Shown one piece after another: positions 1 through 59,160 of a DNA stretch of 59,160 bases. Below the pieces are notes generated by a model. It searched no databases and was not told where the DNA came from. It was given only the letters and a program-made list of their open reading frames with translations. The stretch lies in assembly GCF_014695575.1 (NCBI RefSeq), contig NZ_JACJOO010000049.1:1-59160 (forward strand), in the 5' to 3' direction. The DNA is from Leptolyngbya sp. FACHB-8 (GTDB lineage: Bacteria > Cyanobacteriota > Cyanobacteriia > Elainellales > Elainellaceae). Within the stretch, counting starts at the first letter, position 1. The number at the start of each line of letters is the position of its first letter. A program made the position numbers and the translations under genes.

Positions 1-57
1 TTGTCATTTCGATCCGAAATTGTCGTTGCGATCTGATGTTGTCGTTGCGGTCTATGT
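1..57. repeat. Three tandem 19-bp repeats at the window edge, possible Tn7-like element end
   Basis: Three contiguous copies start at 1, 20 and 39, each beginning TTGTC(A/G)TT(T/G)CG and followed by (A/G)TC. The period is exactly 19 bp. Copies 2 and 3 agree at 13 of their first 14 bases, and copy 1 is more diverged. Closely spaced TGTCR repeats are what TnsB-binding arrays look like at the ends of cyanobacterial Tn7-like and CRISPR-associated transposons (family knowledge). No transposition gene and no inverted partner array were found in the window, so this is only a candidate end or a degenerate remnant. Confidence 0.4.
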
Positions 58-89
58 CTTTAACCCGTCAACTCTGCTGTCGCGACACC

Positions 90-3000
90 TCAACCCGCTT
101 GACATTTGATAAGCAATAGCGTAAACGTTGTCAAACCTTGTTTGCTGGTTACAGTAATGCTTCCTTGCAACAACTCTACTCGCCGTTGTACAAGAGCTAA
201 GCCCAGGCCAGTACCGCCATGCTTCCAGGGATCGTTGTTCGGAACGCGGTAAAATTTTTCAAAGACGTGCACTAACTCGTTGGTGGGGATTTCGGTACCC
301 GAGTTACTCACGCGTATCTCTAAGCCGTCTGCTTCTGCGATCGCTGAAATTGTTATCGTTTCACCACTAGGGGTGTATTTACAGGCATTAGTAAGGAGTT
401 CCGCCAAAATTTGTTCCAAGCAACCCAGATCGGTCATTAATGTGGGAAGTTGAGTTGGGATCTGAACAGACAGATGCTGTTGTTGACTTCGGGCCTGTGC
501 TTCAAACGGATCGAGAAGAAGAGGAATCCAAAGCTCTAGTTCAACCTCTGCGAGCATCAGTGGTTCTGTCTTAGCTGAAAGCCGAGAGAGATCTAGAAGG
601 TCATTGATTAACGTAATCTCCTGTTGGCATTCATGCTGAAGAACCTCGAAATAACGGCTGGCTGAACCGGATTCAGGATCAAGGAGCCCAAGGGGCTTGA
701 GGATGAACTCCAACATATGGGTTGCCATCTTGATATTAGAGATGGGGGTTCTGAGCTCGTGAGAAACTGTACTCAGAAAATCGTCTTTCAATTGGTTGAG
801 CCGCCCTAATTCCTCGACTTGTAACTGTGCTGCTTGATAGAGTCGAGCCTGCCGAACAGCGATCGCACACTGGTTAGCCACCTGTTGTACCAAGCGAATT
901 TCCAGTTCTTCGAAGCATTGTTCGCCAGCTTTGTAGAGCCATAAATCCCCGATCACCGAGTGATCATTGATGATGGGGCAAGCGAGAGTGGTCAACCGTT
1001 TAGCAACTGGACGGATAGGATTGGGGTGTTCAGGCATCCAGGAAAATTGCAGCGTGAGCCCTTGCAATAAGGGATCGTAAGTTTCAGGTCTATTACTTAG
1101 AGCAATGATGGCGCCCTTTGCAGGCGGCACCTCGCAACGCACGGTTTCGTAGTGGATAGTTGAGGTATTCTGCCCTAAATCGTATAGACCTGCGTCGCAG
1201 CTATAGGCTCGCAACCCTAGTGCAAGTTCTTGGACTGCCGTTTGCAAAATCTGGGCTTCCTCCAGAGAATCCCGAACTTTGTCTGTAATCCGTTTTAGGA
1301 GTGCCTCAAAATCGAGCGATCGCTTTAATTGCTCAGTTCGTTCTTCCACCTGTTGTTCTAAGCGGGCGTTAAATTGTTGGACCTGTTGGTATAGTTCAGA
1401 TTGTTGGATGGCGATTGCAAGTTGAGCAGCTAACTGTTGCAGCGAGTCAATTTCCCAGGTTTGCCAGGAATGTGGAGCTAAGCAATGGTGTACCACCAAC
1501 AGCCCCCAGAGGGTAGTTTCATGCAGAATAGGAACAACGAGATTCGCTTGTACTTGAAGACTGGCTAGAAGTTGCTGGTAACAGGGCTCAACATCACTGC
1601 TCTCTACATTTTCAATAGCACTAATACGTCCCTGCTGATATGGTTGTTGCCATCCGCTTTCAAAACATGGATCATAAATCTGCTGATGCAAAATTGATAA
1701 ATCAGGTGAATGAACGGATTCAGCGACAATGGTGCCACTCACACCAGGATTAAAGCGGTAAATAACGACGCGATCGCTTTGTAGAAGTTGCCGGACTTCT
1801 GCCACTGCTGTATCTAAAATTTCCTCCAACTGCAATGATTGACGAATATGTTCAGTAACGCTTACCAACAACTGCTCTCGTTCCCGCTGTTGTCGTAAGG
1901 CAGCTTCTGTCTCTAGGCGCTCAGTAATATCTTTTACAAAGGCAAAATTGTATTCCTCCCCATTAAAGTCAAGGTAATTGATTGTGACCTCAATGGGAAT
2001 AATGCTGCTATCTTTCGCTCGATGCTGAGATACCAACGTCAGGGTTTTCTCATGTTTCAGCCTCTTCCAATGCTCTGACCAAATTTCTGAAGAAAAATTG
2101 GGATCGATATCATACACATGCATTGATTGCAACTCTTCGCGAGAGTAGCCTAACATCTGGCATACCCCCTGATTGACCCGTAGGATCTGTGCATTTTTGC
2201 CGATCCAGAGGGCTGCGATCGCCGCGCGTTCAAAAGAAAAATCCGCTAGTTTTAGGGCTTCATCTGCCAATTTGCGTTCTGTAATATCCTGACCGATACC
2301 AATGGTATTGCCATCCGATAGTCGTACATTTGCCCAAGTTGTATTAATGATGGTGCCGTTTCGAGTTTGAGTCCTGAAATCTTGCCATTTGCCCGTTGCA
2401 GTTTGAATGAACTCAAGAACGCGTTGGCAGTGGAGGGGATCAGGATAGAGCTTTGTTAAAAGGTTTTGTTCTTGTAGCTCTTGAGCCGTCCACCCTAACG
2501 TTTTTTCCCATGCTCGGTTGGCCCATTGAACCTGTCCCTGTGAATCAATAAAGTCAACCATGATGGGCACGTGGTCCATGATTGTTTGTAGGAGTTCGTG
2601 CTGTTTTTTGAGCTTTTCCTCAGCAGCCTTACGTTCACTAATATCACTGAAAGTACAAATTACCTGTCTGATATTTCCCTCCTCATCGAGCTGAGGCTCA
2701 GCACTGACTAACAGCCACATGCGGTTCTTATTTTGGGGATGGTAAACGCCCATTACCACATTGCGAACAGGCTGACCTGTGGTGATGGCTTGAGGAACTG
2801 GATGTAAATTTCCAGGAAATGGAGAGCCATCCTCGTGAATGACATTCCAACTTGGATCAAAAGATGTTTTACCCAGGAGTTGATCTTCAGTTAATCCCAG
2901 TAGTTGCAGGGCCTTGGAATTACTCAACAGAATTTCAGCGTCCGCTCCTTGCACTAAAACACCGACATGTAGATCCTGAAGTAGGAGACGAAAGCGCTCT

Positions 3001-3839
3001 TCACTTGCTCTTAATACGGCTTCTGCCTGTTGCCGTTCTGTAATGTCTCTGGCTACTGCACACATCACGGGTCGATTGTTCCAGGTGAAGCGGCCTACAC
3101 ACAGTTCGACTGGAAAGATCACGCCATTTTTCTTGCGATGCCATCGTAAATAAATTCGTGCTTTTCCTGTTGAATTGGCTGTACGAATAGCAGCTTGGGA
3201 TTGAGCCGGTTCGGCGCTCACGTCTGCAACTTTGAGTTGCATGGCTTCAACTCGGCTATACCCATATAACGTTTCAAATGCTTCATTAACATCTAAGATT
3301 TCCCCAGTCTCCGTATCGAAGAGGCTTACAGCGTCGAGCTCGTTGGAAAACAGTAAGCGATATTTTTCTTCACTCTCACGTAACGCCGCTTCGACTTGTT
3401 GCCGTTCTGCAATTTCTTGCTCTAAGGCCTGATTAGCGGCTTGTAACTGCTCTGAACTCGGCAGTTCTAATGCTTTGGATACGAGGGGTACTAACAAGAC
3501 AGCCGTTGCGAAAGAAATTAGAGCAAGTACCGCTTCAAGTCCATCAAATACCCAACCAGGAGGATACCAAAGAGCCCAGATCTCCAATAGGTGAGTCGTT
3601 CCACAGGCAGCAATGAAGGCTGCAAATAACAAAAATATCCAGGAAAGCGGTAAATCTTGCCGTTTACGGACGAAGTAAAACAATGCTGCTGAAATGGAGT
3701 AATAAGCGAGTGCGAACAACCCATCAGACAGGATATGAAGCTCAGCCAGTTCTGCTTTCCACGGATAGCAGTGTCCATATGGAATAAAAGCTGTCAGGGA
3801 AAACCTATAGAGGAAGGAAGGCATTACAGGACGGCTCAT
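90..3839 (-). CDS. Ethylene-receptor-like histidine kinase with DXCF cyanobacteriochrome GAF
   Basis: 1249 aa. The N-terminus (about 36-120) has three hydrophobic helices matching the plant ETR1 ethylene-binding domain without gaps: Asp39, Tyr46, Ile49, Ile76, Cys79 and His83 correspond to ETR1 D25, Y32, I35, I62, C65 and H69. Cys and His are the Cu(I) ligands; ETR1 Pro36 is Ser50 here. Four PAS domains follow (about 155-640), then a GAF (655-815) with both cyanobacteriochrome cysteines, D723-P-C725-F and C753-Y754, 28 residues apart as in TePixJ. A second GAF (845-1000), HisKA (His1027 in SHELRTP) and HATPase (Asn1151) follow. The usual Asp of the ATPase G1 box is Asn1179. There is no receiver, so it should signal to a separate regulator. 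The layout resembles Synechocystis Slr1212 (Etr1/UirS), a combined ethylene and UV-A/violet sensor. Any partner gene would lie left of the window. Confidence 0.9.
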   Translation of the reverse strand: MSRPVMPSFLYRFSLTAFIPYGHCYPWKAELAELHILSDGLFALAYYSISAALFYFVRKRQDLPLSWIFLLFAAFIAACGTTHLLEIWALWYPPGWVFDGLEAVLALISFATAVLLVPLVSKALELPSSEQLQAANQALEQEIAERQQVEAALRESEEKYRLLFSNELDAVSLFDTETGEILDVNEAFETLYGYSRVEAMQLKVADVSAEPAQSQAAIRTANSTGKARIYLRWHRKKNGVIFPVELCVGRFTWNNRPVMCAVARDITERQQAEAVLRASEERFRLLLQDLHVGVLVQGADAEILLSNSKALQLLGLTEDQLLGKTSFDPSWNVIHEDGSPFPGNLHPVPQAITTGQPVRNVVMGVYHPQNKNRMWLLVSAEPQLDEEGNIRQVICTFSDISERKAAEEKLKKQHELLQTIMDHVPIMVDFIDSQGQVQWANRAWEKTLGWTAQELQEQNLLTKLYPDPLHCQRVLEFIQTATGKWQDFRTQTRNGTIINTTWANVRLSDGNTIGIGQDITERKLADEALKLADFSFERAAIAALWIGKNAQILRVNQGVCQMLGYSREELQSMHVYDIDPNFSSEIWSEHWKRLKHEKTLTLVSQHRAKDSSIIPIEVTINYLDFNGEEYNFAFVKDITERLETEAALRQQREREQLLVSVTEHIRQSLQLEEILDTAVAEVRQLLQSDRVVIYRFNPGVSGTIVAESVHSPDLSILHQQIYDPCFESGWQQPYQQGRISAIENVESSDVEPCYQQLLASLQVQANLVVPILHETTLWGLLVVHHCLAPHSWQTWEIDSLQQLAAQLAIAIQQSELYQQVQQFNARLEQQVEERTEQLKRSLDFEALLKRITDKVRDSLEEAQILQTAVQELALGLRAYSCDAGLYDLGQNTSTIHYETVRCEVPPAKGAIIALSNRPETYDPLLQGLTLQFSWMPEHPNPIRPVAKRLTTLACPIINDHSVIGDLWLYKAGEQCFEELEIRLVQQVANQCAIAVRQARLYQAAQLQVEELGRLNQLKDDFLSTVSHELRTPISNIKMATHMLEFILKPLGLLDPESGSASRYFEVLQHECQQEITLINDLLDLSRLSAKTEPLMLAEVELELWIPLLLDPFEAQARSQQQHLSVQIPTQLPTLMTDLGCLEQILAELLTNACKYTPSGETITISAIAEADGLEIRVSNSGTEIPTNELVHVFEKFYRVPNNDPWKHGGTGLGLALVQRRVELLQGSITVTSKQGLTTFTLLLIKCQAG

Positions 3840-3875
3840 AGCTACTTCTTTATAGAAGATAACCCCCTTTCAACA

Positions 3876-3969
3876 TATAGCGCTGGCGCGCTGATTAAGT
3901 ACGGTGGTGTGGGGCACGAGGTGCCCCACACCACCGTTGCTGTACTTAACACACTTGCACATTGCAATA
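3876..3969 (-). repeat. Family A palindromic element, copy 1
   Basis: About 94 bp, running in the opposite sense to copies 2 and 3. The core 3901-3937 is a perfect 17-bp stem with a 3-nt GAG loop (acggtggtgtggggcac arm). The flanks (tatagcgc... and ...ttgcacattgcaata) match the other copies. It sits between the start of the ethylene-receptor-like kinase gene and the end of the rhomboid gene. Confidence 0.8.
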
Positions 3970-4009
3970 AGAGAAATACTTCTTTTCTAGAGGTTAATAC
4001 CGTTGCTCC

Positions 4010-4074
4010 AGAAGCTGCCCATATTGGGGAAGGGCTGCGTAATGTGTGCTCCTTCCCCAATATGGGCAGCTTCT
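4010..4074. repeat. 24-bp perfect hairpin with 17-nt loop
   Basis: Arms 4010-4033 and 4051-4074 are exact reverse complements. It lies 84 bp beyond the rhomboid stop codon and could end that transcript, but it has no T-tract, so a Rho-independent terminator is not demonstrated. Confidence 0.75.
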
Positions 4075-4157
4075 GAGGATTAGACTCGTTGTGAAATCAA
4101 GGTTAAAACTCGAAATTAGTTTTTCCTTTGCAATTTTGCAACTTAGGTTGCCATTCG

Positions 4158-4754
4158 TCACAGTAAGTTTTGTTCAAACCATTGCCTCAACTCCGGTAAA
4201 TAACGTGCTGTGAGGATACCAGCGACAAAGCCGAACAAATGTCCCTGCCAAGAGATGCCGCGTCTTCGCGAGGGCAAAATGCCCCAGATGAGGGGACCGT
4301 AGAGCAACGCAACCACAACCGAAACGGCGGCGGATGGGAAGTCCTGTTCGAAGTAGCTGCGGGACAGGAGAAAGCCAAAATAGCCAAAAATTATTCCGCT
4401 AGCACCAATGTGAAGTGTATTAGATGGCGCGAAGAGCCAAACACCTGCACCACTGACAAACCAGATAACGGCTGTCACGATTGTAAATTCTGTAACACCA
4501 CGCAGTAGGGTAAACCAGCTTAGAACGGCAAACGGTAGCGTGTTTGCTATCAAATGCTTCCAGGTACCGTGCAGTAGTGGTGCAAACAAAATGCCTCGCA
4601 GCCCGACCTGAGTACGGGGCAAAATGCCTAAACGGTTTAAACGGTGCTGCAGCAACAATTGGTCTACAATCTCCAACACCCAGATGAGTATGATAAAACT
4701 GCCAATAATTTTGGCTTGAGTTTCAATGTCACTAGTGGCCAGGGGCGATTGCAT
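4158..4754 (-). CDS. Rhomboid-family intramembrane serine protease
   Basis: 198 aa, about six hydrophobic segments. Catalytic features of the rhomboid family are visible: G117-A-S119-G (nucleophile Ser119), His172 in a GHLFG context on the last helix, and the HGTWKHLIAN segment with His67 and Asn71 that helps form the oxyanion site. Known rhomboids cleave transmembrane helices of substrates inside the membrane. The substrate cannot be told from the sequence. It is transcribed away from the secreted protein at 4999, and the 244 bp between them must hold both promoters. At 198 aa it is a minimal rhomboid core with no extra cytosolic domain. Confidence 0.9.
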   Translation of the reverse strand: MQSPLATSDIETQAKIIGSFIILIWVLEIVDQLLLQHRLNRLGILPRTQVGLRGILFAPLLHGTWKHLIANTLPFAVLSWFTLLRGVTEFTIVTAVIWFVSGAGVWLFAPSNTLHIGASGIIFGYFGFLLSRSYFEQDFPSAAVSVVVALLYGPLIWGILPSRRRGISWQGHLFGFVAGILTARYLPELRQWFEQNLL

Positions 4755-4998
4755 TGATAACGTACATAAAGTTCTTTAATAGTTTAAAGCTTAGTTTTTT
4801 CAATAGAGTTGTAACGTTCCTCGATAGGCGTTAAGGGCGATCGCCCTTCGAACTCGAATAGACGAAAAATGTTGTGGTACATCCTTGGAATCAATCCGTG
4901 GGGAATTACAGTCAGTTAATGGGTAGCACTATTTTGATGTGGTAGGTTACTACATCGTCTTTCCAATCGTTGGTCGGTTTGCTTTTTAGGTTGAGGAT

Positions 4999-5802
4999 AT
5001 GTTGAAATTCAAAGGTTTGTTTTGGCTTGGTGCGATCGCTCTTACCACAAATTTAATGATTGCAGCTCCTCCTGCATGGGCTAACTGCAATGATTCTGTT
5101 GGTCGTGTTGAGTTTTGGCAGTCTCCTATGCAGCGGCACTGGCAGCAATTGCAGCAGCGTACTGATTATCCTTGGGGTCAAAGCCGCCCTTATGCTGAGA
5201 TCTCGGGCGATCGCATTACCCTCACTGCCGATTTCGACCGGCTCAATGGTGCTCAAAAACAACAAGTGCTCGATTTACTGCTCAACCCGAATTGGCAGCA
5301 AATTATCACTCCTCAAGAACAACAAGCAGGCATTGAGCAAGGTACTATCGGTGCTCTTCCCTATTCTGTCTATGCGAGAGATGGCCGTTTAGTTTCAGCC
5401 GTTTATGATGGCTGTACTCGCATGACCATGCTAACGGAACGGGCCCGTTATAGCTGGTATTACAATAGTATTGGGCGCAACCTCCCAACTAACCTGAATC
5501 CAGTTGCTCTGAGAAATGCTGGAACTCCCTCCTGGCGGCTGGTGCAGCGTCCAATTTCAGCAGCGGAAGAAAGTAGTGTGCGTCTGCGCTTCTGGAATGC
5601 TGTTGGTTACAACCAGGCTGCCAATGGATTCTGGATCGCCTGGGTTCCTGAGGGGGGGTATTTTGAAATCAATGTTCCACCCGGTAATGATGCAAGGCAA
5701 TTACCATTTTGGAGCGTTGCTCCTCGTGAGTATAACTATCGCGTCATTGCAACTGACGGAACATTTGTTAGGGATGCCAATTTCAATAGTCGAGGTGGCT
5801 AA
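4999..5802 (+). CDS. Secreted protein of unknown function
   Basis: 267 aa. A Sec signal peptide is clear: Lys-rich start, hydrophobic stretch, and a PPAWA-N cleavage site near residues 28/29. The mature part is rich in aromatic residues and Gln, with an early Cys (about 30) and one near 138 that could pair. The C-terminal third (FWIAWVPEGGYFEINVP...) suggests a beta-rich domain. No family was recognised. ATG 4999 has AGGTTGAGG just upstream as a weak ribosome-binding site. It ends in front of a 31-bp hairpin and looks monocistronic. Confidence 0.75.
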   Translation: MLKFKGLFWLGAIALTTNLMIAAPPAWANCNDSVGRVEFWQSPMQRHWQQLQQRTDYPWGQSRPYAEISGDRITLTADFDRLNGAQKQQVLDLLLNPNWQQIITPQEQQAGIEQGTIGALPYSVYARDGRLVSAVYDGCTRMTMLTERARYSWYYNSIGRNLPTNLNPVALRNAGTPSWRLVQRPISAAEESSVRLRFWNAVGYNQAANGFWIAWVPEGGYFEINVPPGNDARQLPFWSVAPREYNYRVIATDGTFVRDANFNSRGG

Positions 5803-5815
5803 TATCATAGCGGGT

Positions 5816-5880
5816 TAAACGCCGATCATAAAAAGTGGTGCGGCGCTTTGCGCCGCACCACTTTTTATGATCGGCGTTTA
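5816..5880. repeat. Perfect 31-bp-stem palindrome with TTT triloop
   Basis: Arms 5816-5846 and 5850-5880 are exact reverse complements around TTT (GCAAAGC on the other strand). It begins 14 bp after the stop of the secreted-protein gene, so it may also act as its transcription end, although such a long, fully paired stem without a T-run is atypical. Confidence 0.85.
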
Positions 5881-5911
5881 ATCTTACCTGTTATAACGGC
5901 ATCAAATACAC

Positions 5912-5980
5912 TCAGTAGTTCAACCCAATTAGAGATAAAACCCAAAATGCTGTGTCGCTCCAAAACGGTGCTATAGCATT
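5912..5980. repeat. Family D intergenic repeat, copy 1
   Basis: This 69-bp stretch resembles 51268-51330: caaccCaatt, then aaaacCcaaaatgCtgtg, then a variable middle with gct(c/t)c and a (g)c(a)cc(a)ta(a) tail. Half of the same frame (caactcaattaaaca) also stands directly left of the family B element at 16116. It is diverged, and its ends are not defined. Confidence 0.45.
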
Positions 5981-6133
5981 TTCTCCTATTGTCAACTAAC
6001 GAAAGATAGATCGATACATCAATCTAATTGTAGATTTGGCTCCCAGATGCAGGTCAGTTCAGCTTCTATAACCCAGCTCCTCTTCCTAGAACCGTTAGTC
6101 GATGCTTAACATAGAGGAGAGGGAGGATTGCGA

Positions 6134-9100
6134 ATGGATGGACAAAGAACAAGTCCCTTTTCCAGATTTGGGGAAATGGGGGCACGTATGCAGGCCTTGG
6201 ATTGGGCAGAGACTCCAGCAGGTTCTGTCGAATCCTGGTCACAAAGTTTGAAGTCAACCGTTCGCACATTGTTAGGTTCGCGCTACCCCATGATTCTGCT
6301 CTGGGAGCAAGAACTCATTCAGATTTACAACGACGCTTATATCAATTTAATTGGAACCAAACACCCTTATGCCCTGGGGCGATCCATCCGGGACACCCAG
6401 GCTGAATCCTGGGATGTCATTGGACCCATGATCACTGAAGTGATGACGACTGGAATTCCCAACTGGGTTGAAGACCAGATGCTAGCGGTGAACCGCTCTG
6501 GCTACAACGAGGAAGCGCACTTCAGCCTGTCCTACAGTGCGGTTGAAGATGACGCAGGGGTGATTCGCGGCATGCTCTGTGTCTGTAGCGAAGTAACCCA
6601 GCAGGTGTTGGGAGAGCGGCGCTTACGTTTACAACGGGACTTGGCCGCACGGGCCGGTGAGACCCGTAGTGTGGAGGCGACCTGTCACGATATTTTAGCG
6701 GCGATCGCTGAATATCCTCTCGATGTACCCTTTGCCCTCATCTACCTGCGCGATCCAGATGGCCAGACCCTGCAATTGGGCGGCAGTGTTCGGATAGGTA
6801 CTCATCCCAAACTGGCACCAACCCATGTCTTGCTTGCAGAATCAACGGATCGATGGTCTTTAGCCAACGTTATGGCTGGTCAAACGGTGATTGCAACAGA
6901 TCTGGATCGGGACATTGCCATTCCCGGTGGCCCCTGGGGTGAAAGCGTACATCAAGCGATCGCCCTACCGATTCCATCCTCTAACGTAGCCGCTCCGTTG
7001 GGGGTACTAATTTGCGGTATCAGCCCGAATCGAGCTCTTGATGAAGGGTATCAGTCATTCTATGAACTTCTAGCTGGGCAAGTTTCCGTGCCCCTCCGCA
7101 ATGCTCAGGCGTATGAGGAAGAACGCCGCCGGGCTGAGATGCTGGCAGAAATCGATCGGGCAAAAACAGCTTTCTTTTCTAATGTCAGCCATGAATTCCG
7201 CACGCCGCTGACTCTCATGCTGAATCCTCTGGAGGATGTGCTTCAAAATGGCAATTTACCCACTCCAGAACGAGAACAAATTGCCGTAGCGCATCGTAAT
7301 AGTCATCGTTTATTAAAGTTAGTCAACACCCTACTCGACTTCTCTCGCATTGAAGCGGGCCGAATTCAAGCTGTTTATGAACCGACGGATCTAGCCAGCC
7401 TCACGATAGATTTGGCTGGCGTATTTCGTTCAGCCATTGAAAAAGTCGGGTTGCAACTCGTTGTTGACTGTCCACCCCTGCCTGAACCGGTGTATGTTGA
7501 CCGGCAAATGTGGGAGAAGATTGTGCTCAACCTGCTTTCCAATGCCTTCAAATTTACCTTCGAGGGGCAAATTTCTGTTTCACTGCGCCCTGTGGATGCT
7601 TCGGTTGAACTGGTCGTTCAAGATACAGGAACAGGCATTCCAGCTCATGAGTTACCCCATCTGTTTGAACGCTTTCATCGAGTAGCCGGGGCACCAGGAC
7701 GCTCCTACGAAGGTTCAGGTATTGGATTGTCCCTTGTGCAGGAGTTGGTTAGGTTGCATAAGGGTACGGTAACGGTGAGCAGCGTGGTCGGGAAAGGAAG
7801 TACATTTGTTGTGCGGCTACTGATGGGATATGCTCACCTACCATCGGAACAAATCCAGGCGGCTCGTACTCAAGCTTCGACCGCTCTAAACTCCACAGCC
7901 TATGTCGAAGAAGCTTTGGGGTGGGTTGTAGAGGACAGAGCTCCTCCAGCTAAAGAGGCCGTTTTATCTCCCCACGCTTTCACGCGGATTCTGCTGGCTG
8001 ACGACAATGCCGATATGCGTCACTATCTGCAACGGCTCTTGAGCGAACATTATGCTGTAGAGGCGGTTGCTGACGGTCAGGCAGCGCTAGAAGCGATTCG
8101 TCTCCAACTGCCTGATTTAGTCCTGACAGATGTCATGATGCCCAGGCTCGACGGTTTTGAGTTGCTCCGCCAACTCCGGGCCGATCCGCGAACCCGTGAA
8201 ATTCCGATTCTGCTACTCTCTGCGCGGGCGGGTGAAGAAGCCGCGATCGAGGGATTGGAAGCGGGAGCCGATGATTACCTGGTCAAGCCTTTTAGTGCCC
8301 GAGAGTTACTGGCCCGTGTTGCAACCAGTTTAGAGTTGGGGCGATCGCGTCAGGCAGCCAGTCAACAACGCTTTCGCTTTTTAGCCGAAGCAATCCCGCA
8401 AATAGTTTGGACAGCCGATGCTCAGGGTTGGATTGATTATTACAGCCCGCGTTGGTTCGAGTACACCGGCTCGACCCTGGAACAAACTCAGGGATCAGGA
8501 TGGCAGGATGTGATCCATCCTGACGATCGCACCCGCAATATTGAGGTATGGAATCATGCCATCGACACGGGAACCAGCTACAACATCGAACATCGTCTGA
8601 GACGAGCAGATGGTAGCTACCATTGGCATCTAACCCGAGCCCTCCCGATGCTTGATGAGCAAGGCCATGTTATTCGCTGGTTTGGCACCTGTACGGATAT
8701 TAGCGATCAAAAACAAGTTGAAGTTGAACGAGAACAGCTATTGCAACACGAACAAGCTGCACGACAGGCTGCCGAACAGGCAAACCGCATCAAAGATGAG
8801 TTTTTGGCGGTGCTGTCTCATGAGTTGCGATCGCCTCTCAATCCAATTTTAGGGTGGGCAAAGTTACTGCGGAGTGGCAGATTAAATGAGGCTAAAGCTC
8901 GTGAAGCGATCATCACCATCGAACGTAATGCACAACTTCAAGCCCAGTTAATTGAAGATCTATTAGACATTTCTCGTATTATGCAAGGCAAGCTGGCACT
9001 GAATGCAGCCCCTGTCAGTTTGGCAGTGGTGATTTCGGCTGCTATTGGGACCGTACGCTTGGCTGCTGAAGCAAAAGCGATTCAAATTGAAACCTACTTT

Positions 9101-9985
9101 GAACCAGACGTCCGACAAGTTCATGGGGATGCAGGGCGATTGCAGCAGATCGTATGGAATTTGCTCTCGAATGCCGTGAAATTTACGCCTCCTGGAGGAC
9201 AAGTAAAAGTACACCTCCAGCGAGTCGTCGATGACAGAGGAAATGAAACCCAACCCAATGGATCACTATTGTTATTGGACTGTTCATTACCTATTACTGA
9301 ATATGTTCAAGTTATGGTTACGGATACGGGAAAAGGAATTCGCCCTGAATTTCTTCCTCATGTATTTGATCATTTCCGGCAGGAAGATGGAGCAACAACG
9401 CGTCAGTTTGGTGGTTTAGGCCTGGGTCTGGCAATTGTGCGTCATTTAGTGGAACTTCATGGTGGTACGGTTCAAGTGGAAAGCCCAGGAGAAGGTTTAG
9501 GCTCTACTTTCACTGTCAAACTGCCATCGATCCCCATCTCCAGTTCTATCAGCTCAGAATACTCCACAACCGCACCATTATTAAGCTTGAGTGGGATACA
9601 AGTATTAATCGTTGATGATGAAGCGGATTCACGAGAATATTTAGCGTTTGCGTTGGAGCAGGCAGGAGCCAGTGTGATCGTTGCTTCGACGGCATTTGAA
9701 GGGTTATCAGCATTTACACAATCTAAACCGGATGTGCTGTTAAGCGACATCGGTATGCCTAATATGGATGGATATATGCTGCTCCAGAAGATAAGAAGCT
9801 TGCCACCGGAGCAAGGGGGGCTTGTTCCAGCGATCGCGATCACGGCCTATGCAGGGGAGTCTGACCAACAACAAGCATTGGAAGCTGGGTTTCAACAACA
9901 TATTTCTAAGCCTGTTAATTCAGAAGCTTTAGTGAAAGCTATTCTCACGTTTGTTCATTGCCCTTCTGATACTACAGAGCCGTAG
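6134..9985 (+). CDS. Hybrid histidine kinase with two kinase modules and two receivers
   Basis: About 1283 aa, soluble. An N-terminal PAS-like domain (about 20-160) is followed by GAF (180-335), HisKA (His355 in SHEFRTP), HATPase (Asn472, DTGTGIP) and receiver 1 (Asp668, Lys720). Then come a PAS_3-type PAS (745-860), a second HisKA (His898 in SHELRSP), a second HATPase (DTGKGI) and receiver 2 (Asp1207). Residue numbers count from TTG 6128. ATG 6134 was preferred because a strong GGAGG at 6122-6126 sits 7 nt before it. Both catalytic modules look intact, so phosphate can be passed within one chain. The C-terminal kinase-receiver half is closely similar to that of the 36353-41635 kinase, which suggests shared ancestry. 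No membrane segment is visible. Confidence 0.9.
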   Translation: MDGQRTSPFSRFGEMGARMQALDWAETPAGSVESWSQSLKSTVRTLLGSRYPMILLWEQELIQIYNDAYINLIGTKHPYALGRSIRDTQAESWDVIGPMITEVMTTGIPNWVEDQMLAVNRSGYNEEAHFSLSYSAVEDDAGVIRGMLCVCSEVTQQVLGERRLRLQRDLAARAGETRSVEATCHDILAAIAEYPLDVPFALIYLRDPDGQTLQLGGSVRIGTHPKLAPTHVLLAESTDRWSLANVMAGQTVIATDLDRDIAIPGGPWGESVHQAIALPIPSSNVAAPLGVLICGISPNRALDEGYQSFYELLAGQVSVPLRNAQAYEEERRRAEMLAEIDRAKTAFFSNVSHEFRTPLTLMLNPLEDVLQNGNLPTPEREQIAVAHRNSHRLLKLVNTLLDFSRIEAGRIQAVYEPTDLASLTIDLAGVFRSAIEKVGLQLVVDCPPLPEPVYVDRQMWEKIVLNLLSNAFKFTFEGQISVSLRPVDASVELVVQDTGTGIPAHELPHLFERFHRVAGAPGRSYEGSGIGLSLVQELVRLHKGTVTVSSVVGKGSTFVVRLLMGYAHLPSEQIQAARTQASTALNSTAYVEEALGWVVEDRAPPAKEAVLSPHAFTRILLADDNADMRHYLQRLLSEHYAVEAVADGQAALEAIRLQLPDLVLTDVMMPRLDGFELLRQLRADPRTREIPILLLSARAGEEAAIEGLEAGADDYLVKPFSARELLARVATSLELGRSRQAASQQRFRFLAEAIPQIVWTADAQGWIDYYSPRWFEYTGSTLEQTQGSGWQDVIHPDDRTRNIEVWNHAIDTGTSYNIEHRLRRADGSYHWHLTRALPMLDEQGHVIRWFGTCTDISDQKQVEVEREQLLQHEQAARQAAEQANRIKDEFLAVLSHELRSPLNPILGWAKLLRSGRLNEAKAREAIITIERNAQLQAQLIEDLLDISRIMQGKLALNAAPVSLAVVISAAIGTVRLAAEAKAIQIETYFEPDVRQVHGDAGRLQQIVWNLLSNAVKFTPPGGQVKVHLQRVVDDRGNETQPNGSLLLLDCSLPITEYVQVMVTDTGKGIRPEFLPHVFDHFRQEDGATTRQFGGLGLGLAIVRHLVELHGGTVQVESPGEGLGSTFTVKLPSIPISSSISSEYSTTAPLLSLSGIQVLIVDDEADSREYLAFALEQAGASVIVASTAFEGLSAFTQSKPDVLLSDIGMPNMDGYMLLQKIRSLPPEQGGLVPAIAITAYAGESDQQQALEAGFQQHISKPVNSEALVKAILTFVHCPSDTTEP

Positions 9986-10102
9986 TTCCAATGAACCGCC
10001 CATACCTGTGCCCAAGTACTGCCTTCAATGCCAGCATGGGTGGGGCTGGCGATCGCCTGCAACAAGCGTGCGTATGAACGTTCATCGATGGGAAGTTGAG
10101 GA

Positions 10103-10603
10103 TCATGATAATGACCCCGTGTTCACCTTATTGCGTAACTTCTGAATCCCTTTGAGCAGTGAGGTCCGATGCTGTGCAAGCTTCATCCATCGCGGTAAAC
10201 GAACTGCGATACCATGATGGTTCCCTTTACCTCCTTGCCGTTCTCGAATTGTGGCACTGATATACATTTCTAAAAAATCTAGATGGGCTTCGTTGTAAGC
10301 CCACAGCACCTCTCCACAACAGGGAACCTGCAACCAGAGGGGAAGCCCGAATAGCGGATCAACGGCACCATTGTACTTACGATACTGTTGCCACCAGGTA
10401 CCTTTCCACCAGGGCATTGGCTTCCGATGCTTGCCTACTCTTGATGCGGTTTGCGTATAGCTACAATGAGGGCACGCGATTCGCCAGGTCAGCTTTTCAT
10501 CCAGACATCGCGAGAGCACAGGGCGATCGCAACGAGGACAAAGCACCCATATATTCGGCTCAAACTGTTCTAAATAAGTTTCGTAATCCCTAAAACGGAA
10601 CAT
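10103..10603 (-). CDS. Zinc-ribbon protein of unknown function
   Basis: 166 aa. The N-terminal third has two CPxC knuckles (LCPRCDRP and ACPHCSYT, about residues 22-25 and 44-47) forming a zinc ribbon like those of TFIIB-type small proteins. A Trp-rich stretch (PWWKGTWWQQY) follows, then a CCGE motif and a basic C-terminus. It could bind nucleic acid or act in protein assembly; nothing here decides that. Its ATG (10603) directly abuts a truncated family B element, whose GAGGG lies 6 nt before the ATG and is the only visible ribosome-binding site. It converges on the hybrid kinase gene at 9985. Confidence 0.75.
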   Translation of the reverse strand: MFRFRDYETYLEQFEPNIWVLCPRCDRPVLSRCLDEKLTWRIACPHCSYTQTASRVGKHRKPMPWWKGTWWQQYRKYNGAVDPLFGLPLWLQVPCCGEVLWAYNEAHLDFLEMYISATIRERQGGKGNHHGIAVRLPRWMKLAQHRTSLLKGIQKLRNKVNTGSLS

Positions 10604-10654
10604 TACAGGCCCTCACAAAAACAACCGTGGCTGATTCAAGCGCAAAGCCCTGTA
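10604..10654 (-). repeat. Family B element, internally deleted copy
   Basis: 51 bp. Read on the minus strand it matches the left half of family B (TACAGGGCTTTGCGCTTGA... through ggttgtttttgtgag) and then jumps to a short right end GGCCTGTA. The second arm of the hairpin is missing, so it looks like a deletion derivative with both terminal TACAGG sequences kept. It lies directly upstream of the zinc-ribbon start codon. Confidence 0.7.
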
Positions 10655-10813
10655 CAAAAAAATGATGGGTTTTAATTTTGTAAGGATCCTTAGGGGCATG
10701 AATTCTGTTTTAGCTCAGGTTGATCGGCATGTCTTTTGCAAAGCCTTTCTTAAGTGACAGTGCAAGGACAATGTAATTTGATAAAAGAGAGGAGCACCTA
10801 TATGGTATAGCCC

Positions 10814-12196
10814 ATGGTTGCTACCCTCAACCCGTATCTTTCCGATAACTTTGCTCCTGTTGGGACAGAGCTGACTGTAGATAATCTTCCAGTCCTGGGT
10901 GAAATACCACCTGAGTTGCATGGAATGTTTGTCCGCAATGGTCCTAACCCTCAATTTCCGCCATTGGGCCGTTATCACTGGTTTGATGGTGATGGAATGT
11001 TGCATGGGGTTCATATTCACGATGGTAAGGCTAGCTACCGCAATCGATATATTCGAACTCAAGGGTTTCAGCAAGAGCAGCAGGCAGGGCGAGCCCTGTT
11101 TGGAGGGTTGCTAGAGCCATCACCTCAAGGCTTCAAGAATGTTGCCAATACGGCTCTAACCTGGCATGGCGATCGCCTTCTTGCCCTCTGGGAGGGCGGT
11201 GAGCCTCATGCTATTGAGGTGCCAAGTTTGGATACACGGGGTACTGACACTTTTAAGGGCAAACTAGCCTCTCCTGTCACCGCCCATCCCAAAGTTGACC
11301 CCTCTACAGGGGAAATGATGTTCTTTGGCTATTCTTTAGCTCAGCCTCCCTACGTTAAATACAGTATTGTTTCTGCTGAGGGAGAACTTGTACGCACTAT
11401 TCCTATCGACTTGCCTGTGGGGGTGATGATGCATGACTTTGCCATCACAGAGCACTACACCATTTTTATGGACCTACCCCTCACCTTCCGATTGGAACGA
11501 CTCCAGCGGGGAGAACCTGCATTTGCCTTTGAGCGCGATCGCCCTAGCCGTTTCGGGATTTTGCCCCGGCATGGAAAGAGCGAGTCAATTCAATGGTTTG
11601 AAGCACCCAGTTGTTATATCTTTCATACGTTCAATGCCTATGAAGCAGGGGATGACATCGTTCTAATTGCCTGTCGTATGAGCAGCACCGATGTCTTAGG
11701 TGGAGGCTCTCCAGGCTCTCATGAGGGAGATAATCGCCAAATTCAGGCTGATGTCCCATTACCGTATCGCTGGCAGTTCAACCTGAAACATGGAACGGTA
11801 CAGGAGGGACCCCTGGACGATCGCCCGTGTGAGTTTCCCCGCATCAACGAACAGTATTTGGGACGACAAACGCGCTACGGATATGTGGGGAGTAGTGCAC
11901 CGACAGAGGTGCCAAAGTTCGACGGTTTGCGTAAGTTTGACTTCCAGGACGATAGTGCTCAAACCCATGCGTTTGGCGCAGGACGGTATGGTGGGGAGGG
12001 TGTGTTTGTGCCACGACCTGGAGCGATCGCAGAAGATGATGGCTGGTTAATGACGTTTGTCCATGATGAAATTCAGAACGCGTCTGAACTGGTGATCATC
12101 AATACTCAGGCCATGACGGATGCACCCGTTGCTCGTATTCTAATGCCACAGCGAGTTCCCTACGGCTTCCATGGCACTTGGATTGCATCCGTATAG
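10814..12196 (+). CDS. Carotenoid cleavage oxygenase (RPE65/CCD family)
   Basis: 460 aa, the usual length for the seven-bladed propeller family. The four Fe(II)-binding histidines are placed as in Synechocystis ACO: His158 (TAHPK), His207 (MMHDF), His271 (FHTFN) and His453 (YGFHGTW). The early blade motif RNGPNPQF and the FDGDGMLHG segment are also typical. Known members split carotenoids or apocarotenoids with O2 to give retinal or other aldehydes. Substrate and cleavage site cannot be read from the sequence. A hairpin and a family A element follow the stop codon. It appears monocistronic. Confidence 0.93.
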   Translation: MVATLNPYLSDNFAPVGTELTVDNLPVLGEIPPELHGMFVRNGPNPQFPPLGRYHWFDGDGMLHGVHIHDGKASYRNRYIRTQGFQQEQQAGRALFGGLLEPSPQGFKNVANTALTWHGDRLLALWEGGEPHAIEVPSLDTRGTDTFKGKLASPVTAHPKVDPSTGEMMFFGYSLAQPPYVKYSIVSAEGELVRTIPIDLPVGVMMHDFAITEHYTIFMDLPLTFRLERLQRGEPAFAFERDRPSRFGILPRHGKSESIQWFEAPSCYIFHTFNAYEAGDDIVLIACRMSSTDVLGGGSPGSHEGDNRQIQADVPLPYRWQFNLKHGTVQEGPLDDRPCEFPRINEQYLGRQTRYGYVGSSAPTEVPKFDGLRKFDFQDDSAQTHAFGAGRYGGEGVFVPRPGAIAEDDGWLMTFVHDEIQNASELVIINTQAMTDAPVARILMPQRVPYGFHGTWIASV

Positions 12197-12213
12197 ACTT
12201 CCTATCTCAGTAC

Positions 12214-12313
12214 AGGACAGAACCTCTAAAACCCAGTTTTTTCGTTACAGTAGCGAAGTCGCCGCAACAGAAAAATTCGGGTTTTAGAGGGCGTTCAAAT
12301 TTTGTTCTGTCCT
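12214..12313. repeat. Imperfect hairpin after the carotenoid oxygenase gene
   Basis: Arm aggacagaacctctaaaacc (from 12214) pairs with gggttttagagg (12269-12281) and, after a 13-nt bulge, with gttctgtcct (12304-12313). A shorter inner dyad holds tagcgaag. It starts 18 bp after the stop codon, so it may shape the 3' end of the mRNA. Confidence 0.6.
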
Positions 12314-12408
12314 ATAAATGTGCAAGTGCGTTAAATACAGCAACGGTGGTGTAGGACACTTCGTGCCCCACACCACCGTACTTAATCAACGCGCGTAGCG
12401 CTATAAAG
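12312..12408 (+). repeat. Family A palindromic element, copy 2
   Basis: About 97 bp, same sense as copy 3. The core 12343-12379 is a 17-bp stem with two mismatches and a TTC loop (cacttcgtg). Flanks ataaatgtgcaagtgcgtta and aatcaacgcgcgtagcgcta match copies 1 and 3. It overlaps the end of the preceding hairpin by 2 bp. Confidence 0.8.
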
Positions 12409-12631
12409 TTTTCTACATCTTCTTTCTAACATCAAAATCGAGTTTGGCAGGATTACCGTAGTAGCAAAGAGCGGTTTTCGCTACCCTTGCAAGCACTGAT
12501 ATTCACCTGACTGGGTGAGCTTAAACACGCTTACCTTAGGTAAATTAGAACTATGAAGACAAATCGTTCATCCCCTCAATTCACTACACCATGAGTGGGA
12601 CGGAAGTAGGGCGATCGCGCCTGAAGGAACG

Positions 12632-12663
12632 CGCTTCTCAAAGCGAATAACATTGGAGAAGCG
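12632..12663 (+). promoter_or_regulatory. Leader hairpin that would pair the ribosome-binding site
   Basis: CGCTTCTC (12632-12639) is the exact complement of GAGAAGCG (12656-12663), with a 16-nt loop. The Shine-Dalgarno GGAGAA (12655-12660) of the DUF4278 gene lies in the second arm, 5 nt before ATG 12666. The hairpin could hold translation down, for example in a temperature-dependent way. This is structure-based inference only. Confidence 0.4.
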
Positions 12664-12665
12664 AC

Positions 12666-13010
12666 ATGACGAAGCTTACTTATCGTGGCACAAACTACAC
12701 TTACAGCCCTGCTCAGCCGAGCCCGACTGTTATTTCTGTTCCCTTAATCTATCGCGGTGTTCGTTATCAGCCGACTCATCAGGTTGCTCCAGCATTGTCA
12801 TACACGCTGAAGTACCGGGGTGTTGCTTACCAGGTAGGGTCAAATGTTCAACCTGCTGCCAAGGTTGCACCCTCTCAAACCAACGTAGCCAATGTGCACC
12901 AACAAAACCTGCTGAACAACGTGCAGCATCGAATAGAGGTTGCACAGGCGCGAGGTGATGACCGGCTTTTAGCGCTTCTTGTTGCTGAGCGCGAACAACT
13001 CGCTGTCTAA
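12666..13010 (+). CDS. DUF4278 domain protein
   Basis: 114 aa. The motif L-x-YRG-x-x-Y occurs three times (residues 4-11, about 27-34 and 48-55). It defines the cyanobacterial DUF4278 family of small proteins of unknown function. The C-terminal half is Gln/Val/Ala-rich and predicted helical (NVQHRIEVAQARGDDRLLALLVAEREQLAV). A clean GGAGAA lies just upstream of ATG 12666. There is no signal peptide or membrane segment. The leader may fold over the ribosome-binding site. Confidence 0.85.
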   Translation: MTKLTYRGTNYTYSPAQPSPTVISVPLIYRGVRYQPTHQVAPALSYTLKYRGVAYQVGSNVQPAAKVAPSQTNVANVHQQNLLNNVQHRIEVAQARGDDRLLALLVAEREQLAV

Positions 13011-13021
13011 TGCGATGGTGG

Positions 13022-13055
13022 TCTGAAAGCCGTCGCTTCTAGACGTGCTTTCAGA
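13022..13055 (+). terminator. Hairpin downstream of the DUF4278 gene
   Basis: tctgaaagc (13022-13030) pairs with gctttcaga (13047-13055), extended inside by cgtc/gacg. It begins 12 bp after the stop codon. The following sequence is A-rich rather than a T-run, so the terminator role is moderate inference. A second hairpin follows at 13076-13112 (15-bp stem with one G-T pair). Confidence 0.45.
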
Positions 13056-13075
13056 GAGTGAAAATTAACCTATGT

Positions 13076-13112
13076 TGAATGGGGTGGAGTGCTTTACATT
13101 CCACCCCATTCA
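13076..13112. repeat. 15-bp hairpin
   Basis: tgaatggggtggagt pairs with attccaccccattca with one wobble and a 7-nt gctttac loop. It is one of three hairpins in the 304-bp gap between the DUF4278 and TPR genes. Confidence 0.6.
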
Positions 13113-13223
13113 TTCAGTTAATGAGTACTAGAGCCTGTTTTAGAAGTTGCTTTTCGTGCGCGAAGCGTAGGGAAAAACAACCCTTTCAACGAGTTTTAGA
13201 ACGCGCTCTCGTGGCCCGTCAGG

Positions 13224-13303
13224 ATAGATCTGAGGTACCTCTCAGATCTATAGAAACTAATCTTTAGGTTTTGTTGAGGGGTTACAACCCCTCAACAAAA
13301 CCT
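13224..13303. repeat. Two adjacent palindromes at the 3' end of the TPR gene
   Basis: 13224-13251 pairs atagatctgag with ctcagatctat. 13266-13303 is a perfect 18-bp stem (aggttttgttgaggggtt) with a 2-nt spacer, ending 10 bp from the TPR-protein stop codon. The second may mark the end of that minus-strand transcript. Confidence 0.65.
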
Positions 13304-13313
13304 GGGCAACCTA

Positions 13314-15824
13314 TTAGGGAGTCAGCCGCTGTAGGGCGATCGCCCGGTAAGCTTCTTCTTCAAAACCCATTGCAAGTTGTTCTGCCAGCTCCCGATCTTC
13401 CGTACTTAAGGCTTGCTCAACCATTTGCCAGAGGAGCTCACGTTGCGCAAAGCGATCGCCCATCGTTTTCACGGTATCTAACGAAAACTGAATAGCCTGA
13501 TTTGCGCGGTTCGTTTCTCCCTGACGTGTATAGGCTTGCGCAATTAGAAACCAGTTGTACGCTCTTAAGTTGGCAGACTGAATGTCGGCATTGATTTGCC
13601 CTGCTTGCAATAATTGGGCAATCGATGGATCCTGGTTTCCTGGAAGGACGAAGTAGTAACGAATAGCATCATTTAAGGCTTGCTCTCGCTGGCTATCATC
13701 CGGAATCATTTCAGTAATCTGCTGAAGCTGAGCAACAACGGCTTGCGCCTGGCTATCTTGGCCTTTGGCATAATAATTGGCGGCTATTTGGGCCAGTGTT
13801 GGGATATATACTGCTTGCTGGGGCTGATTTTGGATCGTCTGAAGGGCATAAGACGGTTCCGAGGATGCGGCTGCGACTGCAATAAGTCCTATCAGCCAGT
13901 CCCGCTGAGCCGGTTCGAGGCTTTGAACCAGGGTTAAGGCGGCTTCTGCGGTTTCCTTCATCTGGGATTCTGCCCCCAGGGTTCCATAAGCTTTAATGAT
14001 CGCGTTCATTCCCCAAAGTCGTGGAATGGGCTCTGTAATCGTGCTGCTGGCTGTTTTCAATCCTGACAGCATCTCCATCGCCTGCTCCCTGTCGCCGGCA
14101 ATGCCAAACATTTGAGCCACCTCAGCCAGGGGCTCTACAGTCCAGGCAGGGAAGACCGACGATCGCTCACTTCCGGGGGCTTGATTAATTAGATTAAACG
14201 CGCCTTCTGCCGCTGCCCGTACCCGCTCGCCCTGCCCTAGCTGGTCATACAATCGGGCGATCGCTCCTATAGACCGCACCTGTTCCCGTACCGAATCTTG
14301 ACTCTCAACCTTGAGAACCTGGGCTGACTCAAGTGCCTCATCTAAAACAGCTACAGCTCGATTGGGTTGGTTGAACGCGACATAGTCCTGGGCAATCTCT
14401 AGCAACAAGCCTGCATTGGAGACGGTGACAAAGGTATTGCGATCGTAGAAAATGGTCGTTCTATCCACCGTACGGGCTACTGCAAGCGCTTGATCTAGGG
14501 TAGCGATCGCTTCTTGAGATTGATTGGCCCGTTGATAGTGTTGGGCAATTGCCCGCAGTGCCTTGACCCGTCCCTGTTCCTGTAGAACATTCGCGGCCTG
14601 CACGGCCCGACCATACTGCCCTGCCTTTACGGCTTGCTGAGCGATGTATTGCAGTGCTTCCGCTTTCAGGTCCGGCATATCGCCAAAGGGTTGCAGTACC
14701 CCATCCGGTACCCGCTGCACGAGGGCGATCGCTTCGTCATATCGCCCTGCATCGGAATAGACACGAGCAATGATGACTCTGGCATGGGCCTGGTCATATC
14801 CGGTCAAGCCGTCAGCCAGGGCTATAGCGCGATCAAACGCTCCAACCTGAGCAAAGTAGCCTGACCACTGGGCAAACACCTGTGAATCTGGTTGCATTTT
14901 GGCCAGTTCATAAGCTTCTGAAAGAATGGTAAGCGCCCGTTCTTGTGCTCCAGTTTTGGCATAGGCTAACGCAACTTCGATCCAGAGCTGGACGCGACTG
15001 CTAGATTCCGGAATCTCGCTGGCAATCTGGTAGGACAGATCCGTCTTACCACTGCGCCACGCCCATTGGGCCAGAGTTGTCAGCAGAACAGATTTTTCAT
15101 TTTGGTCTGCAATTGTTTCTGTAAACGCTAATGCGTCAGTAAAGCGATCGGCGTTGATATAGCTTTTCAGGATAGCCTGGTGGGCCAGATCAGTATAAGC
15201 TTCGGTGCGCTGGCTGAGGGCGATCGCTTCCCGAAACTGCCCCTGTTCAGCTAGATAAGAAATCACAGGCACCAGGGCTACATCACGAGATGAGGCAAAC
15301 TGAATTCCCTCTGCAAACTGCTGCGCTGTCTCGACTTGGCCAGCACTCAAATAGGCCTGGACGATCGCTACCTCTGCATCGGTTCTCACAGGTACGCAGC
15401 ACCCTAGAGCAGGGAGGGAGGTATAACTCATGCGGTTGGCAATTGCGATCGCCCGGTCATACTGGCCCAATTTCGCCTGCTCTGCTGCAATGGTGGCAAA
15501 GAGTTGGTCAAGGGTCGTGGAATTGGATAGAAGCGCGGCAGTTTGCTCGGCCTGGAAAAGGGCTTCTGTGGCTTTGGCAACCTCCCCACGAGCCGCGTGC
15601 CGCCGTGCTGTCTGGATTAACGTCCAGGCTTGCGTGGCGGGATTTGACTGGGCAGTGGTTTGGGCGATCGCAGAGCCAGAATCGCCGTCTGACAGATCCG
15701 AAGGGTTCGGGGTTGTCGCTGCAGTGACAGGTATCGCAGTCAGTACGGTAACGAGGATGGATACCATCCACGGCTGTATGGAACACACGTTTGGAATGAC
15801 CGTAACTTTTTTGAAGGGAAGCAT
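13314..15824 (-). CDS. Exported TPR-repeat protein
   Basis: 836 aa. The N-terminus has a hydrophobic segment ending in an AIPVTAA-type cleavage region (about residues 18-37), so export to the periplasm is likely. The rest is almost wholly helical with TPR-like units, recognisable by recurring G-x-(Y/F)-D-(R/E)-A-I-A-(I/L)-A at about 34-36 residue spacing (e.g. LGQYDRAIAIAN, AGRYDEAIALVQ, AGQYGRAVQAAN). Such proteins are usually scaffolds for other proteins. No catalytic motif is visible. It is probably monocistronic. HIP1 sites are dense, so it looks native. Confidence 0.85.
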   Translation of the reverse strand: MLPFKKVTVIPNVCSIQPWMVSILVTVLTAIPVTAATTPNPSDLSDGDSGSAIAQTTAQSNPATQAWTLIQTARRHAARGEVAKATEALFQAEQTAALLSNSTTLDQLFATIAAEQAKLGQYDRAIAIANRMSYTSLPALGCCVPVRTDAEVAIVQAYLSAGQVETAQQFAEGIQFASSRDVALVPVISYLAEQGQFREAIALSQRTEAYTDLAHQAILKSYINADRFTDALAFTETIADQNEKSVLLTTLAQWAWRSGKTDLSYQIASEIPESSSRVQLWIEVALAYAKTGAQERALTILSEAYELAKMQPDSQVFAQWSGYFAQVGAFDRAIALADGLTGYDQAHARVIIARVYSDAGRYDEAIALVQRVPDGVLQPFGDMPDLKAEALQYIAQQAVKAGQYGRAVQAANVLQEQGRVKALRAIAQHYQRANQSQEAIATLDQALAVARTVDRTTIFYDRNTFVTVSNAGLLLEIAQDYVAFNQPNRAVAVLDEALESAQVLKVESQDSVREQVRSIGAIARLYDQLGQGERVRAAAEGAFNLINQAPGSERSSVFPAWTVEPLAEVAQMFGIAGDREQAMEMLSGLKTASSTITEPIPRLWGMNAIIKAYGTLGAESQMKETAEAALTLVQSLEPAQRDWLIGLIAVAAASSEPSYALQTIQNQPQQAVYIPTLAQIAANYYAKGQDSQAQAVVAQLQQITEMIPDDSQREQALNDAIRYYFVLPGNQDPSIAQLLQAGQINADIQSANLRAYNWFLIAQAYTRQGETNRANQAIQFSLDTVKTMGDRFAQRELLWQMVEQALSTEDRELAEQLAMGFEEEAYRAIALQRLTP

Positions 15825-16115
15825 GACATGCCTCTATTTAGGAATGGATAGGACGCTTTCAGGTGACACGTTGTGGAAGCATCACCCTCAATAACAATCT
15901 GAGGGATCTACAACTCAAAGATTACAAATTGCGTAGAACCTCCAGATTGAGGGCAAATATCAAAGCATGCTGCGCCAGTTTTTGGGGAGATACCATTAGT
16001 CTGGTCGTAGGGAGCGATCGCCGGGTTGGAATGTGCCGTCATAGCTTTATTAGACGAGCAATGAGAGAAATAGATTCCAACAGAATCCGTTCAATAACTC
16101 CAACTCAATTAAACA
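15825..16115. other. Intergenic region without a recognisable gene
   Basis: Upstream region of the TPR gene. The small reading frames have no family match and no ribosome-binding site. Its right end (16101-16115, caactcaattaaaca) is an exact match to 51269-51283, part of repeat family D, and stands directly left of a family B element. Confidence 0.5.
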
Positions 16116-16220
16116 TACAGCGCTTTGCGCTTGAATCAGCCACGGTTGTTTTTGTGAGAGCCACGCGGAGCGCGGTTCTCACAAAAACAACCAGGTTTGA
16201 AGCGCTTGAAAAGCGCCGTA
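16116..16220 (+). repeat. Family B palindromic element, copy 1
   Basis: 105 bp. Ends TACAGCGCTTT and AAAGCGCCGTA are near-perfect terminal inverted repeats. The inner hairpin 16144-16192 has 19-bp arms (ggttgtttttgtgagagcc) plus a cgc-GGA-gcg tip. The conserved left stretch is CGCTTGAATCAGCCA. Other copies are at 19403, 23210 and, deleted, 10604. Confidence 0.85.
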
Positions 16221-16365
16221 AGAACCACAAGGTTTTGTATCGTTCGTGTTCCAGTCTCTGACAAATACGAGTTTTACAAATTCTGAACGTTTCAATTTGG
16301 ATTAAGCCCAGGAGCCATTAACGATAAAGAAAAACCTTTACAAACTAAGAGGACTTGCTAGGATA

Positions 16366-16391
16366 CTTTCTAAAGATATTTCTTTTAAAAG
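16366..16391 (+). promoter_or_regulatory. AT-rich paired dyads before the Rieske gene, shared with the SufR-like gene
   Basis: CTTTCTAAAG (16366-16375) and CTTTTAAAAG (16382-16391) are dyads flanking the start region. The 15-mer TAAAGATATTTCTTT (16371-16385) occurs again, identical, at 21195-21209 upstream of the SufR-like regulator. It ends 7 bp before ATG 16393, where a bound protein could block transcription or translation initiation. Confidence 0.4.
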
Positions 16392-16392
16392 T

Positions 16393-18165
16393 ATGACCTC
16401 CACTACAAGCCAGCTTCAATCTCTTGTTCGCGCTGCCAGCCTGGTAGAACTCCAGGAAAAAGGGCAATTACTGGTTCGTATTAACCAGCAACCTGTTGCA
16501 CTGTTTTACAGTGGGGAGCGGGTCTACGCGATCGATAACCGTTGTCCCCACATGGGGTTTCCGCTCCACGGCAGCGTATGCAAAGACGGAATTGTGACCT
16601 GTCCCTGGCACTATGCGCGCTTTGACCTGGCCAGTGGAGGGACCTTCGATTCCTGGGCTGATGATGTACGCGCGTTTCCGGTGCAAATTCAAGATGGAGA
16701 AATTTGGGTTGATGTTGCCCCTCCAGCGAACCCTAAAACTCACCAGCAACAGCGATTGCAGGATGGCCTGGAGCAAGGTATTTCGTTAGTCATCGCAAAA
16801 TCTGTGATTGCCCTGCTTGATTTGGGGGTTGCCCCTACAGAGCCCTTTCAAATGGGCTTAGCTTTTGGAACACGCTACAACAAAGCAGGATGGGATACAG
16901 GGCTCACCATGCTGACTTGCATGATGAATCTGATGCCCTATTTAGAGGAAAGCGATCGCCCCCGTGCCCTATATCAAGGGCTTTCTGCCGTGGCTCGGGA
17001 TAGTGCAGAGGCGCCACCTCATTTTCATGTGCATCCTCTACCAACAACAGACCTGAATTTTTCCACCCTAAAAGCCTGGTTTCGTCAGTTTATTGAACAG
17101 CGCGATCGCGAAGCGGCTGAGCGGTGTTTGGTAACTGCATTACAGGCCGGCATGAGCCGTACTCAAATTGCTGAGATGCTGTTTGCGGCGGCAACCGACC
17201 ACCGTTACCTGGATGTTGGTCATGTGCTGGATTTTATCAATAAAGCCCTGGAAGCTCTGGATGCGATTGGTTGGCAGGAGGCTGAACCCGTGCTGGCAAG
17301 TCTAGTGGCCGGGTTGGCAAATGCAACTCGGATGGAAGAAGCGAGTTCATGGCGATACCCTGTAGATTTGGTTGCAATTCTGGAAGCAGCATTTGAGCAA
17401 TTGCCTGCTGTTGTAGAGATAGGCCACACTTATCGAGGACAGTGGACGCAACCTGCCGAGCTACTTCCAGTGCTTTTAGGGGAAGATGCTCAGGCGATCG
17501 TAGACAGTCTTCTCAATGCGCTGCGGTCCGGATGCACAGAAGCCCAGTTAGCCCAAGTTGTTACCTATGCAGCAGCTTTGCGAGTGGCCCGGTTCCATAC
17601 CAACAATGACCATGGAGATTGGAACAGTGCTCACCATCCCTTTACCTTTGCCAATGCTGTACAGCAGGGCATCCATCGAGTACCGACAATCGAGCTTCTG
17701 CGTGGCGTTTTTGATGCAGCGATGAGTGTCTACTTGAATCGATTTCTCAACGTGCCTCCGGCTCGCTTGCCCGAACCCCAAGATAACGTTGCCGAGCCAG
17801 ACGCCTTACTGAAACAATTGCCTGACTTACTTGACCGTCAGCAGCAGGTGAATGAAACGGGGCGTCTAGTTGCGCAATACCTTTATAGTGGTGGCAAGCC
17901 TGCAACATTGATGGCACTGTTGGCGAAATTGATGCTGCGGGAGAACCGAGATTTTCATGTGATTCAATCTATTGAAGCTGCATTTCGTCTCTACTCCCTG
18001 CTTGATGATTCTCAAGAGGGTGTATTCGTGCTTGTCGCAACTGCACGGTATCTAGCCGCTCATGCTCCTACAATGCGATCGCAGGAGCAAACCTATCAGA
18101 TGGCCTATCGCTTGCATCGGGGCGATCGTTTGTTTGAGGAAACGGAATCGGAGGCTGCTGGCTAA
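16393..18165 (+). CDS. Rieske [2Fe-2S] domain protein with large helical C-terminal region
   Basis: 590 aa. Residues about 10-108 form a Rieske domain with C51-P-H53 and C70-PW-H73 separated by 16 residues, as in ferredoxin-type Rieske proteins. The remaining 480 residues are mostly helical, His-rich in places (PPHFHVHPL, HTNNDHGDWNSAHHP), and not recognised. They lack a mononuclear-iron facial triad typical of ring-hydroxylating oxygenases, so electron-transfer coupling to an unknown C-terminal activity is the safest reading. There is no clear ribosome-binding site before ATG 16393; the leader carries the AT-rich dyads shared with the SufR-like gene. Confidence 0.8.
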   Translation: MTSTTSQLQSLVRAASLVELQEKGQLLVRINQQPVALFYSGERVYAIDNRCPHMGFPLHGSVCKDGIVTCPWHYARFDLASGGTFDSWADDVRAFPVQIQDGEIWVDVAPPANPKTHQQQRLQDGLEQGISLVIAKSVIALLDLGVAPTEPFQMGLAFGTRYNKAGWDTGLTMLTCMMNLMPYLEESDRPRALYQGLSAVARDSAEAPPHFHVHPLPTTDLNFSTLKAWFRQFIEQRDREAAERCLVTALQAGMSRTQIAEMLFAAATDHRYLDVGHVLDFINKALEALDAIGWQEAEPVLASLVAGLANATRMEEASSWRYPVDLVAILEAAFEQLPAVVEIGHTYRGQWTQPAELLPVLLGEDAQAIVDSLLNALRSGCTEAQLAQVVTYAAALRVARFHTNNDHGDWNSAHHPFTFANAVQQGIHRVPTIELLRGVFDAAMSVYLNRFLNVPPARLPEPQDNVAEPDALLKQLPDLLDRQQQVNETGRLVAQYLYSGGKPATLMALLAKLMLRENRDFHVIQSIEAAFRLYSLLDDSQEGVFVLVATARYLAAHAPTMRSQEQTYQMAYRLHRGDRLFEETESEAAG

Positions 18166-18237
18166 TGGGGTAAAAATAATGTCGGCTTATGATGGTATTG
18201 CAGTTCGCCATAGAGTCTAAAATCTACCCCGGAACTG

Positions 18238-18296
18238 AAAACTCAAGGTGTGAAGGGTGGGGTGCGTACGTACCTCACCCTTCACACCTTGGGTTT
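18238..18296. repeat. Long hairpin after the Rieske gene
   Basis: aaaactcaaggtgtgaaggg (from 18238) pairs with cccttcacaccttgggtttt (18277-18296) with one mismatch, closing on a gtacgta-containing loop. It lies 72 bp after the stop codon. Confidence 0.65.
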
Positions 18297-18366
18297 TCGA
18301 ATAAGCTCTTAACACTTCTTCATCGAGATGTTCTCGCGCGCAGTACTCAGCCCTGATTTTCCAACA

Positions 18367-18460
18367 TATAGCAATGTACAAGTGCGTTAGGTACAGCAAC
18401 GGTGGTGTGGGCACTTTGTCCCCCACACCACCGTACTTAAGTAACGCGCACAATGCTATA
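18367..18460 (+). repeat. Family A palindromic element, copy 3
   Basis: 94 bp. Ends TATAGCAATGT and ACAATGCTATA are inverted repeats with one mismatch. The interior ggtggtgtggg-cac / ccccacaccacc core has a slightly decayed tip. Same orientation as copy 2. Confidence 0.8.
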
Positions 18461-18987
18461 AAGTCAAAAACTAGACAATTCGACAAACAGATCCTATTCC
18501 CAGCAGAATTAAATGTGATTAGAATAGGGTCATGACAGCGAGTTGCTTTCCGCCGACCCTGGCAATAGAGTAATTCCGCCGATTAGCTGCACTAGACAGT
18601 CCGACAGACCTGCAAAGCTTTTTGCTGAAATTATTGCGTTTTTAGAATTCCTGGGCATTCTAAATCTAAGTGTTTTCAACTACTTACGGTCTATGTCGAC
18701 CCTTATTCCTAGCTTTTACCGCGGCTCCCAGCCGATGTTCCCAACTATTCCCCGAAAGGGTATGCTAATCTCCAGTTGGGAACCATTGGAAACCACAAAG
18801 ATTTACCCCTCTTAGGGACATACACCGAATAACCCACGCGTCACCCATGATGAGGTGCAGTTTCTGCTTGTATAATGGCGTGGGCGATTGCTCCCTGGCA
18901 ATGTTGAAGTAGTTCTCCTGAGACGGCGAAGCTAAACATCTTTAAACATTTGTAAAGCAGTTAAATACTTTAATTGGTGTAACCAAA
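18461..18987. other. Intergenic region with a hairpin and a possible promoter
   Basis: No credible gene was found. gttcccaact (18737-18746) pairs with agttgggaac (18774-18783), enclosing a cccgaaaggg mini-hairpin, which could be a small structured RNA. TATAAT at 18871-18876 is a good -10 box for the 64-aa gene at 18988, but no matching -35 box is seen. Confidence 0.35.
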
Positions 18988-19182
18988 ATGAACTTAGAAT
19001 ATTTCTCTCAACGCGCTTTAAATCTGATGTATTCTGGGGTTCTTTACCGAGAGCGCCTCGCTGAGGTGTACTGCGCGCTCAAGAGTTATGAAGCAGGTGG
19101 TATCTCCGATAAGGTGATGCAATACGCGCTAGATCGCTACGACCCTGAATTAGAGCCACTCTTCCCCTTTCCTCTGTTTTAA
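18988..19182 (+). CDS. Small protein of unknown function (64 aa)
   Basis: 64 aa, acidic and aromatic-rich (MNLEYFSQRALNLMYSGVLY...), ending in Pro/Phe residues (LFPFPLF). It is supported as a gene by its isolated position, a TATAAT box about 110 bp upstream, and a convincing terminator about 130 bp downstream. No family was recognised, and there is no signal peptide or membrane segment. Confidence 0.55.
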   Translation: MNLEYFSQRALNLMYSGVLYRERLAEVYCALKSYEAGGISDKVMQYALDRYDPELEPLFPFPLF

Positions 19183-19308
19183 CGGAACTCGTTGCCAGCG
19201 AGGTCATCAGTTCTATCTAAAATGCTTTGCTAGACCAGCATTGGCTGGTTTACTATCGGCCCTTCGTGGCTCCAAGTAACCTTACTCACATTTTTACTCT
19301 GGCACACT

Positions 19309-19355
19309 AAACCCTGATCTCGCCGCATAAAGCGATGGCATCAGGGTTTTGTTGT
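19309..19355 (+). terminator. Rho-independent-type terminator
   Basis: aaaccctgat (19309-19318) pairs exactly with atcagggttt (19340-19349), followed by TGTTGT. It is the most terminator-like structure in the window and probably ends the transcript of the 64-aa gene. Confidence 0.65.
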
Positions 19356-19402
19356 GTAATGAAGGTTAGAGCATGACCACAGTGATCTCTTAAAACAGGT
19401 CT

Positions 19403-19501
19403 TACAACGCTTTGCGCTTGAATCAGCCATGGTTGTTGTGAGAGCCGCGCTCCGCGCGGCTCTCACAACAACCAGATTTACAGCGTTTGAAAATCGCTGT
19501 A
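19403..19501 (+). repeat. Family B palindromic element, copy 2
   Basis: 99 bp. The inner hairpin 19430-19474 is perfect: 21-bp arms around TCC (GGA on the other strand). Compared with copy 1 the arm reads ggttgttgtgag instead of ggttgtttttgtgag, and the same 3-bp deletion is present in both arms. The two arms changed together. Confidence 0.88.
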
Positions 19502-19603
19502 GATCAAGGATTGGCCCTTGCGGTCAAACGGCCGCTATGAACGTGACATGTTGGTGTCATTTTTGCCGCTCATAATGGCAGTTAAAGGTTAGGAAGAAGT
19601 CGC

Positions 19604-20896
19604 ATGTACTCCGTAAATAGCCGATTATCCTCTGCTCAACCCAAGCGGCTACCATGGGTTCGGCTCATGGTTATTTTAGGTGTCGGGCTAACAGGATGTA
19701 GCCAGTTGCCCACCCGCATGGAGCAAGCGGCTGAGCAGGCTGCTCATACGCCATTTTCACAACTGGATAGATCGCAGTTCCTAGAGGGCGATCGCCCTGC
19801 CATTGCTGATGTTGAAGCGTTAGTGGCGATGGGGGCGCGAGTGACAGGAACACCGATCGCTGAACAATCCAGTCGGTACTTAGAAGAGGCATTTCAACAG
19901 GCTGGATATGTCACTGAGGTACAAACCTTCACCTACTCAAAATTTACGGATCGTGGCTCCACCCTAACCATCAACGGCTCTACTCTCTCAGGTCGCGCCC
20001 TCAATGGCTCGAACCCTGGCCGTCTGACTGCGCGGCTGGTTGTTGTGCCTAATGTGGGACGTCGTGAAGATTTTGCTCAAGTGGATGTGCGTGGTGCGAT
20101 CGCGATCGTGCAACGTGGCGAAATCCGCTTTCTCGAAAAGGCGAGAAATGCGGCGGCAGCAGGTGCTTTGGGGCTGATTATTGTCAACACGGATGACAAT
20201 AACTTTCAAGGGACACTAGGTAGTGGGGTGAGCATTCCAGTTTTGTCGCTGGGTGGTGAGGACGGACGAGCATTGCTCTCCAACTCGGCTGCGTCCCCCG
20301 TAACACTAAATGTAAATGCTGTTGAGGAGATGGTAACGGGGCGCAACGTCATTGCTTATATGGAAGGTGTAACGCAACCAGACGTATTGCTGGGTGCTCA
20401 CTACGACTCGGTTGCGGGTTCACCAGGTGCAAACGATAATGCTTCTGGTACGGCCGTTCTGCTCAACTTGGCGCGGCAAATGGCAGACACTCCAAGCAGC
20501 CGTCAAGTCTGGTTTGTTGCCTTCGATGGCGAAGAAGATGGACTCAGGGGATCACGAACTTTTGTGCGTGAAGCCCAACCCCAATTTCTTCAACAGCTCC
20601 GCGCCATGCTCAATCTTGATATGGTCGGCGTAAATGCAGGCCTGCAAGCTAGCGGCACATCCGAACTGACCCGTCTGGCAACAACCGTTAATCCTTCGAT
20701 TTCTATATTCGGTGAGGCTGGAGGCAGCGACCATGCTTCATTTGCGGCTGTTGATGTACCTGTTTTGTTCCTGACCCGGGGTATGGAGCCAAACTATCAT
20801 TCGCCCAACGATCGCCAGGTAAACGCCCAACTTCTGAGCGAAACAGCTCAAATTACGCTTGACGTTCTAAATCGCTTGCTGACTCCCAATGCTTAG
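19604..20896 (+). CDS. M28-family zinc aminopeptidase, lipoprotein with PA domain
   Basis: 430 aa. The lipobox L29-T-G-C32 follows a hydrophobic segment, so it is a membrane-anchored lipoprotein facing the periplasm or outside. A protease-associated (PA) domain spans about 130-250. The peptidase domain has the five zinc ligands and the catalytic acid of the family: His266 (GAHYDS), Asp278, Glu310-Glu311, Asp339 (LNLDMVG) and His399 (YHSPND). Known members release N-terminal amino acids or cleave small peptides. All ligands are present, so it should be active. The gene ends before a family C palindrome and stands alone. Confidence 0.92.
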   Translation: MYSVNSRLSSAQPKRLPWVRLMVILGVGLTGCSQLPTRMEQAAEQAAHTPFSQLDRSQFLEGDRPAIADVEALVAMGARVTGTPIAEQSSRYLEEAFQQAGYVTEVQTFTYSKFTDRGSTLTINGSTLSGRALNGSNPGRLTARLVVVPNVGRREDFAQVDVRGAIAIVQRGEIRFLEKARNAAAAGALGLIIVNTDDNNFQGTLGSGVSIPVLSLGGEDGRALLSNSAASPVTLNVNAVEEMVTGRNVIAYMEGVTQPDVLLGAHYDSVAGSPGANDNASGTAVLLNLARQMADTPSSRQVWFVAFDGEEDGLRGSRTFVREAQPQFLQQLRAMLNLDMVGVNAGLQASGTSELTRLATTVNPSISIFGEAGGSDHASFAAVDVPVLFLTRGMEPNYHSPNDRQVNAQLLSETAQITLDVLNRLLTPNA

Positions 20897-20997
20897 GAGA
20901 TTTCTGAGAAACAATATCCCCATTATTTGGAAAAAAGGCGCGGCGAAGCCGCGCCTTTTTTCCAAATAATGGGGAAGTTCTTATCTGGAAATCTCCT
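20895..20997. repeat. Family C palindromic element, copy 1
   Basis: Terminal repeats aggagatttc / gaaatctcct enclose a perfect 27-bp stem (20918-20944 with 20948-20974) closed by GAA. The tip is exactly GCGAAGC (20943-20949). Copy 2 at 53498 has the same ends but an unrelated inner palindrome. The left end overlaps the last bases of the peptidase gene (stop TAG, 20894-20896). Confidence 0.88.
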
Positions 20998-21022
20998 TAG
21001 TTTATCGGCTCATACCTTGCAT

Positions 21023-21101
21023 CAAGACCCAGAATTGTTTTTTCGTTGCGAAGCGACGAAAAAACAATTCTGGGTCTTGGTTTTGAAAAAGTGCAAGATG
21101 C
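21023..21101. repeat. Family E palindromic element, copy 1
   Basis: A 27-bp stem with one wobble (21023-21049 with 21053-21079) and a GAA loop, tip GCGAAGC (21048-21054). The right flank ttggttttgaaaaagtgcaa recurs in variant form near 23551 and 33358. Confidence 0.8.
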
Positions 21102-21185
21102 AAGTTTACTATGAAAAAATTAGCTGCTTATCTGAGCTTACCGCTGCAACTACGGCACTAGAATGAGTGTCCTGGCTGATTACCG

Positions 21186-21220
21186 TTGACTTTATAAAGA
21201 TATTTCTTTACTTTATAAAG
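21186..21220 (+). promoter_or_regulatory. Candidate promoter with two 10-bp palindromes 21 bp apart
   Basis: CTTTATAAAG is a perfect palindrome and occurs at 21190-21199 and 21211-21220, exactly 21 bp (two helical turns) apart, with TTGACT (21186-21191) as a possible -35 box. The intervening 15-mer is identical to one before the Rieske gene. It is likely an operator of the downstream SufR-like gene, probably autoregulatory (inference). Confidence 0.5.
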
Positions 21221-21316
21221 TGGTAAAACTCTATACTGCTCCTCGGTTGTGGTCGAGAGACTGGGGCTTGATTCCAGTTTTTCCCTCGATTGCACCACAA
21301 CTGAGCTTAGCTATAA

Positions 21317-21967
21317 ATGATGGTAAAGAAAGCGAAAACCGAAGAAGTGGCTGTTCGAACACGACGGGCGATCGTCCAGCTATTGAAGCGGGAAGGCAAC
21401 CTGGATGCAGAAACCCTGGCTTCTCACTTGAAGATTACAGCAATGGCGGTGCGACAGCATCTCTATGCTTTACAGAATGAAGGCTTGGTGACGTACCAGG
21501 AGGAGCCACGCTCGATGGGACGGCCTGCCAAGCTATGGCAATTGACTTCAGCGGCCGATCGCTTCTTTCCCAATGGCTATGCTGAGCTGTCGCTAGGGTT
21601 GTTAAATTCTGTGAAAGAAGCGTTTGGGGAAGCAGGGTTAGATCGGTTGTTAGAAATCCGTACCCGCCAACAGCTTGAGGGTTACACCCAGCAGATGAAG
21701 GGAAAGCGCTCCTTGAAGCAACGTTTGCAGAAACTGGCCGAGCTTCGTACTGAGGAAGGCTATATGGCTGAGGTTGAAACCCAACCAGATGGTTCATTTC
21801 TCTTGGTGGAAAATCATTGTCCGATTTGTGCTGCTGCCACAGTCTGCACTGGCTTCTGCGCGAAAGAACTGGAAACCTTTCAAACGGTATTGGGAAATGA
21901 GGTGAGTATTCGGCGTGTCGAACACATTGTCGCCGGAGAACGCCGCTGTACTTACCAAATCAGTTAA
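21317..21967 (+). CDS. SufR-like iron-sulfur transcriptional regulator
   Basis: 216 aa. A winged helix-turn-helix of the DeoR/ArsR type occupies residues 12-75 (AETLASHLKITAMAVRQHL...GRPAKLW). The C-terminus carries Cys168, Cys171, Cys177, Cys181 and Cys211 in the context HCPICAAATVCTGFC and RRCTY. The Cys168-x12-Cys181 spacing and the final CTY match SufR, where three Cys bind a [4Fe-4S] cluster and cluster loss relieves repression of suf genes. No suf genes are in the window, so it may be a paralogue with other targets, possibly the Rieske gene. ATG 21317 is 97 bp past the palindrome pair. Confidence 0.75.
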   Translation: MMVKKAKTEEVAVRTRRAIVQLLKREGNLDAETLASHLKITAMAVRQHLYALQNEGLVTYQEEPRSMGRPAKLWQLTSAADRFFPNGYAELSLGLLNSVKEAFGEAGLDRLLEIRTRQQLEGYTQQMKGKRSLKQRLQKLAELRTEEGYMAEVETQPDGSFLLVENHCPICAAATVCTGFCAKELETFQTVLGNEVSIRRVEHIVAGERRCTYQIS

Positions 21968-22194
21968 CAAGAGCCTCCAGCCCGTTGCCTCAAATAAGCG
22001 ATCGCATAAGCTATCTGAGAACCTACGCGTTTGATTGCGACCAAAACATATGTACTGCCAGTGTTTTGTCTCACCTAATTGTCATCGTCTGTGACAAAGC
22101 ATACGAAAAGTCCAACCTTTAAAACAGACTCTGGGCATATGCAATCAAAGGAATTGCAGCCGATAATTGAACTTCCCTTCAGAGAACGAGATTT

Positions 22195-23187
22195 ATGAAT
22201 GGGGACGATCGCCCGAATTCACTGCAGGCGCGTGGTTTATCTCAGCTCCCCCAAACGTTTGCCCAAACAATTGCTTACGTTGAGGCGTTTGCTTTACAGC
22301 GCTTACGTGAAGAAGTTATTCAAAAAAAACTTTATTACCATACGGAAGACCATGTAAAGGGCGTTCGACGGCGATCGCATCAAATTCTGGATACCCTTTA
22401 TAACACTTCTGAGGCAGAAGCCACAACTCATACAACTCCATTAGATTTAGACCGCACAGGGTTATTGCTTGATCTCTGTGCTGCTGCTCACGATATGGTT
22501 CAATTATTTGAGCAGAATACCCAGAAAAATACGGCTCGGCGGCGTCTACCGGGCAGAAGCGAGGCCGCAACCCTTGGGCAACTCATGCCCTATATCCAAC
22601 AGATAAATCGATTAATAAAGCAGCACGATCCGAATAGTACAGCTACATTTACAGATGCGGATATTGCTGTCATCCAAGAAGCTATTAACGCAACAATTTG
22701 CATTTATGTACCCCTCGAAAATGCCATTCACCAACCACTACTTCACAGCCCTGACCATGTTCCATCGACAGTTGCTCAGATTCTTGCCTTAGCGGATTTA
22801 GGGGCACTAGGAATGGATGGAGTAGAGGCTTACTCTCAGGAAGGTAGCCTGTTATTTTTAGAGGAAAATCCTGATGTAGTGCCTTTTCTGCGCGATGGTA
22901 CGATTCATCAATTGGAAGTAAAAGATCCAGCCATTGCAGAAAATATCCGTCAACGTTTGTTGAAGCGTGCGCGCTTTCAAGTCAGTTTTGCAAAAAGCCG
23001 CTTAGCTCGTTTCAAACAGGAACTTCAAGGGTTTCCAAAAGATGTCATTCCTGTTTTAATTGAAAAGATATTTCGGTATTTAACACCCACGACGATTCAG
23101 GTGATTGAAGCTACCACTCCGACTCAGGATAAGACAGATTTGAACAGTCTGCTTAAATTTTTTAGGCTGGAGAACTATCTAACCTGA
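22195..23187 (+). CDS. HD-domain phosphohydrolase-like protein
   Basis: 330 aa. Motifs of the HD superfamily are visible in order: YYHTEDHV (about 47-54), AAAHDMVQ (His/Asp pair near 101-102) and LADLGALGMDG (Asp near 198). Known members are metal-dependent phosphohydrolases acting on nucleotides or second messengers, but the substrate is not indicated and it lacks the HD-GYP signature. It stands alone in its direction, 227 bp after the SufR-like gene. Ribosome-binding site weak (GAGAACGAG). Confidence 0.7.
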   Translation: MNGDDRPNSLQARGLSQLPQTFAQTIAYVEAFALQRLREEVIQKKLYYHTEDHVKGVRRRSHQILDTLYNTSEAEATTHTTPLDLDRTGLLLDLCAAAHDMVQLFEQNTQKNTARRRLPGRSEAATLGQLMPYIQQINRLIKQHDPNSTATFTDADIAVIQEAINATICIYVPLENAIHQPLLHSPDHVPSTVAQILALADLGALGMDGVEAYSQEGSLLFLEENPDVVPFLRDGTIHQLEVKDPAIAENIRQRLLKRARFQVSFAKSRLARFKQELQGFPKDVIPVLIEKIFRYLTPTTIQVIEATTPTQDKTDLNSLLKFFRLENYLT

Positions 23188-23209
23188 ATTATCTTTCCAT
23201 AGCAGTTCT

Positions 23210-23314
23210 TTCAGCACTTTGCACTTGAATCAGCCAAGGTTGTTTTTGTGAGAGTCTTGCTCCGCGCGGCTCTCACAAAAACAACCAGATTTTAAGCGCT
23301 TGAAAAGCGCTATA
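23210..23314 (+). repeat. Family B palindromic element, copy 3
   Basis: 105 bp, following the HD gene. The outer frame and the ggttgtttttgtgagag arm match copy 1. The left arm near the tip (tcttgc) no longer pairs fully with the right (gcgcggc), so one arm has begun to decay. Confidence 0.8.
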
Positions 23315-23344
23315 AGGTTCATTTTAAGAATTCTTTCAAACACG

Positions 23345-23476
23345 AATTAACGTCAGTTCGGGATAAGCCGAACCGCCTATTATTGCGTGCGCGTCGCGCA
23401 CGCAATAATAGTTTTTTCCGAGTGCCGCGCGAAGCGCGGCACTCGGAAAAAAAACTTAACCCGAACTGAGGTGAAT
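23345..23476. repeat. Nested palindrome: two hairpins inside a common stem
   Basis: The outer arms cagttcgggataag (23354-23367) and cttaacccgaactg (23455-23468) pair with one mismatch, with weaker pairing beyond. Inside stand two tandem perfect hairpins: 23377-23411 (16-bp stem, GTC loop) and 23412-23452 (19-bp stem, GAA loop, tip GCGAAGC at 23429-23435). As single-stranded DNA or RNA this would fold as a three-way junction. Confidence 0.85.
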
Positions 23477-23489
23477 TGCTTCAAATTAG

Positions 23490-23582
23490 CTCTTGTAGCA
23501 AACTCCGTAATCCCTTTTTTTGCAAAGCACACGAAAAATAGAGATTACGGGGTTTGGTTTTAGAAAGGTACAAGATGTAAGT
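23490..23582. repeat. Family E palindromic element, copy 2
   Basis: A hairpin 23500-23555 (aaactccgtaatc with gattacggggttt, a few mismatches inward, tip gcaaagcac) is followed by the family E right flank ggtttggttttagaaaggta. The inner arms are unrelated to copy 1 at 21023. Confidence 0.6.
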
Positions 23583-23600
23583 AAAAAAATGGAACAAGTT

Positions 23601-25829
23601 TTATACGGACTCGATTAAATGCTTTAATTCTTCCTCACGATGTTGAAGCCGCTCGGCCAACAAATTGACGATAAAACGGTGAATGTTGGAAGCAAGAACT
23701 GGGTCGGATGCTTCAATTTCTTCGAAGGTTTGAGCAGATAGAAAATAGAGTGAACTGGGTTTGTCAGCGACTACTGAAGCCATACGATCAGTCTGACGGT
23801 AAAGCCCCATTTCACCAATTGTGTTTCCAACCGTATAGGTGCGAAGGCGCTTAAACTGGCCGTCATTCAATTCCAGCACAACGCTAACCTGCCCTGATGC
23901 CACAAAATATAGCCCATCAAATGGATCGCCCTGGTAGAATAGATATTCATGCTCGGCTAGCTGGCGTAACTCTAGGCAGGCCATCAGACGGTTTACCTGC
24001 CTGGGATCAGAAAAATGGGTTTGCAGATGCGATGCCAGCGCTGTTTCGGGCGCAGGAATCGGATCAGGTCTGTAAGGCTGGTAATGCTTTAGAATCTGCT
24101 GCTCATACCATTCCAATGCCCGATCTAAGTCGGGAAACAAGTGGCAAAATGGATCGTTTGGTTCTAAGCACTCTCCTCGAAGTAGCCGTTGTTTAGCCTG
24201 AGGGTCCAAATTGCTATAGAGCAAATGAACTTGTTTCTGGTCTGCTACTTGTCTGAGTTTTGCAAAGCTGAGAACAGCGGAAGAATCCAGTCCACTCACC
24301 ATACGGAAGTCGAGAATCACGTAGCGCAGCGGAGTTAATTCGCTGTTGTTGAGGCGATCGCGCACCTGATTCAATAATTTATTCGCCGTGCCAAAAAAGA
24401 TTAGACCCTGTAATTCGACAATGTATGCCTGCTGCCCTTCTGCTTCCAGAATTTCCAACTCTTCCGAAGTTCGTAGTACGTTGCTATGGCGGTAAGTCCC
24501 ATAGCTCGCATGGCGCACAACGGTTAGCTGACTGTAATGAATTACAAACAGAACAATCGCCGCGACCAATCCGGCGCCGATTGCTTGGAGAAAGCCAACA
24601 CTAACGGTGATTAACACAATCAACACAATGATGGCGTAATCTGAGCGGGAGAACTTGAACCAGGCTTCGTAAAGCCATTCATTGAAGAACTCAATGGTGA
24701 CCAGTAACGGCATCCCAACCAGGATAAATTTGGGAAACAGCGCGAGGAGCGGTGCACCGCCTACCACCATGGCGAGACAGATCAGGGTCACCATCCATCC
24801 TGCCAGGCGGGTTTTTGCCCCTAATTGGTAAGCCAGTGTATTTTCCCCGGCACTTGGAAACCCGCCAATTCCCCCACCAAGGCCCGATAAAAACCAGGCA
24901 ATCCCGGAAGACTTTAACTCGCGATTCAAATCCAGATCCCGTGACGCAACCAGTTCAATGCCATTGCCGTGCAACAACAGCGCGATCGCCGATATTAGCC
25001 ATAGCGCTGCCATAGTTGGTATTTGTTGCAAGACAACGCTCCAGTCAGCCTGCTGAATTGCCTGTAACGTGGCAAAGTCATACAACCCTCCGGATGGAAT
25101 ATTGCCCAGCAACCAGCCCCGTTCTGTCGCTTCTGCCATGGATATTCCTGTTACGGACAGGACAATGTAGAAGAGGGCCGTGGCAGAGGCGATGATACCG
25201 GGATATATCAGGAAGTGGGTAATTCGCTGAGGCAGCATGAACATGACAGCGGCAAAGATTAGCCCCGGAAACCATTGCAAAAAGACGTTGGGTTGGAAGA
25301 AAGCGGCGATCGTGAATGGCTGTAAATCTAATCCTGAAACCGACTGAAAGGCTGCAATGAGTAGGAGCGCACCAATCCCGGCTAAGAAACCACCTACGAC
25401 GGGATAGGGAATGAACCGCACAAAGCTTCCTAATTTGAACCAACCCAAAGCCCAAAAAATTGCGGCTGTTATCAGACTGTTAAGGGCAAATGTTGCCACA
25501 ACCGTCATTAGCTTCTGCTCAACGGGGGCATCTGGCATGGCCGTAACAACCTGCCGTGCAATCAAGCTAAAAATGGGAACGGTGACTTCGGCAATTGTTA
25601 CCACCATGCCGGGGTAGGAACTCATAGCTGTGCCGAAGGCACTGATGATGACAGAACTGAAGAGTAACAACCCAATCCCAAATGTCAGTACAGGTGCCAG
25701 GTCTCCTGAGAAGATGACCGTTCCAAACGATACAGCACTTGTCACCGCTAACAGCCCCATAATGGCACCTGCAATGGCGTTGGAGATGACAGGGTTAGTA
25801 GTGGATTTGGCGTGTGCGATGGTAGTCAC
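23601..25829 (-). CDS. SulP-family anion transporter with STAS and cyclic-nucleotide-binding domains
   Basis: 742 aa. Residues about 15-420 are hydrophobic with 10-12 helices typical of SulP/SLC26 transporters. STAS follows at about 450-570 and a cNMP-binding domain at about 605-735. In the phosphate-binding cassette, Glu673 (ribose contact) and Arg682 (phosphate contact) keep the 9-residue spacing of CAP/PKA-type domains, so binding is plausible. Known SulP proteins move sulfate, bicarbonate or other anions; the substrate is not shown. The gene is divergent from the chemosensory operon whose last gene is an adenylate cyclase, and cAMP gating is a reasonable inference. The start is ATG 25829. 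Confidence 0.9.
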   Translation of the reverse strand: MTTIAHAKSTTNPVISNAIAGAIMGLLAVTSAVSFGTVIFSGDLAPVLTFGIGLLLFSSVIISAFGTAMSSYPGMVVTIAEVTVPIFSLIARQVVTAMPDAPVEQKLMTVVATFALNSLITAAIFWALGWFKLGSFVRFIPYPVVGGFLAGIGALLLIAAFQSVSGLDLQPFTIAAFFQPNVFLQWFPGLIFAAVMFMLPQRITHFLIYPGIIASATALFYIVLSVTGISMAEATERGWLLGNIPSGGLYDFATLQAIQQADWSVVLQQIPTMAALWLISAIALLLHGNGIELVASRDLDLNRELKSSGIAWFLSGLGGGIGGFPSAGENTLAYQLGAKTRLAGWMVTLICLAMVVGGAPLLALFPKFILVGMPLLVTIEFFNEWLYEAWFKFSRSDYAIIVLIVLITVSVGFLQAIGAGLVAAIVLFVIHYSQLTVVRHASYGTYRHSNVLRTSEELEILEAEGQQAYIVELQGLIFFGTANKLLNQVRDRLNNSELTPLRYVILDFRMVSGLDSSAVLSFAKLRQVADQKQVHLLYSNLDPQAKQRLLRGECLEPNDPFCHLFPDLDRALEWYEQQILKHYQPYRPDPIPAPETALASHLQTHFSDPRQVNRLMACLELRQLAEHEYLFYQGDPFDGLYFVASGQVSVVLELNDGQFKRLRTYTVGNTIGEMGLYRQTDRMASVVADKPSSLYFLSAQTFEEIEASDPVLASNIHRFIVNLLAERLQHREEELKHLIESV

Positions 25830-26177
25830 CTATAAAATGTAGATCTATTTTTGTTGTGTTTATCCTATAGAATTCTGCGGGACTTCCTGTCTTCTCAGCA
25901 AGTAACTTCTTACTTCGGGCATAGCTGTATTAGTTGAATGGCATCAAGGTCAACTTGTAAAGTTATTAACAATACACAGTCGACGCTAATTGAAGAGCTT
26001 TCTCTGAGGCCCTTGATTCTTGTATAAACCTCAGCACCCATAAAGTTGAGGGTTGCAGAAAACTCTCCAAGGAAGCGAATTAGCTATTTCGAGATGAGTA
26101 TTAAATGCCTGTTCCGCAGGATATATAATCCTAATTTTCTTGACGTAAAGATTTTCCTGCCCTAGGGGAGATGCTAA
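25830..26177. other. Divergent intergenic region between transporter and chemosensory operon
   Basis: 348 bp, AT-rich, with no gene. It must carry the promoters of both the SulP gene and the operon. The only strong box seen is TATAAT at 26124-26129. Confidence 0.6.
26124..26129 (+). promoter_or_regulatory. Candidate -10 box for the chemosensory operon
   Basis: A perfect TATAAT 49 bp before the first start codon. The hexamer 17 bp upstream (ttaaat, 26101-26106) is a poor -35 match, so an activator may be needed if this is the promoter. Confidence 0.4.
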
Positions 26178-26768
26178 TTGTCGTCACTTGCACTACAGTC
26201 AGTTAGCTGCCTCAATTTTTTGGAGTTTATGCAGGTTAATACAGCCGCGCAGGCTACGTCTAAAACGGCGTTACTACTACTATTTCATATTGAAGAGAAT
26301 CTGTATGCGATTGATACGAGTAATGTTATTGAGATCGCACCAGTAGTCCTGCTCAGGAAGATTGAGGCAGCTTCAGAGTATATTGCAGGTGTTTTTAATT
26401 ATCACAATACCATTGTGCCGGTTATCGATCTTTGCCAACTTATTCGGGGGACATCCTGCAAAATTTCCTATAGCACGCGTTTAATTATGGTGAACTATGG
26501 GGCGAATTCTTGCCAGGGGGAACACTCACCGTATCAAAAACGCCAGTTGGGGCTTTTGGCAGAACGAGTAACAGAAACTTTAAAGGTGCCCATCAATACC
26601 CTGAAAAATGCGGAAAATATGAGTGATTCTTCCGTGATGGGAGAACTATTTATTGATGGTAAGGGCATTATTCAAAAGGTGAACTGGGAACAACTGGTTG
26701 CAGATGGCCTTGATCCAGCCTTATTTACTGAGAGAAGCGGGCAGGTGAACGGTGCAGGATGCAATTGA
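26178..26768 (+). CDS. cheW: CheW adaptor, first gene of Wsp-like operon (WspB position)
   Basis: 196 aa. A single CheW domain spans about 28-180 (LLLLFHIEENLYAIDTSNVIEI..., FNYHNTIVPVIDLCQL). CheW proteins couple chemoreceptors to the CheA kinase. TTG 26178 was chosen because GGGGAG (26165-26170) stands 7 nt before it. ATG 26229 is the alternative and has a GGAG only 3 nt before it. The 3' end overlaps cheR by 17 bp, so the two are translationally coupled. Confidence 0.88.
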   Translation: MSSLALQSVSCLNFLEFMQVNTAAQATSKTALLLLFHIEENLYAIDTSNVIEIAPVVLLRKIEAASEYIAGVFNYHNTIVPVIDLCQLIRGTSCKISYSTRLIMVNYGANSCQGEHSPYQKRQLGLLAERVTETLKVPINTLKNAENMSDSSVMGELFIDGKGIIQKVNWEQLVADGLDPALFTERSGQVNGAGCN

Positions 26769-28056
26769 AGTTATTCTCAGGGAGAAGTTGGGGCTAGATG
26801 CGAACAGTGTAGGTTCGCGAATCATTGCACGAGCTGTTGCCCAACGTCAGGCGGCTAATGGTGTGCGCGATCGCTCCCACTACCTGGCTCTTCTCCGCTC
26901 CGCTCCCGAGGAACTCAATCAATTAATTGAAGCGGTTGTAATTCCTGAAACCTGGTTCTTCCGAGACAAAGAACCTTTTGAGTATCTACGGTATTACGTG
27001 AAGGAACGAGCTATTCACGCCTGGGAACGGACCACTAAGCCTCTCTATGTTCTCAGCGTGCCTTGCTCTACGGGGGAAGAACCCTACTCGATCGCCATGA
27101 CTTTGTTAGACGCGGGGCTAACAACGGCTCAGTTTCAAATAGATGCCGTTGATGTCAGTCAGCGCGCCTTACAAAAAGCCGAGCAGGCGGTTTATGGAAA
27201 AAGCTCCTTTCGAGGTGTTACGGCCGAAGCGTTAGAGCGTTACGTTGAACCAACGGCTAGGGGACATCAAGTGCGCCCAATGGTGCGTAAATCCGTGAAT
27301 TTTATTCACGGCAACATTCTGCAACCTCATTTTCTTCGTAAGACGTATCACGTTATCTTTTGCCGCAATCTATTGATCTATTTAGATGGAGCAGCGCGCG
27401 ATCGCACGATGGCAACTCTCGATCATGCTCTGTTCCCCACAGGATTATTGTTTTTGGGAGCTGCCGAAACATCTCAAATTTCGGGTAAACAAAATTACAA
27501 GTCAATTGAGCATTCCTCTGCATTTGCGTACCAAAAACAATCACTTACCCTATTGGATAAAACAGATTCTAATAGTTCACCTGCACTGAATACAAATCAG
27601 TCATCTATCCGGCACCCATTGAACAAAGCAACTTTCCCAAAGACAAAATACCTTAATCCTCCATCCGAAAAAACATTCGATGCTCATCAGGGTTTAAGCA
27701 ATGGGTTTCTATCGAAAACTCAATCAGATCAAGGGCCACCCATTTTGTTGGAAAGGGCTAAGCAGCTTGCCGATCAGGGACAACTGACCCAAGCGGCTCA
27801 ACTTTGTGAATCCTATGTGCGGGCTAACCCAGCGGAGGCCTCGGCCTATTTGCTATTGGGTGAGATTTGTCAGGGACTGAGTCAAAATAAACAGGCAGAA
27901 ACCTATTTCCAAAAGGCTATTTATCTCGATCCATCTGCCTATGAAGCCTTGATACATCTTGCTTTATTGAAAGAGCAACAGGGTAATCAAGCTGCTTCGG
28001 AAAAACTAAGGAAACGGGCGCAACGGCTTGTAGAGCAAGGCTATCATTCATCTTAA
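26752..28056 (+). CDS. cheR: CheR methyltransferase with C-terminal TPR (WspC-like)
   Basis: 434 aa, GTG start. The N-terminal CheR domain (about 1-255) has the receptor-binding helices, the VIPETWFFRD segment and the SAM-binding motif SVPCSTGEEPYSIAM (about 100-114), then FCRNLLIYLD. A low-complexity linker (about 265-330) leads to TPR units (residues 335-430: AEASAYLLLGEICQGL..., YLDPSAYEALIHLALL). CheR-TPR fusions are typical of WspC. It should methylate glutamates of the chemoreceptor encoded 14 bp downstream. Confidence 0.92.
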   Translation: MQDAIEVILREKLGLDANSVGSRIIARAVAQRQAANGVRDRSHYLALLRSAPEELNQLIEAVVIPETWFFRDKEPFEYLRYYVKERAIHAWERTTKPLYVLSVPCSTGEEPYSIAMTLLDAGLTTAQFQIDAVDVSQRALQKAEQAVYGKSSFRGVTAEALERYVEPTARGHQVRPMVRKSVNFIHGNILQPHFLRKTYHVIFCRNLLIYLDGAARDRTMATLDHALFPTGLLFLGAAETSQISGKQNYKSIEHSSAFAYQKQSLTLLDKTDSNSSPALNTNQSSIRHPLNKATFPKTKYLNPPSEKTFDAHQGLSNGFLSKTQSDQGPPILLERAKQLADQGQLTQAAQLCESYVRANPAEASAYLLLGEICQGLSQNKQAETYFQKAIYLDPSAYEALIHLALLKEQQGNQAASEKLRKRAQRLVEQGYHSS

Positions 28057-28070
28057 ATAAATGATTCACT

Positions 28071-29678
28071 ATGGTTCAATCAATCTGGGATCGAATTACA
28101 AATCGCATTTTACTGGGGTACTCTATTCCGCTGTTAGCCCTATTGGGATTAAGTGCGATTGTTTATGATTCCACTACCCGTACTTTTCAGCTTCAGCAGG
28201 AAAGCGATCGCATCGAAACCCAAATTCGCAACGTTAATGGGTTGATTGATGGGCTCAATCGCATGATTGGTATTACCCGGACCTACTTGATTTTCCCAAG
28301 CGATCAGAGTGCTATAGATGCTTATTCCGATGCTCGCCAATCCTTTACAGAAAATGCCGAAAATGCGATAGCAACATCTGATGCGCAGACTCAGGCAGAC
28401 ATTAGCAACCTGATTGAATTAGGTGAAGAATACGATCGCACGCTGCAAACTATCTTTCGCCTGGTTGATCAAAACAACCTGGTTCAGGCCAAAGCGGATG
28501 TACGCCGGCCTCGTATTAGTGATGCGGTTGCCCAACGCGATCGCGTTGTTGGCGAACTAGAGAACCAGTTAAACCGCAATAATCAGGCTGTCCAAAATTC
28601 AAAAAACTTTCTGTTGCGTTTGATTGTTATCGGGACAGGACTGACGATTTTATTGACGCTGGCAGCAGGGCTACTCACGACCTTGCCGCTACGACGCCAG
28701 TTGCCCCCCATTGTCGATGCAGCAACGGCGATCGCTGATGGCGATTTAACCCAATCTATCCCGCCCACCAAAGATCCCACGGAAGTTGGGCAATTGCTAA
28801 GAGCCTTCCAGGAAATGGTTAAAAGCTTAAATGCTCTAATTGCTCAGGCTCAGCGCTCCGGAATTCAAATTAGTTCCTCGACGACACAAATTGCGGCGGC
28901 TGGTCGGCAATTGGAATCGACGGTGAATGAGCAAGTAGCTTCCATGCACGAGGTCAAAGCCACGTCTCGCCAAATTGCCTCTACTGCGGGTGAATTAGCC
29001 CAGGCGATGGATGAAGTGACGGATACGGCTCAGACAACCACCAGTGCTGCGGCTAACAGTCAGGAGAATCTCGATAAAATTCAAGGGGCTATGCAAAATT
29101 TGGTCGTAGCGACCCAATCGATCGCAGCAAAGCTCAAAGTGATTGATGAAAAAGCCAATAATATTAATAACGTTGTCACGACGATTACGAAAGTCGCAGA
29201 TCAAACGAATTTACTATCTCTGAATGCTGCCATTGAGGCCGAAAAGGCTGGTGAATATGGCGCTGGGTTTGCCGTCGTAGCGCGTGAAATTCGGCGGCTT
29301 GCGGATCAGGCCGCTGTTGCAACCCTGGAAATTGAACAGATGGTGAAAGCCATGCAAACCTCGGTGTCAACAGGGGTTGTAGAGATGGATCGGTTTAGTC
29401 GCGAGGTAACCCAATACGTTCAAGAAGTTGGCAATGTCAGTGAGCAGATTACCAGCTTTATTCAAGATGTACAGGGGCTTGCGCCACAGTTTGCTACTGT
29501 TAGCCAGCGGATGGATGAGCAATATCGGGGAGCCGAGCAAATTAGTATGGCGATCGCCCAACTCAGTGATGCGTCCCTCCAAACCATGCAATCCCTTCAA
29601 GAAACCAATAATGCGTTAACACAGTTGGATGATGCAGCGCAGGGGTTGCAGCAGGAGATTTCACAGTTCAAAGTGTAG
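28071..29678 (+). CDS. Methyl-accepting chemoreceptor (WspA-like)
   Basis: 535 aa. TM1 is at about 13-28, a roughly 155-residue helical periplasmic domain of the four-helix-bundle type follows, TM2 is at about 184-208, then HAMP (210-265) and a cytoplasmic signalling domain. The conserved hairpin tip reads QTNLLSLNAAIEAEKAGEYG (about 379-398) and the following FAVVAREIRRLADQ is canonical. Gln/Glu-rich methylation helices flank it. The ligand is unknown; WspA in Pseudomonas responds to surface contact. This is the only receptor in the operon and is presumably dedicated to it. Confidence 0.93.
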   Translation: MVQSIWDRITNRILLGYSIPLLALLGLSAIVYDSTTRTFQLQQESDRIETQIRNVNGLIDGLNRMIGITRTYLIFPSDQSAIDAYSDARQSFTENAENAIATSDAQTQADISNLIELGEEYDRTLQTIFRLVDQNNLVQAKADVRRPRISDAVAQRDRVVGELENQLNRNNQAVQNSKNFLLRLIVIGTGLTILLTLAAGLLTTLPLRRQLPPIVDAATAIADGDLTQSIPPTKDPTEVGQLLRAFQEMVKSLNALIAQAQRSGIQISSSTTQIAAAGRQLESTVNEQVASMHEVKATSRQIASTAGELAQAMDEVTDTAQTTTSAAANSQENLDKIQGAMQNLVVATQSIAAKLKVIDEKANNINNVVTTITKVADQTNLLSLNAAIEAEKAGEYGAGFAVVAREIRRLADQAAVATLEIEQMVKAMQTSVSTGVVEMDRFSREVTQYVQEVGNVSEQITSFIQDVQGLAPQFATVSQRMDEQYRGAEQISMAIAQLSDASLQTMQSLQETNNALTQLDDAAQGLQQEISQFKV

Positions 29679-29710
29679 CCATCGTAGTTTTACATGATGA
29701 AGTGTCAGTG

Positions 29711-30412
29711 ATGAATGCCGAGTATTGTTGGAGCGAGATTGGGATAGAGGGCGATCGATCGTGCGATCGCTTAGAGTCGGTAGGACACTGCATCAATTGC
29801 CCGGTCTACCATGAGGCAGGCCGCGGCCTCCTTAACCGCGAAATTCCACTCGACTATCTCCAGGAATGGACAGAAATTCTTGCTCAGCCGCCAGAAGCTC
29901 AAATGGGAACTCTGTCTACTGCCGTCAAGCAAGATTCTCTCAAAATTGGCCAGGGTACAACGCTATCGGCTATGGTTTTCCGGCTCGGCAGCGAGCGATT
30001 TGCGTTACCCGTTAGTATTCTGCAAGAAATTACCCGTCCTGTACCTATTCATACTCTTCCCCATCGCAGTGATGATTTGTTCCTGGGATTGGTGAATATT
30101 CGCGGTGAAATCCTGCCCTGTGCGTCTTTAAGCCAATTTATTGGGGTAGAAATGCCGATCGACCCCACCTATAGTCGAATTAACCTCAGGCGCATGATGG
30201 TGATTGGGCAGCAGGAGAGCCGCTGGGTGTTTCCGGTAGACGAGGTGCATCGAGTTTATCGCTTCCATCCAGATGAGCTTCAGAAACCTCCTGTTGTGAT
30301 TGCAAAAGCCCATCAATCCTATACCCGGGGGATCATTGACTGGCAAGACAAAAAAGTGAATTATCTGGATGCTGACCATTTGCTGAATACGCTCGATCGC
30401 CGCCTCTTGTAG
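29711..30412 (+). CDS. cheW: CheW adaptor with N-terminal cysteine motif (WspD-like)
   Basis: About 233 aa. The first 60 residues carry the signature YCWSEIGIEGDRSCDRL followed by HCINCPVYHEAGRGLLNRE, with four Cys (positions 5, 17, 28 and 31 from ATG 29711) that could bind metal or a cofactor. This N-terminus is characteristic of WspD-type CheW proteins. The CheW domain proper spans about 85-225. GTG 29702 is an alternative start. The gene lies between the receptor and the CheA kinase, 43 bp before the latter. It is the clearest marker that the operon is Wsp-type rather than flagellar or pilus-type. Confidence 0.88.
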   Translation: MNAEYCWSEIGIEGDRSCDRLESVGHCINCPVYHEAGRGLLNREIPLDYLQEWTEILAQPPEAQMGTLSTAVKQDSLKIGQGTTLSAMVFRLGSERFALPVSILQEITRPVPIHTLPHRSDDLFLGLVNIRGEILPCASLSQFIGVEMPIDPTYSRINLRRMMVIGQQESRWVFPVDEVHRVYRFHPDELQKPPVVIAKAHQSYTRGIIDWQDKKVNYLDADHLLNTLDRRLL

Positions 30413-30455
30413 TGTTTGAGCTGTTTCCTCCCTAATTCTATGTAACTCAACAAAA

Positions 30456-33284
30456 ATGCCCGATTATTCAATGCTGGATCTATTTCGTCAGGAGGTTATC
30501 GCTCAGGTGGAGAACCTGAAGCAACACTTGCTGATGTTCCAGCAACAGTCTCAATCGGCGCAAGATATTCAGGGATCGTTGCAGGCTTTGCATGCCCTTG
30601 ATGGGTTGGCCCAAGTTGTCAACGTAGAAGCTGCTGTTGTTGTCATTCAAGCTATTCAGTCAAGACTTAGAGCGGTTCAACAGGGTATAGATTTGAGCGC
30701 TGTTGAGGTTGATCGTCTGCTCGAAGCAGCTCATTGGCTTTTGGACATTAGCCTATTGGATGAACCCCAGTGGGAAAGTTGGTTGTCCGGTCATCGCGAG
30801 AGTATTGCCGCCATTCAATCTGTCTATCAACCAGTAACGTCTGAATCAGACTATTCAGATCCTTCCTCCGGTTCCGTGGCTGGCATTGCATCGTCCGAGG
30901 ATGAGAATCTTCCCGAAGTGGAAGATTCAGTAGCAGATTCCGTGCCGGAACCCCTTCAGGCTCACCTACCCCTGGTTGATCCTCAGATGATGGATTTGTT
31001 CCGTATGGAGGTGGAGGAACAGGCAAATATTTTGAACGATGGTTTGCTGACTCTGGAGACGCAACCCACAGCCACTCAACCCCTTGAAGCTCTCATGCGG
31101 GCAGCTCATTCGATTAAAGGGGCCGCACGGATTGTTGGACTGGATGCTGCTGTTAGCCTGGCGCATACTCTAGAAGATTGTTTTGTTGCAGCCCAGAACC
31201 GTACGCTTACATTGAGTGGCGATCTGATAGACCAACTACTGCGGGGCGTCGATTTATTGCAAGGCTTAAGCCAGGTGAGCGATCGCCATCTCTCCACCTG
31301 GTTAACTCAGCAAAATATCAATATTCTATCCGTACAGTCTGGTATTGAAGCTCTGCATCAATCCTCTGTTCATTCTGAGAACCCTGCATCCTTTGATGAA
31401 TCCGAGCACTCATTTAACCACCCGGCCGTGAAGGGTTCTTCCAATGGAATATCCGATGCTGCACATCAAATCCCGGTTGGTATTTCGAGCCAATCGTCTG
31501 GTGCTAATAGCAGTGTAAGCGAGCAACTTGCCTATGATGCCTCTAAGGGAGCTCAGCGGGTTGTGCGGGTTGGCGCAGATAACCTGAACCGGATTATGGG
31601 GCTGGCGGGAGAAGCACTGATTGAAGCCAATGCACTGCCTGCTTTTGCGGATGCCTTGATGCAGGTGCGATCGCATCAAATCGAGCTAGCTACCAGTCTG
31701 GAAGTACTGGAACAACAAGCTTTACCTCATTTTCGACAGGCTGACCAAGCCTTATTTGAAATGGTGCGTCGTCAGGAGCAGCAGTGTCGCGCTTTGTTGA
31801 GCGATCGCCTCTCGGATCTGGAAGAGTTTATTCGTCGTACCACTCATCTATCCGATCGCCTGTATCGAGAAGTTATTACCTCGCACATGCGGCCTTTTGA
31901 GGAAGGTGTGCAAAACTTCTCGCGCATGGTGCGTGATCTGGCTCGTAGTCTAGATAAACAAGCTCGATTAGAAATCGTTGGCAAGTCTACATCCGTCGAT
32001 CGCGACATTCTCAGCAAGCTAGAAGCCCCCATCACGCATATTCTTCGAAATGCAATTGGTCACGGTATTGAGTTACCCGAAGCCCGCATTGCCGCAGGGA
32101 AACCCCCGGAAGGAAGGATTCGCCTGGAAGCGGTCCATCGAGGCGGCATGCTAGCTATCACAGCCACAGACGATGGTGCGGGAATTGATATCCAACGGCT
32201 TCGAGAGCAAGCCATCGCCCGTCAGCTTACGACTCCTGAAATAGCCGAAAAACTGTCAGATGCGGAGCTTATGGAGTTCCTGTTTCTACCTGGATTCTCC
32301 CTCTCCCAACAAGTAACGGAACTGTCTGGGCGAGGTGTTGGGCTGGATATTGTGAAAAGCATGGCTCAGGAAGTGGGTGGTACTGTGCGGATGACATCTC
32401 AGCCAGGAAAGGGCACCAGTTTTCATTTTCAGTTGCCACTAACCCTCTCCGTCGTCCGGACACTACTTATAGAAGTTGGGGGAGAAATTTATGCTTTTCC
32501 CCTGTCGCGCATTGACCATATTGTCACGGTGAAGCAAGAAGATATTTTCACCGTTGAGAATCGACAATATTTTACCCTGGAGCACCAAAACGTTGGTCTT
32601 CTTCCCCTCTATCATGTTCTAGATTTGCCACCACCTACTGCCGTGCCGGATCCCTTATGGGTCGTGATTATCAGTGATCAATCGGCCACTTATGGTCTAG
32701 CGGTCGATCGTTGTCTGGGGGAACGTGAGTTAGTGGTGCGTCCCCTTGATCCACGCTTAGGCAACGTACAAGATGTGGCGGCGGCGGCACTGATGGGAGA
32801 TGGGTCGCTGATTTTGATTTTGGATGTGTCTGATTTGTTGCGATCGCTCAACACATTGCTGGTCGATGGGCGGCTAGCAAAGACAGGGGAAACGCGATCG
32901 CGCAAAGGTAACGATGCAAAACGGGTGCTGGTGGTGGATGACTCAATTACTGTACGGGAAATGGAACGTAAACTGTTACAGAATCATGGTTACGTGGTAG
33001 ATGTGGCTGTTGATGGGATGGAAGGCTGGAATGCTGTTCGCTCTTATCCCTATGATTTGGTCATTAGTGATATTGATATGCCCCGGATGAACGGTATTGA
33101 CTTAATTAAAGAAATCAAAAAACATTCGCGCTTACAGTCAATTCCCGTCATTGTGGTTTCCTATCGCGATCGCGAGGATGATCGCATTCAAGGACTGGAA
33201 GCAGGAGCCGACTACTATCTTACAAAGAATAGTTTTCACGATGACACGTTAATTCGAGCCGTTGCTGATTTAGTGGGTGAATAA
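30456..33284 (+). CDS. cheA: Hybrid CheA kinase with receiver (WspE-like)
   Basis: 942 aa. Two Hpt-like domains are visible: an N-terminal one (about 5-110) with His46 in ALHALDGLA, weakly conserved, and a canonical one (about 175-285) with His218 in AAHSIKGAA. CheA dimerisation and HATPase regions follow (LRNAIGHGIE where most CheA have D before H; DDGAGID; GRGVGLDIVK), then a CheW-like domain (about 665-795) and a receiver (815-940, Asp872, Lys near 926). In the Wsp pathway the kinase phosphorylates the CheB and the output regulator. The receiver may act as a phosphate sink. The duplicated Hpt is unusual, and the first copy could be decorative or a second phosphosite. Confidence 0.93.
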   Translation: MPDYSMLDLFRQEVIAQVENLKQHLLMFQQQSQSAQDIQGSLQALHALDGLAQVVNVEAAVVVIQAIQSRLRAVQQGIDLSAVEVDRLLEAAHWLLDISLLDEPQWESWLSGHRESIAAIQSVYQPVTSESDYSDPSSGSVAGIASSEDENLPEVEDSVADSVPEPLQAHLPLVDPQMMDLFRMEVEEQANILNDGLLTLETQPTATQPLEALMRAAHSIKGAARIVGLDAAVSLAHTLEDCFVAAQNRTLTLSGDLIDQLLRGVDLLQGLSQVSDRHLSTWLTQQNINILSVQSGIEALHQSSVHSENPASFDESEHSFNHPAVKGSSNGISDAAHQIPVGISSQSSGANSSVSEQLAYDASKGAQRVVRVGADNLNRIMGLAGEALIEANALPAFADALMQVRSHQIELATSLEVLEQQALPHFRQADQALFEMVRRQEQQCRALLSDRLSDLEEFIRRTTHLSDRLYREVITSHMRPFEEGVQNFSRMVRDLARSLDKQARLEIVGKSTSVDRDILSKLEAPITHILRNAIGHGIELPEARIAAGKPPEGRIRLEAVHRGGMLAITATDDGAGIDIQRLREQAIARQLTTPEIAEKLSDAELMEFLFLPGFSLSQQVTELSGRGVGLDIVKSMAQEVGGTVRMTSQPGKGTSFHFQLPLTLSVVRTLLIEVGGEIYAFPLSRIDHIVTVKQEDIFTVENRQYFTLEHQNVGLLPLYHVLDLPPPTAVPDPLWVVIISDQSATYGLAVDRCLGERELVVRPLDPRLGNVQDVAAAALMGDGSLILILDVSDLLRSLNTLLVDGRLAKTGETRSRKGNDAKRVLVVDDSITVREMERKLLQNHGYVVDVAVDGMEGWNAVRSYPYDLVISDIDMPRMNGIDLIKEIKKHSRLQSIPVIVVSYRDREDDRIQGLEAGADYYLTKNSFHDDTLIRAVADLVGE

Positions 33285-33289
33285 AATGA

Positions 33290-33378
33290 GTACCCTACAT
33301 TCCCACAATCCAAGATTTATGGTTGCTCAGCGACGGCAAAAGCAGAATTCTAAGTTTTGGGTTTGAACAGTGCAAGTT
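33290..33378. repeat. Family E-like element between cheA and cheB (degenerate)
   Basis: The 136-bp gap inside the operon ends with ttttgggtttgaacagtgca, close to the family E right flank at 21079-21101. The inner palindrome is poorly preserved (caatccaag... with ...ttttgg). It could weaken expression of the last two genes relative to the kinase. Confidence 0.4.
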
Positions 33379-33420
33379 ATGAGCTGGGCAGATGGACTTC
33401 CTGAACGATGGTAATGTGGC

Positions 33421-34548
33421 ATGAGAATTGCAATTGTCAATGACATGGTGCTAGCGATCGAAGCAATGCGACGGGTGTTATTAACCGTTGCTGAGCACCA
33501 GGTCGTTTGGGTGGCAAAAAACGGTATCGAGGCTGTTACCAAATGTGCTCAAGATACTCCTGATCTGATCCTGATGGATCTGATCATGCCTGAAATGGAT
33601 GGCATTGAAGCGACTCGACAGATCATGCAGAAGACTCCTTGCGCTATATTGGTGGTCACTGTCGATGTCAAACAAAATGCTGCCAAGGTGTTTGAAGCTA
33701 TGAGTTGCGGTGCGCTCGATGCGGTCAACACTCCCACTCTTGGAACTCAGGGCGACCCAGAATCGGCGCAAATCCTTCTCCACAAAATTGCTACCATCGA
33801 GAAACTTACCCGCCACTCGGTGTCTCCTTCCTCCTTCCCCCTTACGCATCACTTAGCGACACAACGTCGCACTCGATCACTCGATCGCTCCCCCAGTGAC
33901 TTAGCCAACCCTCTGAATTCCAAATCTCCACCCATCCATCCATCTACCGATCCGCCGATCCGCCCATCCACCCTTTTCTCCACCCCCCTCCTGGTCGCCA
34001 TTGGAGCCTCCACAGGTGGCCCTAAAGCCCTCGCCACAATTCTCGCCCCTCTTCCTGCGGACTTTGATGCGGCGATTGTTATCGTTCAGCACGTAGACGC
34101 TCAGTTTGCAGAAGGTTTGATTGAATGGCTGGGTCATCAAACGGCTCTCACCGTTAGAAAAGCGGTTACTGGCGATCGCCCCACCTCAGGAACGGCTCTT
34201 GTCGCCTGTAGCAACGACCATCTATGCCTACAGCGAAACCGTACCCTCGCTTATGTGAAAGAACCCAGCGACTATCCCTACCGCCCCTCCGTCGATGTTT
34301 TCTTCAAGAGCCTGGCCCGCCATTGGCGTCTGCAGGGAACGGCGATGCTGTTAACTGGAATGGGGCGGGATGGTGCAGAGGGGCTCAGCCAGCTTCGCCA
34401 ACGGGGTTGGTATACGATCGCCCAAGATAAGGTGAGTAGTGTCGTGTATGGAATGCCTAAAACAGCTGTTGAATTAGACGCAGCAGTGGCTGTTTGCAAT
34501 CCTAAGGAGATTGCCGAGTATTTGCTACACGTATCCTCCAAACTATGA
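33421..34548 (+). CDS. cheB: CheB methylesterase with receiver (WspF-like)
   Basis: 375 aa. The receiver (1-125) starts [16 protein letters not shown], with an Asn-Asp pair (7-8) and phosphoacceptor Asp53; the VNDM start is typical of WspF. An unusually long linker (about 130-188) includes the repetitive [15 protein letters not shown]. The methylesterase domain has the catalytic triad Ser197 (GASTGG), His224 and Asp317 (GMGRDG). It demethylates the receptor, giving adaptation; in Pseudomonas, loss of WspF locks the pathway on. The stop overlaps the next start by 4 bp (ATGA), so translation is coupled to the cyclase. Confidence 0.93.
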
Positions 34549-36029
34549 ACGACCCCATTACGGTCCTGCTGATTGACGATCAAACTATCATCGCGGAAGC
34601 GGTACGGAAAATGCTGGTTAACGAAAGGGATATCACCTTTCATTACTGTAATAATCCTCTGCAAACTATCAAAGTGGCAAAGTCTTGCCAACCCACGGTG
34701 ATTTTGCAAGACCTGATGATGCCGCAGATAGATGGGCTTTTATTGGTGCGTTTGTTGCGATCGCTTGATGCCCCTACCTATCAAGTTCCTCTAATCGTTT
34801 TGTCCAGTGAGGAAGACCCTGTTATCAAAGCGCAAGCTTTTGAATATGGGGCGAATGATTATTTAGTGAAACTGCCCGATCGCGTTGAGTTGCTGGCTCG
34901 AATTCGTTACCACTCCAAAGCCTATAATAACTTGCTCAAACGGCAGGAAGCTGAAGCTCTACTCCGCGAGGAAAATGAGCAACAGGCTCTCTACATTCAA
35001 CAGGTGAATAAAATTACAAATGCAGCTTCTGCTGTTGAGCAAAACATATTTGAAGACACCCAGCTAGACGATGTTTCTGCTCGTAAAGATGAACTTGGGC
35101 AACTGGCACGGGTGTTTACCCAGATGGTCAAAACGGTAAAAGTGCGCGAAGCAGAATTGGAGCGACTGAAAGATTCTCTGGCACGATTTTTCCCAGATGA
35201 ATATTTGCGATTTCTGCGTAAAGACAGCGTGATTGATGTGCAACTGGGGGATTTTGTTAGCAAAACCATGGCTGTTATGTTTAGCGATATTCGCTCATTT
35301 ACCACCATTTCTGAAGGGATGACACCTCGCGAAAACTTTAATTTTATCAATGCTTATCTAAAGCGAGTAAGCCCCGAAATTCGCAATCACTACGGCATTA
35401 TTGTGAAGTTCTTGGGAGATGGCATGATGGCGGTTTTCCCGGATGGTGCTGATGATGCGATTGCCGCAGGAATCGCCAAACAACAACGGGTGCAAGAATA
35501 CAATGATCAGCGTCAGGCAAAAGGTAAACAACCCATTCACGTCGGTATTGGTATTCATGTGGGCCCCATGATGCTGGGCATGGTTGGAGAAAACCACCGC
35601 ATTCAAGGCGATGCATTTTCAGATAATGTGAATGTGACAGCCCGCTTAGAGGGGTTGACCAAAGTGTACGGAAGCTCCATGCTGATTACCGGACAAACCG
35701 TCGATCACCTTAGCAATCCTGAGACCTACCAAATTCGCTTTTTGGCAAATGCCTTGGTGAAGGGACGAACAGAGGCAGTCGCCGTTTATGAAGTATTAGA
35801 TGCTGAAACTGAAACAATCCGCGAGTTGAAACAACAAACATTGCCTCACTTTGAACAGGGTATTTTGTATTATCGCCATCGCGTCTTTACAGAAGCTAAA
35901 GCTTGTTTTGAGAAAGTTTTATCAATTCATCCCACTGACCAAACGGCTCAGCTCTATTGCGAGCAAATCACAATGTTATTATCCGAAGGAATTCCTGAGA
36001 ACTGGCAGGAAGCATGGACATTTGGATAG
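34545..36029 (+). CDS. WspR-like receiver fused to class III adenylate cyclase
   Basis: 494 aa. The receiver (1-125; Asp56 in ILQDLMMP, Lys109 in NDYLVKLPD, then [13 protein letters not shown]) follows the WspR receiver pattern closely. A coiled-coil/HAMP-like linker (125-220) leads to a class III cyclase domain (about 235-405) where WspR would have GGDEF. Metal-binding Asp248 (FSDIRSF) and Asp292 (FLGDG) are present, as are Lys288 and Asp356, which read adenine, and Asn/Arg in NVNVTARLE. The predicted product is cAMP. The C-terminal 60 residues look helical (TPR-like). It is the terminal gene of the operon and so its likely output. Phosphorylation by the CheA-REC kinase is inferred from the Wsp analogy. 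Confidence 0.9.
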
Positions 36030-36073
36030 ACTCGGGTCGGTTATGTTTCAAGCGTTTGCAAAGCGCTGTAAAG

Positions 36074-36134
36074 CTGTGGATGGGATGTGGTAGAAGGGGC
36101 ACTTCGTGCCCCTTCTACCACATCCCATCCACAG
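36074..36134. repeat. Perfect 29-bp-stem palindrome with TTC triloop
   Basis: Arms 36074-36102 and 36106-36134 are exact complements, with tip cac-TTC-gtg. Just left of it, caagcgtttgcaaagcgctg resembles the family B right end. It begins 44 bp after the cyclase stop and separates the operon from the next kinase gene. The rest of the 324-bp gap (36135-36352) shows no gene. Confidence 0.88.
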
Positions 36135-36352
36135 GTCTAGAACACCCCCAATTATGGGTTCTGGAAGTTTTGTCATGTACCGAGAGATTTATACACAACT
36201 ATCACTGGATAGCTTGTACCTTTCGACATAAAGTTTGCAAATATTGCTAGAGTACGAAGTTAGGTTGAAGCCTCCATCTTAAGGTAGATTCTCATTCATT
36301 GTGAACTTCGCTTGAATGGAGATACCCGTTTATGCATACGGATTAACGCTTC

Positions 36353-39300
36353 ATGAGACGCGATGCTGCCGGAAAGTTTGTGAACAACTGGAATTCCGAG
36401 ACAAAATATCGGGTGGGTGTATCACTCACCCGTACTGCCCAGCGATCGCTTGATCAGGAGGCCCAAAAACGGGGAATTTCTCGGTCTGAAGTGATTGAGC
36501 ACTTTGCTCGCAGTCTCGGTGCTGAACATTCTAATGATGCTGATGGGCTGTATTCCCAAATTGCGTTACTTCAACATCAAATTCTTGAGCAACAGCATGA
36601 AATCGCAGCTTTACGCAGTCAACAGCAACCATTAATGGCTCTACCAGACAATCCTTTGCTTGAAGCTGTTTTAGAACAGATGCCTGTGGGTGTCTTAATT
36701 GCCGATGCGAAGTCTGGCAAGCTAATGCTGGCGAATGAACAAGCTAAACAAATCACGGGGTACAGCTATAAAGAATTATTAGAGCTTGAAAGTGATGTTG
36801 CTACTGTTCCATTCGAAGCGTTTCACCCAGATGGAGAGATTTATACACCGGATGAGCATCCTTTGGTGCGATCGCTAAAAACCGGTGAGGTTATTACCGA
36901 TGAAGAGATGGAAATTTGCCACAGTGACGGTAGTCCTGTTTTCATCACCGTTAACTCGGTTCCCATCCTCGATCACCAGGGGCAAACTGTCGCAGCAGTA
37001 GCGGTCTTCCATGATGTGACCGAGCAGCGATCTATAGAACAAGTTTTACATGAAAATGACTTTCGGTTGCAGGCACTATTAAACGCAAATTTTATTGGCA
37101 TCATTATTGGTGATTTTCAAGGCAATATTTTGGAAGTCAATAATACCTGGCTCAATACTTTAGGGTATACCCGGGAAGAAGTTGTGTCGGGGGCCGTTAA
37201 TTTTCTTGAGATTACCCCACCTGAATTTCGGCATTTAGATCAGCAGGCGATGGCCGAAATGGAACAAGTGGGTTACCATGTACCATTTGAGAAAGAGTAC
37301 ATCCGTAAAGATGGTAGCCGCATTCCTGTTCTGATTGGAACTGCTTATTTGGGAGGCCCCGATGATTTAGGCGTGGGTTTCCTCATTGATCTCACTGAAC
37401 GCAAACGTCTGGAATCAGCGCTACAGCAGCGAGAGCAACACTACAAGATGGTGGCTGAAAATGCGCCAGACATTATTAGCCGTATTGATACAAAGTTTCG
37501 CCACGTATATGTTAGCCCCTCTGTAGAGAGAGTGACAGGCATTCCAGCCGATCAGTTTATGGGTAAAACCCATGCTGAATTAGGAATGCCCGAGCAGATC
37601 TACTGCCTCTGGCATGACAGTGTTCAGCAAGTATTTGATAGTGGACAAGAACGAACCATTGAATTTCAGTTTCCCACTCTTCAAGAAATACGGTGGTATC
37701 AAGCACGTATTGTTCCTGAATTCACCGACGATGGCTCTGTTGAAACAGTGTTAGGAATTGCTCGTGATGTGACAGATTATAAACAGGTTGAAGAAGCCTT
37801 ACGAGAAAGCGAAGAACGTTTGCGTCTGGCACTTACAGCTGCTCATATGATGGTGTGGGATATGGATTTGCAGAGCAATTGGATGGTTGTTTCTGCAAAT
37901 GCGCAACAGATCTGGGGCATACAAGAAGGTACAGGAGAAGATTTTGTTGCGGTGATCCATCCAGACGATCGCCTGCGGGTGTTACAAGCAGTCGAACGGG
38001 CCATGGCCGGAGGAGACACATCTTACTCGCAAGAATATCGAGTGATGAGCCCAGATGGTACTGTACGTTGGCTCAACAGCCAGGGGCGGATTTATCTGGA
38101 TGACATGGGGCGTGGAGTGCGAATGCTGGGCGTTTCGGTGGATGTAACGGAGCGTAAGCAGATTGAAGCAGAACGTGCTCAATTGCTAGAACGAGAACGT
38201 TTAGCAAGGCTAGAGGCAGAAAACGAACGCAAGCGATTATATGACATTCTGATGCAGTTCCCTGCCATGATTGGCATTGTTAAAGGGCCTGATCTGGTGT
38301 ATGAATTTGCTAATCCCACGTATCTGCAAATCACTGGTCAGACTTCTGACATGATTGGTAAGCCGATTCAGGAAGCTTTTCCAGATCTGGAAGGACCTAT
38401 TTATTTTGATGTGCTGAAGCAGGTCTATCAAACGGGAGAAACCTTTGTTCGAGAGGAATCACCGGTATGTTGGGATCGGAACGGTGATGGCGTGTTGGAA
38501 GAAGCATTTTTTACCTGCAATTTCCCAGCTTGGCGAGATGTTGAGGGAAACATTCAGGGTGTATTAATCTACAACTTTGAAGTTACAGCGCAAGTAAAAG
38601 CAAGGCAGCAAATTGAGCAATTATTAGAAGAACTTCAACGGAAAGAAAGACAGCAAAAGTTTTTAATTGAGTTGAATGATACGATGCGTGCCATTCAAGA
38701 CTCAAAAGAAATCATGTGGCAGGTCGTTTGTGCTACGGGAGAATACTTCAATGTCACCCGCTGTACTTATGGTGAAATTGATTCTACACAAGAATATGTG
38801 ATGGTCGATCGTGATTACTGCAATGGAGCTATCAGTATCGTTGGTAGCCATCATATGAATTCGTTTGGGCCTGATATCATCGCAGAATTGAAGCAAGGTA
38901 AAACTGTTGCTGTGGATGATGTGGATCAAGACCCTCGCACGGTCGGATCAGGGGCAGCGGCTTTTGATGCAATTCAAACAAAATCGCTATTGTGCGTTCC
39001 TTTGGTGAAAGCAGGAAAATTTGTTGCATTGATGGTATTGCACCACATGGCTGCTCGTCAGTGGACGGTAGAAGATGTCGTATTAATGGAACGCATTGCC
39101 GAGAAAACCTGGCTGGCAGTGGAGCGATCGCGCGTAGAGGAACAATTGCGCGAAAGTGAATCACGCTTGCAGCTAGCCCTGCGCATTGGACGCATGGGTA
39201 CCTGGGATTGGGACGTTCAAACGGGAACAACACGATGGTCAGAGGGATATTTCACGGTTCTTGGTCTGCAACCCAATGAATGTGAACCGAGTTATAAAAT

Positions 39301-41635
39301 CTGGGCCAGCCGTGTTCATCCCGATGACCTGGCTGAAACGGAGGCAAAACTCCAGCATGCGATGGACGAACGAACTGAATATCAGCACGAATACCGGATG
39401 CTCTGGCCAGATGGTTCGCTCCGTTGGGTTGGAGCACGAGGGCAGTTTACCTATGATACTCAGGGGCACCCCAAGCACTCCATTGGTGCGGTCATCGACA
39501 TCACAGAACGCAAGCAAGCAGAACAGGAACGAGAACAACTGCTGGAGCGCGAACGCATAGCGCGATCGCAAAGAGAAGTGGCTCAGCAGCAACTCGCAAA
39601 CATCTTTGAAACGTCTCCTATCGGGCTGGCTTTGCTGGATGCTCAACAGCGATTTGTGGCTATCAACGAAGCCCTGGCAGAGATTAACGGGTTAACCCGT
39701 GAGCAACACTTGGGCGTTTCGATTGCGGATCTTTTTGGTCACTCTGACTCCGGATTGGTTGAAATTTTTCATCGGATTTATACTACCGGGGAACCTTTCA
39801 TCTCGCCTAGTTTTGCGGTCAATATACCGGGGCGTAACGATCGCCGTCCCGGTTACTACAACGTCTACTATCTGCCAACAGTAACTGCAAATCATCAAGT
39901 CGAAGGCGTGCTGGTATACGTGGTCGATGTGACAGAGCGTATCCGGTTAGAACGAACGCAACGTTTCCTCTCCGAAGCCAGCGCAGTGCTGGCATCCTCT
40001 CTGGATTACCAGACGACGTTGGAGCAAGTTGCGCAGCTGACGGTGCCGGAATTAGCTGATTGGTGTACGGTCCATATTGTTGAGGAAGATGGCACTATCG
40101 ACCAAATTGCGGTCGCCCATATTAATCCTGATAAGCTGGCATGGGCTCATCAAATTCGCGAGAAGTACCCGTTAGATCCCAATGCGGAGCGAGGTGCCGC
40201 ACTGACATTGCGCACGGGGCAATCGGATTTTGTGCCAGAAATTCCCGACGAAATGTTGGTACATGCTGCCCATGACCCAGAGCATTTAGAAATTTTGCGA
40301 CAGGTCGGTTTCAGTTCTTTTATGTGTGTTCCCCTGCGTATTCAGGCCCGAATTATGGGTGTCATTTCCTTTATTTCGGCTGAATCTGGACGGCGATATA
40401 CGCCAGTAGATGTGCAATTTGCCGAAGAATTAGCGCATCGTGCTTCCTTAGCGATTGAGAATGCCCAGCTCTACCAAACTGCGCAACGCGATCGCGCCAA
40501 GGCGGAATCAGCTAACCGTATTAAGGATGAGTTTTTAGCGGTGTTGTCCCATGAGTTGCGATCGCCCCTCAATCCAATCCTGGGTTGGACCAATATGTTA
40601 CGCAGGAAGCGACTAGATGCAACGAAAACAGAGCAAGCGTTAGAAACCATTGAGCGCAATGCGAAGCTACAAGCCCAGCTCATTGAAGATCTGTTGGACG
40701 TTTCCCGCATTCTCCAGGGCAAGATGACCCTGAATATTGCGCCTGTGAATTTAGTCACGACCATTGAAGCGGCTTTAGAAACGGTACGTCTGGCGGCTGA
40801 AGCAAAACGTATTCAACTTCAAACCACGCTGAATCCAGTTGCTGGAAGTATTCTCGGTGATACGAACCGTCTGCAGCAGGTTTTTTGGAATTTGCTTTCG
40901 AATGCCGTAAAGTTTACGCAACCCGGAGGGCACGTGTCGGTTAAGCTTGAGCAAACTGGCATGTACGCTCAAATTCAGATTAAAGACACGGGCAGAGGAA
41001 TCAGTGCCGATTTCTTACCCTATGTGTTTGATTACTTCCGTCAGGAGGATGGTACCACCACCCGAAAATTTGGTGGATTGGGATTAGGGTTGGCGATCGT
41101 ACGTCAGATTACCGAACTGCATGGAGGAACGGTTTCGGCCGAGAGCCCGGGGCAAAATTTAGGAGCAACATTTACTGTTCGATTACCACTTAACCTGGTT
41201 GGGCAGGAACAGTCTTCTTCAGATAAGCCCTCAGAAGCCGGAGCAGACTTAACCGATATTCAAATATTAGTCGTCGATGACGACGCAGACATGCGGGAAT
41301 TAGCATCATTCGTTTTAACCCAATCTGGTGCGCAGGTCATAACGGCGGCTTCAGGAATGCAAGCATTGTCTCTGCTCAACCAATCGGTACCCGATCTGCT
41401 GCTCTGCGATATTGGTATGCCGGAGATGGATGGGTACACCTTAATTCGGCAAATCAGAAGGTGGCTCCCTGAGCAGGGTGGAAATATTCCGGCGATCGCC
41501 CTCACAGCCTATGCCGGAGAGATTAATCAGCAGCAAGCGTTAACTGCTGGGTTTCAAACCCATATTTCAAAACCGGTCGAACCCGAAAGGTTAGTACAAG
41601 CCGTTATTCATTTACTGCGTCCAGCCACTTCCTAG
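36353..41635 (+). CDS. Ribbon-helix-helix/PAS/GAF hybrid histidine kinase
   Basis: 1760 aa, soluble. Residues about 20-60 read KYRVGVSLTRTAQRSLDQEA then QKRGISRSEVIEHFARSLG, a ribbon-helix-helix (CopG/Arc-type) pattern: a short strand, helix, Gly turn, helix. A coiled coil (65-95) follows, then about five PAS domains (100-745), GAF (760-930), two PAS (935-1195), GAF (1205-1375), HisKA (His1400 in SHELRSP), HATPase (DTGRGIS) and a receiver (Asp1686). The GAFs lack bilin-binding cysteines. RHH domains normally dimerise and bind DNA; at the head of a sensor kinase this could mean DNA-tethered signalling or simply dimerisation. The C-terminal part is paralogous to the 6134-9985 kinase. ATG 36353 has no clear ribosome-binding site. 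Confidence 0.9.
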   Translation: MRRDAAGKFVNNWNSETKYRVGVSLTRTAQRSLDQEAQKRGISRSEVIEHFARSLGAEHSNDADGLYSQIALLQHQILEQQHEIAALRSQQQPLMALPDNPLLEAVLEQMPVGVLIADAKSGKLMLANEQAKQITGYSYKELLELESDVATVPFEAFHPDGEIYTPDEHPLVRSLKTGEVITDEEMEICHSDGSPVFITVNSVPILDHQGQTVAAVAVFHDVTEQRSIEQVLHENDFRLQALLNANFIGIIIGDFQGNILEVNNTWLNTLGYTREEVVSGAVNFLEITPPEFRHLDQQAMAEMEQVGYHVPFEKEYIRKDGSRIPVLIGTAYLGGPDDLGVGFLIDLTERKRLESALQQREQHYKMVAENAPDIISRIDTKFRHVYVSPSVERVTGIPADQFMGKTHAELGMPEQIYCLWHDSVQQVFDSGQERTIEFQFPTLQEIRWYQARIVPEFTDDGSVETVLGIARDVTDYKQVEEALRESEERLRLALTAAHMMVWDMDLQSNWMVVSANAQQIWGIQEGTGEDFVAVIHPDDRLRVLQAVERAMAGGDTSYSQEYRVMSPDGTVRWLNSQGRIYLDDMGRGVRMLGVSVDVTERKQIEAERAQLLERERLARLEAENERKRLYDILMQFPAMIGIVKGPDLVYEFANPTYLQITGQTSDMIGKPIQEAFPDLEGPIYFDVLKQVYQTGETFVREESPVCWDRNGDGVLEEAFFTCNFPAWRDVEGNIQGVLIYNFEVTAQVKARQQIEQLLEELQRKERQQKFLIELNDTMRAIQDSKEIMWQVVCATGEYFNVTRCTYGEIDSTQEYVMVDRDYCNGAISIVGSHHMNSFGPDIIAELKQGKTVAVDDVDQDPRTVGSGAAAFDAIQTKSLLCVPLVKAGKFVALMVLHHMAARQWTVEDVVLMERIAEKTWLAVERSRVEEQLRESESRLQLALRIGRMGTWDWDVQTGTTRWSEGYFTVLGLQPNECEPSYKIWASRVHPDDLAETEAKLQHAMDERTEYQHEYRMLWPDGSLRWVGARGQFTYDTQGHPKHSIGAVIDITERKQAEQEREQLLERERIARSQREVAQQQLANIFETSPIGLALLDAQQRFVAINEALAEINGLTREQHLGVSIADLFGHSDSGLVEIFHRIYTTGEPFISPSFAVNIPGRNDRRPGYYNVYYLPTVTANHQVEGVLVYVVDVTERIRLERTQRFLSEASAVLASSLDYQTTLEQVAQLTVPELADWCTVHIVEEDGTIDQIAVAHINPDKLAWAHQIREKYPLDPNAERGAALTLRTGQSDFVPEIPDEMLVHAAHDPEHLEILRQVGFSSFMCVPLRIQARIMGVISFISAESGRRYTPVDVQFAEELAHRASLAIENAQLYQTAQRDRAKAESANRIKDEFLAVLSHELRSPLNPILGWTNMLRRKRLDATKTEQALETIERNAKLQAQLIEDLLDVSRILQGKMTLNIAPVNLVTTIEAALETVRLAAEAKRIQLQTTLNPVAGSILGDTNRLQQVFWNLLSNAVKFTQPGGHVSVKLEQTGMYAQIQIKDTGRGISADFLPYVFDYFRQEDGTTTRKFGGLGLGLAIVRQITELHGGTVSAESPGQNLGATFTVRLPLNLVGQEQSSSDKPSEAGADLTDIQILVVDDDADMRELASFVLTQSGAQVITAASGMQALSLLNQSVPDLLLCDIGMPEMDGYTLIRQIRRWLPEQGGNIPAIALTAYAGEINQQQALTAGFQTHISKPVEPERLVQAVIHLLRPATS

Positions 41636-41657
41636 TAGACTGCGGCTTAACGCAACC

Positions 41658-41698
41658 TATGTTTTGTGTGAGGTGCGAAGCACCTCACACAAAACATA
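41658..41698. repeat. 19-bp-stem palindrome with GAA triloop
   Basis: Arms 41658-41676 and 41680-41698 are exact; the tip is GCGAAGC (41675-41681). It fills the 112-bp gap between the convergent kinase and cph2-like genes and could serve both as a transcript end. Confidence 0.85.
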
Positions 41699-41747
41699 AG
41701 TGGTGGACTTCCGCCTCAGCGTACTGGTTTCGTGACGCACAATTGAG

Positions 41748-44700
41748 TTAGCCAGGAGCTGAGATTACGCGATCGCGTCCTTGTTGTTTTGCTTGATAAA
41801 GTGCTTGATCTGCAACGGTGATCAATCGAGGAGGTGACGATTTTTCATGGGGTGTGACAGTCGCAATACCCAGACTCAGGCTGACTACCCCAATAGAAGA
41901 TTGTTGGTGCTTAAGCTGGAGTGCTTTCACCGCAGTACGAATGCGTTCAGCCACCTTAAATGCTCCCTCAGCTGTCGTATTCGACAGAATAATGGCGAAC
42001 TCTTCTCCCCCATACCGCGCAACGAAATCGTCTTCCCGATTAGCGGTGTGCTTGATCGCTGCGGCAACCTGCTGCAAGCACTCATCCCCAGCAGGGTGGC
42101 CATAGGTATCGTTGTAAAGTTTGAAGAAGTCGATGTCACATAAAATGAGAGATAACGGTGACCCGATCAGACTCATGCGCTGCCAGACTTGATCCAGGTG
42201 ATGATCAAAGTGGCGACGGTTGGCCACCTGGGTTAACCCATCCACCATTGCCAATCGTTGGACCTGTTGATATAACTCCGATTGTTGAATGGCGATCGCT
42301 ACCTGGGTTGCCAATTGATTGAGCAAGCTAATCTCCAGCTCTTTCCAGTGGCGGGGACCACTGCACTGGTGAGCGATCAGCAGACCCCACAGGTTATCGC
42401 CTTGCAGAATGGGAACCACCAGATTGGCACGAACCCCATGTTCGGCCAATAAGTTGATATGACACTCATGTAGACCCGCGTTGTAAATGTCTTCAATGGC
42501 TCGTACGCGTCCCTGTTGATACTGTGGCACATAAGCATTTCGAAAACAGGGTTCATCAATCACTGTTCTCAAAATCCTGGGATAACCTTCTGCCACAGAT
42601 TCCATTGTGACTACACCGCTCCAATCAGGTTTGAACCGAAAGACGATCACCCGATCTGTTTGTAAAAAATGCCGTACCTCATGCACAGTTGTATTCAAGA
42701 TTTCATCCAGATCCAGCGACTGGCGAATGCGCTGAGCGATCGCAGTGACTAATCTTTCTCGTTCTGCCTGCTGTTGCAGCAACGTTTCTGTCCGTTGGCG
42801 TTCAACCGCGTGGGAAATACTCCGGGCGATCGCTCCTAACTGCGCGATGATAGCCTGTGGTAGGGGTTGACGCAGAAATAGGGATAGTACACCAGTGGTT
42901 TCGTGATCGAGCACTAACGGATACCCCGTGAAGGCAACCAATTGCTCTTGTATTGCTGTGGGGCGATCGGATAGCGGCAGATGCTCCAGCAAACGATTGG
43001 TCTGGAAGGGTTGCCCCTGTTCCGCAATCCAGTCTGCTTTAAACAAACGAATCGAATCCAGAGCTGGTGTTCCATCACTGGCTTGTAGTTCCAACACATC
43101 TGTTGTAGGATGGCGCATCCAAAATCCAACAAATGCTGCATTCAAATGGTGAGTGAGCGTCGTTGCACAGGCTTGTAGTAACGTGAATATTGGCTCATTG
43201 CGATTTAGGATTTCTCCAATTTCCATGACCAATTGAGCTAACTGCATTTGCTCCGTTAGCGCTTCACGATATTGGTAAGAGATTGCCATTGCAGGTTGTG
43301 TGGCTGCTATTGCTGACTGTGGCAACAGTTCCTGTCGTTGTTGCTGGTCCAGTAGATGTCGTCGCAGTTCCAATTGGGTCATGACTTGCTCTGCTAACAC
43401 TCTGAGCGATTCCTGCTGCTCCGATGTCAAAATCCGTGGTGTAGAGTCTGCAACGCATAATGCCCCCAATATGAAACCCTCTGCATTCACTAAGGGGGCA
43501 CCCGCATAAAACCGCAGATGAGGTTTCTTTGTTACCACCGGGTAGTGCTTGAATCGTGGATCTACTTGTGTATCGGGTACAAGCAGCAGATCACGCTTCA
43601 GAATGGTATGGGCACAAAAAGCATCAGTACGAGCCGTTTCCGTGAGTTCTAAACCTTGAATAGATTTGAACCATTGGCGTTGTTCATCCACGAGGCTAAT
43701 CCAGGCCATGGGGGTCTGGCATATCTGTGCAGCCAGGTGGGTCAGTTGGTTAAACGTGGCTTCCGGTGGTGTATCCAGTACCTGATATCTAGATAGAACA
43801 GCCAATCGCTGAGCTTCATTAGGGGGAATGGGAAAAGTTGCTGTCACGGGTTGAGTGGGTCGGGGTAACTCCATCTGGGATGGTGCTGCTTTCTTATAAA
43901 GCAGCTGCGTTGCCCCATCCGTTGTCAACGGTTTGCTGAATAAATAACCCTGCACGACATCACAGTGATTTTGCCGTAAAAATTCTAGTTGTTCTACCGT
44001 CTCAACGCCTTCAGCAATGAGTTTCAGGTGCAGCCCATGTCCAAGGGCAATGACCGATGAAATGATTGCTCGATTACTGGTGTGTTTGTTTAAATTCTGA
44101 ATGAAGGACTGATCAATCTTAAGTGTATTAACTGGTAGATGCATCAACGCACTGAGCGATGAATATCCTGTACCAAAATCATCCATGGCAATGTGAATGC
44201 CCAATCGCTGCAAGTCCCGCAAAATTGCCACTGCAAGCTCTACATCTTGCATGATCAAACTTTCAGTGATTTCTAATTCAAGATAGTGCGGCTCCAACCC
44301 AGTTTCTTGTAGAGTTCTGGCGATTGTTTGCACTAAATTGGGTTGCTGGAATTGACGTACTGATAGATTGACCGAAATGCGTAAGGGGGGAAGCCCCGCC
44401 TCTTGCCATTGACGATTTTGTGTACAAGCAGTGCGTAAAACCCATTCGCCAATGTCACAAATTAAGCCCGTTTCTTCAGCAAATGGGATAAACTGCGTTG
44501 GCGGAATCATTCCCATTTCAGGATGTTGCCACCGGAGTAGTGCTTCCATTCCCACGACTTTTCCGGCTTTCAAGTCAATTTGGGGTTGGTAATGCAACAA
44601 CAATTCCTGCCGACCCAGGGCTTTATAAAGATGATTGCCTAGCAATAAGCCTTCGAGCGATCGCCGATTCATCGTCGGTGTATAGAGCAGATAACTGTTT

Positions 44701-46493
44701 TTGCCCTGCTGTTTAGTTCGATGGAGCGTCATGTCGGCACATTTGAGTAATGTTCCAACATCCTCCCCATCATAGGGAGCCAGGGCAATGCCAATACTGG
44801 CGGTAATGTGCAACTCGTGGGTATCGATTTGAAAGGGAACTTTGAGTGTATCCAGAATTTGCTGTGCAACCTGAATGGCATCTTCTGCTGAACAGATCTG
44901 GGGTAACAATACCGTAAATTCATCGTCTCCCCAGCGGGCAAGGGTATGGCTATCGCGCAAACAATCCCGCAGCCGTTGCGTTACGGCTTGTAGGAGGCGA
45001 TCGCCTGTAATGTGACCCAGCGTGTCATTGATTGTCTTAAACCGATCTAAATCCAGCATCATCACCGCTAACATGTTGCCCTGATGATGAATGTTGACCA
45101 GTGCCAGAGACAGTAATTCGTCAAATAGCAATCGGTTAGGTAATCCGGTTAGCAAATCGTGGGAAGCATGGTGATGCAGTAGGTCTGCCACCCGCTGTTG
45201 CAAAACCGTAATATATAGATGCAACCCGTAGGATTGTGCCAGCTTAATTTGGGCGGGTGTCCACAGGTCTACTTGTCCCGATTTAATTTCACGCCATGCC
45301 TCAAACGACTGACGCGGTAGGACATTGCGCTCGTCGGGGTTGGAACGTCCTGCCCATAACCGCTCTGTTTCAATCTCAGCCCGAAACAGGGTAAGACAGC
45401 CAACATACTGTTGATACTGAAGTGGGATGATCAGCAGCGAGCGGATTGATGTGGGTTCACAGGCATCAACCAGAGCTTGCAGACGAGCATCCTTCTGTAA
45501 ATCTTGAAGTTGATAGGTGTATGTTGCTCCGGTATAGCTAACTTCTGATGTCCTTCCGTGAAGGGAGGCTGCACTCGTGACTTCGGTTGTGTGGCTTACT
45601 TCGGTGACTTGACGATGGCTGGTTGCCAATACGCCCTGCCAGTCGATTAAGGCTTGCCAGAACGGCGAAGTTTCCAGGTACGCCTGGGTAGGCTGCTCTC
45701 CCCATGTGTACAGTTGCATCGCTTGACCTGTTGGGCTGGCCGTGATGTACAGCCTGCCACCAATAGCAGATAGGGTGTGGCTGATTTGCTCTAAGGCAGT
45801 TTGCCACATGCCTGTCTTATCTTGAGGTCCGTTGAGTAGTTGATTGAGTTGATTTAGAGCTGCTTCATGTAGGGCCTGTTGCTGTGCCTGTTGCATCAGA
45901 TCTGCCTGAGCGATCGCAATAGGCAGCTGATCTACCAATAACTGCACAGTCTGTAATTGCGATTCTTTAAAGGATTGTGGCTCGCTGTGATGAGCGACCA
46001 GCAATCCCCAGAGTTGATTCTGGTAGAGAATCGGTAACGAAATGGAAGAGGCCACTCCCATCGCAGTCAAATACTGCAAGTGGCAGGGATCGACGGCTAA
46101 GTAACGAACATCCCCCTGTACGGGTTGGTCGAGCGATCGTACAGATTTAAACTGGTTCAGGGTTTTACGCTGGGAAGCAACATCCACAATTACCCGTTGC
46201 TTCGCCTTAACAAACAACTCTCTCGCTTGTGGCGGAATGTCTTCTGCAGGGAAATGTAACCCTAACAGCGAGGGGAGTCGGTTGTGCTGGATCGCTTCTG
46301 CAACAACAGCACCGCTACCATCTGTATCAAATTGATAAACCTTAACGCGATCAACTTCTAAAAGAGCCTGAACCTCTGTAACAGTTGTTTCTAAAACATC
46401 TTGCAGGTTAAGAAACTGACCGATACGGATGCTGATTTGATTCAGTAAATACTCTTTACCAGTCGGTTGCCCCTTCATGTTTGGGTTAGTCAT
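41748..46493 (-). CDS. cph2: Cph2-like knotless phytochrome with GGDEF-EAL and C-terminal CBCR-GGDEF
   Basis: About 1581 aa; numbering below counts from the alternative GTG 46517. The phytochrome GAF has D93-I-P, bilin Cys145-His146 and His176 at exact Cph1 spacings, and no PAS knot. The PHY domain has the tongue motif PRQSFEAW (401-408). GGDEF-1 is degenerate (RWGDDEF, no RxxD). The EAL domain is complete (E658-ALLRW, DDFGTGYS, K800, AEGVET). Then come two extra GAFs (900-1055 and 1090-1240), a CBCR GAF (1250-1415; Cys1352-His, second Cys1324 in E-P-C-F) and GGDEF-2 (GGEEF 1503-1507, RxxD I-site 1494-1497). Synechocystis Cph2 shares the plan without the two extra GAFs and controls phototaxis through c-di-GMP. 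Bilin attachment is inferred from the motifs. Confidence 0.92.
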   Translation of the reverse strand: MTNPNMKGQPTGKEYLLNQISIRIGQFLNLQDVLETTVTEVQALLEVDRVKVYQFDTDGSGAVVAEAIQHNRLPSLLGLHFPAEDIPPQARELFVKAKQRVIVDVASQRKTLNQFKSVRSLDQPVQGDVRYLAVDPCHLQYLTAMGVASSISLPILYQNQLWGLLVAHHSEPQSFKESQLQTVQLLVDQLPIAIAQADLMQQAQQQALHEAALNQLNQLLNGPQDKTGMWQTALEQISHTLSAIGGRLYITASPTGQAMQLYTWGEQPTQAYLETSPFWQALIDWQGVLATSHRQVTEVSHTTEVTSAASLHGRTSEVSYTGATYTYQLQDLQKDARLQALVDACEPTSIRSLLIIPLQYQQYVGCLTLFRAEIETERLWAGRSNPDERNVLPRQSFEAWREIKSGQVDLWTPAQIKLAQSYGLHLYITVLQQRVADLLHHHASHDLLTGLPNRLLFDELLSLALVNIHHQGNMLAVMMLDLDRFKTINDTLGHITGDRLLQAVTQRLRDCLRDSHTLARWGDDEFTVLLPQICSAEDAIQVAQQILDTLKVPFQIDTHELHITASIGIALAPYDGEDVGTLLKCADMTLHRTKQQGKNSYLLYTPTMNRRSLEGLLLGNHLYKALGRQELLLHYQPQIDLKAGKVVGMEALLRWQHPEMGMIPPTQFIPFAEETGLICDIGEWVLRTACTQNRQWQEAGLPPLRISVNLSVRQFQQPNLVQTIARTLQETGLEPHYLELEITESLIMQDVELAVAILRDLQRLGIHIAMDDFGTGYSSLSALMHLPVNTLKIDQSFIQNLNKHTSNRAIISSVIALGHGLHLKLIAEGVETVEQLEFLRQNHCDVVQGYLFSKPLTTDGATQLLYKKAAPSQMELPRPTQPVTATFPIPPNEAQRLAVLSRYQVLDTPPEATFNQLTHLAAQICQTPMAWISLVDEQRQWFKSIQGLELTETARTDAFCAHTILKRDLLLVPDTQVDPRFKHYPVVTKKPHLRFYAGAPLVNAEGFILGALCVADSTPRILTSEQQESLRVLAEQVMTQLELRRHLLDQQQRQELLPQSAIAATQPAMAISYQYREALTEQMQLAQLVMEIGEILNRNEPIFTLLQACATTLTHHLNAAFVGFWMRHPTTDVLELQASDGTPALDSIRLFKADWIAEQGQPFQTNRLLEHLPLSDRPTAIQEQLVAFTGYPLVLDHETTGVLSLFLRQPLPQAIIAQLGAIARSISHAVERQRTETLLQQQAERERLVTAIAQRIRQSLDLDEILNTTVHEVRHFLQTDRVIVFRFKPDWSGVVTMESVAEGYPRILRTVIDEPCFRNAYVPQYQQGRVRAIEDIYNAGLHECHINLLAEHGVRANLVVPILQGDNLWGLLIAHQCSGPRHWKELEISLLNQLATQVAIAIQQSELYQQVQRLAMVDGLTQVANRRHFDHHLDQVWQRMSLIGSPLSLILCDIDFFKLYNDTYGHPAGDECLQQVAAAIKHTANREDDFVARYGGEEFAIILSNTTAEGAFKVAERIRTAVKALQLKHQQSSIGVVSLSLGIATVTPHEKSSPPRLITVADQALYQAKQQGRDRVISAPG

Positions 46494-46688
46494 ATCGCGA
46501 TCGCCCACAAAAAACACTTTTGGTGGAATGCTTGAGGCTCTATACCCAGTTCAGTTTGCGTAAACAAACTGTCTAAAACAGCTATAGCTTCCCCTTTCAG
46601 TATTCACAACACGTGTTTTCCCTGAACATGTAAATACAGAAGTTTACATTTCTCGAAGTAGGCGGCACAGCCCTTTGAGGTTTATGGG

Positions 46689-49600
46689 CTACACCAGTGT
46701 TTGGTAAAGGGCTGATAGCAAGTCTTGCGTTGTGAACGGCTTTTGCAAAAACTGTTCAATGTGTAGTTCAACTAATTGATCAGAGGTATACAATCCACTA
46801 GTTGCAATAACTTTGAACTGCGCATCCATTACTTTTAAGGTGCGAATGGTATCCTCACCATCCATAGACGGCATCATCATATCAATTAGAGCAACCTGAA
46901 TTTCATGCTGATGTCGAACATAGAGAGAAATAGCTTCTAAGCCATTACTTGCTGTCAGTACACGATATCCACTGTCTTCTAAGGTTGTTTTGGTGATCTC
47001 TCGAATTGCCTCTTCATCATCAACCACCAGTACAAGTTGACCAGACCCAAGCAGCAGATTTGTGTCTGGTGTTTTTAGGTGCTCGCCCTCCATTAAGGCA
47101 GGCAAATAGACCTTGAACTCTGTACCTACACCGGCTCGGCTGGAAACCAGCACAAATCCATTATGGCTCTTGGTAATACTCATGACTGTCGAAAGCCCTA
47201 GCCCCGTGCCCTTGCCCATTTCTTTTGTTGTAAAGAACGGGTCAAAAATACGATCAATGACATCCTCCGGAATGCCCATTCCCGTATCTGACACGGTGAT
47301 CTCGACATAAGGCCCAACTTTGGCATCGATATGCAACTGAGTATCCCGTTCTTCAAGCTCTACATTTTGAGCGCTGATTTGTAAAGTACCTCCCCCCGGC
47401 ATGGCATCACGAGCATTCACACAAAGATTCATGAGAATCTGGTGCAACTGGGTCGCATCTCCATAGATAAGACCAATATCCCGTGAAAGGTTCGTGGAGA
47501 AATTAATGGATTTGGGAAAGGTTTCTTCAGCGATTTCTCGAATTTCCCAGATGAGGTGCTTCACTTCTAACAGCGATCGCTCTCCTTCAATGCCACGGGC
47601 GAAGGATAATACCTGCTTCACCAGGTTGCCTCCACGTCGGGCGCTGTTTTCAACGATATCCAACCACTGTCGGCTTTTCAAATCATTGGGGTCACGCAGC
47701 TGCATTTCTAGTAGTGGTACAGACATCAGAATGGGCGATAGCACATTATTGAGATCATGGGCGATCCCTCCCGCTAGCGTACCAATGCTCTCCATCCGTT
47801 GAGCCCGGAGAAACTGGCGTTCTAGCTGTTTCTTTTGGGTAATGTCTGTATTAACCATCAAAATGGCATTTGCTTCTCCATCTGCGTCACGAACTAATGT
47901 CCAACGGCTTTCAACGATTACTTCCTGTTCTGCTTTTGTCCATTGATGTAATTCGCCCTGCCACATCCCCTGCCGCAGCACAGCCTGGTGAATCTCGTCT
48001 GTATGAATGGGTACTTCCCGGTATAGAAACTCAGTCGCTTTTTTACCGCAGACTTCTGAGGCTAGCCAGCCATAAAGCCGTTCTGCCCCTTTATTCCAAA
48101 AGATAATTTGATTATTGAGATCCCGGACCAGAATTGCATCAGTGGTGACATCCAGCAGGGCTGCCTGCTCTCGAACTTTTTGTTCAGCTCGCTTACGTTC
48201 AGCTAATTCAATCTGGGTTTGCTGGTAGAGTTCTGACTGGTGAATGGCGATCGCCACTTGCGTCGATAGCTGTTTTAACAGTTCAATTTCTAATGGCTGC
48301 CATTCTCGTGGTTGCTCACACTGATGAACAATCAGCAAGCCCCACAACGCTTCTCTGTAAAGAATGGGTACAACAAGCTTGGCTCGCACACCGAGATTTC
48401 GTAAGGTTTCTATCAAACAAGGAGCAAGGTCATCTTGTTCAATATCCGTAATGGCACGAACTTGTCCTTGCCGATAGAGTTCAAGCCACTTGGGTGGAAG
48501 AATGTCTTCTGACAGGACTTGATCTATCAGCGGCAAGTGCTCAGGGGCAACGGCCTCATTCGTAACACACCTCATCCCGACTGAGCTAACTCGATAGGTT
48601 AACACGCGGTCAGCCTGAAGCAACTGGCGAACCTCGGATACTGTTGTGTCTAGAATTTGGTGAAGATTGAGTGACTGACGAATGCGCTGAGCAATCGTGC
48701 TGACTAACCGCTCTCGTTCGGCCTGTTGCAGCAGGGCGGCTTCTGCCTGTTTGCGTTCTGTCACATCGACACCAATTCCCCAAGTGGCCCATCCCGGAAT
48801 TGGAAACTGCTCAGAAATATTTGACCAGGCGATCGTTCGGATGCTTCCATCCTTACAGGTAATGTCCCATTCCCAGTTGCGATAGTTGTTCCCTTGTTCC
48901 ACCCATTGAGCCATCATCTGTTCGCGATAAGCTGCGTCTGGATAGGCCAATTCCATCAACTTTGGATTTTTGATGACTTCATCAGCACTGTAACCTGTAA
49001 CCCTCTCACATTCCCGGTTCCAAAAAACAATATTCCATTCATCATCCATTGCATCAAGCATGACCGGCATATTTTGCAGGATAAAGTGTAATCGCTCCTT
49101 ACTCTCCCGCAATGACTCTTCAGCTTGCTTACGTGCCGTAATGTCATGGCGAATCGCGACAAACTGACAAGGCTTACCTTCAACATCAAAAGATGGAACA
49201 ATCGTGGTGTCTACCCAATAGAAACTGCCGTCTTTCGCCCGGTTTTTAATCTCATCCCTCCACACCTCACCCTTGGAAATCGTGAACCACATCTGCTGAA
49301 AGAATTCTTTGGAATGATAACTGGAATTAATGAGACAGTGGCTCTGTCCAATCAATTCTTCCCGAGTATATTTCGAGATTTCACAGAATTTATCGTTAAC
49401 GTAGGTAATAATTCCTTTTACATCAGTAACAGCTACAATTGCAGACTGATCTAGCGCAAACTTGACACCTGTTAAGTCTCGCAATGACTCTTTCAATGCT
49501 GATTCGATCTGTTTTCGTTGAATCAGATCCTGTTGTAATCTCTCCTGGGCTTGCTGACGTTCGATCGCAATTCCTGCGAGGCGACCTGCCATCCCAATCA

Positions 49601-50552
49601 ATTCTTCTTCAAAAGCATTAGGGCTACGAGGTTCTCGATAGTACATGGCAAACGTACCGAGCACTTGACCCGTAGAAGAAAAAATAGGGGTAGACCAACA
49701 GGATCTCAATTCATAGGAAAGCGCCAAATCCCGGAACTGCTCCCAGCGGCTATCACTAGCAATATCTGAGGCAATCACCACTTCTCTTAAAAATGCGGCT
49801 CGACCACAGGTTCTACTGTTGGCCCCGATTTCTAAATCAGAGATACTTTGAAAATAGCCTTTTGGTAAATTAGGAGCCGTTCCGTGCCGTAAGTGGGTTC
49901 CTTGGGAGTTAAGCAATAAAATTGAGCCAATCATTCCAGCAGACTTACTCTCGATCGCCCCAATGAGCGTATTGAGCACATCCACGAGAGGAGCACCCGT
50001 TGCAATCATCTCTAGAATTCGATTTTGTTCCATTAGCAGAGATTCCACGCGCTGGCGCTCAGCCAAGTGACATCGTGACTCTAACAAATTGACCACCTGG
50101 CGGCTAAGAACTTGAAGGGTTGCTAATTGCTCAGCATTCAGCTGCCGAGGCACCCAGTCAATGACGCAAATTGTTCCTAGCCGGTAGTTGTCAGGAGTCA
50201 CCAGAGGTATCCCAGCATAAAACCGGATATGTGGGGCACCTGTGACTAAGCAGTTACTCGAAAACCGTTCGTCTGCTGCCGCATCTTCTACAATGAAAGG
50301 CTTATCATCCAGAATTGCATGGGCGCAAAATGCTAAGTCTCGGCTTGTTTCTGAAACGGATAGTCCTATTTTGGACTTGAACCATTGCCGTTTCTGATCT
50401 ACCAGACTAATCAGAGCAACTGGGGTAGCACAAATTTGTGCTGCTAGAGAGGCCAACTCATCAAATGCTTGTTCTACATCGGTATCAAGAATCTGGTACC
50501 GCTCCAATGCTTTCAATCGCAGAATCTCGTTATGAGGTAATAGGACAGGCAT
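46689..50552 (-). CDS. GAF/PAS hybrid histidine kinase with CBCR-like GAF and receiver
   Basis: About 1287 aa; numbering below counts from TTG 50603. Two GAFs (25-180, 195-350), two PAS (375-490, 500-620), a bilin-type GAF (630-795), PAS (810-925), HisKA (His949 in GGIAHDLNN), HATPase (DTGMGIP, GTGLGLS) and a receiver (Asp1241, Lys1288). The third GAF keeps a canonical-position Cys729, followed by Leu rather than His/Tyr, and has no DXCF cysteine (EDIL at that place), so a single-Cys photosensor is possible but unproven. The His motif is of the NtrB-like GG(I)AHD(L)NN type, unlike the SHELR kinases nearby. ATG 50552 was chosen because the first conserved residues follow it. It is 195 bp upstream of the Cph2-like ATG in the same direction and may be co-transcribed. 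Confidence 0.9.
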
Positions 50553-51267
50553 GATGAAATTCTCTGGCAGAGTGAATCCTTGTAGCGGCCTGATGCAGCA
50601 CAATAGCAGGTGTATAACCAGCCGCAGAGGGTTAAAAGATGCAATGATTAATTTCTACTACCTTCGCTGTCGTTAGCTCCACTAGAAGGACCCTGTGGAG
50701 GATTGGTTCTCTAGTCTGCTTTTCTAGATCGCCTGAAGCTGTCTCAAGTTGGTAGCTTTACCTTTCACCCATCTATACCTTCAACATACCCCTTGGATGA
50801 TTGCTGCATCACGTTCTAGTGGTATATGTCATTGATCGTAATAACTCAGCTGTATCACCCTTGCTGATTACTCCGTTGTTTCAAGCCCTTAACGGATCAT
50901 GAGGGTAGTTTTATACGAGAGAGAAAATTGTTACGCACAGGCGACAGAAAATTGAATCTGTGAATCCACGGAAATTAATGAAAGAGTTTAGTCGTTGTGG
51001 CGGTACAGCAACGAATCGGAACAGACCGTGTGCATGGATGCTGTGGCGTGAGGAAAATCTGGAGCATGTCAGGACGGCTGCCTATATCCTTGTGTGAAGG
51101 AACGCGATCGCAATTCATACGTTGTCCATAATCTATTATGGATTAATTTTAGAGGGAAGGATGTGAGGATCTTGTGTGGCGGAAGTTTAATGCAGATCCT
51201 TGTTTAGCTAGCTGTTCGGCTTCCAACGGTATCCCCTTCTATTATTCTATACGCGGAGTAATAGGCT
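50553..51267. other. Large intergenic region, no gene seen
   Basis: About 715 bp upstream of the GAF/PAS kinase. No reading frame has family support. The only structured site found is the perfect dyad TCCATAAT-CT-ATTATGGA at 51125-51142, operator-like but with no known owner. The promoter of the kinase gene must lie in the left part. Confidence 0.5.
51125..51142. promoter_or_regulatory. Operator-like perfect dyad
   Basis: Eight-base arms TCCATAAT / ATTATGGA around CT. It is 0.5 kb from the nearest start codon, so it may be unrelated to the flanking genes. Confidence 0.25.
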
Positions 51268-51440
51268 CAACTCAATTAAACACAAAACTCAAAATACTGT
51301 GCTGTCCGCTTCAGAGCAGCACCATAAGTAGCTCAGCCGAATTAAACTAAGATCCAAAAGGTTGGGTCAACCGCTTCATGACGGTATAACCTTTCGGTCT
51401 CCTATTTAATTGCAACCCCCTACTTATTTTGAGTTTTGTA
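51268..51440. repeat. Family D composite repeat, copy 2
   Basis: acaaaactcaaaata (51282-51296) and tattttgagttttgt (51425-51439) are perfect 15-bp inverted repeats. Between them is a second dyad (aaaaggttgggtcaaccg with cggtataacctttc, about 51356-51395). The left part matches 5912-5980. It looks like one element inserted into another. Confidence 0.6.
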
Positions 51441-51471
51441 TTTAAGGTTATGGATTCACGGACCAACTGCA

Positions 51472-51516
51472 AAAGGTTAATTTCCCATGCATTAAAAGTA
51501 TGGGAAATTAACCTTT
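51472..51516. repeat. 17-bp hairpin after the nucleotidyltransferase gene
   Basis: aaaggttaatttcccat (51472-51488) pairs exactly with atgggaaattaaccttt (51500-51516), with an 11-nt loop. It lies 57 bp past the stop codon of the minus-strand nucleotidyltransferase. Confidence 0.7.
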
Positions 51517-51573
51517 GAAGTGAATAATCCCTGAAGTGCTGAATACAGAGAGGATGGATGAAAGGATGGAGGA

Positions 51574-52398
51574 TTATACCTCACAAGTTTCACTGGTATC
51601 TTTCTCTTGCTGCAAGTGTTCAATCCACTCCACTACGTTTGCTTTCGTTAAATTTCCTCTTGGTTGTAGTCGCGCATCTTCGTAATTCCATTGCTCCACA
51701 TCTGTTCGATATTGGAGGGGAGCAAGCAATGGACCCTGACAAAGTTTCTCGGATGTTCCGTTGTGGCTGCTTTCCTCTGCAATTTTCTGGCTTAGCTGTT
51801 GCATCACCCATGCTGGAATACGTGATCGCTCTCCTGGGTAGATAAACCCAAACAATACAAGATGGCTAAACAGAACTCGCCAGTGATCGCCAAACTGAGT
51901 GACTAATCTTGACCAGTCTATGCGATCGCCACAGGCCAGAATTAGATGAGCAATATCCGCTCCATCAAAGCGATCGCGTGCCATGACATACGCCTTTGAC
52001 CAAATTATTTCTTCTGGCGCACAAATTTTTGCTGGAATGCCAAACACCTCATCGGAAACGGCATGCTCAAACCAGGCATCACTAACAGGAAGGCAACCGT
52101 GGGCAGAGTTAGAAATAATATCAACAAAATTTTCACCACAATAAGCTTTTGCTAGCCAATGTGATACAGCAATATCTGTCTGGTAACCTGCCTGAGCAAA
52201 GACATCTAGAATAGATTGCACATCACTGGGACGGGCAAAAATGTCTAAATCTTTTGTATGCCGGGAAATTCCTGTATAACACTCAAAAGCATAAGCACCA
52301 CCAATGAGAAATGGCATCTGTGCTTGATTCAAAATATTCAGAGCTTGACAATAAAACTCACGAGTTTCCGGGGCGAGTTTGGGTTGAGAAAATACCAT
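51574..52398 (-). CDS. Nucleotidyltransferase-fold protein
   Basis: 274 aa. The polymerase-beta-type signature is near the start: GG (33-34) then D50-L-D52 in FLIGGAYAFE...HTKDLDIFAR, as in minimal nucleotidyltransferases and AbiEii-like proteins. A third Asp may be in ENFVDIIS (about 92). The C-terminal half has no known domain. There is no antitoxin-like partner next to it, so a toxin role is not supported. It is divergent from the metallophosphoesterase gene with about 258 bp between; a functional pair is possible but not shown. Confidence 0.75.
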   Translation of the reverse strand: MVFSQPKLAPETREFYCQALNILNQAQMPFLIGGAYAFECYTGISRHTKDLDIFARPSDVQSILDVFAQAGYQTDIAVSHWLAKAYCGENFVDIISNSAHGCLPVSDAWFEHAVSDEVFGIPAKICAPEEIIWSKAYVMARDRFDGADIAHLILACGDRIDWSRLVTQFGDHWRVLFSHLVLFGFIYPGERSRIPAWVMQQLSQKIAEESSHNGTSEKLCQGPLLAPLQYRTDVEQWNYEDARLQPRGNLTKANVVEWIEHLQQEKDTSETCEV

Positions 52399-52656
52399 AC
52401 TTAGTTTTTTGACGACTACTCTAACGATTTACTAGAACTTCAATAACTCTCTATGGTGGGCAATCGCTATCTATAATTCATCGGCCTAAAGAACGAATTT
52501 TAGCAATTTATCAAAAACTTTTAATGAATGGCTTGAGAATGAAGAACTTGTACCATCAATTGCTGTACAAACCATGGCCAAAATGTACCCAACGAGGCAG
52601 GGAAGCCATCTATTGGCGGCCCATGATGTTGATAGAGAAGATCAGGGAGAGGCAAT

Positions 52657-53418
52657 ATGTCAACTACGAAAGATGTCGTTCGTATTGCGGCCGTTGGCGA
52701 CATTCATTGCACTACTACCTCACAGGGAGTATTACAGCCTCTATTTGCTAAAGCTAATGAGCAGGCCGACGTATTACTGCTCTGCGGTGATTTGACTGAC
52801 TATGGACTAGCAGAAGAGGTACACGTCCTAATTAACGAATTAGCGACGACAACCATTCCAACTCTGGCCGTTTTGGGCAACCATGACTATGAATCGGGTC
52901 GGCCAGAAGAAGTACGGCAAATTTTGGCAGAAGCGGGAATCAAGCCGCTGGATGGGGAGGCATGTGAGGTTGCTGGAATCGGCTTTGCTGGCGTGAAAGG
53001 CTTTGCTGGAGGGTTTGGTTCCCGAATGCTACAACCTTGGGGTGAAGAACTTGTTAAACAATTTGTGCATGAAGCCGCAGAAGAAGCTCTCAAGCTTGAG
53101 TCTGCCTTAGCGAAGTTGGACACGGAGCAAAAGGTTGCGGTGTTGCACTATTCTCCCATTCAAGAGACGGTTGAGGGAGAACCCTGTGATATCGTGCCAT
53201 TTTTAGGCTCTAGTCGTTTAGAAGATCCCTTAAATCGCTTTTCGGTTGCGGCTGCATTACATGGCCATGCTCACCATGGGTATATAGAGGGACGAACCAG
53301 CCAAAACATTCCAGTCTATAACGTTGCTATGCCATTGTTAAAGAAGCATTTTCCTGAGCAGCCTCCATTTCGCTTACTAGAAATTCCTTTACTCAAGACT
53401 CAGGAAAAAGTTGGTTAA
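52657..53418 (+). CDS. Metallophosphoesterase
   Basis: 253 aa. Calcineurin-type metal-binding motifs appear in order: GDIH (Asp15, His17), GDLTDYG, GNHDYE, VLHYSP and GHAHHG. Known members hydrolyse phosphomonoesters, cyclic nucleotides or other phosphoesters with two metal ions. The length fits a single-domain cytosolic enzyme. An AGGGAGAGGCAAT stretch precedes ATG 52657. Given the adenylate cyclase in the region, cyclic-nucleotide hydrolysis is conceivable, but the subgroup cannot be assigned by eye. Confidence 0.88.
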   Translation: MSTTKDVVRIAAVGDIHCTTTSQGVLQPLFAKANEQADVLLLCGDLTDYGLAEEVHVLINELATTTIPTLAVLGNHDYESGRPEEVRQILAEAGIKPLDGEACEVAGIGFAGVKGFAGGFGSRMLQPWGEELVKQFVHEAAEEALKLESALAKLDTEQKVAVLHYSPIQETVEGEPCDIVPFLGSSRLEDPLNRFSVAAALHGHAHHGYIEGRTSQNIPVYNVAMPLLKKHFPEQPPFRLLEIPLLKTQEKVG

Positions 53419-53497
53419 AGCCAAGTTGAACATTTTGTCTGCGAAGGCATTATCAATATATTGAATTAATGTCTGCGTTGTTAGAGATCCTGGCATA

Positions 53498-53598
53498 AGG
53501 AGATTTCCAGTAATAAAATTACCTCCGTGATGTGGATGCTTGCCCGCTTAGTGGGCAAGCATCCACATCACGGGTAAATTCTTATGCAGAAATCTCCT
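53498..53598. repeat. Family C palindromic element, copy 2
   Basis: Terminal aggagatttc / gaaatctcct and the neighbouring ttcttat are shared with copy 1 (20895), but the inner palindrome is unrelated: a 23-bp stem (53525-53547 with 53551-53573, one wobble, TTA loop) built on ccgtgatgtggatgcttgcc. Confidence 0.88.
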
Positions 53599-53608
53599 AA
53601 GAAGTGCA

Positions 53609-54166
53609 TTATTTTAGAAACTCAAATGAGTTGTGAACTTGAAGAATAGCGGCTTCTGCGGCCTGGTTTTGGACGTTATAAAAGCTACTCAAATATGCTG
53701 TTTCCCGATCGCTCACGGGGATGTAGGTTATAACTATATTTCTAAACGTTTCACCGCCATCTTGCCAAACACGTACGGCTTCTCTTTCGTTGACGACCAC
53801 TGTTTCCATCCGGCGGGATACAGGGGTTTCTCCAAATTCTGAGGGCATCCTTTCCCCAGATTCACGACCGCGAAGTGACTCTTCCATGGGAAAGGGCTGA
53901 ATACCAATATCGGTCTTGATCATGTAGGGCGGAGCGTATCCACCACCGGGGATGAGGGGTTGATTAAAAATGATGAGAAAATCGGTACTCTGTTGGGTAA
54001 TCATCCAATGGTCGGGATACGTGATAGAGAAGCGCTGCGTGCTGACCTGAGCTTTTGTCGTTGTTAAAAGATTCGCAGGGGCGCTAACTTGAGTTGTTGG
54101 CCCCATAGGGAGTGATAGAGGACGGGGGATGAGAAGGGCGATCGCCACGATAATTTCTGGATACAT
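53609..54166 (-). CDS. Exported PsbP-like protein
   Basis: 185 aa. The hydrophobic N-terminus (MYPEIIVAIALLIPRPLSLP) suggests export, although no clean cleavage site is seen. The body QRFSITYPDHWMITQQ...DFLIIFNQP... and the ending SSFYNVQNQAAEAAILQVHNSFEF resemble PsbP/DUF1795-type folds, common in cyanobacterial extracytoplasmic proteins. No catalytic residues. It stands alone, its 3' end beside a family C element. Confidence 0.65.
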   Translation of the reverse strand: MYPEIIVAIALLIPRPLSLPMGPTTQVSAPANLLTTTKAQVSTQRFSITYPDHWMITQQSTDFLIIFNQPLIPGGGYAPPYMIKTDIGIQPFPMEESLRGRESGERMPSEFGETPVSRRMETVVVNEREAVRVWQDGGETFRNIVITYIPVSDRETAYLSSFYNVQNQAAEAAILQVHNSFEFLK

Positions 54167-54215
54167 CAGTCACTCTCGGAAGTAAAAGAACTGTATGAGT
54201 TGCTTATTGGCAGTC

Positions 54216-54270
54216 TTGAACGAAGTTAATTCTTTGTGCGCTAAGTGCACGAAAAATTAACTTCGTTCAA
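54216..54270. repeat. 24-bp-stem palindrome with TAA tip
   Basis: Arms 54216-54239 and 54247-54270 pair except for two positions, and the tip gc-TAA-gt adds one pair and one wobble. It is upstream of the PsbP-like gene. Confidence 0.75.
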
Positions 54271-54721
54271 CCCGTCTTTTAGGTCAACGACGTAATCTGA
54301 GGGGAAACATACTCAGAGACAGAACTATTGAGATTTAACCCTCCTCCATTCTGTATAAATCCTACTAGATCAGTCGAGTTTCCCGTAACCCGATAGATCC
54401 AGTACCTTGAACTGCACCACCCGCCTCAGGTACGTTGATGGATTGATTGGCTATTGCCGGATATCTCTCCTTTACCAGCTTGGCAGACAAAATTTTTTTC
54501 TAAACCTCAAATTTTTGTGGTAGGCATGGTAAGGCAGCACCAATTTGAGAAGAATAGAATGATTGCCATATAAAGCTCTCAGGCATCTCGCAAGCATTCA
54601 TTTTGTATCTATTTTCTATACCTGTTCTGTTATTTAGTATTCCTACTTCTTCTCTTATTTTCCCGGATGGCTGATAACATTTTTCTGGAGCCAGGGTGAT
54701 AAAAGAGAAATAAATCTCAAG
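54271..54721. other. AT-rich intergenic region, nothing recognised
   Basis: 451 bp without a supported gene, hairpin or HIP1 site, between the PsbP-like gene and the interrupted DUF4419 gene. Confidence 0.5.
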
Positions 54722-55930
54722 CTATGGAGTAGTTGCTTCACGGACTGCCCATCCAATTTCAGGGCGCAAGAAAAGAGTAGTTCGATCTTGTTTGACACCG
54801 GCAAATCCACCAAGGAACTCCATTTTGTAAGAAGATGTTAAGTACCACCAACGGGAGCATTGCCAGAGAAAGGGAGCTTTTGCCAAACTACCTGGAAACT
54901 CGTTGGTTGTTATTCCCAAAAAATATTCCTCAGGATCATCAAGGTATAAAAGCTTTTGTAGTCTTTCTCCACCTTCAGTTAGCCAATAATTTCGTCGGCT
55001 AATCTTGCCGGTTTGTTGATCCTTCAAATACGGAAAGAAGGCGGTAATCCAGCCTGTTATACGAGCTCCTCCACTCATTCAAGTCCTCTTATATATTACT
55101 TGCCAAAAATTTTGATCTGGATTACCTTGTGCGGCTCTAATAAATTGTTCCAAAATTGGAATCAGTGGGTCAACCCACCAGTGCAGGTTAAACTGAGCGA
55201 GTTTTTCTGTTCGTTGCCGTAACTCTTGCCAGTCTGCAACAGTACCTTCAAGTTTTATTTTAGGAATTCCACAGCTCGTATCCAACTCATAGTCGAAATA
55301 GGACTGTACTGCATCCAATAAAACAATTTCTGATACTGCTCTCTCAACTAAACCAGTTGTTGAAAAAGTGGGAATGAGTAATTCATGAGTTTCGTCTCCA
55401 ATGTGTTGTCGAATTGCTTCTGAAAATTCTTTAAAGACTTCGCTCCAAGGATTTTTTGGCGATCCCTTGACGAAACCATTCTGCTGAATTTTGATCTTGA
55501 CCTTGCCCTGATGTTTGACAAATTGGTGTCTGAGTTGTTCCGTGTTGTTATTGATGTGGTTTGCTAATCCCTGACTTATTAGCAGCCAAATCATATCCGG
55601 TGATAAGCACAAGGGACGATGATCACTAAAAGCTATATGAACTGCTTCAACAAATGGATGAAATAGAACATTGTCGACCAATTGGCCGTGATACTGGGAG
55701 CAAGATTCAATCGTTCGCTTCGGTAACTTAATGGAATTTGCTTGGTCGCCCCACCCCTGTGGCGTGGGCTTTCTAAGTAATGCTTCAACAGCTTCATAGT
55801 ATGGAACTTCTGGCAGAGGTTTGTCAGCTTGTGCTACCCCTGAAACTTCAAACACTGTTGATGTCCCAGCCTGGCTATTCTCCATTGGCAACAATTCTTT
55901 ACTCACTGAAGGCTCAGATTCTTCCGTCAA
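54722..55930 (-). pseudogene. DUF4419 gene split by an in-frame TGA
   Basis: A 283-codon part (55079-55930) ends ...NFWQVIYKRT-TGA, and the next codon in the same frame is ATG, opening 118 more codons (54722-55078) starting MSGGARITGWITAFFPY. In intact DUF4419 proteins FWQ-x-I and SGG-x-x-I-x-GWI-x-x-FFP are continuous, so one nonsense change has most likely cut a roughly 402-residue protein. Other family marks are present in order: WGDQANSIKLP, HPFVEAVHIAF, LSPDMIWLLISQGLA, FSTTG and GIPKIKLEGTVADW. No function is known for the family. The downstream half could still be made by re-initiation at the adjacent ATG. HIP1 sites are absent and the A+T is high, hinting at transfer. Confidence 0.75.
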
Positions 55931-56149
55931 GTGTGCCCTTCCAGTTGCTTAGATATAGAACTTGTATAATTTAGCCAAATTCAATCTACAGCCGCAACTG
56001 GGTATCGCTAATTCGGTATACACGATGCGCAAAAGATTGAACGCAAGTATTTGAACTTACCAACTCGAATGAAACGATCAACACGCAGGACGATATTTTC
56101 TAGAGAATCTGCGATCTACTAAAGTTCAGTAGATTGCAAATGTGTTTTA

Positions 56150-56194
56150 GGACCCAGAGGAGAAGGGCGCAAAGTGCCCCTCTCCTCTGGGTCC
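56150..56194. repeat. 21-bp-stem palindrome with AAA triloop
   Basis: ggacccagaggagaagggcg and its partner pair with two wobbles; tip gc-AAA-gt. A small perfect hairpin taaatgc-CAA-gcattta follows at 56205-56221. The rest of 55931-56344 shows no gene. Confidence 0.75.
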
Positions 56195-56344
56195 TTCTAC
56201 TGCTTAAATGCCAAGCATTTATCACAGATTGGCCTGCCACATTCAAGAACAGCAACACGGCCCCTTCTGTTGAAACCGCTGCAGGTGGTCGGGCTGAAGC
56301 CTTCAGTAGCTTGGATCAACCGGTCAAGATTAGCTATTTACCCA

Positions 56345-56388
56345 GGCATTGCATAAAGAGGATGATATTATTCTCTTTATGCAATGCC
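56345..56388. repeat. 16-bp hairpin at the 3' end of the marR gene
   Basis: ggcattgcataaagag (56345-56360) pairs exactly with ctctttatgcaatgcc (56373-56388), with a 12-nt AT-rich loop. It lies 24 bp past the stop of the minus-strand regulator and may terminate it; no T-run. Confidence 0.6.
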
Positions 56389-56412
56389 GTTTCTCTTGCT
56401 TTGGTATCGGTG

Positions 56413-56880
56413 TCAGTTTTTGTCACTGGGCTCCTCAAACAGGTTTCCTAAAATCTTTAATCCTTTTGATACACTGGCGAGTTCCTCGGATGTCAGCCCA
56501 CCCATCAACTCAGAGATTTTGAGCCGGGTCATATTCCGCATTTGATCTAACTGTTTTTGTCCCGTACCTGTGAGCTTGAGCATCACCTGTCTCCGCTCCT
56601 GGGGATCTTCGGCCCGATCGACCAGCCCCCGCTTCACTAAGCGATCGGTCATGGCGGATGCAGTAGCTCGTGTCACGCCCAGGTGCTCGGCCACCTCCGA
56701 TAACGAAGAAGCCGGATGGCGGCTGAGAAATCGTAGCAGTCGAAACTGGGGGACTGAGAGGGACGGCTCTCGTTGGCTACGCATTTCAGTGCGGATGAAC
56801 TGCATGATGGGATGGATGGTTTCCATGAGTTCAGCTGCACAGTTCTCAGGAGTAATTGGACTGGGGGATGGGGAAGCCAT
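56413..56880 (-). CDS. MarR-family transcriptional regulator
   Basis: 155 aa, standard MarR length. The winged helix is clear: SLSEVAEHLGVTRATASAMT (recognition helix, about 60-79), DRLVKRGLVDRAEDPQERRQ (wing, about 80-99). Terminal helices form the dimer. MarR proteins usually repress themselves and a divergent exporter until a ligand binds. Here the divergent genes encode an ABC exporter, and a perfect dyad lies between them, so repression of that exporter is the natural inference. The ligand is unknown. Confidence 0.9.
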   Translation of the reverse strand: MASPSPSPITPENCAAELMETIHPIMQFIRTEMRSQREPSLSVPQFRLLRFLSRHPASSLSEVAEHLGVTRATASAMTDRLVKRGLVDRAEDPQERRQVMLKLTGTGQKQLDQMRNMTRLKISELMGGLTSEELASVSKGLKILGNLFEEPSDKN

Positions 56881-56969
56881 AAACGCAGGACGACAGGTAA
56901 GCCAGAGGGATGGAAATTGACATTGAACCTAAAGAAGTATTCCACCTTTCTAAAAGTATGGCAAAGTAT

Positions 56970-56988
56970 TAGTTAGCTTGGCTAACTA
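56970..56988. promoter_or_regulatory. Probable MarR operator
   Basis: Perfect dyad TAGTTAGC-TTG-GCTAACTA, 90 bp upstream of the marR start and about 210 bp upstream of the ABC gene. The size and symmetry fit MarR dimers. The 318-bp region 56881-57198 shows no other strong signal. Confidence 0.6.
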
Positions 56989-57198
56989 TCTGCTTGGCAA
57001 CTTAAGCAGAACATTATTGGCTGGTTCAGATTGAATAGGCTGGCAGTAGCTCCTATGAGGCGCTCTGCTCAGTGGAAAGTCTGCTTGTGCTCGTTCAGCC
57101 TGTTCTCAAAATCGTGAGATCGCTTCAAACGTGTTTGGAGAAGTCCAGGGCAGTAGCTATACAACCGGAACTGCCGTGATAAAGCTAGAAAATTTACT

Positions 57199-58050
57199 AT
57201 GACTACACCATCCCGGTGCAATGGCACCCCAGAAATATCTCTTGCAACTACACCCACAATGTTGCAAACGTACGACTTAACCCGTACCTTTGATAAATTT
57301 ACGGCTGTCAACGGTCTCAATCTCTCTGTTCAGGCAGGAGAAGTTTTTGGGTTATTAGGCCCTAATGGAGCGGGTAAAAGTACTGTCATTAAAATGCTTA
57401 CAACCCTGCTGCCGCCCAGCGCTGGACGGGCCAGTATTGCTGGATTTGATATCGCTCGGCAGGCAAGCCAGGTGCGTCGCCTGATTGGGTATGTGCCACA
57501 GGCGCTTTCGGCGGATGGCACACTATCCGGCTACGAAAACCTACTCATCTTTGCAAAACTGTACGACCTTCCACGGCGATCGCGCGATGCCCGTATTCGA
57601 GAAGCTCTTCATTTTATGGGATTGCAGGATGTGGCGAGTCGGCTGGTCCGTACCTACTCAGGTGGGATGGTTCGTCGCCTGGAAATTGCTCAATCGTTTT
57701 TGCACCAACCACCCGTTTTATTTCTGGACGAACCAACGGTCGGGTTGGACCCACGGGCGCGGGAAGCGGTGTGGCAGCTGGTGGAGCAATTGCGCGTGAA
57801 TTACGGGACAACGGTTTTCCTGACGACCCATTTCATGGAGGAAGCGGATAATTTGTGTCATCGAGTTGCCATCATGCATCAAGGCAACGTGATTACAGTG
57901 GATACGCCAGAACGGCTGAAAGCCTCACTTCATCAGCCTAATGCCACCCTGGATGATGTCTTTATTCACTACACAGGCGACCAACTAGAATTGGGAGGAA
58001 ACTACCGTGACATTGCAAGAGTCCGACGCACAATTCAGCGGTTGGGATAG
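57199..58050 (+). CDS. ABC transporter ATP-binding protein (DrrA-like)
   Basis: 283 aa. Walker A GPNGAGKST (about 55-63), Q-loop (VPQ near 100), signature YSGGMVRRLEIA (about 152-163), Walker B VLFLDEPTVGLDP (about 173-185) and the H-loop His (TTHFMEEAD). The LDEPTVGLDP and THFMEEAD forms are typical of DrrA/CcmA-type drug exporters. It should energise the permease encoded next, with which it overlaps by 44 bp. The start may be ATG 57199 or the internal ATG 57259 (MLQTYDLTRTF), which matches family N-termini better. Confidence 0.92.
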   Translation: MTTPSRCNGTPEISLATTPTMLQTYDLTRTFDKFTAVNGLNLSVQAGEVFGLLGPNGAGKSTVIKMLTTLLPPSAGRASIAGFDIARQASQVRRLIGYVPQALSADGTLSGYENLLIFAKLYDLPRRSRDARIREALHFMGLQDVASRLVRTYSGGMVRRLEIAQSFLHQPPVLFLDEPTVGLDPRAREAVWQLVEQLRVNYGTTVFLTTHFMEEADNLCHRVAIMHQGNVITVDTPERLKASLHQPNATLDDVFIHYTGDQLELGGNYRDIARVRRTIQRLG

Positions 58051-58858
58051 ACCTACACCCGCGCAATTTAGAGGAGGGGTGGGGGCGATCGCCAACGTCA
58101 TTCAGAAAACCCTCGTCGTCGCAGAACTGGAAGTTCGGAAACTGCGCCATGACCCAACAGATCTGTTGCTACGGGCCGTGCAGCCTGCCTTATGGCTATT
58201 AATTTTTGGTCAGGTGTTTACGCGAGTGCGAGCTATTCCGACTGGTAATCTCCGCTATCTGGATTTTCTAGCCCCTGGAATTTTGGCTCAGAGTGTACTC
58301 TTCGTCGCTATCTTCAGTGCGATGACGATTATCTGGGAACGGGATTTAGGAATTGTGCACAAGTTTTTAGCCAGTCCTGCTCCCCGAACTTCTCTGGTTC
58401 TAGGAAAAGCGCTTTCAGCCGGAATTCGTAGTCTGGTGCAGGTAATTATCGTTTATCTGATCACCTGGTTATTAGGCGTCAATTTAAACTTCAATCCTCT
58501 AGCACTGCTGGGTGTTGCGTTGGTCGTACTCATAGGTGCGGCCTGTTTTTCTCTGTTTTCGCTGATGGTGGCCTGTCTGGTTAAGACACGGGAACGGTTT
58601 ATGGGTATTGGTCAATTAATGACGATGCCTCTCTTCTTTGCCAGCAATGCTATTTACCCGATCGCTCTCATGCCGCACTGGTTACAGGTGTTATCTCACT
58701 TTAATCCTCTCACCTATCAAGTTGATGCATTGCGAGGCATCATGGTCGTGGGCGGCACCAGCCTCTATAGCTTTCCGCTCAATATAGCTGTTTTGCTTTT
58801 CACGGCAACGGTTTTAACTCTTATTTGTGCTCGGTTGTATCCACGCCTTGCCATGTAA
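58007..58858 (+). CDS. ABC-2-type permease (DrrB-like)
   Basis: 283 aa, GTG start with GGAGG (57994-57998) 8 nt before it. Six hydrophobic helices follow a cytosolic N-terminus of about 60 residues. Family marks: LAPGILAQSVLF, the WERDLGIVHKFLASPAPR loop, and HFNPLTYQVDALRG. With the preceding ATPase it forms a half-ABC exporter that dimerises; known relatives expel drugs or lipid-like compounds. The substrate is unknown. The 44-bp overlap with the ATPase gene implies coupled translation. Confidence 0.92.
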   Translation: MTLQESDAQFSGWDRPTPAQFRGGVGAIANVIQKTLVVAELEVRKLRHDPTDLLLRAVQPALWLLIFGQVFTRVRAIPTGNLRYLDFLAPGILAQSVLFVAIFSAMTIIWERDLGIVHKFLASPAPRTSLVLGKALSAGIRSLVQVIIVYLITWLLGVNLNFNPLALLGVALVVLIGAACFSLFSLMVACLVKTRERFMGIGQLMTMPLFFASNAIYPIALMPHWLQVLSHFNPLTYQVDALRGIMVVGGTSLYSFPLNIAVLLFTATVLTLICARLYPRLAM

Positions 58859-59114
58859 GCAGATCATTATCATCATCGTTGCCTGTGAGATGGCGTCACA
58901 TTTTATGGACAACGATGACTGACAGAATGTCTCTCCTTGTAACGGAGACGAACTCCACTTCGCATCGAAACGGGATGTTTTCTGCTGGAACGCTCGCACA
59001 GTATGCATTTCAATAAAAAACATACTGCTACCTATAGGCGGATTCTATATAGAACCCATTTGACATCTTTACAATCTCAAATTAAGGTACTGAAATCCCT
59101 TGAACCAAGGTACC

Positions 59115-59160
59115 ATGCCATATTCCAGCAGCCTCACTGATGAAGAATGGAACATCCTCG
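59115..59160 (+). mobile_element. Start of an IS5-type transposase gene (cut by window end)
   Basis: ATG 59115 opens MPYSSSLTDEEWNIL, the N-terminal pattern of IS5/IS1031-group transposases (LTDEEW, DUF4096-type). Only 15 codons are inside the window. TTGACA at 59059-59064 may be its promoter -35. The left inverted repeat of the element should lie within about 59030-59110 but cannot be placed without the other end. Confidence 0.75.

Follow-up and report, generated by a model that had tools for sequence, protein, structure and literature searches.

The window analysed here is a 59,160-nucleotide stretch of DNA from Leptolyngbya sp. FACHB-8 (contig NZ_JACJOO010000049.1). Between 26229 and 36029 its plus strand carries seven open reading frames, which the ORF list and Pfam identify as CheW, CheR-TPR, MCP, WspD-type CheW, CheA-REC, CheB and receiver-cyclase genes, bearing out the seven consecutive plus-strand genes and the domains proposed in a first-pass annotation. 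The MCP, two CheW, CheR-TPR, CheA-REC and CheB genes of a Wsp system are thus found in one cluster. Translation of the first gene probably begins at the ATG at 26229 rather than at the alternative TTG at 26178. The ORF coordinates also contain both annotated overlaps, one of 17 bp between the WspB-type and WspC-type genes (26752-26768) and one of 4 bp (34545-34548). Promoter and terminator scans gave no more than chance-level matches. The operon, its domains of interest and two neighbouring genes are as follows.

22195-23187, plus strand: HD-like protein, recurring neighbour and candidate phosphohydrolase (homologues near the operon; H49/H53, H99-D100 and D201 invariant)
23601-25829, minus strand: SulP-STAS-cNMP_binding transporter, divergent neighbour and candidate cAMP effector (Sulfate_transp 1.6e-28, STAS, cNMP_binding 3.3e-19)
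26229-26768, plus strand: WspB-type CheW, 179 aa (CheW Pfam 2.2e-19; 37% to Azoarcus WspB)
26752-28056, plus strand: WspC-type CheR methyltransferase with TPR, the TPR matches being just below the Pfam cut-offs (CheR 5.1e-44; 38% to Azoarcus CheR)
28071-29678, plus strand: WspA-type chemoreceptor with a predicted helical N-terminal sensor, HAMP and MCP signalling domain (MCPsignal 2.2e-30; HAMP 9e-10; AF2 model)
29702-30412, plus strand: WspD-type CheW with N-terminal CW..IG...C..CP (CheW 1.2e-24; motif; 36% to Azoarcus WspD)
30456-33284, plus strand: WspE-type CheA-REC kinase with a second, altered Hpt at its N-terminus (Hpt, HATPase_c, CheW, REC; 46% to Azoarcus WspE)
33421-34548, plus strand: WspF-type CheB methylesterase with a VNDM receiver start (CheB 2.3e-56; 49% to Azoarcus WspF)
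34545-36029, plus strand: output regulator with WspR-type receiver, HAMP-like stalk (21.6 bits, below the Pfam cut-off), putative class III adenylate cyclase domain and TPR-like tail (Pfam TPR match in the orthologue L156, none in the window protein)
34545-34919, plus strand: WspR-type receiver domain, residues 1-125, phospho-acceptor D56 (PDB 3i5a 1e-41, 3bre 2e-41; tree)
35160-35819, plus strand: class III cyclase homology domain, residues 206-425, with D248, K288, D292, D356, N363 and R367 (Guanylate_cyc 5.9e-19; residue conservation)

Wsp identity and the exchanged output domain

The window genes match an Azoarcus wsp operon with a GGDEF output one to one, at 36-60% identity. The N-terminal mark of WspD reads CWSEIG...CINCPV in the window and CWNRIG...CRNCPV in Azoarcus. 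Together with the WspR-type receiver, these matches uphold the assignment of the operon to the Wsp type. The annotation had also taken VNDM at the start of CheB as a mark of WspF. The start MRIAIVNDM is present, but its fourth letter is not diagnostic, because 15 of the 43 VNDx starts (among 50 wspF-like ORFs in the loci retrieved) read VNDM and Azoarcus WspF reads VNDL.

The best PDB matches of the output receiver were the two WspRs, with PleD next at 7e-15. In a tree it fell in the WspR clade (support 100/98), apart from the seven other receivers tested, in agreement with the WspR likeness first noticed; the outgroup branches are very long, one of the seven outgroup rows is mislabelled HK, row L073 is shortened, and the branching order of output types inside the clade was not resolved. 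A CyaC-like origin of the receiver was rejected, since no similar receiver was found at the loci of 8 of the window genome's 19 cyclase matches, the set that was compared. Named genomes supplied 27 loci with a receiver-cyclase (L069-L095, some ended by contig edges). In 24 of them wspF lies no more than 250 bp upstream; it is absent from that interval in L070 and L079, and the L095 sequence does not extend upstream of the gene. Because wspF is upstream in 24 of 27 loci and the receiver matches WspR at E = 1e-41, the arrangement is not attributable to chance.

Several Che-like clusters serve pilus-driven phototaxis in cyanobacteria, and the window genome has 13 Hpt matches. Both would fit a Pil-like chemosensory cluster of the usual kind, for motility or phototaxis, with a superficial likeness to Wsp, a reading already disfavoured and in our view very improbable given the correspondence of the individual genes to those of a proteobacterial wsp operon, the presence of the WspD motif and the receiver E value.

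Pfam found no GGDEF domain in the output protein and a Guanylate_cyc domain instead. Because its output is not GGDEF, we call the system Wsp-like rather than canonical Wsp. The class III cyclase in GGDEF's place on a WspR-type receiver supports the proposed exchange of the output domain relative to WspR. Such a swap also fits the presence in this genome of a dCache-HAMP-cyclase whose identity to the window protein across the output module is 56%. The genome has 31 GGDEF matches. A second, GGDEF-bearing WspR was rejected as a candidate: among the best 10 of 222 candidates scored, one receiver matched at 1e-15 and no second WspR-type receiver was found at that threshold.

When the best 7-10 candidates per genome were scored in 386 cyanobacterial genomes, for WspR-type receivers and likewise for WspD, at least 25 WspR-type receivers were found. 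The outputs of these 25 were cyclases of two distinct types (9 and 4), kinases (8) and PP2C phosphatases (4), with no GGDEF output among them. WspD was also present in all 23 genomes with a WspR-type receiver, and no such receiver was found among the candidates of the 358 genomes without WspD or in five wspD-bearing genomes (G058, G297, G304, G163 and G320). Where the cyclase gene is unlinked (G005 and G023), another part of the genome holds wspD together with a wspF-like sequence; the wspF match of G023 has stop codons inside.

Cyclase residues and predicted product

Alignment confirmed the annotated cyclase residues D248, K288, D292 and D356. All 34 rows have these four and R367, and 33 of the 34 have N363. 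Every row therefore has the two metal-binding Asp of a class III cyclase (D248, D292) and the adenine-type Lys/Asp pair (K288, D356), D356 being aligned with a Thr of 5x4t. With the adenine-type Lys and Asp/Thr positions read in their usual roles, the alignment supports the assignment of these residues as those of an adenylate cyclase. The cyclase tree kept 82 of 123 rows after thinning, the window being included in that number, and the second cyclase type is represented by 3 rows. In the AF2 model, residues 207-299 and 341-358 of the cyclase domain are below pLDDT 50, and this poor quality makes the model unsuited to argument.

The cyclase might instead make cGMP or run independently of the Wsp kinase, the receiver being a remnant. 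Cyanobacteria possess guanylyl cyclases, specificity read from residues is a prediction, and the cyclase gene has no wspF beside it in L070, L079 and L183. Against this, K288 and D356 are invariant, whereas E and G stand at the corresponding positions of 2w01 (guanylyl cyclase Cya2), and the receiver residues D11, D12, D56 and K109 are invariant in a 29-row alignment. We consider cGMP production or independence unlikely. The window genome has 19 class III cyclase domain matches, so the cAMP from the output cyclase may not be separable.

Neighbouring genes, receptor and proposed circuit

Relatives of the divergent SulP-STAS-cNMP gene were found beside the operon in L071/L184 (one genome), L073 (a STAS-cNMP piece), L075 and L077, the last two being pieces at the stretch edge and that of L075 detected by BLAST only. 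Genes for cNMP-binding proteins occurred in 9 of 33 cyclase-type loci compared with 0 of 29 other Wsp loci and 0 of 51 other cyclase loci, counts that are uncorrected for relatedness; about 1.4 would be expected in 33 loci from the window-genome density of 17 such domains per 6.9 Mb. These counts came from a profile of those neighbour genes, and a second profile, built independently from 11 further cNMP domains in the window genome, gave them again. The nine loci have MscS-type channels (six), SulP-type proteins (two, as beside the window operon) or a soluble protein (one). No cNMP gene was found in the other 24 of the 33, partly because the stretches end near the operon. The cNMP-binding transport proteins next to the operon name a candidate target more precisely than motility does.

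The HD-like gene occurs in 8 of 386 genomes. The HD-type metal ligands H49, H53, H99-D100 and D201 are invariant in 10 sequences; a weak HD Pfam match was obtained for 3 of the 10 and none for the window protein. Identification of ORF 22195-23187 as a known phosphodiesterase was rejected, as neither Pfam nor PDB gave a PDE match. Three genomes have the HD-like gene without wspD (G253, G346 and G117). In G253 a GAF-PAS cyclase lies ~0.9 kb from it, and in G346 and G117 no cyclase similar to the window's was found in the fetched stretch around it.

Residues 1 to ~190 of the MCP gave no BLAST alignment with Azoarcus WspA, and the window MCP has no 4HB_MCP_1 Pfam match, unlike the Azoarcus and Anabaena (L081) receptors. 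This divergence, and the SulP transporters and MscS-type channels as neighbours, would suit a pathway that works as proposed below but responds to a small ligand or to osmotic or ion state, with cAMP adjusting membrane transport. However, the AF2 model (18-sequence alignment; mean pLDDT 59.8, sensor part better) suggests a helical-bundle sensor, Foldseek paired it weakly with sensor domains of helical type, and a fold related to that of WspA is possible. We give such a non-surface stimulus somewhat less than an even chance.

Our preferred explanation, which we regard as fairly probable, is a Wsp-type (ACF-class) chemosensory pathway with an adenylate cyclase as its last component. The DNA itself shows which genes are present, the type of receiver, the exchange of the output, catalytic residues that are intact and cNMP genes nearby; phosphotransfer, activation, product and effectors we infer as follows. 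CheA-REC would be under the control of the membrane receptor via the two CheW adaptors, with CheR-TPR adding and CheB removing methyl groups to adjust the receptor. CheA would phosphorylate D56 of the WspR-type receiver, and the receiver dimer would shift the coiled-coil/HAMP-like stalk and so align the cyclase dimer, which would make cAMP from ATP. The targets of this cAMP would be cNMP-binding proteins, of which the divergent SulP-STAS-cNMP transporter of the window and the MscS-cNMP channels of related genomes are plausible examples.

More tentatively, the cyanobacterial Wsp may have become a cAMP circuit that is complete in itself and serves membrane transport, consisting of the array, the receiver-adenylate cyclase, a local cyclic-nucleotide-gated MscS-type channel or SulP effector and possibly a cAMP-removing HD-family enzyme. 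Given the two distinct cyclases, kinases and PP2C phosphatases, the WspR receiver would then be an exchangeable plug. Should this circuit operate, it would show a chemosensory receiver changing its second messenger through domain exchange, and the loci would supply genome-linked candidate cyclic-nucleotide-gated MscS channels and SulP transporters with their presumed controlling cyclase. Because of this linkage, the channel role is directly testable in a cyanobacterium.

Comparison with described systems

The annotation's statement that no Wsp pathway with this output had been described did not hold. According to PMC4971617 (2016), the Wsp cassette of Phormidesmis priestleyi BC1401 (contig Ga0079976_1038), an orthologous locus, has a class 3 adenylate cyclase where WspR would stand. 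As in the window, its order is wspB-C-A-D-E-F followed by the cyclase gene, and its output protein (L076) is 74% identical to ours. Calothrix sp. PCC 7103 and Phormidesmis priestleyi ULC007 are further carriers. The upstream cyclic nucleotide binding gene of BC1401 is MscS + cNMP by Pfam, whereas the window has the divergent SulP-STAS-cNMP gene instead. The main text of that paper leaves the regulators unclear and does not use the term "cAMP", and no functional follow-up of the arrangement was found in the open literature by titles and abstracts among the matches listed. The bare arrangement of a Wsp operon with an adenylate cyclase is thus already in print; new here are the output range of WspR-type receivers in cyanobacteria and the association of cNMP genes with cyclase-type loci.

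The Pseudomonas Wsp system (WspA-F, WspR) shares the component set (compared via the Azoarcus operon), the WspD motif and the WspR-type receiver with the window operon, but its output is GGDEF (c-di-GMP) rather than a class III cyclase. The MCP gene is first in the Azoarcus wsp operon and third in the window. Clusters of the ACF class or with CheR-TPR likewise combine CheR-TPR genes with multidomain response regulators, whose listed outputs include mononucleotidyl cyclases; the main-text account of these clusters does not single out an operon of the window type (PMC3447774, 2012). The Pseudomonas Pil-Chp chemosensory system regulates cAMP (Fulcher 2010, as cited in PMC10519157), a control like that proposed here, but its cyclase CyaB is a separate protein, whereas the putative adenylate cyclase of the window is fused to the receiver.

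Receivers of the WspR type and their Wsp partners

The first-pass annotation assigned the receiver of the output protein (34545-36029) to the WspR type. The best PDB matches of this receiver were two WspR structures, 3i5a from P. syringae (1e-41) and 3bre from P. aeruginosa (2e-41), followed by PleD at 7e-15, and the same WspR entries ranked first in a Foldseek search with the receiver-cyclase model. A 64-row tree separated 57 WspR-type receivers from seven other receivers with support of 100/98, although the outgroup branches were long. The grouping with CheY/CyaC-type receivers that would have spoken against the assignment was thus not seen with these seven, a set without named CyaC sequences.

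When 386 cyanobacterial genomes (G numbers) were searched at 1e-15, scoring the best 10 candidates per genome, at least 25 matches were obtained at 57-100% identity in 23 genomes. They were cleanly split from the six remaining matches (31-36% identity), which were left out of the counts. No receiver similar to that of the operon was found at the loci of 8 of the 19 own-genome cyclase matches. WspD-type CheW was present in at least 28 of the 386 genomes (matches of at least 159 bits; next match, 52 bits) and in all 23 with a WspR-type receiver (Fisher 1.6e-32, not corrected for kinship of genomes). In named genomes, wspF lay within 250 bp upstream of the receiver-cyclase gene at 24 of 27 loci. 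G005 and G023 lacked wspF beside the cyclase gene and carried wspD and wspF-like matches together elsewhere. Their congener G001 gave no wspD match at 1e-20, and its receiver-cyclase matches, among those listed, covered the cyclase module only. In G058, G297 and G304, no WspR-type receiver was found at 1e-15 among the best 10 candidates per genome; their Wsp-type operons (L149, L150, L151; L numbers denote fetched stretches) contain two MCP genes each.

Output domains and the origin of the cyclase

The 25 cyanobacterial receivers carried a window-type cyclase (9; Pfam checks for four and BLAST checks for five), a histidine kinase (7), a hybrid kinase (1), SpoIIE/PP2C (4) or a second cyclase type with an HNOBA-like helix (4), one of which, L202, gave no HNOBA match at 0.001. 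None carried GGDEF. Outside cyanobacteria, GGDEF was found in 10 of 11 fetched WspR-type receiver proteins (L146 and L147 by Pfam, eight plasmid-borne cases by motif), and the eleventh, L148, had PP2C. In a cyclase tree with SH-aLRT support only, a 100-supported branch divided three second-type rows from the window type, suggesting that cyclases were probably grafted onto WspR-type receivers at least twice. At L180:11183-11953 (-), a WspR-type receiver and stalk adjoining a wspE piece stops after 256 aa without an output domain; this gene has apparently decayed.

The annotated adenylate cyclase-type residues D248, K288, D292 and D356 were kept in all 34 aligned rows, as was R367; N363 was kept in 33. 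Among solved structures, the nearest domains were 2w01 and the cyclase part of a phytochrome chimera (6fht). 2w01, presumably the guanylyl cyclase Cya2, has E and G at the places of K288 and D356. Residues 179-493, the cyclase module of the output protein, share 56% identity with a dCache_1-HAMP-cyclase protein of 726 aa from the same genome; judging from these sequences, the receiver appears to have taken the place of an extracellular sensor ahead of HAMP. A contig labelled as a Tatlockia (Legionellaceae) MAG, L074, has a cyanobacterial-type wspF piece and a receiver-cyclase (74% identity) and is probably misbinned.

Neighbouring genes

The operon (26229-36029) lies among the following features:
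12563-12635 (+), Glutamine riboswitch (RF01739, 50.1 bits, cut-off 35)
22195-23187 (+), HD-like open reading frame
23601..25829 (-), SulP-STAS-cNMP gene, divergent from the operon
36353-41635, 1760-aa PAS/GAF hybrid histidine kinase, between the operon and the next feature
41769-45167 (-), open frame of 1600 aa that contains two GGDEF domains, a short way downstream of the operon

c-di-GMP signalling may stand beside the predicted cAMP operon.

The SulP-STAS-cNMP gene has a counterpart close to the operon in one other genome (L071/L184); a STAS-cNMP piece is present in L073, and L075 and L077 have SulP pieces at the stretch edge. In Phormidesmis priestleyi BC1401, the cyclic nucleotide binding gene that PMC4971617 places upstream of the Wsp cassette encodes a channel of the MscS type that carries a cNMP domain at its C-terminus (Pfam). 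Such genes precede wspB in L075, L077 and L085; others are found close to the cyclase gene in L164, next to an HD-like gene, and in L183, without an adjacent wsp gene there. In L158 the encoded protein is soluble and contains two stretches of cNMP type. Glu and Arg are kept in the phosphate-binding segments of the cNMP domains.

Of 33 distinct cyclase-type loci, the window excluded, 9 had a cNMP-binding gene, against none of 29 other Wsp loci and none of 51 other cyclase loci (Fisher 0.0024 and 1e-4, respectively); as the loci are related to one another, there are fewer independent events than loci counted. Because the first profile was made from cNMP domains of the counted loci themselves, we recounted with one from 11 other own-genome cNMP domains (4 of 15 fetched stretches had no usable domain) and again obtained 9, 0 and 0. 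Mean locus lengths were similar (16.8, 16.3 and 15.2 kb), many stretches stopping close to the operon, and one of the 29 other Wsp loci, L153, comes from a genome with a window-type cyclase on another contig.

Relatives of the HD-like frame lie near the operon in L073, L083, L084, L086, L088, L090, L160 and L164, with an incomplete one in L161. The frame occurs in 8 of the 386 genomes, 5 of them with wspD (Fisher 6.8e-5); in G111 it lies ~9 kb from the cyclase gene. Our guess is that its product hydrolyses cAMP. In Adonisia turfae (L096:9824-12151, +), a similar cyclase without a receiver is directly followed by an HD-like gene, and no Wsp gene was recognised in that stretch.

The operon and known Wsp systems

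The seven annotated genes and their domains were confirmed by the ORF map and Pfam: CheW; CheR with TPR (just below cut-off); HAMP-MCP; CheW; Hpt-HATPase-CheW-REC; REC-CheB; and REC-HAMP (HAMP below cut-off)-Guanylate_cyc. An extra N-terminal Hpt in WspE (30471-30725, +) keeps its His and has HxxKG changed to HALDG; similar altered copies (e.g. HSIWG, HAIQG) occur in several cyclase-type relatives. The Wsp-like operon with an adenylate cyclase output is real and conserved, and its cyclase activity is predicted.

The annotation knew of no described Wsp pathway with this output. However, PMC4971617 reports that in BC1401 a class 3 adenylate cyclase stands at WspR's place after wspB-C-A-D-E-F. 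We recovered that contig (Ga0079976_1038) as L076, and its output protein is 74% identical to the window's. Mononucleotidyl cyclases are also among the outputs listed in PMC3447774. No functional follow-up was apparent from titles and abstract starts among the listed matches in the open literature, mostly outside subscription journals. The arrangement is therefore already published, and its proposed mechanism and candidate effectors are testable.

The first ~190 residues of the window MCP gave no alignment to Azoarcus WspA. Receptors of L071, L075, L085 and L089 align with this MCP over nearly their whole length, and other related cyclase-type receptors only from ~residue 255 (528-532 aa) or, in several cases, from ~residue 207-210 (619-622 aa). 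Because of this N-terminus and this variation, we did not carry over the label 'surface sensing'. All seven window products pair one to one with those of an Azoarcus wsp operon, which has a GGDEF output (identity: B 37%, C 38%, A 44% over residues 193-535 only, D 36%, E 46%, F 49%, receiver 60%); the gene order is A-B-C-D-E-F-R in Azoarcus and B-C-A-D-E-F-R in the window.
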